Both the position numbers and the translations under genes were made by a program. A stretch of DNA of 64,000 nucleotides. Origin: Thamnidium elegans (taxonomy: Eukaryota > Mucoromycota > Mucoromycetes > Mucorales > Mucoraceae). The notes under the pieces are model-generated. The model was not told where the DNA came from, searched no databases, and was given only the letters and a program-made list of their open reading frames with translations. Of this stretch, positions 1 to 64,000 are shown piece by piece; the stretch's first letter is position 1; the number at the start of each line of letters is the position of its first letter. The DNA lies in NCBI GenBank assembly GCA_025201345.1, contig JAIXMG010000003.1, forward strand, positions 372,001-436,000. The letters run 5' to 3'.

Positions 1-2
1 AT

Positions 3-251
3 GGATTTTCTATTCAAGTAATGAAGGAATTTGATGTATTTCAAAAGACAAAGATATTAGAATTAAAACAAGGACTACTTGCTTATGCTGATTGTCACAT
101 AACATTCTTTCAAAAGGTAAGTCTTATTTCTTTATGACTGTTATTGCTGCATAACTCAAATGCTTTTTAGGGCACTGTAATATGGGAAAAAGTTTTACCT
201 GTATTAGAAAGCATTGATGGCGTAAACGGTGATGGTCTTGTACATGCCTAA
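3..251 (+). CDS. Sorting-nexin/BAR-domain-like protein, C-terminal end (partial)
   Basis: This is the 3' end of a gene that starts before the window. Exon 3-116 is joined to exon 171-251 across a 54-base GT-AG intron, and the stop is TAA at 249-251. The 64 visible residues contain an amphipathic stretch (FDVFQKTKILELKQGLLAY, then a WEKVLP motif) that matches the last helix of BAR domains in PX-BAR sorting nexins of the Snx4/Snx41/Snx7 type. Such proteins bind phosphoinositides and curve endosomal membranes. The family call rests only on this short helix, so the subfamily is uncertain and other BAR proteins are possible. Confidence 0.5.
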
Positions 252-961
252 TATACCAAATTTCATATACATGTGCTTTTTTTTTTTTTTTTTAGAAATA
301 GAACTCTTTTTTTTTTCTTCTGGAAGAAAACGATTTGTCCATACTTTAATTTATTCGATTTTTGTTTTGTTTTCATTTTATTGGCACAGCAATAAAGCAC
401 ATCCCCTTATTTTTTCGCAGAATACATGTATAAAAATGATGCCATTTGTACTCTTTAATTAAAAAGGCGTTTAATATCGAATTGGTTTGGAAAACTCTAA
501 ATATATGACCCATAAGCTTGGTCATTGGGTGCCTATGGAAATACCCACAGTACTTATCAGGTATCTTAAAACGAAGTATTAGCAACTCTATTACTTAGAT
601 ACAAGTTTAAACCTTAAGGGTCTGATAAAAATAAAAAGTGCTTTATATCAACATTAGAGTATTTCTACACGTCTAGTTCTAAAACCTCTCTTGCTTCACA
701 GATTCAATCGTTTTAACAAGTAAAAAAGCCGCAAACAAAATTTTACGTCACGAATCCGTTTTTACTACTTTTTTTTTTTTTTTTTTTTTTCTTCTACCTT
801 TCTTTATAAGACGTTTTTTTTTTTTTAAAAAAAAAAGAGAGTCCCTTTTTTTTTTTTTTTTGTGAATAAGTAGCAAAAAGAAGCAAAAAAAAAATAACCT
901 TTTTTTTTTAAACAGGGCGAAATCGATCTTTTTTTATATATTTATATATATATTATACATC
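252..961. other. Intergenic region, T-rich
   Basis: I see no convincing gene here. Several T runs of 10-20 bases lie around 770-920. A possible 5'-UTR acceptor (aaacag at about 911-916) precedes the ATG of the next gene. The short frames in this stretch are low-complexity and have no recognisable motif. Confidence 0.5.
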
Positions 962-1054
962 ATGTCCCACGGACCTCCTCGCTCGTTTCCATCTCTTAAT
1001 TACCCCGCGATTCCTAATAATAATATACCTCGACAACAACAAGTACTCAATAGC

Positions 1055-1086
<32 letters not shown>

Positions 1087-1442
1087 AAACTTTGGACAAG
1101 CCCTTGTAACCAGTACAGGGCCTTCGCCTACTCTAGGCCATTTAGGACAAGCGACACCTAATGTAACAGCTAGTGGTAGTAACAGTCCAAGTAATACAAA
1201 TGGTGGCGGTACGAGAGGTATAACTACACCAAGCTCAACACATGAAACACTTTATTGTGATAGTTGCCAAACCTTTCGACATGTTTCCTTTTTTAATGAA
1301 AGGGACTTTAAATATAACGTATGTAATATATGTCATACACGTGAGCTGCAAAAGAGAAAACATCAAATGGAAAGGTATGAAATGTATGATGAACAACAGA
1401 GGACTTATAAACAAGGTAGATATACTCAACCGATACAACAGC

Positions 1443-1474
<32 letters not shown>

Positions 1475-3250
1475 ATGTACGCAACCCAACTCCCTATCCA
1501 ACAACCTCAGTTACATTCATCTGCCCCTATAAATTTAGGTGGTAATAGCAATAATAGTAGTGGTAGTAACCATACCTCTCCTCTTCCACCCCCTCAAACT
1601 ATATCTTCGCCTCAAATTAAACAGTCACCGCCTACTTCTTCCATGATGCTTACATTAGCGCAAGTAAATAATAACACAAATAATGCCAGTAATACAAGTA
1701 CAAGTACAAGTACTAGTAATAATAATACGAATAATAGCAAAAGCCATATGTTTTCAACTCCTGCTATGCGAAATCAGTCGCAACTTCAATCTCATATGCA
1801 CTCGCAACAGCTTATGCAACCGTTACCTTTACCAAACCAAGATTTACATCAGGCTATAAAACATGAACCGGTCATTTTACCATCTACGACTACTTCAAAT
1901 ACTACTAGTACTAGTACTGCTATTAATAATACAGTGGTTACTCCAACTCCCGTCACGCATAGAACCACTACTTCTTCAGCTGAAAGAGCTTCACAGGATA
2001 TTATCAACTTTGAAACGTTTGTTAGAGAATTAGAAAAGGAAACAGAGTTCGATAGAAAACAGTATCATTTGGATATTGGTCCATTAATGGAAAGTATGGG
2101 TGAAGGCGCTGGATTTACTCAGTTGGGAAGAGGTATTTGTGAAAAGGTTTTAGAAGGAACAAAGTTCAATTTTAGGTAAAGTAATTTGTATATGAGAAAA
2201 AAAAAGGGTGGCAACTAATTATTATTATTATTATTATTACGTAGTTTAAAAGATCGTCGACGTTCAACAAAGTCCCCTGAAACTTTATCAACGCTACGAT
2301 ACTACTGTTCTCAACGAGCTGATACAGCCAAACCCAGAAAAGTGGAGCATCCAAAAGCACAAAGCAGATATGATTGCGCTGGCGCATTGACGATAATTAT
2401 TGATTTGTTGAAAAAGACTGCTCATGTGACGGTGATTCATAAGCATGCTCATCCTCCCTTTGTATCTCAACATCATCATCATCATCAACAGCATAATCAA
2501 CAAAAAAAACAATCAAAACAAAGTATGCAACAACAACAACAACAACAACAACAACAGCAGCAGCAGCAGTTGGCTCCTCATTTACAACAGTCTCCTCAAA
2601 GAACCCATTCACCTGTTATGCAACAGCTGACAAATCCTCAACAACATGTTCAGCCTCAACAGCAACATGTACAGCCTCAACAACAGACTCAACATGTTCA
2701 ATCCCAACAGCAGACGCAGCAGCATGCGCAACAACAAGCCCAACAGCATGCGCAACAACAAGCCCAACAACAAGCCCAACAACAAGCACAGCAACAAGCA
2801 CAGCAACAGGCCCAACAGCAAGCACAACAACAGGCACAACAACAGGCACAACAACAGGCACAACAACAAGCCCAACAACAGGCACAGCAACAGGCACAGC
2901 AACAGGCACAGCAACAGGCCCAACAGCAAGCGCAGCAACAGGCTCAACAGCAAGCGCAGCAAAAAGCTCAGCAACAAGCTCAACAGCAGCATTTGCGATT
3001 GATGCAACAAAGACAAGCCAAACAAGTGGATAAACAATTCGATATGCTTCGACAAAAGATTGTGGACATAGGCGCACTTATTGAATCACAACAACAATAC
3101 GGTAACAAAGAATTTTTACAGGCAGCTACTGAAGCATTATCAGGTGCAGATGAAATGCTGAGTGCTTGTAAATCAATTGAAAGCTCTGAAATCAATGTTC
3201 CACCTAATAAGTATACTGTTCATTATAATAAGAGAGGTGATTTTGTGTAA
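962..3250 (+). CDS. Poly-Q protein with CX2C-X18-CX2C finger and WRKY/GCM1-like zinc motif
   Basis: Two exons, 962-2175 and 2245-3250, encode 739 residues; the intron has gtaaag...cgtag borders and keeps the frame. Residues 99-124 form a CX2C-X18-CX2C knot with GATA-finger spacing but without the usual GATA residues. After a Q/N/T/S-rich linker, a helical segment (ERASQDIINFETFVRELEKE) leads across the intron into a C...C...H-x-H block (RYYCSQ, RYDCAG, VIHKHAHPP). That block resembles the WRKY/GCM1-like DNA-binding domain found in MULE transposases and FAR1/FLYWCH-type proteins. The C-terminus has a very long Q/QQA repeat (about residues 480-655) and a final ordered helix. A nuclear DNA-binding or transcription role is inferred. 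I do not recognise an ortholog. The reading frame is intact, which argues for a host gene. Confidence 0.7.
2698..2990 (+). repeat. In-frame CAACAGGCA-type tandem repeat (QQA repeats)
   Basis: About 290 bases are built of 9- and 12-base units such as caacaggca and caacaagcc. They encode repeated Gln-Gln-Ala(-Gln) and lie inside the 962-3250 gene. Synonymous third positions alternate CAA/CAG and GCA/GCC/GCG. Expansion by slippage is likely, and length polymorphism between strains is expected. Confidence 0.9.
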
Positions 3251-3446
3251 AAAAAATGGCCCGCAAAAAAAAAAGACTCCGCTTATATATCCGGAGATTT
3301 TTCTGATGGAGATTTGACTAAATTAAGCTAAAATAGTTAGACTAAATAAAGTTTCGGATTTTTTTTTTTGTTATAAATAACGTTTTTTTTGTTTGTTTAC
3401 AATTATTTTTCTTTTTAAAATTAAATTTTTTAAATAATAATATTAA

Positions 3447-3844
3447 ATGACTACACCACTTCCTACACTTCCTGAATTCAGTCTTAAGGGCAAAGTTGCT
3501 ATTGTTACTGGTGGCGCTAGGTAAGAAAGATAAGCATGAAACAAAACTTATTTTATATTAATATGTTTCAAATAGAGGTTTAGGCTTAGAAATGAGTAAA
3601 GCTCTCGCAGAATCCGGAGCTAACGTTGCTTTGATGTACGTCTCTAGTGAAAAGACTCATCAAACCGCTAGTGAAATCGCAAAGCAATATGGCATTGTAT
3701 GTAAGGCTTATAAGGCTAATATCACTGACGCTAAGCAAGTTCAAGATGCTATTAGTCAAATTCACCAAGACTTTAAAGCCATTGATATATTTGTTGCTAA
3801 TGCTGGTGTTAACAGTGGTGGACCTTCTGAGGTAAGTTTATATT

Positions 3845-3884
<40 letters not shown>

Positions 3885-4435
3885 TAACCCCCCTCCGCGT
3901 TTCATATTAGACCTTTGACTTGAAGGCTTGGCAAAATATTATGGATGTCAATATCAATGGTGTCTTTTATGGTATTCAAGCTGCTTCAAAGTATATGCTT
4001 GCTAAGGGTAAGGGTAGTGTTATTATTACTTCTTCCATGTCTGGCCATATCGCTAACCGCCCTCAACTCCAATGTGGTGTAAGTATTTAAGTAAGAAAAA
4101 GTCTGGAAAACATCTTATTTACGCGATTTTTTTTTCAATAGTACAATACTTCCAAGGGAGCTGCTACTATGATGGCCAAGGCATTGGCTGCTGAATGGGC
4201 TACTAAGGGTATTCGTGTCAATGCTATCTGTCCTGGTTATATGAGAACTGATTTATTAGATGAAACTTTCAAGGATAACCCAGAATGGGAAAAGACTTGG
4301 ACTGATATGATTCCAATGGGTCGTATCGGTGAGGCTAAGGAACTTCGTGGAGCCGTTGTATTCTTGGGTAGTGATGCTAGTACTTATGTCACTGGTATTG
4401 AATTATTTGTTGATGGTGGTTATACTGCTGTTTAA
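3447..4435 (+). CDS. Short-chain dehydrogenase/reductase (arabinitol/mannitol dehydrogenase or L-xylulose reductase-like)
   Basis: Four exons (3447-3520, 3576-3831, 3911-4078, 4142-4435) give 263 residues, typical of classical SDRs. Visible motifs are the Rossmann glycine motif TGGARGLG (residues 21-28), VANAG (the NNAG equivalent), a catalytic Ser in the SSMSG segment, YNTSK (Tyr167 and Lys171) and the PG motif after IRVNAICPGYM. The C-terminal GIELFVDGGY is typical of the family. The closest family by memory is the fungal D-arabinitol 2-dehydrogenase / NADP-mannitol dehydrogenase / L-xylulose reductase group, which interconverts polyols and ketoses in the cytosol. The exact substrate cannot be read from sequence. 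All introns have consensus borders. The second intron carries a GA microsatellite. Confidence 0.88.
3850..3880 (+). repeat. GA dinucleotide microsatellite in an SDR intron
   Basis: A run of about 14 AG/GA units lies within intron 3832-3910 of the dehydrogenase gene. It does not affect the coding frame. Confidence 0.9.
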
Positions 4436-5133
4436 AAAAAAATGTATTTATTATTCCCTTTCCTCTCCTTCTTTGTTAAATAAAAATATCATGTCACCTT
4501 ATCGATTAAACTAGTTTGCTTTAATTCAATGTCTCCGTTTTAAAATAAAAAAATTAGACCGGGTATTTGTATCTTATATATCTCGAATATGTTTCTACAT
4601 GTACGCACGTAGATATTGCGTACGCCAAGGTAGTTTTACCTGGTTTAGGTAACGTCTGTGCAATTAAATATACTTTATTTTCATACAGCAAAAAAAAAAG
4701 AAAAAAAAACGTATACATTACATCACTAAAAGCTCTTTGGTATTATCTCTGATAATTTAGTAGTCATGTTCTATATGCAAGTTTTCTTGACTTACCGTCA
4801 TAGTTTTTCTGTAGCAGAAAAAAATACGTCATAAAACAGAAGATTGCAAGATCCTTCTTTTTGTTTATAGAAATATGGGCTTATCTGCGACATCTAAATA
4901 GCACTAAAATTCGAGAAGAAATTATATTGCATGAACCTTCAGGACAAGGTTCTTCAGAAAGAGATTACCTAAAATTTTGCAAAAGTTACTTGAATTTCCA
5001 AACCTAATACACTAGGAAAAATTTTATTGAATTTACTGAAAAATACTGGGTAAAATTCAGTGGAAAAAAAATGCTTTTATTGGCAAAATATACATAAAAA
5101 AAACCACGTCGGTGTATACATAGGGTATCTTAG
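4436..5133. other. Intergenic region between the SDR gene and LINE debris
   Basis: The stretch is AT-rich with a likely polyadenylation context (aaataaaaat) just after the SDR stop. No gene, RNA or repeat is supported. Short frames around 4567-4752 have no motif and include a lysine-rich simple run. Confidence 0.5.
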
Positions 5134-5161
5134 TTTTTTTTTTTTTTTTTTTTTTTTTTTT
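5134..5161. repeat. T28 run, poly(A) tail of minus-strand LINE
   Basis: Twenty-eight T directly adjacent to the low-coordinate end of the LINE remnant on the minus strand, consistent with a reverse-transcribed poly(A) tail. It therefore marks the 3' end of that insertion. Confidence 0.65.
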
Positions 5162-8100
5162 GTGATTTTATTGAAAATAAATATATGTATAAATTTGTTT
5201 TTGAGTTCTGGAAAAAGTAATTAAAAAAAGGGGGTAGGTGGGCTAGAGTTCTATGACTAAACTTTCAGTTTTTACTCGGTTGGGATATCATTGGCCTCAT
5301 CTATCGAAATGAGTGAACGGGATATTGACATATCAAAAAGGGTTATTGCCTGCTGATCTATCCAAGAAGACTGGTCAAATATACATCGCCAATGGTATTG
5401 CCAAACAATTTCAAGAACGGTACCAAGTGATAGAAGGATGTCCTCAGGAATCTGCAGACAGGTCTGGTCATGCAAAGTAAAGAGAGAAATCCACACCGTT
5501 TCTGGAGAAGGAAAAATGTCATTCAGATTCATATCTTCTATTGCTTTTTCTCCAGAGAGTCCATTTATGAAAGCAGGAAACAAAGAAGTGGCCATTAGTT
5601 TCGGATTCTAATCGACATATACCACATAGGGAGGTAGTACAAGAAGTGATACGCCAACAGCGCAACGTTTTCTAATAAGCAACTCTGTCATGAATAAGAC
5701 GCCATCAAATGGTAAGCGTTTTATGGGGAGGAAATTCCTGGGTCAGTCTTGTCCGGACTTGCATCGTAGGTAACTTTTCGAGCAGTGGTAAAAAAAAGAG
5801 AATGATATTGTATCCATGGTAAAAAAACTTTTATGACAGGTATATAAATATAGACTGGCACCTATGAGGGATGAAAAAAAATCGGTCTAGGATTTTGATT
5901 GTATTAATTGTCGAAGACATATAGACTGTAAAGTATTTTCTGCACCTGCGGATCCACAACGCCTAGTTTACCATGCGATTTTGGTAAACATATTTGATCC
6001 CAAAATGGCGCCGGCCAAAAAGGTAAAACAAACTTACGGACTACTTATCGGATACTAACTAGTCATTTGCTAGGAATTGGAACTACCTGTAGAATATGCC
6101 ACAATCGACTGAGTAGGAGAGAGTTAGCAATTAAGGAGGAACCTCGAACGGACAAATGTCTGTCCTTTAACAGGAAAGCATAATTCCCAATTTTAATTTC
6201 AATCGTCTGAAGGAAATAATCCAAGTGTTATTGATTAGAATATAAGGGATAACCTAGATAGCGGACAGCATGGGGTCCGGAACTTTTACCTTGCAGTGTG
6301 TGATTGAAGATTCCCATAAATTTCGGTGTTGTAGGGTCACAATCCAATTTGGTTTGTTGGGACGTACTAAGTTTGGTCTCTTCAGGGAAGTTCGCGAGAA
6401 GAGATTGAAATGCATTTTCGTCTATATCGTCTGATGTATACAGTTCGGTGAAAAACTTTCGTGCCTCACGTATTATATCGCCAATTTCGGTCACCATTTC
6501 TCCTGTGGTAGAGTTTTTAATGGCTTGTATTTTTTGTCGAGACTGTCTAGATATATAACCTTATAAAAATATTTATTATTTCGCTCCCCTAGCTCGTGCC
6601 ATCTAGTAGCAGACCGAAGATACGTTTCCTGAGACGATTTGATGATAACTTCGTCTAACGGTTTCGCTATCTCATTAGTGAATGTATGTGCGTTAGTTGA
6701 TCGTTTTTCTGAAGTATATGATCCCTGAATACGATTCATTTCCCCTTGGTAGTCCTGTTCCAACCTAGCAAGATTATTGAGATATGTTTTATTATACCCA
6801 CGTCCAAAGCGCTCACCCGTGTCTTTAATTGTACTTTTTAAGCATTCTCAAAGCTGTTGTGATGTGGTATTTTTATGACTAGTATTAGGTTCTCTTGTGG
6901 TCCTTTCAAAGAAACAGTTAACCACCTTCGATAAAAGATCCAAAAAATATTTGTTTTTCAGCGATGTGGGGTATAGTCGCCAGAATCCTGGGCCAATATC
7001 CGATCGAGTAGGTAATAAGTCTATAGTTAGTAGTTGGTGATCTGTCCAATTTTAATGCAGATACACCTGTTGACATCCTATTATCAAAGGTGATAGATCA
7101 TGTTGGCAAAAAATAAAATGGATAGTGGATTTACCGTAATTTGAGTGCCACTTTGAAACGTGGGTAATCCTGCAGGAAAACAGTTTTTGAAGTTATTGGA
7201 TAGCCACTCTTTCCATAGGTATTGGCTACTATCTATATTGGTATTGTTGGTAAGAGAAGATACTGTATATTGGTGTGGAAACCGTCTAACAGGAAACCAG
7301 GGACTTCAGAAGTGATGTAATGTAGAAACGGGATATCCATAAACTTTTGATAATACAATTTCCTTGTCATCGTTTCCGCTGGAGCGTATATGTTAACAAT
7401 AGAGGGTACTCTATCTCCAGACAAATTAGTTGTATAGGATGCAACAGCGCGTTGATCTAATGATACTTCTTTATCTTTTAGAATTAAGTTTTTGCTAAGA
7501 CATATAATAGCTACGTATCTAGTGACAATGAGAGAGTGACTTGGAAATAAATAATTTTGAAAGTAATTGAGTTACTCCTCGTCAAGATGGGATTGTGTAT
7601 GAAAAGCCGAAACCTCTTTTAGACAGAGTATATCGATATGTAAGGATGATAAGCGAAGATATGACAAGTATAACCGTCGAATGTTTTTGTTGGACTCTTT
7701 GAGAATGCTTCGAGCATTTAAAGATGCAATTCTAAAAGGTTTATTATTCATGACCCTGACGGGCGTTAGAATCAATAGGGTTGTTATTGTGATTGTTAAC
7801 AGTGGTCATATCATTATTTTTTTTGAGTACCAGGCACTTTTTTAGTGACTCACTTATGAGGGTGAGATGTCCTCTTTGGACGTACTTCATCACTTTCCGT
7901 GGTGGTGCGGATGGTGATCGGTGCATGTTTAAATGCTAAAGATCCATTTAACGTTCTCCCAAAATCTGCAGTTTCCTCATTCCTAACCCTTGTATTCTCA
8001 TCAAACATACTATAATTCGTCATAAATGCGTCTTCAGATGTTGAAAGGTCGCTAGACTATTCAAAGTTTACATCAGATACAGAGCTATCTATCTCGCATA

Positions 8101-8700
8101 TCTCAACGGGCGTCTGAACCTCCACGTGTTCTGTCACTCTTTTGTCAGTGAGGTAATTCATACTATTTACCCTCTCCTTGCCCTCAAGAGAGGACTATTC
8201 CTTCTGTAACTTTTCATATTCTAGCGAATCTTCTTCAAAAGTTGAATAGAAACTAAGATTTGTGTCTAATTCCTCTATCATCGTTGCTTTGCTACTTCCA
8301 TAACGGCATCTTCTCTTGATATGACCATTGTCACCACATTTGAAGCATTTTAATAATTTCAAAGATCCCCCAAGATTAAGAACAATAGAAAATTACAAGG
8401 GATGGGACGAGGTATTTTTTTCTATATTTAATTTGAAGTAATAATTGGGCCGTATTAACTTCTTTTTTTGTTTTATACAAAGGCTCATAGAATCAAAAAG
8501 AGATCGCCCTGGACAAGCTTCATCTTTTCTGGCAGAATATCGCTCACCGAGTCAGAAACTTCCTTTGTAATGAAGTCTACCGCGAAACAATTCTTTACTT
8601 AAAACCAAAGTAAACCAAAGTATTCGAAAGGTAGTATGAGTATCCACTTAAGAAAATAGATATATTGTAATTAAAAGTTTCTAGCATTGGTTATTTTCTT
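5134..8700 (-). mobile_element. Degraded LINE (non-LTR retrotransposon), internally deleted
   Basis: Reading the minus strand from high to low coordinates, the order is ORF1-like then ORF2. A gag-type zinc knuckle CFKCGDNGHIKRRC (CX2CX4HX4C) lies near 8340-8290. An endonuclease-like start (RIASLNARSI, ILCLKEV) lies at 7775-7572, and an endonuclease fragment (IVNIYAPAET) at 7424-7233. The endonuclease-RT linker (RWHELGERNNKYFYKV) is at 6763-6491. RT thumb sequence follows at about 6270-6050 (RYLGYPLY, LSVRGSSLIANSLLLSRLWH). A zinc-ribbon C-terminus (CGICRLESETNGHFF) lies near 5640-5560. The RT fingers/palm with the catalytic YxDD is missing, and many stops and frameshifts are present. A T28 run at 5134-5161 is the poly(A) tail of this minus-strand copy. 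The element is dead; the upstream limit is approximate. Confidence 0.78.
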
Positions 8701-9294
8701 AAACTTGTTCAAGAATGGTTTTTGTTTCTCCGAAAGCATATCCTGGCCGACAAGTTCAACATCAATGAACATTATTTATCTCATATTGTTCATATACTTC
8801 GAGATATGGTTCTTCTCCCTGGCTTCAGTTGTGGATCTCTTGAGAGACGTATCAGTATAATGAAGTCCAAGATCAAGTCTCGTGCGCAAAATGGAAGAAA
8901 TATCTAGAATATAATGGTTGCTGATGCTACAGTTAAGTATTATAAGAGATTCGAACCAGTTAATGAGTTAGATGATGGCTTTTTAAGCTCTCAGTAGCAG
9001 GAGCTGATGATGTTAGGAGATGAAATGCGTGCAAAAATTGACCAGCATCTTGGCGTTTCCTCTTCTCGTGATTTGGACGAAAGTGCGTTGTTCTTCGTAA
9101 GAAAAAAGGCTATAAATATTGAACAGCATAAGTACCACACATTATCGCATCACAGAAATAAAAAGAGATGTACCCATAATGTTGTAGTTGCAACATGTAC
9201 TCCTTTCGTTTATAAATATGCCAAAATCTTCAACATTTTTAGCTGTCGTTCGAAAACTCTGACCCTTGTCTACTTTTATCAGAATATCAGTTAA
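8655..9294 (+). pseudogene. Unrecognised broken coding fragment, possibly transposon-derived
   Basis: Two frames (8722-8907 and 9007-9294) read as one protein interrupted by stops: LSHIVHILRDMVLLPGFSCG, SLERRISIMKSKIKSRAQ, then after a stop VKYYKRFEPVNELDDGF, then MRAKIDQHLGVSSSRDLDES. The text is not low-complexity and looks like decayed protein. The SLERxIxxxKxKIKSRAQNGxN string reminds me of large uncharacterised transposon proteins common in Mucoromycota, but I cannot name a family. No start, terminal repeat or target duplication is visible. Confidence 0.35.
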
Positions 9295-9799
9295 ATGCGG
9301 CTGGTATTCCGTACTGTAATATTACAGTCTGATATGATGGGGAGTTCTGTAGTCATTGACACTTCTTCCTTTGTTTGCCCTTTTGGCTTATTAAATTCTT
9401 TTAGATTATGGTATAGTTTATTTTATTTGGCCTCAAATCAGAAGCGCATTAGTTGAAATTGACCCTGGAAGCGATGTATTTACAACGAATTTCGATATTT
9501 AGCCTCAAATCACGTTTTTATTTATAGTCCTTCAAAAGTCACAATGGGGGATTAAAAGACTGGAGTACTTACAAAGAAAAGGGGGAGAGGGGAAAGAATA
9601 AAATTGAAGCCGTCAAACAGACTTCTATTATTTTTACTATTTGTTGTCGAGTTGCATTTCAAAATTGAGTTGATTCAGAGTTTTGGTGATGGCGATGATG
9701 ATGTTTGCAGAAATAAATGGAGTGCTATCAAAGATGAATCTCGAGTGGGCTCGCCAAATATGAAGAAGAATGCACGCAAATATTTGATACGTGTTTAAT

Positions 9800-10450
9800 T
9801 CAGGAAGTGAAGCTATTGTGGAATCCCTTTCGAAATGAGTTGGTAGGAATAACGATAAAATTGTAGGAATGAAGGCGGATATAGAGGAAGGAGTGCCTGT
9901 AGAGGAAATGTAGGATGTAAAGATATTGGACCATATAGGTTTTTTTAGAGGGACAGGTGAAAAGAAAATGATCCGCTGTTTCTTCAGATATCGAGGTGGA
10001 CAAACAGAGGAGGCAATTGTGTGATTCAGCTTTATCGGGAAAGAATCTATGTAATATAAATTTTGTTGGTATTTTGTTGTAAATGGCTCGGTACCAAATA
10101 GTTCGAGCCGGTAAAGGAATTTCGAGTTGCCAAAACTCTAACCATTTTCTGGAGTTAATGATCAGTGGTAGTTGTGAAGGAGGTGAGATGAGACCTTTGT
10201 AATAGTTTATAAAAGTAACGGCCCATTTAGTTATGGGGTTAGGGCTGGTGAAAAGAGCAGAAGAGATAGATGATAGTTCCACGTTTCTGGAATTTGAGGT
10301 TTTCACGTAAAATAATAAAAACCGTCATTTGTCAGAAAATCCAGGAATGAAATTTTTTCGAGCGGTATAAATTGTCGGATCCTGTAACGGAAGGTGACAC
10401 GGGAGACGGTGATTATTTAAATATACAAAAGTGTTGACGTTGAAATATTC
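9800..10450 (-). mobile_element. LINE 3'-end fragment (zf-RVT C-terminal domain)
   Basis: A 168-codon open frame (10306-9800) contains the typical C-terminal part of a fungal LINE ORF2: WLEFWQLEIPLPARTIWYRA, NKIPTKFILHRFFP and a zinc-binding CLLC...EETADHFLFTC block. It lacks endonuclease and RT, so it is a fragment of a second copy, related to but distinct from the element at 5134-8700, whose own C-terminus is still present. The frame extends upstream in broken form to about 10450. Confidence 0.7.
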
Positions 10451-11252
10451 AGATATGTACGGAATTCACGTACTCTAAATATTATTAGGCTTTTTTTATA
10501 TCAATTAAAAAACATGTAAAAGTTTATAAAAAAGTATAGATTAAAATAAAGATTATTTACTAGCAATACGTTTCGTTTTGTATTTCAATTTACAAATGAG
10601 ACACATGTTGAGTTTTCAAATTATATACTATAAAATATTGAAGAATTCACCAACGCTCGGATAGCTCTTTTCCTTTCGAAGGGATCATATATCTTAAATA
10701 ACTCGTTAGACTCCAATGTTTTTGTGATTTTTAAAAAAGTGTTGTTCGTGTAATCAAGCTCGGCTTAGACTTAGTTCGGTATTATTTCGAGAGCTCTCAT
10801 TGTTTAAAGAGAGATTATTCTATTATAGAACCAATAGAAAGTAAATGGGCTTTATAAATATACTACAGCATTAATACCTTGTGGGTTTGTGAACTGAAAT
10901 AAAGTCATACTTCGTTACACGGGGGCTTTCTGTGTAAGACAAGGCTAGTAACTATTGAATAAATCTTTTTTTAAGCGTTTTATCAAGATATATTTATATT
11001 TTTTGGTCTATATCAAGTATGGATGTATTTTAAAAGCTTAACAGTCTTTAAGTATATAGAAATAACTATAAAAAGCCTACTGGTGAATGTATATATAGAT
11101 ATATATAACTAAGGTTTTAATGTACAACAGCAAATCTTTGTACAAGTATTAGGGCTTTGAAAGTGCCACCAATTACTGAGCCCACTACGATTAAAAAGGA
11201 TCTCCATCTCTTTTGTATATATCTTTCTTTTTTGTTATTACGATATCTCATA
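10451..11252. other. Intergenic region upstream of TRP-like gene 1
   Basis: The stretch is AT-rich and I see no gene. It presumably contains the promoter of the first TRP-like gene. A TTG-initiated extension of that gene (from 11157) is open in frame but has no ATG and is not used here. Confidence 0.45.
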
Positions 11253-14200
11253 ATGTTATTTCGAAAATCGCGTAAGAGAACAACCGATATAGAATCGGTC
11301 TCGACAGAAGAAGATACGCTTTTTAACGGATCGTCAAGACGTCAACTAGACAAACTTGAAATTTTAAAAGTAGACCCAATCGACAACCACAATTTTCAAG
11401 TGGAAAATATCAAACTACTAGACATATCCAGTAACAAAGAGTGGATGGCTTACGTTAGTTACAAACGAGACGAAACTAGTGAACGTGATCCGGATACGGA
11501 GGAAGTATACAACACATATTTAACCAGACGTAGATTCACATCTGTTGATATATATAATAGCGACAAAAAAATCATTCTGGAAAGAGGATGTCAAAAATTC
11601 AGTACTGAAGATGAACACTTTAGCGTCGATATTACTGCTTGTATTAAAACCGCTGGATCAAATCACTGCAAATTTCTGTCTATTTCTCATGACGGTTTAT
11701 ATATTGCTTTATCTTTTTATGAAAAAAATAACAAGGATCAAAAAAATGTCAACTGTTTTATTTTTGAAGTTTGTGATAAAGATATCAAGTTAAAATCTTC
11801 TCCAGAATGCAGTGGACGTGCTGTGTTCTTAAATGAAAAAAAGACATCTTTAGCCTTTATTGACGTAAAGACGTTAAGGTATGCGAACTTTTTATCTGGT
11901 ACATCTGACAAGACTACGCTTGATTTGAATATTTTTGAACCAGGAACTACCGGAGAAAGAAGTTTATTTCATAACTCTTATATTAAAAACTCCCCTTGGC
12001 TCGATTTTAAAGGAGAAAATGATGAAATAAAAAAGCTGATAACGCTTACTAGACATATCAAACACAATATTGTAACTACGCCTTTCGATGTTGGAATTGC
12101 CCGCACTTGGTCGATTAAAGAAAATGGTGTACGCTTGACTTCATTTGAAGCTAAAGGACAACATATTATGGCGTTCTCAAAAGATTATAAGTTTACTGCT
12201 GCTTATGTTGAAAGTAATGGATCAGTAAATGTTTATAACGTTAAAAGTGGTTTGCTAGTTTATCAACTAAAATCACAAAAAAACATTCCTGCTGTTAATT
12301 TTGAAGTCTCTCATATTCGTTTTTGTTATGGTGGTCGATATGTAGCCATGTCTGGGTGGGAAGATGACAAGGTGGTCTTTGAAATCTGGTATTTAGAAGC
12401 AGAAAAGTCTATATATAGAGAAAGTCAAGATGTTGGTGAGAGATCTTTTGAGTCTAAACAGCTCAAAGTATTTGAACCTTTTGTTGCGCGAGTATATAAT
12501 TTTAATGAAGAAAAATGTTTGATGGGATTCTACATGTCTAAAAACGGCAATAAACTCGAAACCAAATTTATGGAGCTACGTGTAGATAAAGAAAAAGACC
12601 CTGTTGCTATAAAATGGATTCAAAAGGCCATACCTATTGCTAATGCGAAATATGAAATATCGAATAATTTGCTTGATTTCGAACACCTTAAATGCGGTTA
12701 TATTGGAGAAATGAAATATCTGATTCGTTTCGGTAAGCATACTATTCAACTTTGGAGGATAAGTGGTGATAGCACTAAGGAAGATTCAATATGCGAACAG
12801 GATGAACTTCTTTATATAAGAGCCTACAAAGCACCTGATTATGGACGCGCCTATTCATTTCGTGACAACTGGAAAGTTTGTAATTTTAACAGTATCAAGT
12901 TTGTTGGAAATAATCCTTTAGGCAGATTAATAGTTAATATAAGAGACACATCCGATGAAAACAGTAGTGACGAAAATAGTTCCAAAATTTATCATACAGA
13001 GGAGATATTTTTACCGCTAGACAATGTTAATAGTGGAAGAAAATTTGACTACCATCAGCTAGAAAGTGCATGTCAAGGATTACACTACCTTTTTTTCGAC
13101 CGTGAAAAGGAGCCTGAGGTTCAAGTAAGATTATTCATAGATATGTTTATCAAATTAATAACTTTTCATTTCTAATAGGAAAATATGGCCAAACTACGAA
13201 GCAAAACCTTAAAACTCGTTATGTCAGCTATTAATAATATTTACGACAATTATAATTACTTTTCGACACTCTCTGGAAGCAAAGCACTTGTTATGCTAGC
13301 ATCCTTTAAAGAAGGTCGAGAAATAATAAAATTGCTTTTAATTAAAGACGTTCCTATCAGTATTTTTAGTTTTCACATACCTTCAGCAAAAATTAACAAT
13401 CAACGCCCAGAAGAAGTTGATAAAGCCATGGAATATTGGAAGGATTATTACTCAAAGCTGAAAGATAAACTTGGTTGTAATACCGAAAATAATATTGTAT
13501 CAACTGAAGTTACCGGAAATAATAATTCATCTAATGATGTTCTTAAAAATAAGATTATATACCGAAGTTCAGAAGAAGGAAGTGTTTCATCAGAGAAATA
13601 CGAAATGATGGCAACAAACGAAAATGTTTTAACGGTATTGATCGAAGAATCAAGCTATGATCTGTTCAAATTACTTTTTAATCGCATTCTGTTTGATTCC
13701 AAAAAATTGGGGCCGGGTTGTCTTTCAGCATTAACGGACGCTCTTGTGTTTCTTCAAGAAGAGGGTAATTCTGGTAAGTTAAATAAAATTTGGAAAATAA
13801 GTCATGGCGTAAATATTAACGATTCAATATTCAGATCTTTTATTATCGAGTAGTCAGAAGCTATCATACTTGAAAATTGAAGTGGAAAAACTAGGCATCT
13901 TAGGTTCTGAATTAAGCAATAACGTAAAAATAGACTCACCACAAAAAGAATATGTTGCTAATCTAAGGAATCTGGAATCTCACGCAATAAAAGAGCAACT
14001 TACGAAGTACAGTGGTTTCGAATCTTCGTTGCGTAACTATCAAGATAAATTATATTCGAGATACGAATATAGATTTTACATAAAGCGCATATATACATTC
14101 TTATTCAACGTAGTAGTTATTATCAAGTATCTTGTATGGAAGTATATTACCAAAGACTCCGAAGAAAAAAAGAAGGAATTATCTAATCTGTGTGTTATTC

Positions 14201-15793
14201 CTCTTCCACATTTCAACTCGTATAGTGATTTCCCAGAAGATCGACTTAAAAACAGTAAAAATAATAAAAACAACATTACTGGTAAAAACAACATTACTGG
14301 TAAAAACAACGAAAATAACGAAAATAGTGAAGATATTATTCCTTATAAAACAGAAAGCGCATTTACTAGAATTGCATCAAGTCAAAACGATAACAACATC
14401 TTTCGACAAGGTGATACTATTCTCGAAGTCTTACTGGAGTATAAATGGAAAATGTTTGCAAGAAAAAAGTTTGCTTTGATTTGTTTTATACATGCATTGT
14501 ATTATGCCAGTTATTCTACCGGTGTTTTGTTTTCTCGGACATTATATGTTAAGGGAGAAAACAATGAATTTGATATGAAACATCCAGGTCATATAGTTTC
14601 TTTGGCAGTTATGGGGGTTAGCTTAGTTGTGCTTGTCTATAAAGAATTACGGCAGTTTTTTAGTGGTCGTAGTAAGATGGCTTACGTCAACTCTGGTTAC
14701 AATTGGGTGGATGTAGCAGCATTTGGTTTTCCTGTACTTACAGTTCTGCAATCTTTACTGGGATGGAATTATTTTGTAAGGCAATATAAGAGTAAAAAAT
14801 TAATAATAACTGACAACATATATATGTATAGAATGAAGTTTGCAGCGTAACTACTTTAATTTTATGGCTGCACGGTATTTTGAGACTTCGAGTTATTTCG
14901 TATTTCGTAAGTGATGATAATATTTACTTACCATTACGATATCAGACGTTTTAATTCTTTTTTGTTACAGGGTGTTACTTTAGAGATTATTATTGAGCTA
15001 TTTAAAAACGTTTCTTCTGTACTTTTTATCATGTTACTTGTTATTATAGCATTTACCCAGGCATTTGTAGTACTTTTACGTATGGAGGAGGATGAGTATT
15101 TTCAAGATAATTTTTCTGGAAATTTTACAAGTAACACAACCGAAGGGCTTACAGGTAGCGCCAATGTTAGCGCAGATAACGGCTTTGTAAACTGGTTTAA
15201 AGCATTTTCGCAAGTTTGGTTTTTTATTTACGGTGTTTGGGACCCAGTCATAGAAGGCGAAGCAGGAGACAGTAAAATGCTCATGGCAATGTGCATTTTA
15301 TTTTCATTCATCACAGTGCTCATTTTCTTTAACATGGTTATGTAAGCTATAAAAAAAGTGTACGTATAAAAAAAAATCAATATCTTACTATTGTTTTATA
15401 TAAAGCGCTCTTATGTCGAGCACAGTTGAAGATGTGAAAAAAAGGGGAAAGAAAGTTTGGTAAGTTAACAGAAAGTTTATTTGTCGAATGGTACTAATGG
15501 ACGTTTGATATGTAGGGTTAGTCACTTTGCCGGTAAATATATACATGTATATCTAAATATTTATCTGCGATATCTAAGTATCTTATTTATTAGCTGTTGT
15601 ATCCGAGATTGAGCTATTGTGGTGTTCCAAAGAAGAGAAGCGTAGTAGAATAAACAATCCTACATATATATATTATATCGCAAACAGCGAAACGATATCG
15701 ACTCAAGAAAAGGAGCTCGAAAAGGAAACGAAGCAACTTTTACAAGAGCTTGGCGTTATTCCAAATGATATTAGTCGCCCCCTTACTAGTTAG
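11253..15793 (+). CDS. WD40-like/TRP-type ion channel, tandem copy 1
   Basis: Eight exons: 11253-13124, 13179-13773, 13835-14775, 14832-14906, 14971-15341, 15406-15459, 15516-15532, 15594-15793; all phases fit, giving 1374 residues. The N-terminal ~620 residues hold beta-propeller-like repeats (LLDISSNKEWMAYV, CKFLSISHDGLYIALSF, IMAFSKDYKFTAAYV with SVNVYNVKSGLLVY, SHIRFCYGGRYVAMSGW, YLIRFGKHTIQLW). A helical linker with FNSYSDFPEDR follows. The channel comprises S1 (FALICFIHALYYASYSTGVLF), S2, S3 (YNWVDVAAFGFP), S4 with LRLRV, S5 (VLFIMLLVIIAFTQAFVVLL), pore loop WFFIYGVWDPVIEGEAGDSK, S6 ending FFNMVIALMS and a TRP-like helix (KKRGKKVW). The S6-TRP region resembles TRPV channels, but no ankyrin repeats are seen. 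A cation channel of the plasma membrane or vacuole is inferred. The start is the first ATG in frame. Confidence 0.8.
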
Positions 15794-16712
15794 TCGCTTT
15801 CTTTTCATTTTCCCCCTTTTTTTTCAAAAAGAAACATGGTTATCATCTTTATATAAAAAAACGCGGAATAAAAGCCCGACAGGTTTTTGTTTTCAAGAGC
15901 TTTAACGCTGACGTCCATATTGGCCGTTCTATCCTCTCAAAGAGATAATATTATAGGAAAGTCCAAAGGGCGAAGTGAGGTAAGCGACTAGTTTTTTATA
16001 CTAGAATTTTGAATCAATAGTATGAGTATGTAACTATGTGATGTTTATTAACAATGAATTGGTAAAGTGGCAATCAGCAAGATCTTCGTCCTGTGTATAC
16101 GCGTGGCGCAATTCAAAACAAACAAACAAAATATAAAGCTAAAGTACAGTTTAAAAGGTCACATTATATATTACCTTAACTATAAAACATGCGGCACATG
16201 TTATATGTTGGAAAGCTCATCATATACCAGATATAAACATGTTATACTCAGTTGCGGTAGATGAATAAAGGTATCGTCGAACTATCCATCCAAAAATATT
16301 TTACTATAGGTATTTGAGTAATCAATATGTAACATAAGTGTATCCGCCGGATGATATATCTAATAGAGTCTTTTTCTTTGGACTGCCCGAGAAGTCGAAT
16401 ATAATGTATTCATAGTTGTCCAAGGTACAAGAACTTTGAAGAAAAATGCAGATTATCCTTAATTACTATAATGAATGCGAAAGATAAATAGAGTCTCATA
16501 TACGTAAACTATAAAATACTCATTAACATCATAGAGTAAACGTCTTCATCAAAGTATATGATTTTACTACATGAGGTTATATACATATTAGGCAGTCGCC
16601 ATTATAAAAGTGCAAACAAACATTATACTTTTCTCCCCTTTTACTCCTTTCTTCTTTTTTTTTTTATATTGATATTCTCTTTCTTAAAGATCGTTAAACT
16701 TTATATTGCAGT
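15794..16712. other. Intergenic region between TRP-like copies 1 and 2
   Basis: AT-rich spacer with no supported gene. The motif tatattgcag directly before the ATG of copy 2 looks like a 3' splice acceptor, so a 5'-UTR exon could lie within this spacer. Confidence 0.4.
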
Positions 16713-19700
16713 ATGTCGGGAAAAGAAGAGAGCATCATCCATATAAATGAAGAGCATTATGATGGTGATACAGATGAAGTAATGTTGCTAGATATATCCA
16801 GTAACAAACAATGGATGGCCTATGTCGCTTATAACTTTAGCATCACAAATGATGATCAATCTAATAACACTCAACCTGATACTGTTGCGAGTAGAAAAAA
16901 ACTAGTTTTAACTCGACGTACGTTTACCGCAACTGACGAAACAACCGGCATAGAAGAGCTAGGTTATAACGGTGATCCAGTAGAAATACCTTATGAAATA
17001 TCCTGGACCCATATTACAGATGATGTAATGCCTGCACAAGCATTTAACTGTAGATTTTTGTCTATATCAAATGATGGAATATATGTTGCTTTGTCCTTCT
17101 TAGAAATAGATTCAGACAGGGATAGACCTTGCGAGAATTCAAAAAACCTCAATTGTTTTATTTTCGAAGTAAATGGAGATTCATTTAAACCAGCCATTAA
17201 AATGAAATGTCAAGGACGCGCAGTTTTTTTGAACAGAAAAGGATCAACTTTAGCAATAATTAGCAAGAAGACGATCGAAGTTTATGAAGATTTTTCAAAA
17301 AATAGAACTGTAACATATGTGTTCCGATTATCATCTTTCTATTCGAATTCTATACGCTCTTGTGAAACAGTCAATATACAAAAAACATACGTTCATAATA
17401 CTTCTTGGTTTAATATGCCTCGAAACAAAAAAACCTCCAATATAGAAACACTTGTTACATTTACGAGGCATATACGCCATAATATACTGACAACGCCCTT
17501 CACTAGCAATGGTGTTGTTCGTATCTGGTCTCTTTTAGAAGATGGTGCTCGACTAACATCTTTCCCTGCTCTAAAACAACACGTTATGGCTTTTTCTAAA
17601 AATTACAAATATGCTGCGGCTTATGTGGAGGATAGTCGATCTGTAAATGTTTATAATGTTAAAAGTGGTCTCTTGGTGTACCGTTTAAAATCAAGAGATA
17701 AGAGTGATGCTACATTTTTTAAGATTTCTCATATTCGTTTTTGTTATGATGCAAGATATGTAGCCATGTCAGGACTGGAAGACGATAGTAAGGTGGTATT
17801 TGAAGTTTGGTATGTAGAAGCCGAAAGATCCATTTATAAGATAGTCAAAACGATTATCAAACAAGTAGACACAGAAGAAGAGATTGCTGATCTAAGAAGA
17901 GTAGAGCCTTTCGTAAGAAGAGGAATGAAGAACGATAAAAAGTGTTTGAAGGGATATTATACATCTTACCCGAACAGAAAAATGACAATTATGTGTGTAG
18001 AATTAGACATTGATAGAATTTCTGAGGACAATAATATAAATTGGGAAAGTAGCACAAAACCTGAAATCAAGAATAAATTCGAAATAGAAAATGGTTTGAA
18101 AAACTTCCATGGTCTCAAATGTCGTTATATCGAGGTTGAAAATAAAAAATACCTTCTTCGTTTTGGTAAACATACTGTGCAACTTTGGGATGTAGATTCA
18201 AAAAGCGATGAAAGTAGTTTGATAACAAAAGACGACAATCTTCTTTACATAAGAGCGTACAAGGGTCCTGATTATGGCATAGAGTATTCCTTTCGCGAGA
18301 CATGGGAAATTTCTGGATTTGATAGTATTAGATATACTGACGGCAATCATTATGGAAGATTAATAGTAAATATAAGAAGACCAGAAGATGATAACATAAG
18401 CATATATCACACGGAAGAAATTTTTCTATCCCTAGACGAATTGTTCCCATCAACAGTCAAAGAAGTTACTGTTGATGACCAAAAAAATAGATTTGACTAC
18501 CATAAACTAGAAAGCGCCTGCCAAGCGTTACATTATCTTTTTATGGGAGAATATAGCGGAAATAGTAATAACGTAAGTAATTTTTATCTTTAACTATTTA
18601 ATGGTATTCATTAATATCACCTTTATTTTTAGACCAATTTGATTTTATTACAAGAAAAAACGAACAAAATTATTGAATCTGCTGTATGTAATATCAAACC
18701 TGACTCCAATTTCTTTTCAACAATTGCTGGTAGTAGAACATTGGCTATGTTGGCATCATTTAAAGAAGGCAGGGTAGTCATCAAATCAATTATGGCTAGA
18801 AGGGTCCCTATTAGTATTTTCGGTTATGCTAGAACTAGACCTAAAAAAGATCAAGATGAACTTCTTAATATACATAGGTCTTGTACAACTGATACTTTTA
18901 GTGAGTCGAATATGCCTGATCCAACAAGTGAAGAAATTTTTTATCGATCTTCACCACGCAGAAACGTCTCTAAAAACATTCACAAAACAAAAATGATCGC
19001 TTCTAAAGAAAACGTCTTGACTGTATTAATTGATGAACAAATCCATGACTTGTACACATTAATATTCAATTGCATCCTAGCAGATTCGAGAAAACTAGGC
19101 CCTGGTTGCCTCTCGTCATTAACGGACGCTCTCTTATACCTTCAAGGGCGAGGAAATTATAGTAAGTTTAACACGCAAAAAAAGGGGCGAAGGGAATACA
19201 GAATATAATAAGTAATCAAAATTCCATAGAGCTTTTACTTTCGAGTAGTGCAAAATTATCGTATTTAGCTGTGGAAAAAAAAAAGTTGGGTATTTTACAG
19301 CATGAATTTGAAGAAATGGCTGACGCTAAAGTGTTAGAAAAAAAACATATCACAGATACTGAAAATTTGGAGGCACATGCAACTATGGAACAAATCAAGA
19401 TGTATAAAGGGTCTTGGCTCCATGTGTATCATTTACGCAAGAAATTTTTACAATGGTTGAATTTGGGTAGTACCATTGAATATATAGAAAAAGAATACAA
19501 TGTTAACATAAGAGGTCGCTGGAGGAAAATTCCCTTAGAAGAAAAAAGAGAGCTTGATAAATTAAGTAGTGTATGCGTAGTGCCTATCACTCATTTTAAT
19601 TCTTACAACAATCTCCCCGAAGACAGACCTAGAGCCGATTATTCCGATGTTGGCCCAGATAAAGACGTATATTATAGGGAAGAGAGTGCTTTTGTTCGTG

Positions 19701-21161
19701 TCGCATTAGACCAGCATATTAGTGATATGTTTCAACAAGGCGATATTGTACTTGAGCTCCTGCTAAAATATAAATGGCAACATTTCGCCAGATCAAAGTT
19801 TATTTTGATTTGCCTTATTCACGCAATATATTATGTGAGTTACTGTACAGGCGTTTTATTTGCTCCGGAACTATATGGTCAAAACTTGGAAAATAAGTTC
19901 ATCTTGGAAAATTCTGGTCAAATTGTTTCAATTGTGTTGATGCTTACTAGTCTTTTAATACTTATTATACAAGAAGCTCGTCAGTTTTCCCAAAAGAATG
20001 ATAAACTTAATTATTTTTTCTCGGGCTACAATTGGATTGACATAAGTGCATTCGTACTTCCTTTATTTACACTTATACAATTGTGTCTTAATTGGCCTCA
20101 ATTTGTAAGTTTAACATAATCATAAGATATACTTTCTAAATAACTAAATTATTCTTTATATGTATATATAGGTTGAAGTATGTAGTGTATCAACTTTGGT
20201 TTTATGGACGCATGCTATTTTAAGACTTCGCGTGATTTCGCATTTTGTAAGTAGTTATGCAGCAGAGAAGAATCTATAAAATGTTAATTTTTTATTATAC
20301 ACCTAGGGTATTACTCTGGAGACTATTATTCAACTGTCAAAAAAAGTGGCACCTATGCTATTAATTATGTTACTTGTAGTCCTTGCCTTCACCCAATCTT
20401 ACATTGTGTTATTACGTTTACACCCGGATGATTATTTTCGAGACACCTTTTCAGGAACTTTTTTGAGTGAAAATAGCCCAGAAGGATTGAATGGTATAGT
20501 TGAGTATGCAACATCTACCAACAACGGTTTTGTTAACTGTTTCGTCGCATTTTATAATGTCTGGCTTTTTATTTATGGTGTATGGGACCCAATTGTCCAA
20601 GGAGACGCAGGTAGTAGTAAAATGGTGATGGTCATGTCAATCGTATTTTCCTTAATTGCTGTCTTAATTTTTTTTAACATGGTGATGTAAGTTGTGCAAA
20701 TTTCTTTTATTTTCATATTAATGTTTACTTAATCATTACGTGTGTAAAAGTGCTATCATGTCAAGTGCGGTAGAAGAGGTAGACAGCCATGGAAAGAAAG
20801 TGTGGTAAGTTGAGTATGAATTATGAATTGAATCCCACTAATATTCTCATTTAGGATTAGCCATTTTACAGGTAAAAATAAGTATAATCCCTAATCTACT
20901 ACAGAAACTTACGGTCCCTCCCCCCCCCCCTTTTTTTTTACCACTTTAGATGTAGTATCCGAAATTGAGCTCTTATGGTGCTTCAGAGACGAAAAATATA
21001 GTCGAAAAAATAATCCTACGTGCTTATACTATTTAGCAAGCAAGGAAAGTATATTAGAGCATAAAATAAAACTAGAAGAAGAAACCAATGAACTTTTTAA
21101 AAAGCTATGCGGTTTTTCTGAAACTTCCAAAGTTACCCCCATCTTGGAACAGACAAAATAA
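16713..21161 (+). CDS. WD40-like/TRP-type ion channel, tandem copy 2
   Basis: Eight exons: 16713-18572, 18633-19161, 19230-20104, 20172-20246, 20307-20686, 20751-20804, 20855-20871, 20950-21161; all phases fit, giving 1333 residues. The architecture equals copy 1: propeller-like N-terminus (VMAFSKNYKYAAAYV, ISHIRFCYDARYVAMSG, YLLRFGKHTVQLWDV), linker with FNSYNNLPEDR, then S1 (FILICLIHAIYYVSYCTGVLF), S4 (LWTHAILRLRVIS), S5 (LLIMLLVVLAFTQSYIVLL), pore loop WLFIYGVWDPIVQGDAGSSK, and S6 ending FFNMVIAIMS. A coiled C-terminal tail (HKIKLEEETNELFKKL) may mediate assembly. Exons 4, 6 and 7 are exactly 75, 54 and 17 bases as in the other copies. It is the closest relative of pseudogene copy 3. Ligand and ion selectivity are unknown. 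Confidence 0.82.
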
Positions 21162-22354
21162 CAAGCATTGTCAAAAGCTTAAATAAATAGTAGCTGTAAT
21201 TGTGTGGCCGCATTATTCTTAAAAAATAAAATACATACCAGTCAACCCCCCCCCCCCTTTTTTTTCTATTCTCTTTTTTTTCTGTTGTCCGGTATAACAT
21301 GATATTGAGCGCGGAAATTCATGACTTGAAGATCGCCCTCTATTAAATAAGTATTCTTCTGTTTCTCCTCGAATTAATATCGGTGACCCTAATCATGAGA
21401 TACAACTACTTGACATATTGAGCAACAAAAAATGGATAGCTTATGTCACTTATTATGATGATGGTAACGCAGAAGCGGTATCAAATGAACAGAATAATTA
21501 TGATAGTAGAAATATATTCATAGCTCGACAAAGGTTTACCGCAGTGGACCAAGAACCTCAATTCGAAAAAATGGGCTTCAGTGGCAACATTGTATTACAG
21601 TCCACTGATCTGAAACGCTCTAGTATCAAAATAACAAAACATATAAATGATGATAAAGGAACTCACTGTAAATTTCTGTCTATTTCAAACCACGGAAAAT
21701 AAGTTGCTATATCTTTCTACGAGAAAGCTTCTAAACGCAAACGCTTTACAAATCTCGATTGTCTTATTTTTGATATGGATGAGGAGTTGCCTGATCCCCA
21801 GAAATAAAATGCCAAGGACGTGCTGTTTTTTGAACCAAGAAGAAAAAGAAAAGTATACTTTAGCAATTGTTAAATAGTAAAAACATATTAGAAATTTATG
21901 CCAAGTTCCCGGAAATAAAAACAGTTACCTGTATGTTTGATTTATCGAGTTTCTATACGGTTGGTCAACGGTCTTGCTCAACAGTCAGTAAGCAAGAGTC
22001 ATATATTAGTAATGCTTCCTGGGCCACTATTTACCGTAGTCCCTATGATGGGCGTGATATGGAAACTATATCATGAAATTTACTAGTCATATACGTCACA
22101 ATATATTAATAATGCTCTTTGAAGGCGAAAGTATTGTTCGTATCTGGTCAATTTTAGATAAGGGTGCCAGATTCAGCTAAAAACCAACATATTATGGCTC
22201 ATTCCACAGGCTACAATTATGCAGCAGCTTATGCCAATAATACTCGGTCTGTAAATGTTTATAATGTTAAAAGTGGTCTTTTGGTGTATCGTTTGAAATC
22301 AAGAGAAATGAGTGACGCTAAAGAATTTTAATTTTCTCATATTCGTTTTTGTTA

Positions 22355-23348
22355 CGGTTTTCTTAGGGACCATGGCGCAAATCTTTCGGACCACAGGGGA
22401 GTGTACATAGGGTAACTTGGATCGGGTGTCCTGTGGTCCGAAAAAATAACTACGTGCACTCCCGTGGCCCGAGAAAGTTTTGGTCCCTGAACTGCGTCAA
22501 AACAAAAGTTTAAAAGTTCAATGATGATAGGTATAGGAATGTCAAGAAAGATATGCCCTTAGAGTGTGAATCCAAAAGGAGCATGTATGTAAATACTTTG
22601 GTTTCGATGTTGCCAGCCTAGAAAGGAGCATCAAATCAGATATGTATGAGTATAGAAGAACGAGCATGTCTATTTGGTTTGACTATCTTGGCTGTGTTCA
22701 AGCAGTTGCAGATACTTACAACATACCTGTATGTACATATCCTGACGCCGGAAATAAAAGACGTCTTTATGAAACACTCACTATTTTGCCACTTAAGGTT
22801 ACTATAAAACCAAAAGTAAAAGTACGGCCACACCACCTTCAAATTATAAAAAATGCACACTGGATAGCTGTCGAGTTCGGCCATAGGCGTATGTCATATC
22901 CTTCTGTTAGCCATATGTACTTCCAGGTAGACGAATCCTATGCTACATTGTTTAAATCGACATGGAATCCCTTTGGGCAATTTCCCAAACATACAGAAGG
23001 AAAGACTTTTGATGCAGAAAAAGACGAGCTTGTTGTAATCGAATCTTCCGATGAAGAATAATAACTTTTCCTCTTAATAAACTACCTTATTTTCTTTATA
23101 TTTTCAGAGAAAGATAATAAAATACGAAGTATAGTATGAATGCTAAGCGTAAAAAATAATTTTAAATATTTTATGATGTGTATAAGTAATATAAAATAAC
23201 AAAAATAAAATAACGAATATCAATTAAACAACTCTAATGTTTTAGTTTTGTTTGATAACGCTTGGACCACGGGGCACCCGATCCAAGTTACCCTATGTAC
23301 ACTCCCCCGTGTTCCGAAAGATTTGCGCCGTAGTCCCTAAGAAAACCG
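22355..23348 (+). mobile_element. MULE-like non-autonomous element with OTU-like frame, inserted in TRP pseudogene
   Basis: Near-identical terminal inverted repeats of about 85 bases (22355-22439 and 23264-23348) begin CGGTTTTCTTAGGGAC. They are flanked by a perfect 9-base target duplication TTTTTGTTA (22346-22354 and 23349-23357). Long TIRs with 9-bp duplications are the hallmark of Mutator-like elements. The site is within exon 1 of TRP-like copy 3; removing the element plus one duplication restores the sequence seen in copy 2 (cgtttttgttatgatg). It encodes no transposase, only the OTU-like frame, so mobilisation in trans is inferred. Confidence 0.85.
22570..23061 (+). CDS. OTU-like cysteine protease fragment carried by the MULE-like element
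   Basis: The frame is open from just after the stop at 22567 to TAA at 23059-23061; the first ATG is at 22585-22642 depending on frame choice, and 22642 gives 139 residues. The text FGFDVASLERSIKSDMYEY, then WFDYLGCVQAVADTYNIPV, then HWIAVEFG fits the C-terminal half of OTU domains seen in fungal and plant transposon-linked proteins, including the conserved His of an H-W/F motif. The N-terminal catalytic block (DGNC-type) is not visible, so this is probably a truncated, inactive domain. An acidic tail (VVIESSDEE) ends it. The OTU assignment is by pattern memory. Confidence 0.45.
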   Translation: MQKEHVCKYFGFDVASLERSIKSDMYEYRRTSMSIWFDYLGCVQAVADTYNIPVCTYPDAGNKRRLYETLTILPLKVTIKPKVKVRPHHLQIIKNAHWIAVEFGHRRMSYPSVSHMYFQVDESYATLFKSTWNPFGQFPKHTEGKTFDAEKDELVVIESSDEE

Positions 23349-24850
23349 TTTTTGTTATGATGCTGGGTATGTTGTCATGTCAGGTCTAAGGAGATACAGA
23401 AGTGACGTTTGAAGTTTCGTATTTAGATGCCGAAAGATCCATTTATAGGACAACTAAAAATATTGTTCCGCAAGAAGGTGTCAAAAAAGATATTGCTTGT
23501 TTAAGAAGAACGGAGTCTTTTGTAAAAAAAAGAACTGAAGAACAATAGAAAATGTTTGAAGGGATATTATACATCGTACCCGGGCGGAATAATGACAATT
23601 ATGTGTGTAGAGTTAAAGATAGACGAAGCTTCCGATGATGCTATCGTAAATTGGATAACTGATACTGATCCTTTATGTATGAGCGAATTTGAAAAATAAA
23701 ATGGTTTGGGAAAATTCAATGGTCTCAAATGTGGTTACATCGAGGCTGTGGATGAAAGGTATCTTATTTGTTTCGGTAGACATACTGTGCAACTTTGGAA
23801 TTTATCCTCAATTGGCCCCAGTTTGTAAGTTTACCATAATCATAGTATACGCTATCTAAATAATTAAATTATACTATATTTGTACGTGTAGGTTGAAGTA
23901 TGTAGTGTATCAACTTTAATTTTATGGACGCATGCTATTTTAAGACTTCGCGTGATATCACATTTTGTACGTAGTAAACAACGGAGAATAGTAGATTGTA
24001 AACTATTTTTTTTTTTGTTTTTTTTTGTTTCGTAAATCTAGGGCATCACTCTAGAGATTATTACCCAATTATCTAGAAGAATTGCACCCGTACTATTAAT
24101 CATGTTACTTGTCATCCTTGCTTTTACCCAATCCTACGTTATTTTGCTGCGCCTACAACCAGACGAATATTTTAGGGGATACCTTCTCGGGAACGTTTTG
24201 AGTAGGAACAACTCAGATACAGGTGACATAGCATTTGAGAATGATGTTGAATTTGCAACATCTAGTAATAACGGTTTTTCTAATTGGTTTACGACATTCT
24301 ATAATGTTTGGCTTTTTATTTATGGTGTATGGGGTATTGTTGACGGAGATGCCGGTAGTAGTTTAATGGTGATGGAAATGTCTGTCATATTTTCTTTAAT
24401 CGCTGTTTTGATTTTTTTCAATATGGTGATGTAAGTCGTACAAAAAAATACTTTCTGTTATTTTTTAGCTAACTTTTTTTTACGTTCATAAAGTGCATTA
24501 TGTCTAGTGCAATTGAAGAGGTAAATGGTTGTGAAAAAAAAGTGTGGTAAGTAGAATAATTACCATTAATTTAATTTCATTAATATTCGTTTCTTATACG
24601 TATTTAGGATTAGCCATTTTACTGGTAACATATAAGTTAATATTTTAGTATTACGAAAACTAATTAACTCCTTTTTTTAGATGCTGTATCAGAAATTGGG
24701 CTCCTGTTGTGCTTTAAAGAAAAATATAACCTAAAAAATAATCCAACTTGTTTGTGCTATTTGGCAAGCACGGAGGCTATATTAGAACATAAAAAGAAAC
24801 TTGAAGAAGAAACAGTCAGGCTTAAAGCAAAACTCAACATATTGAACTAA

Positions 24851-25149
24851 ATAAACAAAATAAATTCTAGTATGTAAACTCAAGGCTTATACCTAGAGAT
24901 TAGTTATGTAAAAGATTGTGAGTTTCTCAAGACTTTTTATCTTCTACATTTGTGTGGCAAACAAAGGATACACAAGACAGACATAGATTTGCTATACCCG
25001 ATTTTTTTTTTTTTATAATTAAAAACATTATCAAATCGGGTTTTCATATATTACAATACTATAATGTTACACGTCTGAGTTAATAGCATATACATTGGGG
25101 AATTTGACCTCAACAAACACAACAAAAAACTATTCAAAATAAACAAGTT

Positions 25150-25212
<63 letters not shown>

Positions 25213-25624
25213 GAATATCCGAATGTATAAAAAATAAAAGTGATGATTTGAAAGGTTTGAAAGTGGTCAAAATTACACAAAGAAGTGTGGGACAGGCATG
25301 CATTCCATACTTTATGTTACTAACACAGCCCCTCCCCATCAAGCAAGATAGTAACCGTGGTTATACTATATTGTATTTATGAATTATAAGCTTTTGTTCA
25401 TAAAATGAAAATATTCGAGTTATGTCCTGTCTAATCCGAACATTAGCTTTACAGGCTGCTCTTATAATTTCCCCTTGTATTACTTTTTAAGTTACACTTT
25501 GTGTTATCGCTGTTTCTAAAATGTGCCACCACTAAGCCAAGTACACCTTAAAAAAAATAAGCATCAATAAAACTTATTTTATCCTTTTTTCCTTCGCCAC
25601 TTATTCTAATTTTTATATTCTAGT
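24851..25624. other. Intergenic region between TRP-like copies 3 and 4
   Basis: No gene is supported. It contains an uninterrupted T60 run (25152-25211), listed separately. The sequence tattctag directly before the ATG of copy 4 again resembles a splice acceptor. Confidence 0.45.
25152..25211. repeat. Homopolymer T60
   Basis: Sixty consecutive T, the longest homopolymer in the window, between TRP-like copies 3 and 4. It may be the poly(A) tail of a minus-strand retrocopy or a slippage product. No retrogene body is recognisable to its right. Confidence 0.9.
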
Positions 25625-28600
25625 ATGGATGTTGATGAAGAATATGGTAGCGTACAGTCAGAAGATAGACTTTTTACAGTAAGAAGCTCATCAGGTCTAT
25701 CTCCGATTGACATCAACGACAGTGAACATGAAGTTGTATTACTCGATATTTCAAATAACAAAAAATGGATAGCTTATATTACTTACAAAATTGATAATAC
25801 GGGAATACATGACTCAAACTACGACTTGATAGGACCTGATCAAAAAAAGCGTATGTTTATAACTCGACGAAGATTTACTACAGTCGATAAAACAACAGGA
25901 AAAGAAGAAATAGTTTTTAGCGGAAAGCCTGTATCAACAACTCAGATTGATCACCTTAGTTTTGAAATTACAGATTTTGTAAAAAATGGAGGCCGGCGCC
26001 ACTGTAAATTTTTATCAGTTTCACAGGATGGAAAGTACGTAGTTTTATCCTTCTTTGAAAGAAATACCGATGGTAATAACCGTCGCAAAACTCCCAACAA
26101 TCCAAATTGTCTTATTTTTGAAATGAAAAAAGATTTTAAAGAACCTCGAGAAATAAAATGTAAAGGCCGTGCAGTTTTTTTAAATCAAGAGCATTCTTTA
26201 GCCATCATTAGCCCCAACACTATAAAAATTTACGCCAATTTTCCTGAAAGCGAAAGTGTTACATTTATGTTTGATCTTCGCCCCTTTCGTACAACAAATA
26301 CACATTTTCAGGAAGCTATTGAAAATCAAGAATCCTTTATCCAAAAGGCTTCTTGGCTTGATATCTCGAGAATTGAAACAGACGACGACATGAGAAGACT
26401 CATTACATTTACGAGACATATTCGTCACAATTTATTAACCACTCCGTTCAATGGAGGCGTTGTTCGTATTTGGTCAATTATAGAAGATGGCACCCGACTT
26501 ACCTCTTTTCCTGCTCCAAAGCAACATGTGATGGCTTTTTCTAAAAATTACAAGTATACTGCTGCCTACATTGATAACACTCGATCCATCAATATTTATA
26601 ATGTTAAAAGTGGTCTTTTGGTGTACCAATTGAATTCCAGAGATACAAGTGATGCAAGTGATTTTACTGTCTCCCACATTCGTTTTTGCTATGATGGTAG
26701 ATATGTTACCATGGCTGGATGGGAAAAAAATAATGTTGTTTTTGAAGTGTGGTATGTAGAGGCTGAGAAATCTGTTTATAGAACAACCGATGTTATTGTG
26801 ACGAAACCAGCTTCCTATCGAGAGGACGAAAAAATGAAAAAAGTCGTACAGCCTTTCGTTTCAAGAAGACTCAAGGACGGAAAGAAATGTTTAAAGGGGT
26901 ATTATACATCTTATCCTAAAGGAAAAATGACAATCATGTGTTTAGAATTAGATATTGACAAAGTATCCGACAAAACAAGTATAAATTGGATGGACAATAA
27001 GATCCCTCACTGCAGGAACACATACGAAATTGAAAATAGTTTACGTAATTATAAAAATCTCAGGTGTGGTACCATTAGTATTGAAGGAAAGAATTATCTT
27101 ATTCGTTTTGGCAAACATACTGTACAGCTTTGGGATGTTAACCCCGATGGAAACGACGATGGATTAATTAAAGACGAAGATAAACTTCTTTATATAAGAG
27201 CATACAAGGGACCTGATTATGGTATCGACTATTCGTTCCGAGAAACATGGAAAATTGACTCATTCGAAAGCATAAAGTTTATTGGAGGAGATCCTTCTGG
27301 AAGATTATTAGTTAATATAACAGAGCTTACAGAAGAAACTGAAGAAGATGAGGTATCTAATAGCTACCATACCGAGGAAATTTTCTTACCGTTAGATGAA
27401 TTATCAACAACATCTACACCACCAGATGAACCAAAAATGTCTACAGTGCCAAAGAAAGCTTCTACCACAATACGAAACGATAACTCTTTACGATTTGATT
27501 ACCATAAATTAGAAAGCGCTTGCCAAGCTTTACATTTCCTTTTCAACTCTACCGAAAGTTTTACAAATGTTGAAGATCAAGATAAATTTAATGTAATATT
27601 TATTAAATTTCATACATACATAACCATTCTGATTTTTTTTATTTTTTTTTACATATAGACAAATTTGACTCAAATACGTACAAAAACAGAAAATCTTATT
27701 TTAGCATCATTGAATAGTTTTGATATCAACTCCAATTATTTTTCAACTATCGCCGGTAGTAGAACACTTGCCATGTTGGCATCATTCAAGACTGGCAGAA
27801 AAATTATTTTTATGATAGTAAAACAATCCATTCCTATCAGCATCTTTAGTTATGTCAGATCACAATCTGAAATAAACCAAAGCAATCCTCAAGAAACACA
27901 GCAAGATATAATAGATAGAGAAGAATATGAAAATAGCTTACTGGCAAGAACCCAGTCTGTACGAACTGAAGAGGTATCTTTAGAAAATGACGAATCAAAA
28001 GACCCCGAAGGATCCAACATGCCTACTCCTTCAGAAGGAGTATCTTATCGATCAGCGCCATTAAAGCCTGTGGATGAAACAGCAAATAAAAATTCGCTTA
28101 TTGCATCAAATGAAAATGTCTTGACCGTATTAATTCATGAATTAAGTTATGACTTGTACAAATTATTATTCAATCGTATCCTATCCGATTCCAAAAGACT
28201 AGGTCCAGGCTGTCTTTCTTCTTTAACTGATGCTCTTTTATTTCTCCAAGAGGAAGGAAATTCTGGTAACTTATATACAGCCATACAATTACAAAAAAAA
28301 AAAAAAAAAAAACATAAAATAACCAACAACTTTTAGATCTATTACTTTCAAGTAGTCAAAAATTATCCTACTTGGAAATTGAAAAAGATAGATTAGCTAT
28401 TTTATCTTCAGAAATTTTCCAAGTGATGAAAGTCAAGGAGCTACAAAAGGAATCTATTTCAAGTATCAGAACGTTAGAGTCTCATGCAACCATGGAACAA
28501 ATAAAAAAATACAATGGAAGATTTTCAATTCAAATGTATCATATTCGAAAGAGATGGAGAAGCTGGTATGAACAACGCATTTGGTGGAAGAATTTCAAAA

Positions 28601-29977
28601 AACCCATCGTCATCTTTTATAAATTCAATATCAGGAACCCGTGGAGAAAGTTATTTATTGAATCAAAAAAGGAAGCTAAACAATTATCAAAGGTGTGTGT
28701 TGTTCCACTTCCTCATTTTAATTCGTATAGTTCTTTCCCCGAGGATCGACCTAAAAATACAAAGTATGATGATGGAAAGGTTATACCTTACAAAAAAAAT
28801 AGTGCATTTGTAAGTGTTGCATTAGATCAACACGATAACAATATGTTTCGACAAGGTGATACGGTTCTGGAAGTCTTGCTTGAATATAAATGGCAAAATT
28901 TCGCTAGAAACAAATTTATTTGGATTTGCTTAATTCATACAATTTATTACATCAGCTATTGTACAGGTGTCTTGTTTGCCCCTGAATTATACGATATAAA
29001 CCTAGAAGAAGACTTTGTTTTGGATCATCCTGGTCAAATTGTATCTCTCATCTTGATGCTTTTATCTTTATTGGTTCTCATTGGACAAGAAATTCGACAA
29101 TTCATTGAAACACAGGATAAAATTGACTACATTTTCTCTGGTTACAATTTGGTTGATATATGTTCCTTTGTATTCCCTATAGTAACATTAATGCAGTTAG
29201 TCTGTAACTTGCCGAATTTTGTAAGTATCCTAGTCTAAATTAGTACAATCGTATTTGACTAAACAGTTTATCTCAATTTTTAGAGCGAAGTTTGTAGTGT
29301 AGCTACTTTGATTTTATGGACCCACGCCATTTTAAGACTTCGTGTTATTTCTTATTTTGTAGGTTGTAAAAACAAGATCAATGACAAAGGAAATAACTAA
29401 ACTTTTTTTTTTTAAAAAAAAAAATAGGGTGTAACATTGGAGACCATTATTCAACTATCTAAAAATATTGGTTCTGTATTGTTCATCATGTTACTTGTCA
29501 TTCTTGCTTTCACTCAATCATATATGGTTTTGTTACGTTTAAGTCCTGATGAATACTTTCAAGATAACTTTGAGGGCAGCTTTGCTGGGGATGTGACTTC
29601 AGAAACAGGAAGTTTAACGGCAGAAGGCACGGTTGGATTTGCTGGATCAAGTGCGGACAATGGATTTGTCGATCCATTTAAAGCGTTTTATCAAGTTTGG
29701 TTATTTATTTATGGTGTTTGGGATCCTATTATTGAGGGAGATGCAGGAGACAGTAAAATGATTATGGCATTATCTATTGTATTCTCATTGATTACTGTAT
29801 TGATTTTCTTCAATATGGTGATGTAAGTTATACAATTTTTTTTTCCTCTCTCTCTTTTCTAACTTTTATATTATTATGTTAAAGTGCTCTTATGTCGAGT
29901 ACTGTTGAAGCTGTTGAGAAACGTGGAAAGAAAGTTTGGTAAGTCTATATATGTACCATTTATTCATCAGTAGAACT

Positions 29978-30012
<35 letters not shown>

Positions 30013-30289
30013 ATAAACAGGGTTAGCCATTTTGCTGGTAAGTAAAGCTTATATATATATTTCGCATCAAGTATTCATTTTTTTTTCTTGAATTTATATA
30101 GCTGTTGTATCTGAAATCGAACTTTTATGGTGTAGCAACGAAACAAAGCATAGTAGAAAGAACAATCCTATTTACATCTACTATATTGCTAGTTTCGATT
30201 CCGTCTCGTTACAGGAGAAGAAGCTTCTGAAGGAAACTAAAGAACTTACAGATGAACTGGAAGATACTTTTTCCTCAAAAAAACCATAA
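25625..30289 (+). CDS. WD40-like/TRP-type ion channel, tandem copy 4
   Basis: Eight exons: 25625-27592, 27659-28265, 28337-29220, 29284-29358, 29428-29822, 29885-29938, 30021-30037, 30102-30289; all phases fit, giving 1395 residues. Propeller-like repeats fill residues ~30-600 (LLDISNNKKWIAYIT, HCKFLSVSQDGKYVVLSFF, VMAFSKNYKYTAAYI, SHIRFCYDGRYVTMAGW). The linker has CVVPLPHFNSYSSFPEDRP. S1 is near residues 1048-1068 (FIWICLIHTIYYISYCTGVLF), S4 fills exon 4 (1154-1178), S5 is near 1195-1215, the pore loop WLFIYGVWDPIIEGDAGDSK near 1269-1288, and S6 near 1289-1312 ending FFNMVIALMS. A TRP-like helix with EKRGKKVW follows. The tail has a short coiled-coil-like segment. Acidic residues in the pore loop suggest cation selectivity (inference). 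A T32 run precedes the exon-7 acceptor. Confidence 0.83.
29980..30011. repeat. T32 run in an intron of TRP-like copy 4
   Basis: Thirty-two T lie in the intron between exons 6 and 7 of copy 4 (29939-30020), immediately before the acceptor tgataaacag. It acts as an extreme polypyrimidine tract. Other copies lack it. Confidence 0.9.
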
Positions 30290-31429
30290 TTGTTATATCC
30301 GCTGAACGTTTTATATCAATCAAAAAATAAAATTCTTACAAAAAATTAATATAATACATGTTTTACGCAGTGGGCAGGAGATTTAATCATCCATCTTTCG
30401 AAGTATTGAATAGTTTGATCTAGTTATTAAAAAAAAATACACTTACTCCCACAAAAGCTGTATTTGGTTCTGGCGCGACTAGTTATGTAATATTTATATA
30501 TATAAACCACAAAGCTCTTTATGCTAACTATTCTGTTAGATAGATAATCGGGTTCTGCTAAAAAAAAAGGTATAGTAAATATAGTAGATGAAAGTATCAC
30601 AAATCTCACACGATTTTTTTTTCTTATGCGCATCATGTCCTTAAAAGTTAATACTTCAATAGAACCGAGTATAAGAAGGTTACTACGGAGACGTTATGTT
30701 TTTTCTTCTTGGAGTAAATAAACATATCATGTGAAAGTTATTTTATATAATGCTATAGAATGTTACACTTCTTTTTTAGTAAACGAGAAACCGACTTTTT
30801 TTTATTTTTTTATACGTAGTAGGAATATTTGCATTTATATCTTGTCCAGTGCTAATGAGAACAATAAAGTTAGTTACATTCTATGTGTGTCCTTGGTTGT
30901 TTCTATACTTATTTGTGCATGTACTCAGTCTGCGTCACTTCAGTACATAAAGGGCTTAAAAAAAGAAAAAGAAAAAGAAAGCTGTATATAGGGTAAACAA
31001 CAATTTACAACTGACCCAGTAAACAAAACATATTTGCTTTGGCTTTTTGTTATGCATACATACTCTAAAAAATATTTATATTTTGTCCAAAATGTATTGT
31101 GATAGCAATAATTCCTTACCTGAAAAAAACTTGTTTTTCCTTGGTTTATATTCATATGCACCTAGTTGACAAAAAGAGTTGTAGATTAAGCAAGTTCCTT
31201 TTTTTTTGTGGTGGTATAGTAGTATCAAGTTATGTTAGTAACCTTATCATACGGACGTCACGTAAAAAAATTATACTTGCATCCTTTTAACAAGGTTATC
31301 ATGTTACTTATAAATCATTTTTATTGAAGAGGATTATATAATAAAAAAGAGAGAGAAATAGATGCATGTGAGGTAAAAATAAAAAGGAGGGAGTGGTATA
31401 GATGAAGCAAAATAAATAAAAAATATAAT
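30290..31429. other. Intergenic region downstream of the TRP-like array
   Basis: A likely polyadenylation context (aaaaaataaaattctt, about 30323) follows copy 4. The remaining ~1.1 kb is AT-rich. Several short frames exist on both strands without motifs. I see no fifth channel copy here. Confidence 0.5.
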
Positions 31430-33458
31430 TTATCGATGTTCAGTTGAATTATCGCCAAGTTGAATAACTCTAGTAGTAGTTCTACCCGTTATAACAGGCT
31501 GAACTGTATAGCTTTCACGACTATACAAGGAATCATCGTCATTGGTATAATAAATATTGCTACCTGAAACATCAGAACCTTCTTCATCCGAGTTAAAATG
31601 ATCTTCAATGTATTCTTCTTCTTGAAAGATATCATCGTAAGTAGGTTCTTCTTCGTGTCGCCATGCTATTTCTTCATTATCAGAACCTTGATATCCAATA
31701 TCATCAAGTTCATCTTGATAAACAGAGATTTCATATTCATCAGAATGACTATCTTCTTCTGTACGAGAAGGTAAAGCCGGAGGTATCTCATCTACTTGTC
31801 CAATCGGCGCAGAAAGATCTGCACATGGGTTCATAAGTGGTTTCAAATAATTTATGTAAGATGATCTTACAGTAGGATGTGGACATTGTATCAATATCTA
31901 TTATTATAATTATTCAGTCAGTTGCGTTTTTCCTTATAATTTTACATATTATGTTACCTTTGAAATCTTATCAAAGCCTGAAAGCATTAACTCAAGCCTC
32001 ATCTTTTCCTGTTCACGTTCATCATAGTATCCAGTATAAGTTGTTGGCTGAGTAGTAACGACTGTACGTATCAATCTAAGATGAGTTATCTATTAAAAAG
32101 AAAAGGTTTAGTTTTTTTTTAAGAACGCACACACACACACACACACAAACTTTACAATATAATCAACCACTCCTTCTTCAGTCATCACAGCTCCGTCAGC
32201 TTCGGGATTGGAAGCAGCCCTTGCCTCTTGTTCTGATTGACTCTGTCTCATCTTAATCTGTCTGTACGCACTTTTAAAATCATAATTTAATACTTGCGCC
32301 AAAAACGTGATTGTTTCGATATGCCGTTCTACCGTATACTGAAGTTCACGCATCCAACAAGTATATCTTGGTTTTAATTCATCATGATCCCACTCATATT
32401 CTTTGCCTATGGTTTCTCCATTAGGATCATTTTCCATAATCATTTGTAAGATCTCTTTAGGGTCTGTCTTTAATGAGATGGGAAATGGAGATACATGCTT
32501 TGGGAGATTTTTCTTGTCTTCTTCTTCGTAAAGTCTGTCGTTAGGACGGTCCAACAATAAACGGCGAAGGACGTCGTAACCATGAACATATTCAATATCA
32601 GGTGATCGGTTGGTTTGAAGGGTTGCCAAGGTACACAACAGGTTTAACAATAAACTACGTGTACTAATGTCAAGACCGTACACTTGCTTTTGCTTTTTAC
32701 TGGCGGGACCAAATAAAATATCGCGAATGTGGAATAGCGCACTTGGGTTGGTTAGCACAATTTGTGTGCCCGTAGATTGATGTGTCATGATGGTCTTGAG
32801 ACATTTACCTAAATGCTGCAACATTCTATTGTCGCTAGGGAACCTCTTGGGTGCTTCCTTCATTTCCTTGAATAAATTAGCGATGGCTTCGTACCCACCT
32901 TGTGCCAAAAATTCACTTGTCCAACTGACAACAACGCTTCTTAAAAATACGCGTAAATCCAATACTTCGGCATCATCTAAATCTCTTACATGCGTTTCGC
33001 GTAACAGATGAACAAAATATTCAGGTGTAGATTTTAATTTACTACGAGAAGTACTCTTTCCGTAAGATTCAGGACTGTTTGGTAAACTAGATCTTGGTCT
33101 ACCGTATCTTCCAGGAGCTGTATGGTTTTGCTTTAAACTGTTTAATTGTTTTTCTGTCATCATGCTTGTACTGGTAGTATTAAAAATAACGGAATCTTGT
33201 GCTGCTGATTCACTGAGATAGTTTGGTTCATGCTTTGGTTGTTTGTATTGTCTGGTTGATTTGTTTTTTAAACCAAATGTTGCTTTTAAGGAAAAAGATG
33301 GCATGACGTGTGAAAATGTAGAATTCTTTTTTAATAGAGCTGGAGATCTGGAGGAACGTAATAGCATTTCTTTTTGTTCAAATGTCAAGTTATGAACATT
33401 ACTCATATGATCTGCTGAAGGAGCATACTCCCTCTATTTTTTTAAGGATGTTAATATT

Positions 33459-33491
<33 letters not shown>

Positions 33492-34027
33492 CTTTGTTTT
33501 GTTTTTCTTACCAACAAAAGTTTAAATTGAGCTTCTACATCTTCAATCTTTTGCGTCGAAGTACCTAGTGGAGGACTTGATTTTCTTTGTTCTTGAGGTG
33601 GAGAAGGAGGTGAATCAAAAGATTTTTGTTTTTGTTGTTGTGATGTCGATGCTGGTGGAGGTGGAGGTGTTGTAGGTTCAGGTAAATGAACGATTGGGTC
33701 CATGAGTTGTACTGTGCGAAGAGGAGCGGGAGCATCCGAGTTTAAGACAGGACGATACCTTGAACTACGAGATTGAAGTGAAGAATACATAGAATCTACG
33801 CAAGAACTATTAACCTCATCTGTAAACACGGAATCTACTTGTGATACAGGATTAACAAGAGTGTCATTATCATTATCTTGTAATATTGAAGAAGTAGATA
33901 CAGGTTTCTTTTTACCACCAAACAAGGTTGACATTCTGTTTAAGATTTTGTATTGTGGTTGAGATGTATCTGAGTAATCTAATACTACAGCTGCTGAAGA
34001 ACTACTACTGCTATTACTGACTGCCAT
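31430..34027 (-). CDS. GBD/FH3 (formin N-terminus-like) domain protein, no FH2
   Basis: Four minus-strand exons (34027-33512, 33433-32156, 32089-31958, 31897-31430), all in phase 0, give 797 residues. The N-terminus is disordered, with poly-Ser and proline-rich PP runs. Residues ~305-590 match the Rho-GTPase-binding / FH3 armadillo region of diaphanous-type formins: PEYFVHLLRET, LRVFLRSVVVSWTSEFLAQGG, LLLNLLCTLATLQTN, GYDVLRRLLLDRP, then ETITFLAQVLNYDFKSAYRQIK. The C-terminal 155 residues are acidic and disordered. There is no FH1/FH2 actin-nucleation domain, so this is probably a Rho effector or scaffold in polarity rather than a nucleator. The start ATG is preceded by an AT microsatellite; a longer upstream frame is low-complexity and rejected. 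Confidence 0.72.
33463..33490. repeat. AT dinucleotide microsatellite in a GBD/FH3 intron
   Basis: About 14 AT units lie within intron 33511-33434 of the minus-strand GBD/FH3 gene. A second AT tract lies at about 34038-34060, just upstream of its start codon. Confidence 0.9.
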
Positions 34028-34272
34028 ATTATATACGTATATATATATATATATATATAATAAAAAAAATAAAGAAGAAGAAGAATGAAAATAGAAAAAG
34101 TGAAAAAATAAAAAGCTTAATAAAAAAATAAAGTTTCTTAATTTGGAATACACCAACAACAAATGTCTTTTTATGAAATAAAGCGTTGTAATTGGTTGGT
34201 TTTTTATTTATTTTCTGGTATAATAAGGGAAAAATAAAAATATTTACAAAAGTGTGGAAAGTGTTTTTTTTT

Positions 34273-35091
34273 TTACTTTGTACGTGGAGGATTATTGTTT
34301 CTAATTCTAGAAAGAGTTCTATTTAACCATTTCGAGCCACCAGGTGTTACGGAAGGATCATTAAATAAAGGTGAACCATCTTTAGGAGTTAAAGGTGAAT
34401 CGGTAAAAGAATTAGAAGGAGAAGGAGAATCGATTATTAAAGGTGGTTGATAGTTAGGAATGGGTCGCAAATTTAGTTTTTGTACAAGCGGACTCTTTCG
34501 GTCACGGTAATAACCACGGTATAATAATAAAGTAGGTTCTTGGATAGTAGTAATAGTAGTAGTAGTAGTATTATCTAATTCTGATATCAATGAAGGATCA
34601 TTAATGGCACCTAATTTAGCTTCAATTTTAGACTTGAAATCAATAAAACCAGTAGAATTCATTGCTTTCTTTGTTCTACCAGGCCAACCATCATCAAATA
34701 AAATATTTGTTGTTATTGGTTCATCAAATTCTGGTTCATATTCATAAATTATGGGTGGTTCAGTAGAAAATGTAACTTGCTTTTTTTGATTCTCAGTTAT
34801 TGTTGTTCTGATGGTTCTAGTGGTGGTGGTGGTGGTGGTGGTGGTGGTACCAGTTTGACTAATTTGGCTACCTTCTTCATCACTACTACTATCATTGCAT
34901 TGATCAATATCATCATCGTTGTTACTTGCCTTTAAGATGTCATGATAGAATTTAGCTAAATCAATTCTACGAGTACGCCCATAATAACTTGAAGGCCATG
35001 CATTTGAATCCATATCAGATAAATAAATAGTATTATCTGAGTGTCTTTTATATGGAGGTGGTGGACTATCCATAAATATTTCGTTTTGCAT
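34273..35091 (-). CDS. Hypothetical disordered protein with VTFSTEPP-IYEYEPEF motif
   Basis: A single uninterrupted frame of 272 residues. It starts MQNEIFMDSPPPPYKRH and is rich in Ser, Thr, Asp and Pro, with a Thr10 run from an ACC repeat. The central KKQVTFSTEPPIIYEYEPEF is a compact motif I associate with uncharacterised Mucoromycota proteins carrying a V-x-F-S/D-x-x-P ... Y-E-Y element. The C-terminal part (SPSPSNSFTDSPLTPKDGSP) has many potential proline-directed phosphorylation sites. It lies just upstream of the GBD/FH3 gene on the same strand; a functional link is possible but unsupported. Confidence 0.6.
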   Translation of the reverse strand: MQNEIFMDSPPPPYKRHSDNTIYLSDMDSNAWPSSYYGRTRRIDLAKFYHDILKASNNDDDIDQCNDSSSDEEGSQISQTGTTTTTTTTTTRTIRTTITENQKKQVTFSTEPPIIYEYEPEFDEPITTNILFDDGWPGRTKKAMNSTGFIDFKSKIEAKLGAINDPSLISELDNTTTTTITTIQEPTLLLYRGYYRDRKSPLVQKLNLRPIPNYQPPLIIDSPSPSNSFTDSPLTPKDGSPLFNDPSVTPGGSKWLNRTLSRIRNNNPPRTK

Positions 35092-35390
35092 AGTATAATA
35101 ATAATAAAAAAGAAGAAAGAAAAAATGAAATGAAATAAAAAGGGAATTTATACTCTTGTTTAAAGGGGAAAGCCAATCAACCTACATCATGAACTTTTTA
35201 AACGCACCTGATTGGATTATATTACAAGACGACAACAAAATTTTTTTGGTTACACATTTTTATCGTTTTTCTGTCTCATGTAATGCCCTAACGTTTCACT
35301 AAGATTGAATCTACCACTTAAAATTCAATATAAATACACGTTACATTTTATTTTATTTATTAATTTATTTATCCTATCTGAGGACTTTTA

Positions 35391-38300
35391 TTAGTATTTA
35401 GGTCTCTTATTTGGCTTATTATCATTATCATCATCTTCAATTTGTCTCAACCATTGCTTCTCAGTCATACCATCATCATAGCTTACAGTTTCTCTTGACC
35501 TTTGACCGCGTCCCATAACTGTATCATCTACTCTATTCTGATATTCTGCCATATGATCATACCTATAGATATCAGGTAATTCCCAGTCCTGAATTAATCT
35601 TTCAGGTTTTTTACCGTTATCACCATATTTACGTTTCCAATCTTCAGCATCCAAACGTTGTCTTTCTAAATCCATCTTTTGAAATATGGCATATTCTTGA
35701 TCAGATCTTTTTAATATATTATTTAATTCTTCATCATCTAATTCTTCACTTTCTTCTTCTGCCTCTCTTACTTCTTCCGTTGGGTTACCCTTTTCTTCAA
35801 GTAAAGATCTCAAAAAAGCTTCTCTATCCTCTTCTGTACTACGATGATCAAATTTACCTGCTTGAATAACTTTACCATCGATATCCAACTTGTATTGTGC
35901 TCTCGCTAAAATATTTTCTTCAACAGAGTCTTCTGTAATTAATCTAAATATTCTGACCTCCTTTGTTTGTCCAATACGATGTGCACGATCTTGAGCTTGA
36001 AGATCTTGATGAGGATTCCTATATTATAATTTGATGATTAGGGAAACAATATATTTAACCCGCGTTTATAATAAGTAATCATACCAATCGGAATCAAAAA
36101 TAATAACAGTATCAGCTGTTTGCAAGTTAAGACCTAATCCACCAGCTCTTGTACTCAACAAGAACATAAAGTAAGGTGAATCAGGAGCATTAAATACTTG
36201 TAAAAGGTTCGATCTATCATCTGATTTAGTAGAACCATCAAGACGTAAATGACGAAATCCTCTGTAAATACAAAAATCTTCCATAATATCCATGATTTGT
36301 GTCATTTGAAAAAAGATCAACACCTACAAAAAATTTGTTATGTTATAGAACCTTTGTTTTTGATAATAATAAAACTTACTCGGTGACCAGTAGCACGAAG
36401 CTTTGGTAACATGCGATCCAAAAGATCAAATTTACCAGAAACGCGATAAAGTAATTCATTACTTATTTTGTAAGGATTAATCACACGTTCGACCTCCTCA
36501 AATACAAAGGGATGGTTACATATTTTACGCAGCTGCATAATCGCATTATTTAAGCCCTTAATACTCGTTTTTCTATACACGTAAAAAAATCATTAGTATA
36601 CTCCTATAATCATAATAATAAAATATATATTTACCCATTGGCTGAACTACTTCCAAATAACACACCATACTTCTTCATTTGGAAATATAATCTTGCTTGA
36701 AGTGCAGATAATTTACATTTAATTACAGTTTCAACCTTGTCTGGTAATTCCGATTCTACATCTTTTTTTAAACGTCTTAATAAGAAGGGACGCAAAACCT
36801 GTAATATATACACATAAAATGTTGAGAATACACGCTAAAAAAAAAAGAATTATACCTTTTTTTTACCTTGTGAAGACGTTTAATAATCAACAATTGTTCT
36901 TCTTCATTCAACTCTACTTTATCTTGTACACCTTGATTAGAAAAAGGTGTATTAAACCATTCTTCAAAACTCTTTACAGAGTTAAAAATCTTTGGTAGGA
37001 TAAAGTTTAACAAAGCCCAAAGTTCGGGTAAGTTATTCTATTCATAAACATTAGGTTAGTATATAAGCTACTATATATATAAAAAAAGGCTTACTTGAAG
37101 TGGGGTACCAGTCAAGATTAATCGATAACGTGCAAAATAAAATTGTCTCAATACCAGATTTAATTTTGATTGAGTGTTTTTCATACGATGGCCTTCATCA
37201 ATAATCATATATTGCCACTTAATCTTACTTAATACGGGTCTATCCTTGATAATATAATCAAACGTGGTCAATAAAACTTGAAAATCGCGATGCTTAATTT
37301 GTTTCTTTTGAATAGTTTTACGGATATCTGGTGTACCCTTATAACAAATCATGGTAACTGTTGGTGCCCATTTTTCAAATTCCAAAGCCCAATTGGTTAA
37401 AGTTCTTTTTTTTTTTTAAAAAAAAAAAGGTTAATACTTCTACATGCGCATGTTTATTTAAACTTACGAGAGTGGTACAATAATTAAAAATGGTCCATTT
37501 TGCTGTTTTCTTTCAATTAAATAAGTAACCAAACTAATGGTTTGGATAGTTTTTCCTAATCCCATTTCATCAGCTAAAATACCGTTTAACCTATTATTAT
37601 AAAGTGAAACCATCCACTGTAATCCCTTGACCTATTTTTAACCTATTTTTTTTAGATTGTGCACTCGGAATAATAATTATGTAATTATCTTTTACCTGAT
37701 AGTCTTTTAATTGTCCACCTGTCATCATGGTAGGCTGACAGACCTTTTCTTGAATTCTATGTGCCATACGATAATAATCAACCTTATTACCGTGTTTATC
37801 CTATACACGTATAGTTTAGTTTATATCATTCCTTACACACACCCACACTCACACACGTTATATTGTACTTACAGTCAACATCATCTCCTCATCCACTTCT
37901 TCTTGTAAATCATCATCATCGTTATGGAAATTCAAATTTTCAGTTTGTTGATCAACCACGGCCTTTGTTAGTGACTCTAAATAGGTACCAGTTTGCCTTA
38001 ACAACAAAGTTAAACGCGTATCTTTAGCCTCATCAATTAATTTCAAATAAGCTTCTTCATCATCATTTCGAAGAGCTCTAATACGATCCTTTGATCTTTT
38101 ATCCGTTCTCCTTTGTTCTTCTTTATCGATATGAGCATGAAACTGTAAGATAGCTTTACCTAATTTACCCATTCTAGCCTGATGTGATTTATGCCAACTA
38201 ATCAAATCTCGTCCTTGATTACACACAGTCTGCAAGTAATCCAAATGTCTCTGCTTTTCCTTCTTTTCTCGATCAATACGTTGCTGTCTCTCTAATTTTT

Positions 38301-39622
38301 CGGTTAATTTAGCTTCGCGTAAGGTTTGTTTCATGATCTTGCGATAAGCAGTACGATCTACAGAATTTGCTAATCGGTTGGCTTCCTCCATATTCTTTAC
38401 AATCTCTTCACGTAACTTTGCTTGTTTATGACGTAATTGCAATGATCTTAATTGGACAATCGATTGTAACCTTTCATCAGAAGCAGTTCTGACAGTCTCA
38501 TCATAATACTCGTTTAACAAATAACCTAACGGCTGTCTACCTTGTTCCTCTATACTAGATTCCAACATGTGTAATTTAACTTGAGCTCGTTGCTCAATTC
38601 TTTTTTCGCGTTGATCTAGAATAGTATAAGGGCTAAGTCCTTGAGGTGCTGTATCCGGTAACAATAACCTTTGTTGTCTGGACGCATGTGCATGTGATCT
38701 TTGTTGACCTGTTAATAATTCAATAGCTCTTATTTTACCGTTGTTGTTGTTGGATACGCATGGGTTCTTTAATGAAATAAACTCATCCGATTGTTGATAA
38801 ATGGTTTCAACGAGACGTTCGGACATGGTCTTTGGTGGCTCCTCTGGTTCTGGTTGTAAAAGGTTGTAAGCGAGGTATTGTAAGTTTTGGTTGGCTACAT
38901 ATATATATAAAAAAAAAAATTGTTAGTTTTTTTTTTAGAAAAAAAAATAAAAAAATATATCACTTACAGGCAGAGACACCTTGTTTTTGTGGTAATGCTG
39001 GAGATTGTTGAGGAGGTTGGGGTTGCAACTGTTGTAATTGCTGTGGTTGTTGTTGAAGTTGCTGTTGAGGTTGTAACTGTTGAGGTTGTTGTTGCTGTTG
39101 CATTTGTTGCTGCTGTAACAAATGCTGTTGAAGTAACTGAATCTGCAACTGCTGTTGTTGCTGCTGCTGTAACTGAGTATCATTGATAGCCTGCTGTAAT
39201 TGCGCATGCTGCTGGGGATGTTGCAACTGTTGTTGTGGAGGCGGCGTTAGTGATTGTGATTGTAATTGTAATTGTGGCGGTGGTAGCGGTGTTTCTGCAG
39301 CAGGTAATATATTTTGTAACTTTGGATCAACAGCAGCAGAAGAAGTAGTAGGTGCCTTTTGTTGCTGTTGTTGCTGCTGCAAGTTCGCTTGTTGGAGTAA
39401 TCGAAGTAAGTTCATTAACTGAGAAAATTCGTTTTTACCGTCTTCTATTTCCCCATTAGCTTTTAACTGCTTTGCCCTCTATTTTAAGAAAAAATTGTTT
39501 TAATATATTTTTTTTTAAAAAAAAACAGAATATACCTGGAGTACGATATTCAACTTTTCAGTAGTCAATGAACTTAGACTTAATTGTTCATTAGGTACAG
39601 ACGAAGATTTATTATTATCCAT
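35391..39622 (-). CDS. SNF2/STH1-type chromatin-remodelling ATPase (HSA + helicase + SnAC)
   Basis: Eleven minus-strand exons (39622-39536, 39478-38968, 38894-37873, 37800-37696, 37631-37468, 37404-37095, 37037-36867, 36798-36635, 36572-36380, 36323-36085, 36018-35391) with fitting phases give 1197 residues. Order: Q-rich N-terminus (~55-195), an HSA-type basic helix (~390-465, [20 protein letters not shown]), the ATPase with Walker A DEMGLGKT (~596-603), DEGHRMKN (~699), the second RecA lobe with [27 protein letters not shown] and [11 protein letters not shown], then a SnAC-like region ([20 protein letters not shown]). This is the catalytic subunit of SWI/SNF- or RSC-type complexes. The frame stops at KRPKY with no C-terminal bromodomain, unlike yeast Snf2/Sth1 and animal BRG1. 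I cannot tell SNF2 from STH1 orthology. Confidence 0.9.
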
Positions 39623-39919
39623 GTGATCGGAAACTTTTTGTCTTTGAAATCTATTATAATCATTTTAAGTCAAACAACAATAAAAAAAATCATTGTTTCG
39701 TCTCTCTTTTTTACCTTTTTTTTGTTCAGAGTTGCGCGCGCGAAATATTTTTTTTTTTTCTTCTCCATAATAACGAAAATTCTATAAAGATTTTCTTGAT
39801 GACATCATGAATATGGACGGAACCTCCCTACTTATGGCGCTACATTTTAAGAAGGGGTTTGAAATTACAAAAAGTATTAGGAGTCACATTTTTTTAAAAA
39901 AAAGTTTTATTATTTAACG

Positions 39920-42165
39920 TCTTTGGTCTGTTGCTAGGAACTTCGTTTTCATTTGTGTTCGCAATGAGCGAGTTTTTAAGAGAATTGATATTATTGATAA
40001 TACTAGCTAACTGCTCATCGTTGAAGCTATTTGGATTGTTATTATACATACGATGTGCTGAAAACAGATTTTCGAACTGTTCTGCGACATTATTCGACGA
40101 ATTTATTTCACCCGTAACAACATATTCGGTTCCAGTAACGTCAACTTCTTTATCTACTTCAGCATTGTTGTTCTCGTTGTGAATTAATTCTTGGAAGTTT
40201 ATTACAAATAGTGTTGGTTACTTTATTTTTTATAGAAATTTATAGACTGTAATACAAGTTACTTTCATAAGAATTAACACTTGTATGTAAGCGATTGAGT
40301 AAGAACATATGCTTACATGCGTTTCTGTTGAAGATAAAATCTCTGCAGTTACAACTAATCATATCCTGCTCCCCAACTTCAATTTCATAAGAAATGTTAG
40401 AATCCGTAAAGGATTGTACAGTGTATGTACAGGGATTTATGCTTTGGTTCATATCTGGAATTACTTCCATCGCAAATTTTTCTGCATTAAGTTGTCTTCT
40501 TCTTCTTTCCTCGGGTCCCATTCTACCCAGTTTCAACAGCAGTCGTTTTACGTTCAGCTCGTAATCTTCTCCAACATCGTGTACCAACACGTAAATCAAC
40601 CGATCGACTCTTTTGTTAGGTTTTCTTTTTAAATACGTCATCTTAAGCTGGTTGTGCCAGCTTAAGACGTAATTGTTCGTTTCCATATTAGTATAGATAT
40701 CGGGTTGATAGCAAGAAGCCCAACGCATAAACGAATCATGCAAAAAGTAATACGTTCTAAGGTATCTGATCAAATCAGTATACTTACCAAAGCGGTTAAA
40801 AAAACTTGTAAATTCAGAAGTGCTTTTTTCCCACATCATCTGCTTTATTGCCATAATAATGGCCCTATGGACTAGGCCATTTGTTTCAGAGCTACCGGTC
40901 TTAACATACTCACGAATCTTTGAAGACCAAGCACGAGCGACGTGAAAAAGACACCCCTGTATTCTAGCTTCTGGGAATACAGTGTTTATGGCATTCAATT
41001 CGACATTCGAAACGTCAATCGTAATTTTTTGTACGTTGGTACATCCTAAGTCTTTTAAGAACTTTAAGAACTCAACGATTGGAGAAACATCGTGGCTGGT
41101 AATAAATCAGTAAGCTACGGGATACCCTGTACCAGTGACTGGATGGCGAACAACAACAGTATACAGCAAACAATTTTTAATATTGGTAGTTTTGCGTGTT
41201 GCATCTAAACACCAGTATGGACATTACATCAAAATATTTTTTGCAAAGGTAAAGTTGGTACTAAAGTCGCTACCGAGATAATAGTTGTATCCCTTTTCAA
41301 TAGAAAGACTCTGCATCCATAAACGAACTGATTCATATTGGTTGTTATTCTTTTTGTAAGCAGTTTCTTGAATTTTCTTGTATTGATTGTATACTTCATT
41401 TTGATCAATTATTTGGTCTCTGTGAATAATAGCGTAATTATTATTATAGTTTTCACCTATAATAATACGAAGATTACTTTGAATATAGGTATTCAATTGA
41501 CGTTGAATAGATACACGCACATCTCGGCATTCATATCCCTCAATAAGTTTCTGCATAATAAACTCCTTCGTGCTTTTTGAAACAGGAAGAAGGCAGAAAT
41601 CTTCTTTTGTCCCAACTGTATGATTGTGCTGTTTTTGGAAAGTGAAAACAACGTTGCCGGGATCATTCTTATAACAAGTAACTATCATACTTGCAGGACA
41701 ACCAATTTTTTTAGATGTCTTTTGGAGCGGTCTAGAAGAGGCTCCCTGACTTTCGCTACGTCTAGAAGGATGCAATTACTTTTTGCCACTTCTATGACAA
41801 TAGTAGTCCTTGTACCAGGAATACGAGACGATTCTTCTTCTTTTGACAGTTGCTGTCGAATTTTCAGGCTTTGCATGACATAATCTTTCAGAAACCCACA
41901 TAACAGTGTATGTCTCTGGGAAAGTGTCTAAAAAATGGTCCATTTGCTCAAGAGGGCATTTGATCTCCTCAGGAATGGAAACGTATGGTTTGATATTTAA
42001 GGTAAATGACACTTTTTTTATTGCTTGAAAAGTAGTTGTAAACAAAAAAATAAACTTTTTTTTTTTGTTAAATATTAAAAAATTGAATCCCCTTCTTAAA
42101 ATGCAGGTGCGAGGTTCCAAACGAAAGTCTACGTCACGAAATAAAAATGTCGCGTGAATTTTCAT
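39920..42165 (-). pseudogene. Inactivated MULE transposase with SWIM zinc finger
   Basis: On the minus strand one frame reads from about 42165 to 40240 with three in-frame stops (TAA near 41776 and 41224, TGA near 41110). Upstream is a WRKY/GCM1-like zinc module (WYKDYYCHRSG, KKIGCPASMIVTC, FQKQHNHTVG). The MULE core follows: WCLDATRKTTN (first Asp), ITIDVSNVELNAINTVFP, ARIQGCLFHVARAW (C-x2-H block). A SWIM finger ISCNCRDFIFNRNACKH lies near 40330. After the stop at 40240 the C-terminal tail continues in another frame (about 40200-39920, NNVAEQFENLFSAHRM). No terminal repeats or target duplication were found by eye. Its upstream end lies only ~30 bases from the divergent CENP-M-like gene. Confidence 0.82.
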
Positions 42166-42197
42166 CTGCCTTTTTATTATCTTTCATTTTAATAAAT

Positions 42198-42978
42198 ATG
42201 CTTCGACCACAATATACACGTAGACCTTTTGAAATAATGGTACAACAACATACATTGTCAGCGAACATAATATTTAAAAGAAATTCAACTCTTTGACTAT
42301 CTTAGTTAATTGGACCTTCTCTTTCAGGGAAGAAAACTCTTTCAAGACAATTTCTTAAATGTCGAGACGTCTTTTTTTCAATGTAAATGACTTAACTTAT
42401 ACAAATATATATAAACGATATTAATTACTAGTAGTAATATAGCAGAAAGTGTACCGAAAAGACAAATTCCTAGAGTGGATTATATCCTGATAATGGTTGA
42501 TATGACTAACCGTGAATGTTTAAATGTATTGTGTCTGGCCCTAAGTCAAATAAAAGCTACTTATTTAACGCATAAATTAGCCATTGTGATAACCAAAGGT
42601 AAAAAAGTTTAGTAAGATAAATTTTTCCTTTAGATTAAAAACCTTTTTTTTATATAGCGGATATGCCAAATCGATGGTCTATGGAGAAAACAGAGATTGA
42701 ACAATTAGTAGCACCTTATACAGATCTTCAACTCTTTTATATCAACTTGACAGTAAGTAAATTTTATTTAGTTAGTCCCGTTTTTTTTTTTAAAAAAAAA
42801 TTGGTGGTTTTAGAATGAAGTAGAAAAAAAAGCAATTGTAGACCAAATAACAAGACTGATAAAGATCAATACATTACAATATCAAAATTTGGATATTGAT
42901 TATATTAAATCTCAAGAATTTTATATGGAAGATCCTGAACAAGAACAAGAGCAGGAAGAGGAAGAGGAACAAGAATAA
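42198..42978 (+). CDS. CENPM: CENP-M-like kinetochore protein
   Basis: Five exons (42198-42239, 42328-42382, 42443-42598, 42658-42752, 42814-42978) give 170 residues; the last three are firm, the first two depend on weaker splice sites. The protein follows the pattern of CENP-M, a Ras-like pseudo-GTPase of the CENP-HIKM module of the inner kinetochore. It has RVDYILIMVDMTNRECLNVL (compare the RIDLIVFVVN strand of animal CENP-M), ATYLTHKLAIVITKA, a helix ending VAPYTDLQLFYINL, and a final helix VDQITRLIKI. Length is close to the ~180 residues of animal CENP-M. No P-loop GKS/T is visible, as expected of a pseudo-GTPase. An acidic E/Q tail is added. WC-2 begins 158 bases downstream on the same strand. 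A degenerate small GTPase-like protein is the alternative. Confidence 0.6.
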
Positions 42979-43135
42979 ACGAAAAAAAAAAAAGTGTATG
43001 TGACACTTTTCTCCTTTAAATAAATAAATAAACAAAGCGGGATTAACTGTTTATTTTTTTTACCCCTCGTTTTTTTTTTAGTTTGTTGTTTTTTTTTGTG
43101 TTGTCTTTTTTTTTTTTTTTTTTTTCTGTGGTAGT

Positions 43136-43305
43136 ATGCAACAACCAGATTTCTATAATTATCTGTTGGATTCTAATCCGCAATCGGTACAGCAATTACA
43201 GCAACAACCGGTCCAGCAACTACAACAGCAACCGCAACAACAACAGCAAAACATACAACAACAACAACAACAACAACAGCGGCAGCAGCAACAAAAAAAC
43301 ATACA

Positions 43306-43336
<31 letters not shown>

Positions 43337-43979
43337 TTACACCGACAAGCAGAAGACTATTTCTCTAACGATAATTTTTCAGGGCCATCTCTTACAGAAC
43401 CAGAAAAAGCTGAATCGAGTTCAACTGCTTTAAAAGGGGGAACAGATTTCCGTCGACGCAAGAACTGGTCCGAACGTATTCTTGTTGAGATCACGGGACT
43501 TTTACATGTACTTTCACCAACAGGGAAGATACTGTATTGTTCAGAATCAACACATGAGCTTACAGGTTATCGACCTCATGAGTTGGTTGGACAAGCGTTG
43601 ATGGATTTTTTACATGTAGATGATATGGATGTATTTATTCGAGATTTTCAAATGTCGTTTCATACGCGCTCACAGATCAAAACTCATTACCGGTTTAGAA
43701 AAAAAGATGATTGTTATGTTATATTTGAAGTGGTAGGACATCCTAAATCGGATGTACCTGGTCAACCACCTCAATCATTTTTTGGTATCGCGCAACCAGT
43801 ACCAACTAAAAGAGGAGCATTAATTGATACTTTTTTAGAATTAAAAGCAGAGAATAATTGGTTAAAGAAGCGAATTGATGAATTGTCTTTGAAATATGGT
43901 AAAGTGGAGACTGTTCCGATTAGTATGAGCAATGAAGAAACAATGGATACGTTTAATACAACAAATGAAGAATGGATAG

Positions 43980-44019
<40 letters not shown>

Positions 44020-44364
44020 ATCAGATTTAGAAGAGTATATGAATGGTTACCCCAAAGAAGAATTACAAGATATATCGGAAAGAAAGCGTCGTGTAAGTTG
44101 ATATATAAATAAATGGATGATCATACTAAACAACGGATTAGAAGAAGCATAAGGGCGCTGACGAATATGTTTGCGCTGATTGTGGTACAACTTCTTCACC
44201 AGAATGGCGTAAAGGACCACATGGGCCAAAAACGTAAGCTACATATAAAAAAAAAACGGAAATATATTATTGTTATTAACTTTTTTACGCCCTTAAGTTT
44301 ATGTAACGCATGTGGTTTACGTTGGGCAAAGAAAAATAAAAAGAGGGATTTGAATGATGACTGA
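43136..44364 (+). CDS. wc-2: White collar-2 type PAS/GATA transcription factor
   Basis: Three exons (43136-44092, 44142-44233, 44298-44364) give 371 residues. A Q-rich N-terminus (residues ~20-80) is followed by [20 protein letters not shown] and a PAS domain (~105-220: [52 protein letters not shown]). A short leucine/charged helix, an Asn12 run and the GATA finger CADC-X18-CNAC (residues 330-355, [18 protein letters not shown]) end the protein. The 18-residue loop and [17 protein letters not shown] are diagnostic for the WC-2 class. It should pair with a WC-1 flavin photoreceptor and bind GATA sites at light-regulated promoters. Mucoralean fungi commonly have several wc-2 paralogs; which one this is cannot be told. 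Confidence 0.92.
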
Positions 44365-44455
44365 AACGAACAATAGATTCTCCGAGAACAAGCGGTATTT
44401 TTTTTCCCTCTCCCTCCCCCCCTTCAACCAACCAACCTTCTTCTTCTTCTCTTTT

Positions 44456-44457
<2 letters not shown>

Positions 44458-44502
<45 letters not shown>
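44458..44502. repeat. Homopolymer T45 with CT-rich flank
   Basis: A run of 45 T preceded by a pyrimidine-only stretch (about 44397-44457, broken by a few A) lies in the 170-base gap between wc-2 and the cyclin gene. It could belong to the cyclin promoter or 5' UTR. Confidence 0.9.
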
Positions 44503-44534
44503 CTTATTGTATAGAGCAGAATAATAAAAAAAAA

Positions 44535-45348
44535 ATGGATTATTCAAATGTTGATTATAGATTAAAAGCATTCATTGATAAACCAGCTAGCAATCATTTA
44601 CTATCGTATATATCACATCAAGCATCATTAGTGATACCTTGTCATCATAATAATACGAATGAATATAAAAGCGCTATACCACCACTATCTACATTTGTAA
44701 ATCTATTGGCTAGAAGATCCTGTGCTCGTACTGGTACATTATTAGCATCAATTGTCTTATTGGATAGATTAAGACAAAGACTAGCTCAATTTGCAAAAGG
44801 AATGCCTTGTACTTGTCAGCGCATATTTTTAGCTACACTAATTGTTACTACCAAGATATTGCATGATACATCACCTAAAAACAAGCATTGGACAAAATAT
44901 GCTCTTTATTTTAGTTTACCTGAAGTTAATTTAATGGAAAAGCAATTACTTGCATTGATGGTAACTTGATTTCTACTAGTTTTTTTTTTTTTTTATTTAC
45001 TTGCACTTTGAATAGAATTACCAGTTGATGATCACACAAAAAGACATGTATTATACATTTATTAGCTATGACAAAACTATAGTTATAAAACTACCTCCCA
45101 TATTACCAAACCGTGATCGACATTATTTACCAAAATCAGCCTCATTCAATTCTCCTTGTTCTAATAATTCCCTTTCAAATCATATTCTACAACAACATAA
45201 TTATAATAATAATAATAAAAAGAGGAACCTATCTACTTCATTATCTTCAATGGACGATTTATTCACACCAACTACAGATATTTATTATTGTAGCAAAAAA
45301 CCAATCATGTGGTTAGATCCAATATTACCACACATTTTTAAAAACTAG
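44535..45348 (+). CDS. PCL/PHO80-type cyclin
   Basis: Two exons (44535-44960 and 45016-45348) encode 252 residues. The cyclin box covers residues ~45-155: STFVNLLARRSCARTGTLLA, IVLLDRLRQRL, RIFLATLIVTTKILHDTSPK, NKHWTKYALYFSLPEVNLME, KQLLALM-NYQLMITQKDMY. The K-x-L-x-D/H segment and the EVNLMEKQLL motif fit Pcl1/Pcl2-like G1 cyclins that bind the Pho85/Cdk5 kinase. The C-terminal ~70 residues are Ser/Asn-rich and look disordered. It is convergent with the small gene at 45408-45635, the stops only 60 bases apart. Confidence 0.85.
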
Positions 45349-45407
45349 ATTTTTTCTTTTATACATATAATAAACTTTTTTTTTTCTTCTTCTATAAGTA
45401 TATGTTG

Positions 45408-45635
45408 TCACCATCTACTATTACTATTATTCGTATTTGATACACCCCAATTATCTTCCGTTTCAGACGCGTCTCCCCAATCTCCTTCTTCTTGGGTTAG
45501 TCCAAACCGTTCAAAACTCTCTTCCAGTGTTTCAGCTTCGTTCTTAATATAGTCTATCGAGGTTGGTGGTTTCATCTTTACCCACTCGGACATGTTTTGC
45601 CATTTAGGATTACCTGGATGTTGAGGTGGTTCCAT
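45408..45635 (-). CDS. Hypothetical 75-residue acidic protein
   Basis: An intact small frame starting MEPPQHPGNPKWQNMSEW, followed by KPPTSIDYIKNEAETLEESF and an acidic Trp-containing tail (EEGDWGDASETEDNWGV). The composition is coding-like and not low-complexity, and the ATG lies 60 bases after the stop of the CTC1-like gene on the same strand. I do not recognise the family. The paired D-W-G/N-W-G motifs could be short interaction motifs (inference). Confidence 0.5.
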   Translation of the reverse strand: MEPPQHPGNPKWQNMSEWVKMKPPTSIDYIKNEAETLEESFERFGLTQEEGDWGDASETEDNWGVSNTNNSNSRW

Positions 45636-45695
45636 GTTTAAATTAAAAGAAAGAAAGAAAGAAAAGAAAAATATTTTTTTTTAAGGCTCAGTTTT

Positions 45696-48600
45696 TTATT
45701 GGTTCATAAAGTCATGAAGACTTTTTAATAAGTATTCATATGATAATATGATTGCATCAATTTCTTCAGTTTCAATTACTTTCAACTTTATCTTTTCAAA
45801 TTCCCATGTTGTCAATGTACAGTTTTTATCAGACATTTTAACCTTTCGAAGTCTTTGCAAAAGTTCCTGCTTCTTTTCAAATTGTCTCTTTGCATAAATC
45901 CAAACATTTCCCCTTGATTTAGCTTTATTACAAATATCTCGTAATTGGTATCCGATCTTTTCTTTAGCCTTGTATTCTTTTTCTTCTTCTTCTTCTTCTT
46001 TATTATATTTCGTTTGTTCAGGTGTACGCCATCCTTCATAGTATATCTCTCCATATTGATATACTACTTGTTTTAATGCCTCGCATTGTCTTTCGTTTAA
46101 ATTCAATATTTGAAACACTAATCTTTCTCCATCAACATTAGCGTTTCCGCACGCTTTACTGTCACTCAACTCAATATAAGCTGAAGCAAGAAATATCTGT
46201 TGACCTGATTCACACATGTAGTAACAGTTTCCGTTTCGTACAATAGATTTACAAGTGATACAGTACCATTTGAGACGTAGTAATATAACAGATCGAATAT
46301 AACAGCACACTTTAAATATCGTATCTTCCCTTTCTATACCATCGACCAATTCACTATGCAATTGAGAAAATACAATGACAGGTATATCTTCTTTATTAAT
46401 TACATCGTTCTCTGGCGCTATGGTTGTCTCTACTTCAAATGTGGATTCACTATTGGTTATACAATGAAATCGGTACGCACTGTGTCTACCATGTTTACGC
46501 AACAAGTTTCGAAATGTAACATGAGCTCCTGTAACTAAACCCAACGGGTAATGTTGTGTTGGGGAATCAATATAAATCACAATTGTCTCTAGCCCGTCCA
46601 ATTGACGTAGCTGTACTTGTATATTACGATTCGATTTAGCAGTACCTATACCAAACGCATGATAAGCCTCTTCAGCTTCTTTATCCGAGACCAAGTCCTC
46701 TGCAAACCCCTTTGAAAAATGCTTTGAAACAATAATACCGGTTATATTAGCTGGCTTAATATAAAAATGTTTTCCTTTTTCCATATCTTTTGGATCGGAA
46801 TATAAAGCTTCAGTTGTTAATTGAGATATATTATAAACCGGTTCAATGATATTTGTCGCTGTTGTTGCTGTAGACTGTGGTAAATCAGATGCAATCGCTC
46901 TTAATTGAATTGTGTTTGCCGTCTGTTTAGTGGTCATTATAATCGGATAGATTTCATGCAATTTTTCCGACAGAAAAAATGTCGTCTTGTTTTCGTTTGA
47001 TCCAGGTTGAATCAATCCTAAAATAACGCACCATCGATCCAATTGTAACTGTCTGTTGAATTTTAAACTTTGGTTTCGATTGTTTGTAACTAGTATGATT
47101 CGTTTACCAGCGTCTATCGAAATTGGTTTACTTTGAGGCCCTTGCAACGAATACAGTACAGCAATCACTCTATTCTCCATAACATTTTCATGTTGACGCA
47201 TTACTTCAATAGGGAATGTAGTGATAACATGAACTACGTAAAAGCGTTGTTGATATGTTTCTACTAATCGATCACAAACAAAACGATCCACTACTACTGA
47301 ACTAATATCTTGTTGTATCTGAAATGTGGTTTGTTGAGGTCGATACACTGCGTACAGATCACTGCCGTCACATGAAAGATAAGTACAATCAGGTCGTACC
47401 ACTTCTCTTGTTTCCATATTCACGGTTGAAAGATCTTCACGAAACAACCTAGCTCTTATACAGATATAAATCGCACCTACTTCGATATTTTTTGTTGTAA
47501 TTAATAAAATACGGGATGAATTATCTACCAGCACGATTCGACCATCATGTACCATATCCACACGTCCCAATAAAACAAACTCGTTATCAAATAACGCACG
47601 TTGTATGAATACCTTGTTTTGTTCATACATGTGGTTCTCACCTGCCAGATCTAATGAATAAGGAACTAGTTTATCTTCTAAATTGGACTTGACGTTCTTC
47701 AAGTCTGGGTACGAATTCAACATTACATTCTTACCACAAGTCACCACTTGACAGACCTCATTGTGTCTCAAAAACCCTTCGCTGTCTATTTGACATGGTT
47801 CCATTATACCTAGTGCGTGTTTACGAATACTTTCAAATGCTTTTAATAGTGCTTCCTCGTCTAAATCAGTCGTATTCGAAAATTTATACTGTAACGTGGC
47901 ATAAATTTCCAATTGTTGCATCAGTTGGATAAAATTGGTTTGATGCATGACAATATCCATATAAACCATGTGTTTTAGTTTGATAGATTGTATAGGTTCC
48001 GTAGGTACAGTGTAATGCGGTGCAAATGATTTGATTTCGATACTCGTGTTTTGACAGGCAATCAGCATTGGACAATCGTTTTGAACCTGCCACAGGTTTA
48101 ATAGGTGACTAGTATGTAACGATGTAGAAAGTTTGGTTGCGTGGAATTGAAAGATACAGAGACGCGTTCCGAGTCGAAAAGGTCTGTCAGGCGAATAATT
48201 CATATAATGAAATAAACACAAGATTAATTTATTTTCAAGTTCGTAAATACCAAATAATGCGTCAATCACTCGTGTAATGGATCCTGTAAATTTAACAGGG
48301 TCTTCATATACTTCAGTTACGGTCAGCGGGTATGTTGGATGATTGGGTTTGATTGTGATTTCTTGATATTGAATTGGTGTGATAACACAGTTACTAGCGT
48401 TTGAATCAAATGACAGCATATCGCTTCCAGATACTGAAATAATCGAAAGGTTTCTAAAGCAGTGCAAAGAACCGATACGAAAGTAACGATGAAACTTTTC
48501 ACAATCTTTTCCACTGAATTGAATCGTAACACATTGTTGATCTCTTACTAACTGTAAATAAAAATGAGAACGAATATCAGGTAGAGCAAATAAACTTGAG

Positions 48601-49037
48601 ATGGCATATATTTGGCCTGCCAAATCAATACGTTTAGCAGTAGCACAAGAAAGTTTGTGATTTGGTACATAAAATACATGTTGTAGTGATTGATATAATA
48701 TATTCTGTGAAAGAATATGTCTCCTTAAAATGGATTCCTCTGAACGTTCTGTAAAAACGGAATCAAGTTGGAACTCCAAATACCTATAGCCATTGACAGA
48801 ATCAAATATATAATTCCATTCGGTAATGAGTACCTTTACTTTATGGTATTTTGGTATGAATCCATCGACCAAGCATGGAATAAATTGTTTTGTAGTTAGG
48901 TCGACAAGCTCTGTTGTGCCTCGTTCTAAACTAGTCCCCTTTGTCACCATAAATAACATGCCCGAAAGTTTTTGGCCATTGGATGTTTGACCATGGGTGC
49001 TTTCAAATAAATGTTTCGGTGTTATTACAGCTGACAT
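45696..49037 (-). CDS. CTC1: CTC1-like OB-fold protein (CST telomere complex large subunit)
   Basis: A single intron-free frame; the chosen start (49037, gccATGtc context) gives 1113 residues, and an in-frame ATG at 49121 would add 28 basic residues. The length and the succession of beta-rich OB-like segments suit CTC1. Telling blocks are FVLLGRVDMVHDGRIVLVDN, a CTC1-like segment near residues 800-850 (VIYIDSPTQHYPLGLVTGAH, VTFRNLLRKHGR), and a C-terminal OB fold with zinc-binding Cys near residue 925 (WYCITCKSIVRNGNCYYMC). CTC1 with STN1 and TEN1 binds single-stranded telomeric DNA and recruits polymerase alpha-primase. The call is from pattern memory; another large OB-fold ssDNA-binding protein is the alternative. 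The absence of introns contrasts with neighbouring genes. Confidence 0.55.
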   Translation of the reverse strand: MSAVITPKHLFESTHGQTSNGQKLSGMLFMVTKGTSLERGTTELVDLTTKQFIPCLVDGFIPKYHKVKVLITEWNYIFDSVNGYRYLEFQLDSVFTERSEESILRRHILSQNILYQSLQHVFYVPNHKLSCATAKRIDLAGQIYAISSLFALPDIRSHFYLQLVRDQQCVTIQFSGKDCEKFHRYFRIGSLHCFRNLSIISVSGSDMLSFDSNASNCVITPIQYQEITIKPNHPTYPLTVTEVYEDPVKFTGSITRVIDALFGIYELENKLILCLFHYMNYSPDRPFRLGTRLCIFQFHATKLSTSLHTSHLLNLWQVQNDCPMLIACQNTSIEIKSFAPHYTVPTEPIQSIKLKHMVYMDIVMHQTNFIQLMQQLEIYATLQYKFSNTTDLDEEALLKAFESIRKHALGIMEPCQIDSEGFLRHNEVCQVVTCGKNVMLNSYPDLKNVKSNLEDKLVPYSLDLAGENHMYEQNKVFIQRALFDNEFVLLGRVDMVHDGRIVLVDNSSRILLITTKNIEVGAIYICIRARLFREDLSTVNMETREVVRPDCTYLSCDGSDLYAVYRPQQTTFQIQQDISSVVVDRFVCDRLVETYQQRFYVVHVITTFPIEVMRQHENVMENRVIAVLYSLQGPQSKPISIDAGKRIILVTNNRNQSLKFNRQLQLDRWCVILGLIQPGSNENKTTFFLSEKLHEIYPIIMTTKQTANTIQLRAIASDLPQSTATTATNIIEPVYNISQLTTEALYSDPKDMEKGKHFYIKPANITGIIVSKHFSKGFAEDLVSDKEAEEAYHAFGIGTAKSNRNIQVQLRQLDGLETIVIYIDSPTQHYPLGLVTGAHVTFRNLLRKHGRHSAYRFHCITNSESTFEVETTIAPENDVINKEDIPVIVFSQLHSELVDGIEREDTIFKVCCYIRSVILLRLKWYCITCKSIVRNGNCYYMCESGQQIFLASAYIELSDSKACGNANVDGERLVFQILNLNERQCEALKQVVYQYGEIYYEGWRTPEQTKYNKEEEEEEKEYKAKEKIGYQLRDICNKAKSRGNVWIYAKRQFEKKQELLQRLRKVKMSDKNCTLTTWEFEKIKLKVIETEEIDAIILSYEYLLKSLHDFMNQ

Positions 49038-49194
49038 GGCAAAAACTCTTTTTTCTTTTTTATAAAAAGGGAATAGCCTTTTTTTCAAATTTTTGTTTTT
49101 TATTGAACTTAAGTCACGCATCCTAGGAGAGGAACTTTAAAAGAGAGAAAGTAAAAGAATCAAAAGAAATAAGATTGCTATAGAAGGTATGGGT

Positions 49195-50110
49195 TAAATA
49201 TATGTAGTTTCGTTGAGTAGGATGGCGAGTCGTTGTTTAATAGCTGAAAATATGTTGACAGGCAGAAAAGGTTGTTTATCGAAGATGAATTTCCAATAAT
49301 GGATCCATACGGTCCAATGGATAGTGCTTATCACCGTGTATAACCGTGCTAGCTGAGAACGGCGAATAGCTTTTGGTGTTTTAAGATTTGTAATGGTATC
49401 AATTATATCAGTTGTATTGAAATCACTATCTGGGAAATAGGTGAAAAGGACAGGCCACCAAATAACTTGTTTTATGGGACAAATAAAAGAAAGTGGTTAA
49501 GTTTATCAGAATCAGTTTTACATAAACGACAGAGAGGTTAATCAACTGTGCGTATCATATGCAAGAAGGACGTTGTAGACAGTTTTTTTTTGGAAATGAT
49601 CCGATACTATAGGTCGCGAGCAAGTAGTAGCATGGAAATTGACCAGAAGGTTTGGAGCGCTGTAGCAGTCAAAATTAGTTGAGCTTTTCGAAGATTTTCA
49701 TCATTCGAGTTTCTATATTCAAAAGCGGTATAGTATTTCCAAGGAGTGTATTTCCGAAACTGGTTTACTGGAGATTCGTCTGTCCTGCTAAATTCTTCGA
49801 TAGAGATATCTGTCAGGATATAACTCCGTACAAACGGTTGCAGGTGAATTGATCTAAGATTGAGTATTTGCTGATACAGTCGTTTGCATAGGCCCGACTT
49901 AATCATGTATTCACCGGTTATTTTCAGTCTTAAGCGCTTTCTATCGCTACCAAAGATAAAGAAATGCTTGGCAGGGAACCTGGTGTGTTTAAGCAACCAG
50001 TGCTGCTGTGGTATGGAGACCAAGAAATAACGTAATGGTAGCAGTGATAAGTTTTGAAGCTGTTGGAATTGAGGTAAAATTAGACGAGATAAAACAGAGG
50101 AATTTATTAA
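49195..50110 (-). mobile_element. LINE 3'-end fragment
   Basis: The minus frame 50023-49607 and broken frames downstream to about 49195 resemble the C-terminus of the LINE copies at 5134-8700 and 9800-10450: YTPWKYYTAFEYRNSN, ALQTFWSISMLLLA, then LSFICPIKQVIWWPVLFTYF and a terminal VWIHYWKFIFDKQPF block. The last block parallels VWQYHWRCIFDQSSW of the first copy. Stops lie between the pieces. Endonuclease and RT are absent. No poly(A) tail is evident. Confidence 0.6.
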
Positions 50111-50269
50111 TTAAAAATAAAACTAAAGAATTCTGCTAAACTAAAGAATTCTGCCAAACTAAATAATAATCCCTTTTATATTTCTTGACAACCGTAATCG
50201 GTACCTGATCTTATTATTATGATAGGTTCGGGTCAATGTCTAGATTCAACCTTCTCGCTTTCAAATATA

Positions 50270-50997
50270 CAGTGCGTCCATTCTCAAATGGAACTTAATT
50301 TGGAACACGTTTCGAGATTAAATCGGAACACACTGTGAACCTCAATCTAAACACTTTTCAAAATTAATATGGAAGATTTTATTTAAATAGGAGCTTTGTT
50401 TAAACAGTTTTCGAAATGGTTTTTTGAGTGTTGCGTAATGTTGACGAGATGAGATAAAGGAACAAGATTACATGCCTCAGTTATTCTTTGTGTTTAACTA
50501 TAGCCCAGAATTGTTTGATTGGATTCAATTCTGGAAAACAAGGAGGAAGATATACGCATTTATAATTCTTTTTTCTATTCTCTATCATCTGGTTTACTTC
50601 ATTTGATGAATGGATTGGGGCATTATCCATGATAAAGTAAAAACCTTTCATTTCAGGATATCTATCCATAATATCCAATGATTCCCTAATAAAATTAAGG
50701 TATTAATAGCTCCTCCGCTATTGTTCTCAGACATCTCGACGTCCAAAGGTTTGCTTTTCAGGTGCTCCTCGAAATCTGTCAGTTTATTTAAATTGTAAGG
50801 ATCACCTTCAATCTCGTTCGTAATGTTACCAGAATCGTCTTCACGTAAAAAAAATAAGCTCCTTATGAATTATGAAGAATAAAAACAAAGAAGTAAAAAT
50901 AGTGTTCATTTGTTTGTTCCAATTTAATTTCGAAAAGTGTTCCAAATTAAGTTCAAATTTTGTTCCAATTTATTTCCATTTGAGAGTGGACGCACTG
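50270..50997 (-). mobile_element. Inactive Tc1/IS630-type element
   Basis: Terminal inverted repeats start CAGTGCGTCCA at both ends and continue with TCTCAAATGGAA and TTAATTTGGAACAC (left from 50270, right ending 50997). The minus frame 50678-50481 is the C-terminal part of a DDE transposase: FIMDNAPIHSS (second catalytic Asp), CVYLPPCFPELNPIKQFW. The usual acidic residue of the NPIE motif is Lys, so catalysis should be lost. The N-terminal HTH region and first Asp are absent. A TA dinucleotide flanks the left end only. It is a deletion derivative of about 0.73 kb. Confidence 0.75.
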
Positions 50998-51873
50998 TCT
51001 ATAAAATTACTAACCAAAGAAGTTGTTGGTAAGAATTGTTAAAAAAAAATAAAAGACAAGTATAGAATAAAATAAAATATAAATTGAAGTTTGATAATAA
51101 TATATAAAAGAAAATGAAAAGTAAGAAAAGTAAAGTATCTTATTTATATCAATAAGTCCACGAGAGTGTTTCAAAGAACAGTATACAAACAGAAAGGGCA
51201 ATTCTTGACGCACTCCCTCACGCACTCTTACCGGACGTTTAAATAAAAAATAGTCACTTTTTACCCTCCTCCCCCCAATTTTTTTTCGCGCACTTTTTTT
51301 TTCTGCGATTTTTTTTTTTCAGGCGACTTTTTTTTTTCAAGCGACTTTTTATACGAGCACTTTTATTTATTTTTAGTCTGGCACCAGCTATTTAGTTAAA
51401 GAAAGGCATACAAAATTGCCATGTTAAAGTTAAAGTCAAAAGTAAACTATTAAGATCCTTGTAGTTCCAACGATATATCCTTATACAGGAACTTAACTCA
51501 GTACAATAAAATTAATACTACAATAAATAAGTGTAATTCGACATGTACCGCATGATTTTTATTAATATCTGATATACAGTAATTGCTTGACAATATTGAG
51601 ACCATGGGAGTTCTTTAAGTCTCAAAAAAGTTGAAATTAAAGAGGGATGACTGTACAAGCGCTAAGCCATAATTTATGAATACCTCTACTGTTAGAAACA
51701 TATTATTTTTCTTTCTCAGTATATCTTATAAATTACTATTATAAACAAGAGGGTATCCAAGCAGTATGCAATTAGCGACATAATCTGGACATATTTTTAT
51801 TCAGGTACAATGTCTTCATATCAACATACAAGAGCGTATATACGAACCTAATGTCATCCGCAATATATTAATT
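50998..51873. other. AT-rich spacer with degenerate GCGAC-T repeats
   Basis: No gene is seen. At about 51286-51364 a short degenerate repeat of GCGCAC/GCGAT/GCGAC each followed by 9-12 T occurs about five times. The rest is AT-rich, up to the LTR terminus at 51874. Confidence 0.5.
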
Positions 51874-52419
51874 TGTGATATTAACGGTTATAAAATAAAA
51901 GTTATATCAAAAAATAAAATAAAAAAGTAAAATAACTAGATAATTATCAGACTAAGAATAGATTGTTATTTTTATTAATGAAAAAGTGTGTGCCTTATAT
52001 ACATATTATGGGTTGAATAAGCGCTTATCATTAATGTGAAACTTGGACAGTTTCAACGAGACATTAATGAATGAGCAATTTGGAAAGATAAATAGATTCT
52101 TTAGAAGGTCAATTACAATAGCAGCGATGCGTATTATGCTTCTAATTGGCTTCTTTAACAAAAGACGTAAGATAGAGGCTTGTTGATTATAAATAATGTG
52201 ACAATTATTTATGTAAACCAGTTATCTTCTGTTTGTCAAGAGTTTAAGCAGTCTTCTAGTTTTATGATCAAAGCGATAGAACAATAGAATATATCTGAGA
52301 TTAATTTGTAAATAAATACTGTGATTTGTGTATAGCTTATGTAAGTGACATATGAGGATATGACTTGTATAAGTATATATAAATTAGTATTTATTGAAAT
52401 ATAATACGTAGATATAACA
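51874..52419 (-). repeat. Gypsy LTR copy c (minus orientation)
   Basis: 546 bases ending in TGTGAT...ATAACA on the plus strand (LTR termini TGTT...CACA on minus). The part 51874 to about 52217 is identical by eye to the 3' portion of the LTR at 53902-54448. The remaining 200 bases (the TGTT end) are clearly diverged from both other LTRs. The TGTT end abuts internal integrase sequence at 52420 with no PPT-like spacer. Confidence 0.85.
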
Positions 52420-53720
52420 ATTGGACTAATATTCATAAAGACATTCAACGTATTATTTCTAATTGTGAGCAATGTTGTCACTATTCTATAGGAAAAATCG
52501 GGTACCATCCTTTTCGTTCTACTTCACCTACACAAGTGTTTGATCACTGGTCAATGGATTTGGCTACGTTCAATATTACTTCAACTAGTGAAAATAATTA
52601 CATGCTTATTTTAGTTGATCATTTCAGTCGTTTTACTATACTTCGCGCGATCACTGATAAATCAAGTCTTACTATAGCTAAGGAATTACTTAATGTTTTT
52701 TGTTTATTTTCATTTCCTAAAGTATTGACATCTGATAATGGATCCGAATTTGTAAATGAAATTGTGTCACAGTTAATTTTAATGAGTGGTATTGATAGAA
52801 GATTATCTTTACCATACACTCCTACTGGTAATAGCGTTACAGAAAGATTTGTAGGTATTGCAAAGTCTGTTATTATTAAGTCGCTTAGAGGTAAACATGC
52901 TGATTGGGATTTGTACCTTAATCCTACACAATTGGCCATGAACATTAAATATTCTGCACTTCATAAGTCGCGACCTTATAGTATTGTATTTAATAGACAA
53001 CCTAATGATTTTAAAGATTATTCTAAGGTTGTACTTACTTTATCTTTAATGAAAGCTGACACAAAAAAGATACAGGATAGACTTGCTTTTGCTCAAGAAG
53101 TAGTCATACCTCAAATTGCTAAGCTAATTAAAACTACTCAGGATAACGATCATGCTCGTTTCGAAAAAACACATCGCGTTTTGAAAGACATGTATCCTAT
53201 TGGCAGTAAATTTATGATTGTTAATGTGCACCGTCAATCTAAATTAGAAGAAAGATATTCTGGTCCTTTTACCATTAAAGGATATACAAAGAATAAATCT
53301 TATATCTTAGTGGATCGATTAAATAATCTTTTAAGCCGTGATGTTCCTACGCAACAGATTAAATTGATTCAATCTAGTGCTGCTTCTCAAAATACGGTTA
53401 CAGACCAACATTATGAGGTACAAGCTGTTATCGCACATAGAGGTGGACCCATTGATTATGAATACCTTGTCCATTGGTTAGGATACAATGATGAGGCTGA
53501 TCATACATGGCAAGCAGCATCTGATTTTGATTCTACGTTACACATAGAACTTTATTGGCAACGTAGAAACGGCATGAATACAAAGGCAGCTCCTTTAGCC
53601 AACACTGTCAACAATACTATTCGTAAAAAGGCAAATCGTGATAAACATTCCAACAAGAATGTTAAAATTATTACAAGATCTCAAAGACTTCTGGATGCAG
53701 AGCAGCAAAAGAATCTTTAA
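52420..53720 (+). mobile_element. Gypsy chromovirus integrase with chromodomain (3' half of pol, inverted)
   Basis: An open frame begins directly at the LTR junction: WTNIHKDIQRIISNCEQC supplies the CC half of the HHCC zinc domain. The catalytic core has Asp in HWSMDLATF, Asp in TSDNGSEF and Glu in SVTERFVG. A GPF/Y-type module (RYSGPFTIKGYTKNKSYIL) and a chromodomain (YEVQAVIAHRGG, YLVHWLGYNDEADHTW) follow, then a basic tail ending KNL. The chromodomain places it in the chromoviruses. The matching HH half of the zinc domain is on the opposite strand at about 54449-54530, so this segment is inverted relative to gag-pol. Confidence 0.9.
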
Positions 53721-53901
53721 ATATGTGCATGAACCTTTTCCCTGAATATTTTTTTTGCCTTATAAGGTTTTTTAAGGGTTTTTAACGGTCTCACTATATG
53801 CAATTATTATGATCACTTATTTTTAGTTTAATTGATACCTCTATTTTTTTTTTTTCCCTTACCCTTTTCTTTTCTATTTTCTTTTTAAATTTATATATCA
53901 A

Positions 53902-54448
53902 TGTTGTATCTACGTAATATATGTAACAATATCGAATTAGACATAGATTATACAAGTACTCATATTCTCATATAGTCACTTACATAATCTATATATAATT
54001 AGACTATTTCTACTTATATGACTCAGATACCTCTTAGCGTTCTATCGATTGAATATAAATTTATTAAAGACTGTTAATACTAATTGAATAACTAAGATAA
54101 CTGGTTTACATAAATAATTGTCACATTATTTATAATCAACAAGCCTCTATCTTACGTCTTTTGTTAAAGAAGCCAATTAGAAGCATAATACGCATCGCTG
54201 CTATTGTAATTGACCTTCTAAAGAATCTATTTATCTTTCCAAATTGCTCATTCATTAATGTCTCGTTGAAACTGTCCAAGTTTCACATTAATGATAAGCG
54301 CTTATTCAACCCATAATATGTATATAAGGCACACACTTTTTCATTAATAAAAATAACAATCTATTCTTAGTCTGATAATTATCTAGTTATTTTACTTTTT
54401 TATTTTATTTTTTGATATAACTTTTATTTTATAACCGTTAATATCACA
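53902..54448 (+). repeat. Gypsy LTR copy b (plus orientation, chimeric)
   Basis: 547 bases, TGTTGTATC...AATATCACA. Its first ~225 bases are identical by eye to the TGTT-end part of the LTR at 58367-58897, and its last ~340 bases are identical to the LTR at 51874-52419. The switch falls within a shared stretch of about 45 bases (aagataactggtttac...ttataatc). The CACA end abuts CCAAT, the duplicated integrase target, at 54449-54453. Confidence 0.88.
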
Positions 54449-57400
54449 CCAATGTAAATTGTAGTCATTATGAATAGTTTGTAAAACACTATTCTGTCCC
54501 CAGTGTCCCAAGAGGTGAGCGCGATTAATAATGTCATCTCTTTCTAATGGAGGAGGTGTAATGTAATCTCGGTATTGCATTGCTCGAATAACTAATTGAG
54601 TACTATATTTACTGGTAGCTGTCTTATTCATAGACGTGTCAGTGTTATTAATATCAGGAATATGACGAACTTGTTTATGGAAGTTATTAATATTAAGCTG
54701 GGGAACCAACTTTTTTGCTTTTTTTCTATACCGTAAAAGTTTAGTAGGTGCATGTGATTGTGACTCATCTAAAGCAGTCTCAGAAGTTCGTTTTCCGCGG
54801 CGAGAAATAAAACCACTTTTGTTTTCGTCAACAATTTCCCCTCCTTGCAATTTATAACCTTCCAAAAATAAACGACTTCCAGCATCTGCAATTACATTCA
54901 AGATACCTGGAATGTGAATCACTGTGTATGAAAGGCCGAAAAGAGTTTCATAGTATGTCAATAAAAGGTGATTTGGTATCTCCTGGCTTTGCATATAAAT
55001 TAAACTGCGATGGTCTGTATGCAAAGAGAAATGCTTCTGAACAAGCCATTTATCGAACCTTTGAAAACAATAAGTTATAGCTAATAATTCACGTCTTGTA
55101 GTAGAATAGCATCTTTCAACATTAGTTAAACCACGACTAGCCATTGCAACATATTTCTTTTCATTGCCTTTTTGCATGTACAAATACCACTTATAGCATT
55201 ATGGCTCGCATCTGTAGCAACATGAATAGGGTGAATAAGAGGTGCAGATGCTAATGCAATTTTTAACTTATTAAAAGCGTCAGTATGCTCTTGTTTCCAA
55301 ACTTCCTGTAAATTAGCAACATTCCTTAATCGATCTAAAGGTGAACTAATGTGTGCGTAAAGAGGAATCGACGACCTAAAGTAGTTGAGGTAACCAAGAT
55401 ACTTTTGCAGCTGCTTAGTATTGTGAGGAATATTAAATTCATGTGCAGTATTGACTTTACGATGGTCTGGAACCATAGCACCGTCCTGAAAAGTCCATCC
55501 CAAAATAAAGATACTTTTTTGCGCCAATATCAATTTCTCTGTAGCAATTACCAAATTGTGTTCAGTCAAACGACGTATGACTTCAATTACACATTCAGTA
55601 TGATGTCGTAAGGAATCACTTGTGCTGATGGTTAAATCATCAATATAGACTTGGATATAGTTTAAATCACTAAACAGGTCCTGTAAGACTCTTTGAACAA
55701 GGTTTCCTATGAATGCAATTCCAAAGGGGGCCTTTTTATATTGCCACTGCTTGTTCGTAAAGACATCTGTGAAGGCTAACTTATGTCTATGTTCTTTAGC
55801 TATCATGAAACTATTGAAACATGCTTTGATATCAATAATTGTATGAATTTTAGCTGTGCCTAATTTTTGGTGTATCTCAGAAATTAAAGGTAACCGCTGC
55901 ATATCTGTAACTGTAAGAATAGCGTTTAGATTTCTCAAATCTGTAACTAATCTTATTTTCTCTTTAGATATCTTGCCAGTACTATCTTTTTTTCCAACTA
56001 CCAACAAAGGAGAATTGTAACCATTATACGTTGAAACAGGTTCTATAACGTTGTCATCTTGCCATATCTGCAGCTGTTCAGCCACTTTATCTTTATAAGC
56101 ATAAGAGAGACCATAGCTTTTACGATATGCAACACAACCAGGTTCTGTTTCGAGGTACACAATAGCTCCAGGTAGCGTACAGTATGTATTTTTAACATCA
56201 ATATTTCTATTCACAAGAAGTACAGGCTCTAATAATTTTTCCATTTCTTCTCTTTCAGCCGTAGTACCATAAGGACTGTTATTAGGTTCAGAAATAGAAG
56301 GATCAGAAAAAGGATTATCAGCTTCAAGTTCATTATGGCTAAGGGCTAAACCAGTAATACCGACGTTAAGTTTACTTATAATATCAAGACCAACTAGTAT
56401 AGGTATAGTTCTATTATTTTCACTTGTAAAGAAAGAAAAAATCTCGAAATTATGTTTAAAAGCTTTTTTATTATAAGATATGTCTAAAACTGTAGAACTT
56501 GATCGTTTTACAACTGCATCAGAATGGCCAAGCTGTATAGTACCATTGGATGGAACAAATTTGATAGTATCACCCAAATAAGAAGCAAAAGAAGGAGACA
56601 CCATACTGAAAGTTGCACCGGTATCAACGATCGCGTAAGTTTTGATATTCTGAATAATAATAGGAATAAGAATCATGTTAGATTTGTTTGGTGGTAATAC
56701 ACTAAATACATTATGATACTTACAATTTTGTGCTTGAAGGTCAGTCATGGTGTCATCCTCATCCGAGATGTTCAACTCACCAATTTCATTGGTAGCGTCG
56801 GCAACACCAGCATTATATGCAGCCTGTAATTCTGCACGTGTTGTAGAAACAGCGGAAGAAATAGGAGCATCAGCAACGGGGACAGGATGAGCAACCACAG
56901 ACGAAGAAGAAGATATGCTACCTTGCATCTTTGTCATAGCACCAAAAGTAAATCCAGTCGATTTATCAGCAGCCACTGATGTACGTGTGGCAGTACTACA
57001 TTTATGTTCAGGATTCCAACCCAAAGCATTGCACTTGTAGCACTTACGCTTGTTAATTACTGAGGCATCATTACCAGCAGCAGAAGCACGACAATCACTT
57101 GTATTATGAGTCTTAGTGCGATGGAAGATGCAATACATGTCATTGCGATCACCACGACTAGAGGACGAAAAAGCAGAAGTAGAAGAACTACGGGTGTTAT
57201 TGGCCGCGTGTCGAGACAAATTAGATGATTGATGATACACATCAGATGCATCTATTTCAACAGCAGGGCGCTTGGGGGCACGAGGAGCAACCAATCCCGA
57301 AGAGGACAACACAGGAGAAGAGGAAGACCTAAACTTACCAAACAGTTTATTCTTGTTGACACTGCAGGCCAAATCGGTAACTGTGTCTACATCGGATTGT

Positions 57401-58269
57401 TTGTAAACCGGCATACCTACAAGAACCATGGTAACATAATCGGCTACCTTACGAGGAATAGCGGAAAGGAACTTTTCCACCAAAAGAGAATTGGACAGCA
57501 CCTGGTCAACAGCACGACGACGAAGACTATTGAATCGATCAATAAAACTGTCAAGACTCTCGCCGGCCTTCATTTCAACAGCGTTGAGTTCCATGGCACA
57601 ATTGTTGCGTTCTTCTTGAACATTCATACCGTAACGGGCTCTAAAAGCAGTAGAGAATTCCAACCATTGAGGATCACGCTGGTAAAGCTTGCGGAACTCC
57701 ACAATAAAATCTTCAAACCACAAGCGCATGGTTCCAGCCAAAAGAGGAGGCAAGACACGAAGATAATTGACATCCAAGTCAAGTCCATGGCTTAACATAA
57801 CATCAGTAAACTTCATCAAGCAAGTGTTGATGTCGACAAAAACGTGAGCACCAGGTACCGTAACGTTTCCAAGCCATTGAAACAAAGGTAATTCCCTGGG
57901 TACAACCTTAGACAGCTTGCTTCCAACAAGGCTATCACCGGCTGCAGATTGAACCAACTTAAGTGCTCTGCCAAGCAACTCCAAGTCTTCAATCCTCTTA
58001 CTTAACTGATAACGGTACTTGCTGAGTTGGTCTTGACTACCAACGAAAGTGACCACCAAAGAAGACAAAGAAGCAACATCAGCTTGAGCTAAGGTCAAAC
58101 TAGTCTTGAGGGCCAAAACGGGATCAGAGCCAGCACCTTGGGGAAGGTGTTCAACAACAGGTTGGATAGGAACCTCGCTAGCTTGAGAAACAGAACCAGA
58201 GTATTCAACATCTTCCATATTATTGGCAATTTTTTGAGCAAGAGGACCAATGAATTGTTGAGCGGACAT
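54449..58269 (-). mobile_element. Gypsy chromovirus gag-protease-RT-RNase H (5' part, disrupted)
   Basis: Minus-strand polyprotein from the ATG at 58269 (a TTG at 58278 is upstream in frame). Gag covers roughly the first 400 residues (WLEFSTAFRARYGM, ESLDSFIDRFNSLRRR) with a Cys-rich knuckle-like CYKCNALGWNPEHKC. The protease has AIVDTGATFSMVSP. The RT has DLRNLNAIL, IIDIKACFNSF, APFGIAFIGNLVQ and YIDD. RNase H begins ATDASHNAISG and then shifts frame near 55183, continuing as VAMASRGLTNVERCYSTTRR with LHTDHRSLIY. It ends in the integrase zinc domain HLLGHWGQNSVLQTIHNDYN LHW exactly at the ATTGG/CCAAT junction (54449-54453). The frameshift and the inverted integrase make it non-functional. 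Confidence 0.9.
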
Positions 58270-58366
58270 GTTAGGCAAGTAAAAAATTTTTAAAAAGGAA
58301 TTAAAAAATTAAGGGGAGATTTTAAAAAATAAAAACGGTAGTTATTAAGAATTGATAAAAAAAAAA

Positions 58367-58897
58367 GTGATATTGACGGTTATAAAATAAAAGTAAATAT
58401 CAAAATACAAAAAATAAAATATAATAACAGAAAATTATCAGACTTTAAAAAGGTAATGGTTTTTATTATAAGAAAATGTGTGTGTCTTATATACATATTG
58501 GATTTAAATGGACGCTTATCATAAGATGTGAAACTTAGACAGTGTTAGCAAGCCATTTGAATATAGAAATAGTTTCTTCAGAAGGTTAATTATAATAGCA
58601 GCGATGCCTATTATCTTTCTAATTGGCTTCACGGCTAAATAATAACAGATAGAGGCTTGTGGATTATAAATAATGTGACAATTATTTATGTAAACCAGTT
58701 ATCTTAGTTATTCAATTAGTATTAACAGTCTTTAATAAATTTATATTCAATCGATAGAACGCTAAGAGGTATCTGAGTCATATAAGTAGAAATAGTCTAA
58801 TTATATATAGATTATGTAAGTGACTATATGAGAATATGAGTACTTGTATAATCTATGTCTAATTCGATATTGTTACATATATTACGTAGATACAACA
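58367..58897 (-). repeat. Gypsy LTR copy a (minus orientation, 5' LTR of the gag-pol part)
   Basis: About 531 bases, starting TGTTGTATC on the minus strand at 58897 and ending near AATATCAC at 58367. The first ~225 bases equal LTR copy b; the remainder is diverged from copies b and c with many substitutions and small indels. It lies about 100 bases upstream of the gag ATG. The flanking bases do not match those outside LTR copy c, so no outer target duplication is visible. Confidence 0.85.
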
Positions 58898-60360
58898 GGC
58901 GCACATTTAAAAAAAAACAGCATTACGACGGTATGGAATTAATCAGGTCATGGTATAAAATATTTATTCAATAATATAATAATAATAGCACATTTTGTAA
59001 TAAATATTTATATATTCAGGTATATATATAAAAAAAAAAGCGAGCATTTTTATTATTTATTTATACGTGAATGTATATATTAAGAAATGGAAGGACATAT
59101 GTATATACTATAGTTTGTTATTATATTTTGATACAGACAATAATAAAAAAAAAGAAAAAAAAAAGGGAATGGACACTCGTGAATAAGACAATACCTATAA
59201 GAAAAAAAAAAAAAAAAAAAAAGTCAGAATAAGCTATTATTAAGTTTGAATCAAGTGAAATAATTACCTTTTAGCAAAATTTATTAAAGTAAACACCCTT
59301 TAAGCAAGCAGTAATAGAAATAAAAAATATATAGAATATTAGATATATGTAGTTGTCTTCATAATTTATACTTAATAGCATTACCTGATTTCAAAGAATG
59401 AGATGAGTTATAACATGGCGAAAACCTATATAAGTAAAGTTCAAAAGAACTCTTATTTTATTTTATTAAGAAAAATTGATAAAAGAAAAAAAAATAAAAG
59501 GAAAGGAAAGCAATTAAAAAAAAAAACTAAATATTTATACTAAAAAAAACGAATCCCCAGTGTTATTAATCTGACATTATTTCAACTGTTGGTTTAATTC
59601 AAAAGACTGACTTGATAAATAAACAAATTGGGTCGTCTAATTGGTACTATGTCATTTTGTCTTCGACAGCTTTCGATCAAGACATGTTCAAAAAATGCCA
59701 GCAAGATAAACGACTTGTAATAGTAGTGTAAATTATTTCGTTTGTCTTAAAAAAAAAGGATATATTTTTGACTTTTAAAAAAAAGGAGCTTCTACTTCGA
59801 TAGTGATTTGCAAATTATTACGAGATAGGCTTATTATAAGAAATTCAGTATATGTACAATAAATTAGAATTACATCTTTATTATTTACCATATTTTATGG
59901 AGTTAGCAGTAAGGTCTTTTTTTATTGTTGTAACTAACGGTCGTAATATTCATTTAAAAAAGTAAAATAGTTATAAAGTAGTTGAATAGAGTGAAACTTG
60001 AAAAAAAAAAAAGCATATTTTATAAAGTCTTTTATTAAGCGGAAGATAAAATAACAATATGTCAAATGGTACATAAAAAAAAATTCAGTGCTAAATTTAG
60101 CGCTAGCGCTTCATCAAGCATTGAAATGGTTTTTTTTTTCAAAAACATAATTTTTACTAGTATTTCTTTTTTATTTTATTTTATTTTTTTGTGAAAAAAA
60201 GCTAACCCTGAGCTTGAAAAGATGGGGTTCCAATTTCCAGTGGTTATTTTTTTTTCACCTGCTTAAAATTAGCGCTAGTGCTTCCCCAAGCATTCCAGTG
60301 CTTGTACAAGCACCAGTGCTTAAGATTTAGCGCTATTTCTCGCCGTGGTGTAAGGTTTCC
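58898..60360. other. AT-rich intergenic region with GCGCTA-rich repeats at its end
   Basis: About 1.4 kb of very AT-rich sequence with several A/T homopolymers and no coding frame I can support. From about 60100 to 60340 it contains repeated AGCGCTA(G) CGCTT and AAGCAC/GTGCTT words, listed separately. Confidence 0.5.
60093..60340. repeat. Dispersed palindromic AGCGCT / GTGCTT repeat cluster
   Basis: Two related blocks, about 60095-60130 (TTAGCGCTAGCGCTTCATCA, AGCATTG) and about 60266-60336 (TTAGCGCTAGTGCTTCCCCA, AGCATTCCAGTGCTT), include the perfect 16-base palindrome GTGCTTGTACAAGCAC (about 60299-60314) and a final TTTAGCGCT. They could be the subterminal repeats of a DNA transposon or a hairpin-forming spacer; no element boundary was found. 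Confidence 0.6.
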
Positions 60361-62534
60361 ACTGGAAAAGTGTTTAATAGACTTGATTTAAAATCAGCCT
60401 ACAACAGTTTCAAAGTAGATGAAGCCAGCCAAGAAGTATTATCTTTTACTTTTGATGATAAGACCTATAAATGGGTTGGTACCTGTTTTGGGCTTAAATT
60501 TGTCACTAGTCAATTCTGCAGAGTTATGAATATCATTTTCAATGGTGAAGCCCAAATTGCAACATATGTCGACGACTGTTGTATATTTTCAGATGTTGAA
60601 AATCACGCTGAAATAGTAACAAGAGCAATTGAGAAACTCACTGCCGCAAATTTAAAAATTAATTTTGCCAAATGTATCTTCTTTAAATCAAGTATCTATA
60701 TGCTAGTGTTCGTTGTAGGACCTGGTATTACAAAAATAGATCAAAGAAGACTTTCTAATATAAATTAATGGCCTATACCAAAGTCAGCTGAACAAGTAAG
60801 GAAAATTATGGGAGTAGTATCCTACCTACGAAATTATGTTCCAAAAATATCGGACATCGCTGCGCCTTTGGATGCCTTAAGAAATGATAAAGATGTTCTA
60901 AATAAATGGACCTCATTTCACACTGATCGCTTGAACAATATAAAACAAATATTGATGTCAAAGGCAGTGTTGCACACACCAGATATACAAAAAAAGATGT
61001 ATTTGGAAACGGATGCTTCACAATATGCCGCATCAGCAGTTTTGACACAGAGAGATAACAATGGTAGAACGATTATTATAGCTATGGCTAGTACTTCACT
61101 ACCTTCCTCTGTAAATAGAAGAGAGCTATTTGCCATCTATTATGGATTCCAAAGATTTCGATCCTTGTTGTTAGGTCATCAGGATATAGAAGTATGGACG
61201 GATCACAAAGCGATCACTTTTTATTATACAACTCACATTCCGAACTGGACTATACAATCCTACATGGATGTATTAAGTGAATTCTCATTCTCGGTTACTT
61301 ATATAAAGGGTATCAACAATGTTTTACCAGATCTATTAAGTAGACTGTATCCCGAAGTAAACTATGAAGAAGAAGTAGAAGAAGATGATAAAAAGATAAA
61401 ACAATTAAACAGAATTATATTAGAAAGGAGAAAAAAGAATCCTGTCGAAAGTTTTAAAAAAACTGATAAAGTCATAACGACGGATAAATTTATCTACAAA
61501 CGCAATATTCGTAGCACAGATAAAAATCTGAATATATTAGCGATAAAATTAAACTCTCCAAAATTCAAGGATACCATAACCGACTATATAGCACCTCCTA
61601 TTGAGTCTAGACATGCTTTGTTAAACGATGTGCATACCCTTGGCCATTTCGGGTCTGAAAGTATTGTGCAAAGGTTACATGCTGATGGGTTACATTGGAC
61701 AGGGATCTTTGCAGAAGCTCAACAAATTGTGTCTAGCTGTATACATTGTGCTCGCCATAATGTGGTACGTCGGGTTTCCATGGGTTAAAATCCATTGTGT
61801 CGGCAGAACCTTTCGCACATATTGCAATAGATATGGCTGGACCATTCAGTCTGACATTGCGAAACAACATGTATATATTGGTAGTTGTAGATATCTGTAC
61901 CAAATATATAATTGCTCGGGCTTTGCCGAATAAGCAAAGTGATACGATAGCCAACACGCTGTGTCAAATCTTCGATGACTATGCCTTTCCATCCACATGT
62001 TTGGTTAGCGACAATGGCGCCGAATATAAAAATACGCTCATGAACTCTATTACAAACGTCCTGGGAATCCCACATAGGTTCTCCACTGCTGGCTATCCTC
62101 AATCTAATGGCAGTGGAGAAAATGCCGTAAAAATTATTGTAAACACAGTAAGGAAGATGTGCGGTAATGATACCAGTAAGTGGGACATGATTCTACCTGC
62201 TGCCCAATTGGCGTGTAATTTAAAGATACGTAACAGAACAGGATCAAGTCCTTTCTCACTCATGTTTGCGCGAAGATTCCCTAAAATCCAGGATTGTACC
62301 GATCCAGCAGTTAAAGCTACTCTTCCAAAGAAAGTGGGAACGGTAGAAGACTTGATAAAAAAAGCTGATTACATGGCTGACATCGTCTTCCCGGCTATAC
62401 ATGAAAGAACAAATAAATTAATGGAGATACAAAGAAAACAATTTGATAGAAAAAACTACTTAGTAGACATCCCTATTGGTACAACTGTAATGATTCGATT
62501 ACCCTCTCGAACTACCAAACTGTCTCCTCTATGA
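60361..62534 (+). mobile_element. Second Ty3/gypsy pol fragment (RT-RNase H-integrase), broken
   Basis: The sequence starts inside the RT palm (FNRLDLKSAYNSFKVDEASQ, YVDD near 60565) without gag, protease or RT fingers. An in-frame TAA near 60766 interrupts it before the RT thumb/connection (VRKIMGVVSYLRNYVPKISD). RNase H follows (ETDASQYAASAVL, RRELFAIYYGFQRF, WTDHKAITFY), then the integrase HHCC domain (HTLGHFGSESIVQ, CIHC) and a frameshift near 61788. The integrase core has AIDMAGPF, VSDNGAEYK and NGSGENAVK. The frame stops at 62534 in the integrase C-terminus. No LTR was found on either side. It is a different lineage from the 51.9-58.9 kb element. Confidence 0.88.
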
Positions 62535-62710
62535 GAAACGATTATTTATTATAAAAATTAATATCGAACAGAAAAATTTCATATAAAATATAATAGATTG
62601 ATTTACACTTTTCTACAACATTTACAAAATCAATTTAATTTATAATATATCAATAATCCATAAAATATCACTAGATTAGATTTTAAATAAAAGTTTATTA
62701 TATGAACGTA

Positions 62711-64000
62711 CAGTGAGTGGAAAAATGGTCCGGATTGAGATATTTTGTATCGAATTATGAAATAAAAAGAGACAGCAGTAAATAAGATGAAACTTCTTTT
62801 GGATCTTTATTAATTAAAAAATGACTTCTAAAAAACAAGAGAGGGAACAAAAGGTTGCCTCGTAAAATATCCTTTTTATAGTAAGAATAATTTAGGTTTA
62901 AGAACCAGGGTAGTAAGCGATACCTAACTGAGGTTGTTGTGTAACCACCTCAGATATATTTGGAGTGATAACTTGCGTTAGTTTTTATGGTTAAATACCA
63001 CACGGATGTTTTATATTTTTTCACCTTCGTACTTGTAACTCTACAACCAAGAATAGGATTAAGTTAAAATAAAATACAATAGAAGAGGAAAATCGTTTAC
63101 TTTCAAATAGGTAAAAAGTTGGGATAAAAACATTATATGTGGTTAAAATAATTTTATTTAAAAATGACATATACATCCGGACCATTTTTCAGGGTCAAAT
63201 TTAAAATATGAAAAGTTCCGAAATATTGGGAGAATGAAAGTATTAACAATTAATATGTATTTGCTACGGTATGTAGGTATCTTTCCGAGGTATGTATTGC
63301 ATATACATATAAAAGGAAGACTTTTTCAAAATCGTTTTTCATTCTTTTATTCTTTCTTATTTTTTTTTAAATTATGGTTCGATCTCTTCCCAAAGATACT
63401 CAAAATAGTTTACAAAATTTGCTTCAATCTGGTTATTCCTACTCTCAGATCATGAAACGAATTCCTGGAATTAAAAAAAGTACAATTAGTGACTACAAGC
63501 GGAAGTGGTATCCTAATTCACCGATCAACAACCCTGGGAGACCCGCTCTTTTAGGCAATACTACGCAAAACTACATTCGAAAGAGCTTAATTTTGGGTAA
63601 ACTAAAGACTGGAAAAGACGTTCAGAGGTACCTGGAATCTATTGATATTAAAATGGAGTATAGTACATGCCTTAAGGTGCTAAAATCTATGGGGTTCCAA
63701 GCGTATATAAAAAAGAAAAAACCTTTCCTTAAAGCCGAGCATAGAAAAAACAGGCTACGTTGGGCCAAAGCTCATAGAAATTGGACATCCGACGATTAGA
63801 GACGAATGGTATTCTCTGACGAAACAAAAATTAATGTTTGGGGTTCTGATGGGTGCAAGTACTATTGGAAAAGACCTGATGATATACTTCGATTTCATCA
63901 TATTGAAATGACATTGAAGCATGGCGGAGGCGGTATTATGATGTGGGGTTGTATAACATATGACGGTCCAGGATATGCGTGCCAGATATATGATGGGAAT
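62711..64000 (+). mobile_element. Tc1-like element, cut by window end
   Basis: A TA followed by CAGTGAGTGGAAAAATGGTC at 62711 looks like a Tc1 terminal repeat; the word ATCCGGACCATTTTTCAGGG near 63175-63196 is an inverted copy of part of it. The transposase reads from ATG 63374. It has a homeo-like HTH (LQSGYSYSQIMKRIPGIKKS, TISDYKRKW), GRP-hook-like NNPGRPALL, a second HTH, then an in-frame TAG at 63797-63799, and resumes RRMVFSDETKINVWGSDG (first catalytic Asp) and GGGGIMMWGCI to the window end. Because of the stop, this copy is probably inactive. The right end lies beyond the window. Confidence 0.82.
63374..64000 (+). pseudogene. Tc1-like transposase, partial, with in-frame stop
   Basis: 141 codons run to the TAG at 63797-63799; the same frame is then open to the window end. 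The conserved text continues without a frame change across the stop (WTSDD, stop, RRMVFSDETK), so a single nonsense mutation is the simplest explanation. The second and third catalytic acidic residues lie outside the window. Confidence 0.8.

Follow-up and report, generated by a model that had tools for sequence, protein, structure and literature searches.

The TRPV family has been characterised chiefly in animals, in which the cytosolic part of the protein is an ankyrin domain. PROPPINs are known to bind phosphoinositide through a FRRG motif. TRPY1/Yvc1 of fungi is likewise a fungal TRP-class channel and has, to our knowledge, no propeller. HNWD proteins, a type of fungal NLR, are reported to swap WD40 repeats between paralogues with a role in recognition (PMC12881547), and a duplication of TRP-CC in Glomeromycotina and Neocallimastigomycota is reported in PMC8778642. 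Among the papers listed by literature searches, none describes a propeller-TRPV fusion in its title or abstract opening, and the term "WD40" occurs 0 times in the main text of PMC8778642 and PMC3410928.

The window analysed here is a stretch of 64,000 nucleotides from a contig of Thamnidium elegans (Mucorales). Three intact genes (c1, c2 and c4) and one pseudogene (c3) are arranged head to tail at positions 11253-30289 (Table 1). The array ends and the three protein lengths given in the initial annotation were recovered exactly in the splice models, in which each intact gene comprises eight exons and all introns are GT-AG. The three proteins share 47.5-56.0% pairwise identity and display the same domain order: at the N-terminus, a WD40-type beta-propeller of ~550 aa is followed by a helical region, then by the six-helix channel, which includes the pore loop and ends in the TRP-like helix, and lastly by a C-terminal tail. 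Four copies of identical domain order had been announced; this is correct for c1, c2 and c4 and incorrect for c3, where the segment matching c2 residues ~497-1088 is lost and stops, frameshifts and an insertion are present. The public T. elegans protein P0020 is identical to c4 residues 363-1395 over 1033 aa, and P0007 matches c2 over residues 1-1215 with 99.8% identity. Neither served as a guide, and both agree with the splicing of c4 and c2.

Table 1. Coordinates of the array features in the window.
Feature	Position	Strand	Evidence or remark
c1, intact, 1374 aa	11253..15793	+	splice model; Ion_trans 1.9e-8
c1 exons	11253-13124, 13179-13773, 13835-14775, 14832-14906, 14971-15341, 15406-15459, 15516-15532, 15594-15793
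c1 exon 1, beta-propeller, 624 aa	11253..13124	+	homology to propeller-matching c4 exon 1
c1 S4 to TRP-like helix	14832..15532	+	exons 14832-14906, 14971-15341, 15406-15459, 15516-15532
c1 pore loop FIYGVWDPVIEGEAGD	in exon 14971-15341	+
c2, intact, 1333 aa	16713..21161	+	splice model; Ion_trans 5.8e-9
c2 exons	16713-18572, 18633-19161, 19230-20104, 20172-20246, 20307-20686, 20751-20804, 20855-20871, 20950-21161
c3, pseudogene	about 21301..24826	+	stops, frameshifts, internal loss, insertion
Insertion within c3	22354..23349	+	86-nt terminal inverted repeats, 93% complementary
Flanks of c3 insertion			direct repeat CGTTTTTGTTA of 11 nt (9-11 nt, as its outer edge is ambiguous)
c4, intact, 1395 aa	25625..30289	+	splice model
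c4 exons	25625-27592, 27659-28265, 28337-29220, 29284-29358, 29428-29822, 29885-29938, 30021-30037, 30102-30289
c4 exon 1, beta-propeller, 656 aa	25625..27592	+	predicted fold; pTM 0.80, mean pLDDT 77.6
c4 exon 2, conserved propeller-to-channel region	27659..28265	+	helical in the model of a Pilobolus relative
c4 exon 5, S4-S5 linker, S5, pore loop FIYGVWDPIIEGDAGD, most of S6	29428..29822	+

The Pfam profile Ion_trans scored above its curated cut-off in c1 and c2 (values in Table 1), which excludes chance for the channel, and P0020 bears the same label. When the c1 channel half was compared with the PDB, the best 60 of 81 matches all belonged to the TRPV family, and the first TRP other than TRPV in a further search was TRPM, at E 0.14. 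TRPV headed the channels in the sequence searches and took up all channel rows of the fold search. In the structure models, the C-terminal half matched TRPV and the N-terminal half matched propellers, and the alignment to TRPV ran from S1 through the pore loop to the TRP helix. Ion_trans, the listed PDB matches, all of them TRPV, and the predicted fold agree with the TRPV-like six-TM channel first proposed for the C-terminal half, whose nearest channel family is TRPV. With the full-length model as Foldseek query, the top rows were IFT-A and axonemal chains, composed of propeller and helices (rmsd 26-68), TRPV appeared first at rank 7 and TRPA1 at rank 17; residues 999-1067 of this model, which include the pore loop, are of low confidence. 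As in animal TRPV1-TRPV5 and Inactive, the fungal proteins possess S1-S6, a GxxD filter in the pore loop, an S6 end of the NMVIALM type and a TRP-like helix with a conserved tryptophan, and all 34 family members in the alignment retain the filter aspartate. Unlike the animal channels, they carry an N-terminal beta-propeller, with ankyrin repeats undetected by sequence, and their filter continues as GVWDPxxxGDAGD; the fold matches between the two groups are 14-19% identical.

The propeller is weak by sequence, as the Pfam propeller models scored below their own cut-offs, and clear by predicted fold, both in the model of c4 exon 1 and in the full-length model. The WD40-like nature of the N-terminal half is supported by this predicted fold. 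Sequence searches and predicted folds together bear out the presence of a propeller and a TRPV-like channel in one fungal protein, in tandem copies, and the fusion architecture is well supported. The helical region between both parts measures ~290 aa in the Pilobolus relative and is longer in c4. In the fold search, the overlay begins no later than residue 598 of the model in 21 of 34 TRPV rows (rmsd 4.9-8.6), so that part of this region is placed on the pre-membrane part of TRPV. The propeller may stand in place of the ankyrin repeats, as first proposed, or the helical region may be a reduced ankyrin domain. Ankyrin repeats are not claimed here, since neither Pfam (no ankyrin match in c1, c2 or among 10 members), nor the profile of the helical region against the PDB (no ankyrin match), nor the ankyrin consensus score of this region (above shuffles at p 0.05 in 0 of 10 genes, best p 0.06) gave support. 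Two candidate ankyrin helices noticed by eye, GSRTLAMLASFxxGRxII and NENVLTVLIxExxxDL, were discarded as they were unsupported by the same three analyses.

Ten uninterrupted copies are present in the T. elegans genome. For C11 and C56 the models produced by the aligner depart from the common layout in small exons, and the splice model of C3b equals P0002, which was its guide, so that this agreement is no independent check. Three protein searches, one of which scored the best 8000 candidates by shared words, yielded 57 relatives. All 44 with a named organism belong to Mucorales, in seven genera (Mucor, Thamnidium, Helicostylum, Parasitella, Backusella, Pilobolus and Choanephora); among the candidates scored, the family has so far been seen in this order. 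The array had been read as a local expansion, for which a recent date is not supported: c1, c2 and c4 each pair with their own Helicostylum protein and the array is therefore old. The recent expansion of the family sits on another contig.

Rates and exchanges were analysed in paralogues carried by other contigs, outside the window. Between close paralogues of another contig, omega was near-neutral in the propeller (0.80-1.04) and low in the constrained channel (0.23-0.31), the three close pairs sharing ancestry and so not being independent. Propeller omega was not significantly above 1 in these pairs (p 0.43-0.91) and fell to 0.62-0.74, indicative of purifying selection, against the more distant C3b, so that relaxed constraint fits the close pairs equally to adaptive change. 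Positive selection on the propeller was dropped as an explanation, no significant replacement excess being detected in any of 18 tests (six pairs, three domains). Segments have been exchanged between close paralogue copies, and a second T. elegans record contains a hybrid gene, P0005, made of the propeller of one copy and the channel of another. This hybrid suggests that the propeller can be exchanged between copies; it could be an assembly error of the second record. The association, in close paralogues, of a fast-evolving and exchanged propeller with a constrained channel is new.

Our main reading, to which a probability of roughly 0.7 is given, is that these proteins are TRPV-like cation channels gated via an exchangeable cytosolic propeller sensor. 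By analogy with TRPV, four subunits would assemble in the membrane around one pore. The N-terminal propeller, exposed to the cytosol, would bind a ligand or a partner, and its movement could be transmitted by the helical region and the linker, reaching the TRP-like helix that follows S6 and leading to pore opening. The open pore would admit cations, probably Ca2+, to the hypha. The channel body remains constant as the propeller diverges and is swapped among close paralogues, suggesting that different cytosolic signals may be coupled to one channel type. Having a propeller as its cytosolic part, such a TRPV-like channel would be a natural test of the control exerted by that part on the pore, and T. 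elegans gains ten candidate channels for Ca2+ entry, all of one family.

A possible but less probable explanation is that the propeller serves constitutively in scaffolding or trafficking, for instance in PROPPIN-like membrane or autophagy-related targeting. Gating would then reside in the membrane domain and respond to voltage, stretch, temperature or lipid, as it does in many members of the TRP class, and the fast propeller would reflect relaxed constraint, which predicts the omega near 1 observed here. The propeller fold can be superposed on the PROPPINs Hsv2, Atg18 and WIPI2/3 (10-15% identity) and all 16 non-TRPV rows of the fold search were PROPPINs, but with the c4 propeller by itself the matches to G-beta chains are as good as those to WIPI/Atg18. 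Unlike PROPPINs, the propeller of this family is fused to a channel and has no FRRG, even the relaxed form being missing in 33 of 34 family sequences, with VRRG in c2. Moreover, the propeller is still open and its strands are conserved at ~50% divergence, which indicates that it is not simply decaying.

It is rather doubtful that the family consists of lineage-specific receptor-channels, in which the rapidly changing propeller would recognise variable cytosolic partners and open the built-in TRPV-type pore, Ca2+ entry being the output, with a logic like that of WD40-bearing fungal NLRs triggering cell death. In this scheme, sensors would be swapped between channel bodies via unequal crossing over, and the partners would perhaps be non-self or parasite products. 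If the propeller does read variable partners, recognition receptor and channel would be joined in one protein. The constrained effector under a fast, exchanged propeller is in agreement with such receptors, as are the loss of a copy as pseudogene and the hybrid between two T. elegans records; in HNWD-type NLRs the WD40 sensor is likewise reported to be divergent, exchanged between paralogues and used in recognition (PMC12881547). However, neither NACHT nor HET is among the Pfam matches of c1 and c2 (no NACHT or NB-ARC up to E 1), whose output module is a channel, and the propeller of the fungal channels is not built from near-identical repeats, in contrast to these NLRs. Omega is nowhere significantly above 1, and c1, c2 and c4 are orthologous with proteins of another genus, which shows that they do not undergo rapid turnover.

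That propeller and channel are in fact two neighbouring genes is hardly credible: some public family models are truncated or misfused (P0007 continues from c2 into c3), but the same fusion is modelled in the records of several genera (e.g. P0001, P0004, P0006, P0021, P0027, P0034 and P0035), the eight-exon layout is found in 8 of the 10 T. elegans genes and the frame is continuous through all ten.

Other channel profiles were also considered in T. elegans and the relatives. PF23317 (YVC1_C) is listed in precomputed tables for 9 of the 57 relatives, and none was obtained when 7 relatives, 4 from these nine, were rechecked with a limit of E 0.1. In the exon-by-exon search of the T. elegans genome, YVC1_C and PKD_channel gave no match and the controls were silent too; the window genes were not listed by the exon-by-exon Ion_trans search. 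A weak Ion_trans match on C30 was rejected as a family member, its filter TTTGYG being that of a K+ channel. PF06011 (TRP) was detected at one locus, on C9.

The exons of the array copies were placed by a splice-aware dynamic programme and hand alignment in the T. elegans assembly (34.1 Mb in 64 contigs, the window being located on contig C23 at 372001-436000). The resulting splice models bore out the three intact genes of the initial annotation (c1, c2 and c4) with their lengths in residues, and the exon positions match among them. Pairwise identities at aligned positions are 47.5% (c1/c2), 53.1% (c1/c4) and 56.0% (c2/c4); the channel part is more similar (56-66%) than alignment columns 1-700 (46-53%). 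The c4 product shows no difference from the database protein P0020 over 1033 residues, and the splicing of c4 and c2 matches the public models P0020 and P0007 in the overlapping stretches, P0007 continuing past c2 into the remnants of c3. For c1, no close T. elegans protein was present among the matches listed from protein searches bounded by length, so this gene may be unannotated in the records searched; its best neighbour among those matches was the Helicostylum fragment P0044. The fourth copy, c3, is a pseudogene carrying stops and frameshifts. Contrary to the identical domain order ascribed initially to all four copies, it has lost the stretch corresponding to c2 residues ~497-1088. It also contains an insertion which we take to be Mutator-like, judging by the length of the target duplication, and the open frame of this insertion gave no significant Pfam match.

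Array genes, c3 insertion and neighbouring features (window positions)
Feature	Position	Strand	Details
Retroelement remains	9800-10324	-	zf-RVT
c1	11253-15793	+	intact, 1374 aa, eight exons
c2	16713-21161	+	intact, 1333 aa, eight exons
Insertion in c3	22354-23349		~1 kb, 86-nt terminal inverted repeats, 11-nt flanking direct repeat (9-11-nt target duplication)
Open frame of c3 insertion	22570-23058		163 aa
c4	25625-30289	+	intact, 1395 aa, eight exons
Formin-like downstream neighbour of array	32108-33433	-	Drf_GBD, 1e-14
HSA-domain frame	37858-38922		further downstream of array
PAS frame	43082-44101		further downstream of array
CTC1-like frame	45696-49136		further downstream of array
Retroelement remains	52398-53720	+	integrase with chromodomain
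Retroelement remains	55126-58308	-	gag and reverse transcriptase

The TRPV-like channel and the N-terminal propeller described in the initial annotation were both recovered, the first by Ion_trans, PDB matches and profiles, the second by predicted folds, its sequence profiles being weak. Ion_trans (Pfam) was found above the cut-off in c1 and c2. When the channel half of c1 was compared with PDB sequences, TRPV led the list (TRPV1 at 5.6e-6, covering residues 82-386 of the 437 in the query) and the best 60 of the 81 matched sequences (E up to 10) all belonged to the TRPV family. TRPV was also the first channel family retrieved with the 26-sequence profile (E 9.3e-6), whose two top rows overall were propellers, and with the 19-sequence profile (E 7.1e-5). 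The aspartate of the GxxD filter is present in 34 of 34 aligned family members, and the motif of S6 and the TRP-like helix (NMVIALMSSTVEAVEKRGKKVW in c4) ranks among the best-conserved parts of the family alignment.

By sequence, the top Pfam match of the propeller (5.8e-8, in a Mucor relative) lies under the curated cut-off, and the family profiles retrieve Tup1 and further WD40 proteins. Structure prediction shows the propeller clearly. For c4 exon 1, which is part of the window, the model (pTM 0.80, mean pLDDT 77.6, 37 strands) gave 50 listed Foldseek rows comprising 14 G-beta, recognised from chain size within GPCR complexes, 15 WIPI or Atg18 and 1 Sqt1, the remaining 20 being chains from large assemblies, e.g. 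IFT-A and the SSU processome. In each of the 4 sets compared, substitutions among the T. elegans paralogues fall less often on the predicted strands (p between 0.007 and 3e-5), in keeping with the propeller fold.

In the predicted full-length structure of a Pilobolus relative (pTM 0.69), PROPPIN propellers match residues 44-507 and the TRPV match spans ~475-1146 at most; the 50 VIA rows listed are 34 TRPV and 16 PROPPIN. IFT-A and axonemal chains occupy ranks 1-6 of the plain Foldseek list, at rmsd 26-68 and low TM-scores, followed by TRPV5 at rank 7 (1.8e-8), Atg18 at rank 9 and TRPA1 at rank 17. Confidence is low in some parts of this model, among them residues 999-1067 surrounding the pore loop. 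A helical region (residues 537-825, longer in c4) separates the propeller from S1. In 21 of the 34 TRPV rows the overlay begins at or before residue 598, onto the TRPV ankyrin/linker part (rmsd 4.9-8.6), and no ankyrin repeats were found in this region by any sequence test. The propeller may have been joined to a worn ankyrin domain or may have been substituted for the ankyrin domain.

These results point to a family of TRPV-like cation channels bearing a cytosolic propeller sensor. By analogy with TRPV and from the position of the domains, these proteins would form tetramers, conduct Ca2+ and be gated by the propeller. TRPV-type channels are known and so are propellers; no published description of their fusion was found in the literature searches. 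The family proteins are labelled in databases as hypothetical, uncharacterized or ion transport domain-containing, and the word WD40 is absent from the main text of the earlier surveys PMC3410928 and PMC8778642.

Ten uninterrupted members are present in the T. elegans genome (c1, c2, c4, one on each of contigs C11 and C56, and five on C3) in addition to c3. On C3, four of the five (C3a to C3e, loci L025-L029) lie in tight tandem. The alignment of seven re-spliced paralogues is free of stops and frameshifts; the C3a model is missing its initial residues, and for the C11 and C56 copies the small last exons are uncertain. Protein searches yielded 57 relatives, and the 44 with organism names all belong to seven Mucorales genera. 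In a 39-row tree built by a quick method, with support by SH-aLRT only, c1, c2 and c4 each paired with their own Helicostylum pulchrum protein (support 100; two partners partial), so these copies are older than the divergence of Thamnidium and Helicostylum. The proteins paired with c1 and c2 carry adjacent locus tags, on contigs of identical size.

For the C3c/C3d/C3e pairs, omega was 0.80-1.04 in the propeller exon, 0.73-0.87 in the helical region and 0.23-0.31 in the channel, the bootstrap intervals of propeller and channel being disjoint in all three pairs. The three pairs with the more distant C3b gave, respectively, 0.62-0.74, 0.46-0.52 and 0.23-0.27, and C11/C56 gave 0.45, 0.35 and 0.18; these paralogue pairs are not independent, and none of the tests on them showed omega >1. 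Of the 6 pairs, 3 had runs of shared variants in excess of permuted data at the lowest attainable p, 0.0005 (codons 299-430 in C3c/C3d, 723-794 in C3d/C3e and 111-155 in C3b/C3c), with p of 0.001, 0.049 and 0.08 in the others, a test that rate variation along the gene could inflate. P0005, from a second T. elegans record, tracks C3c to about alignment column 650 and then C3d. This L027/L028 hybrid, in which the propeller of one copy is joined to the channel of the neighbouring copy, may be a genuine unequal crossover or a collapsed assembly. The three consecutive locus tags of that record sit within a contig of 32 kb; its array may therefore be either shorter or truncated where the contig ends.

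The contrast in constraint, together with propeller exchange, suggests that the sensor faces changing or different partners; relaxed constraint on the propeller explains these data equally well. In HNWD-type fungal NLRs, WD40 domains are reported to determine recognition and to be swapped from one paralogue to another (PMC12881547). The likeness of a sensor with changing partners to these NLRs is in logic only, because no NACHT domain was found by Pfam in c1 or c2.

Elsewhere in the assembly, contigs C4 and C9 harbor two loci with several Ion_trans repeats in each, which are probably Cch1-like four-domain channels.
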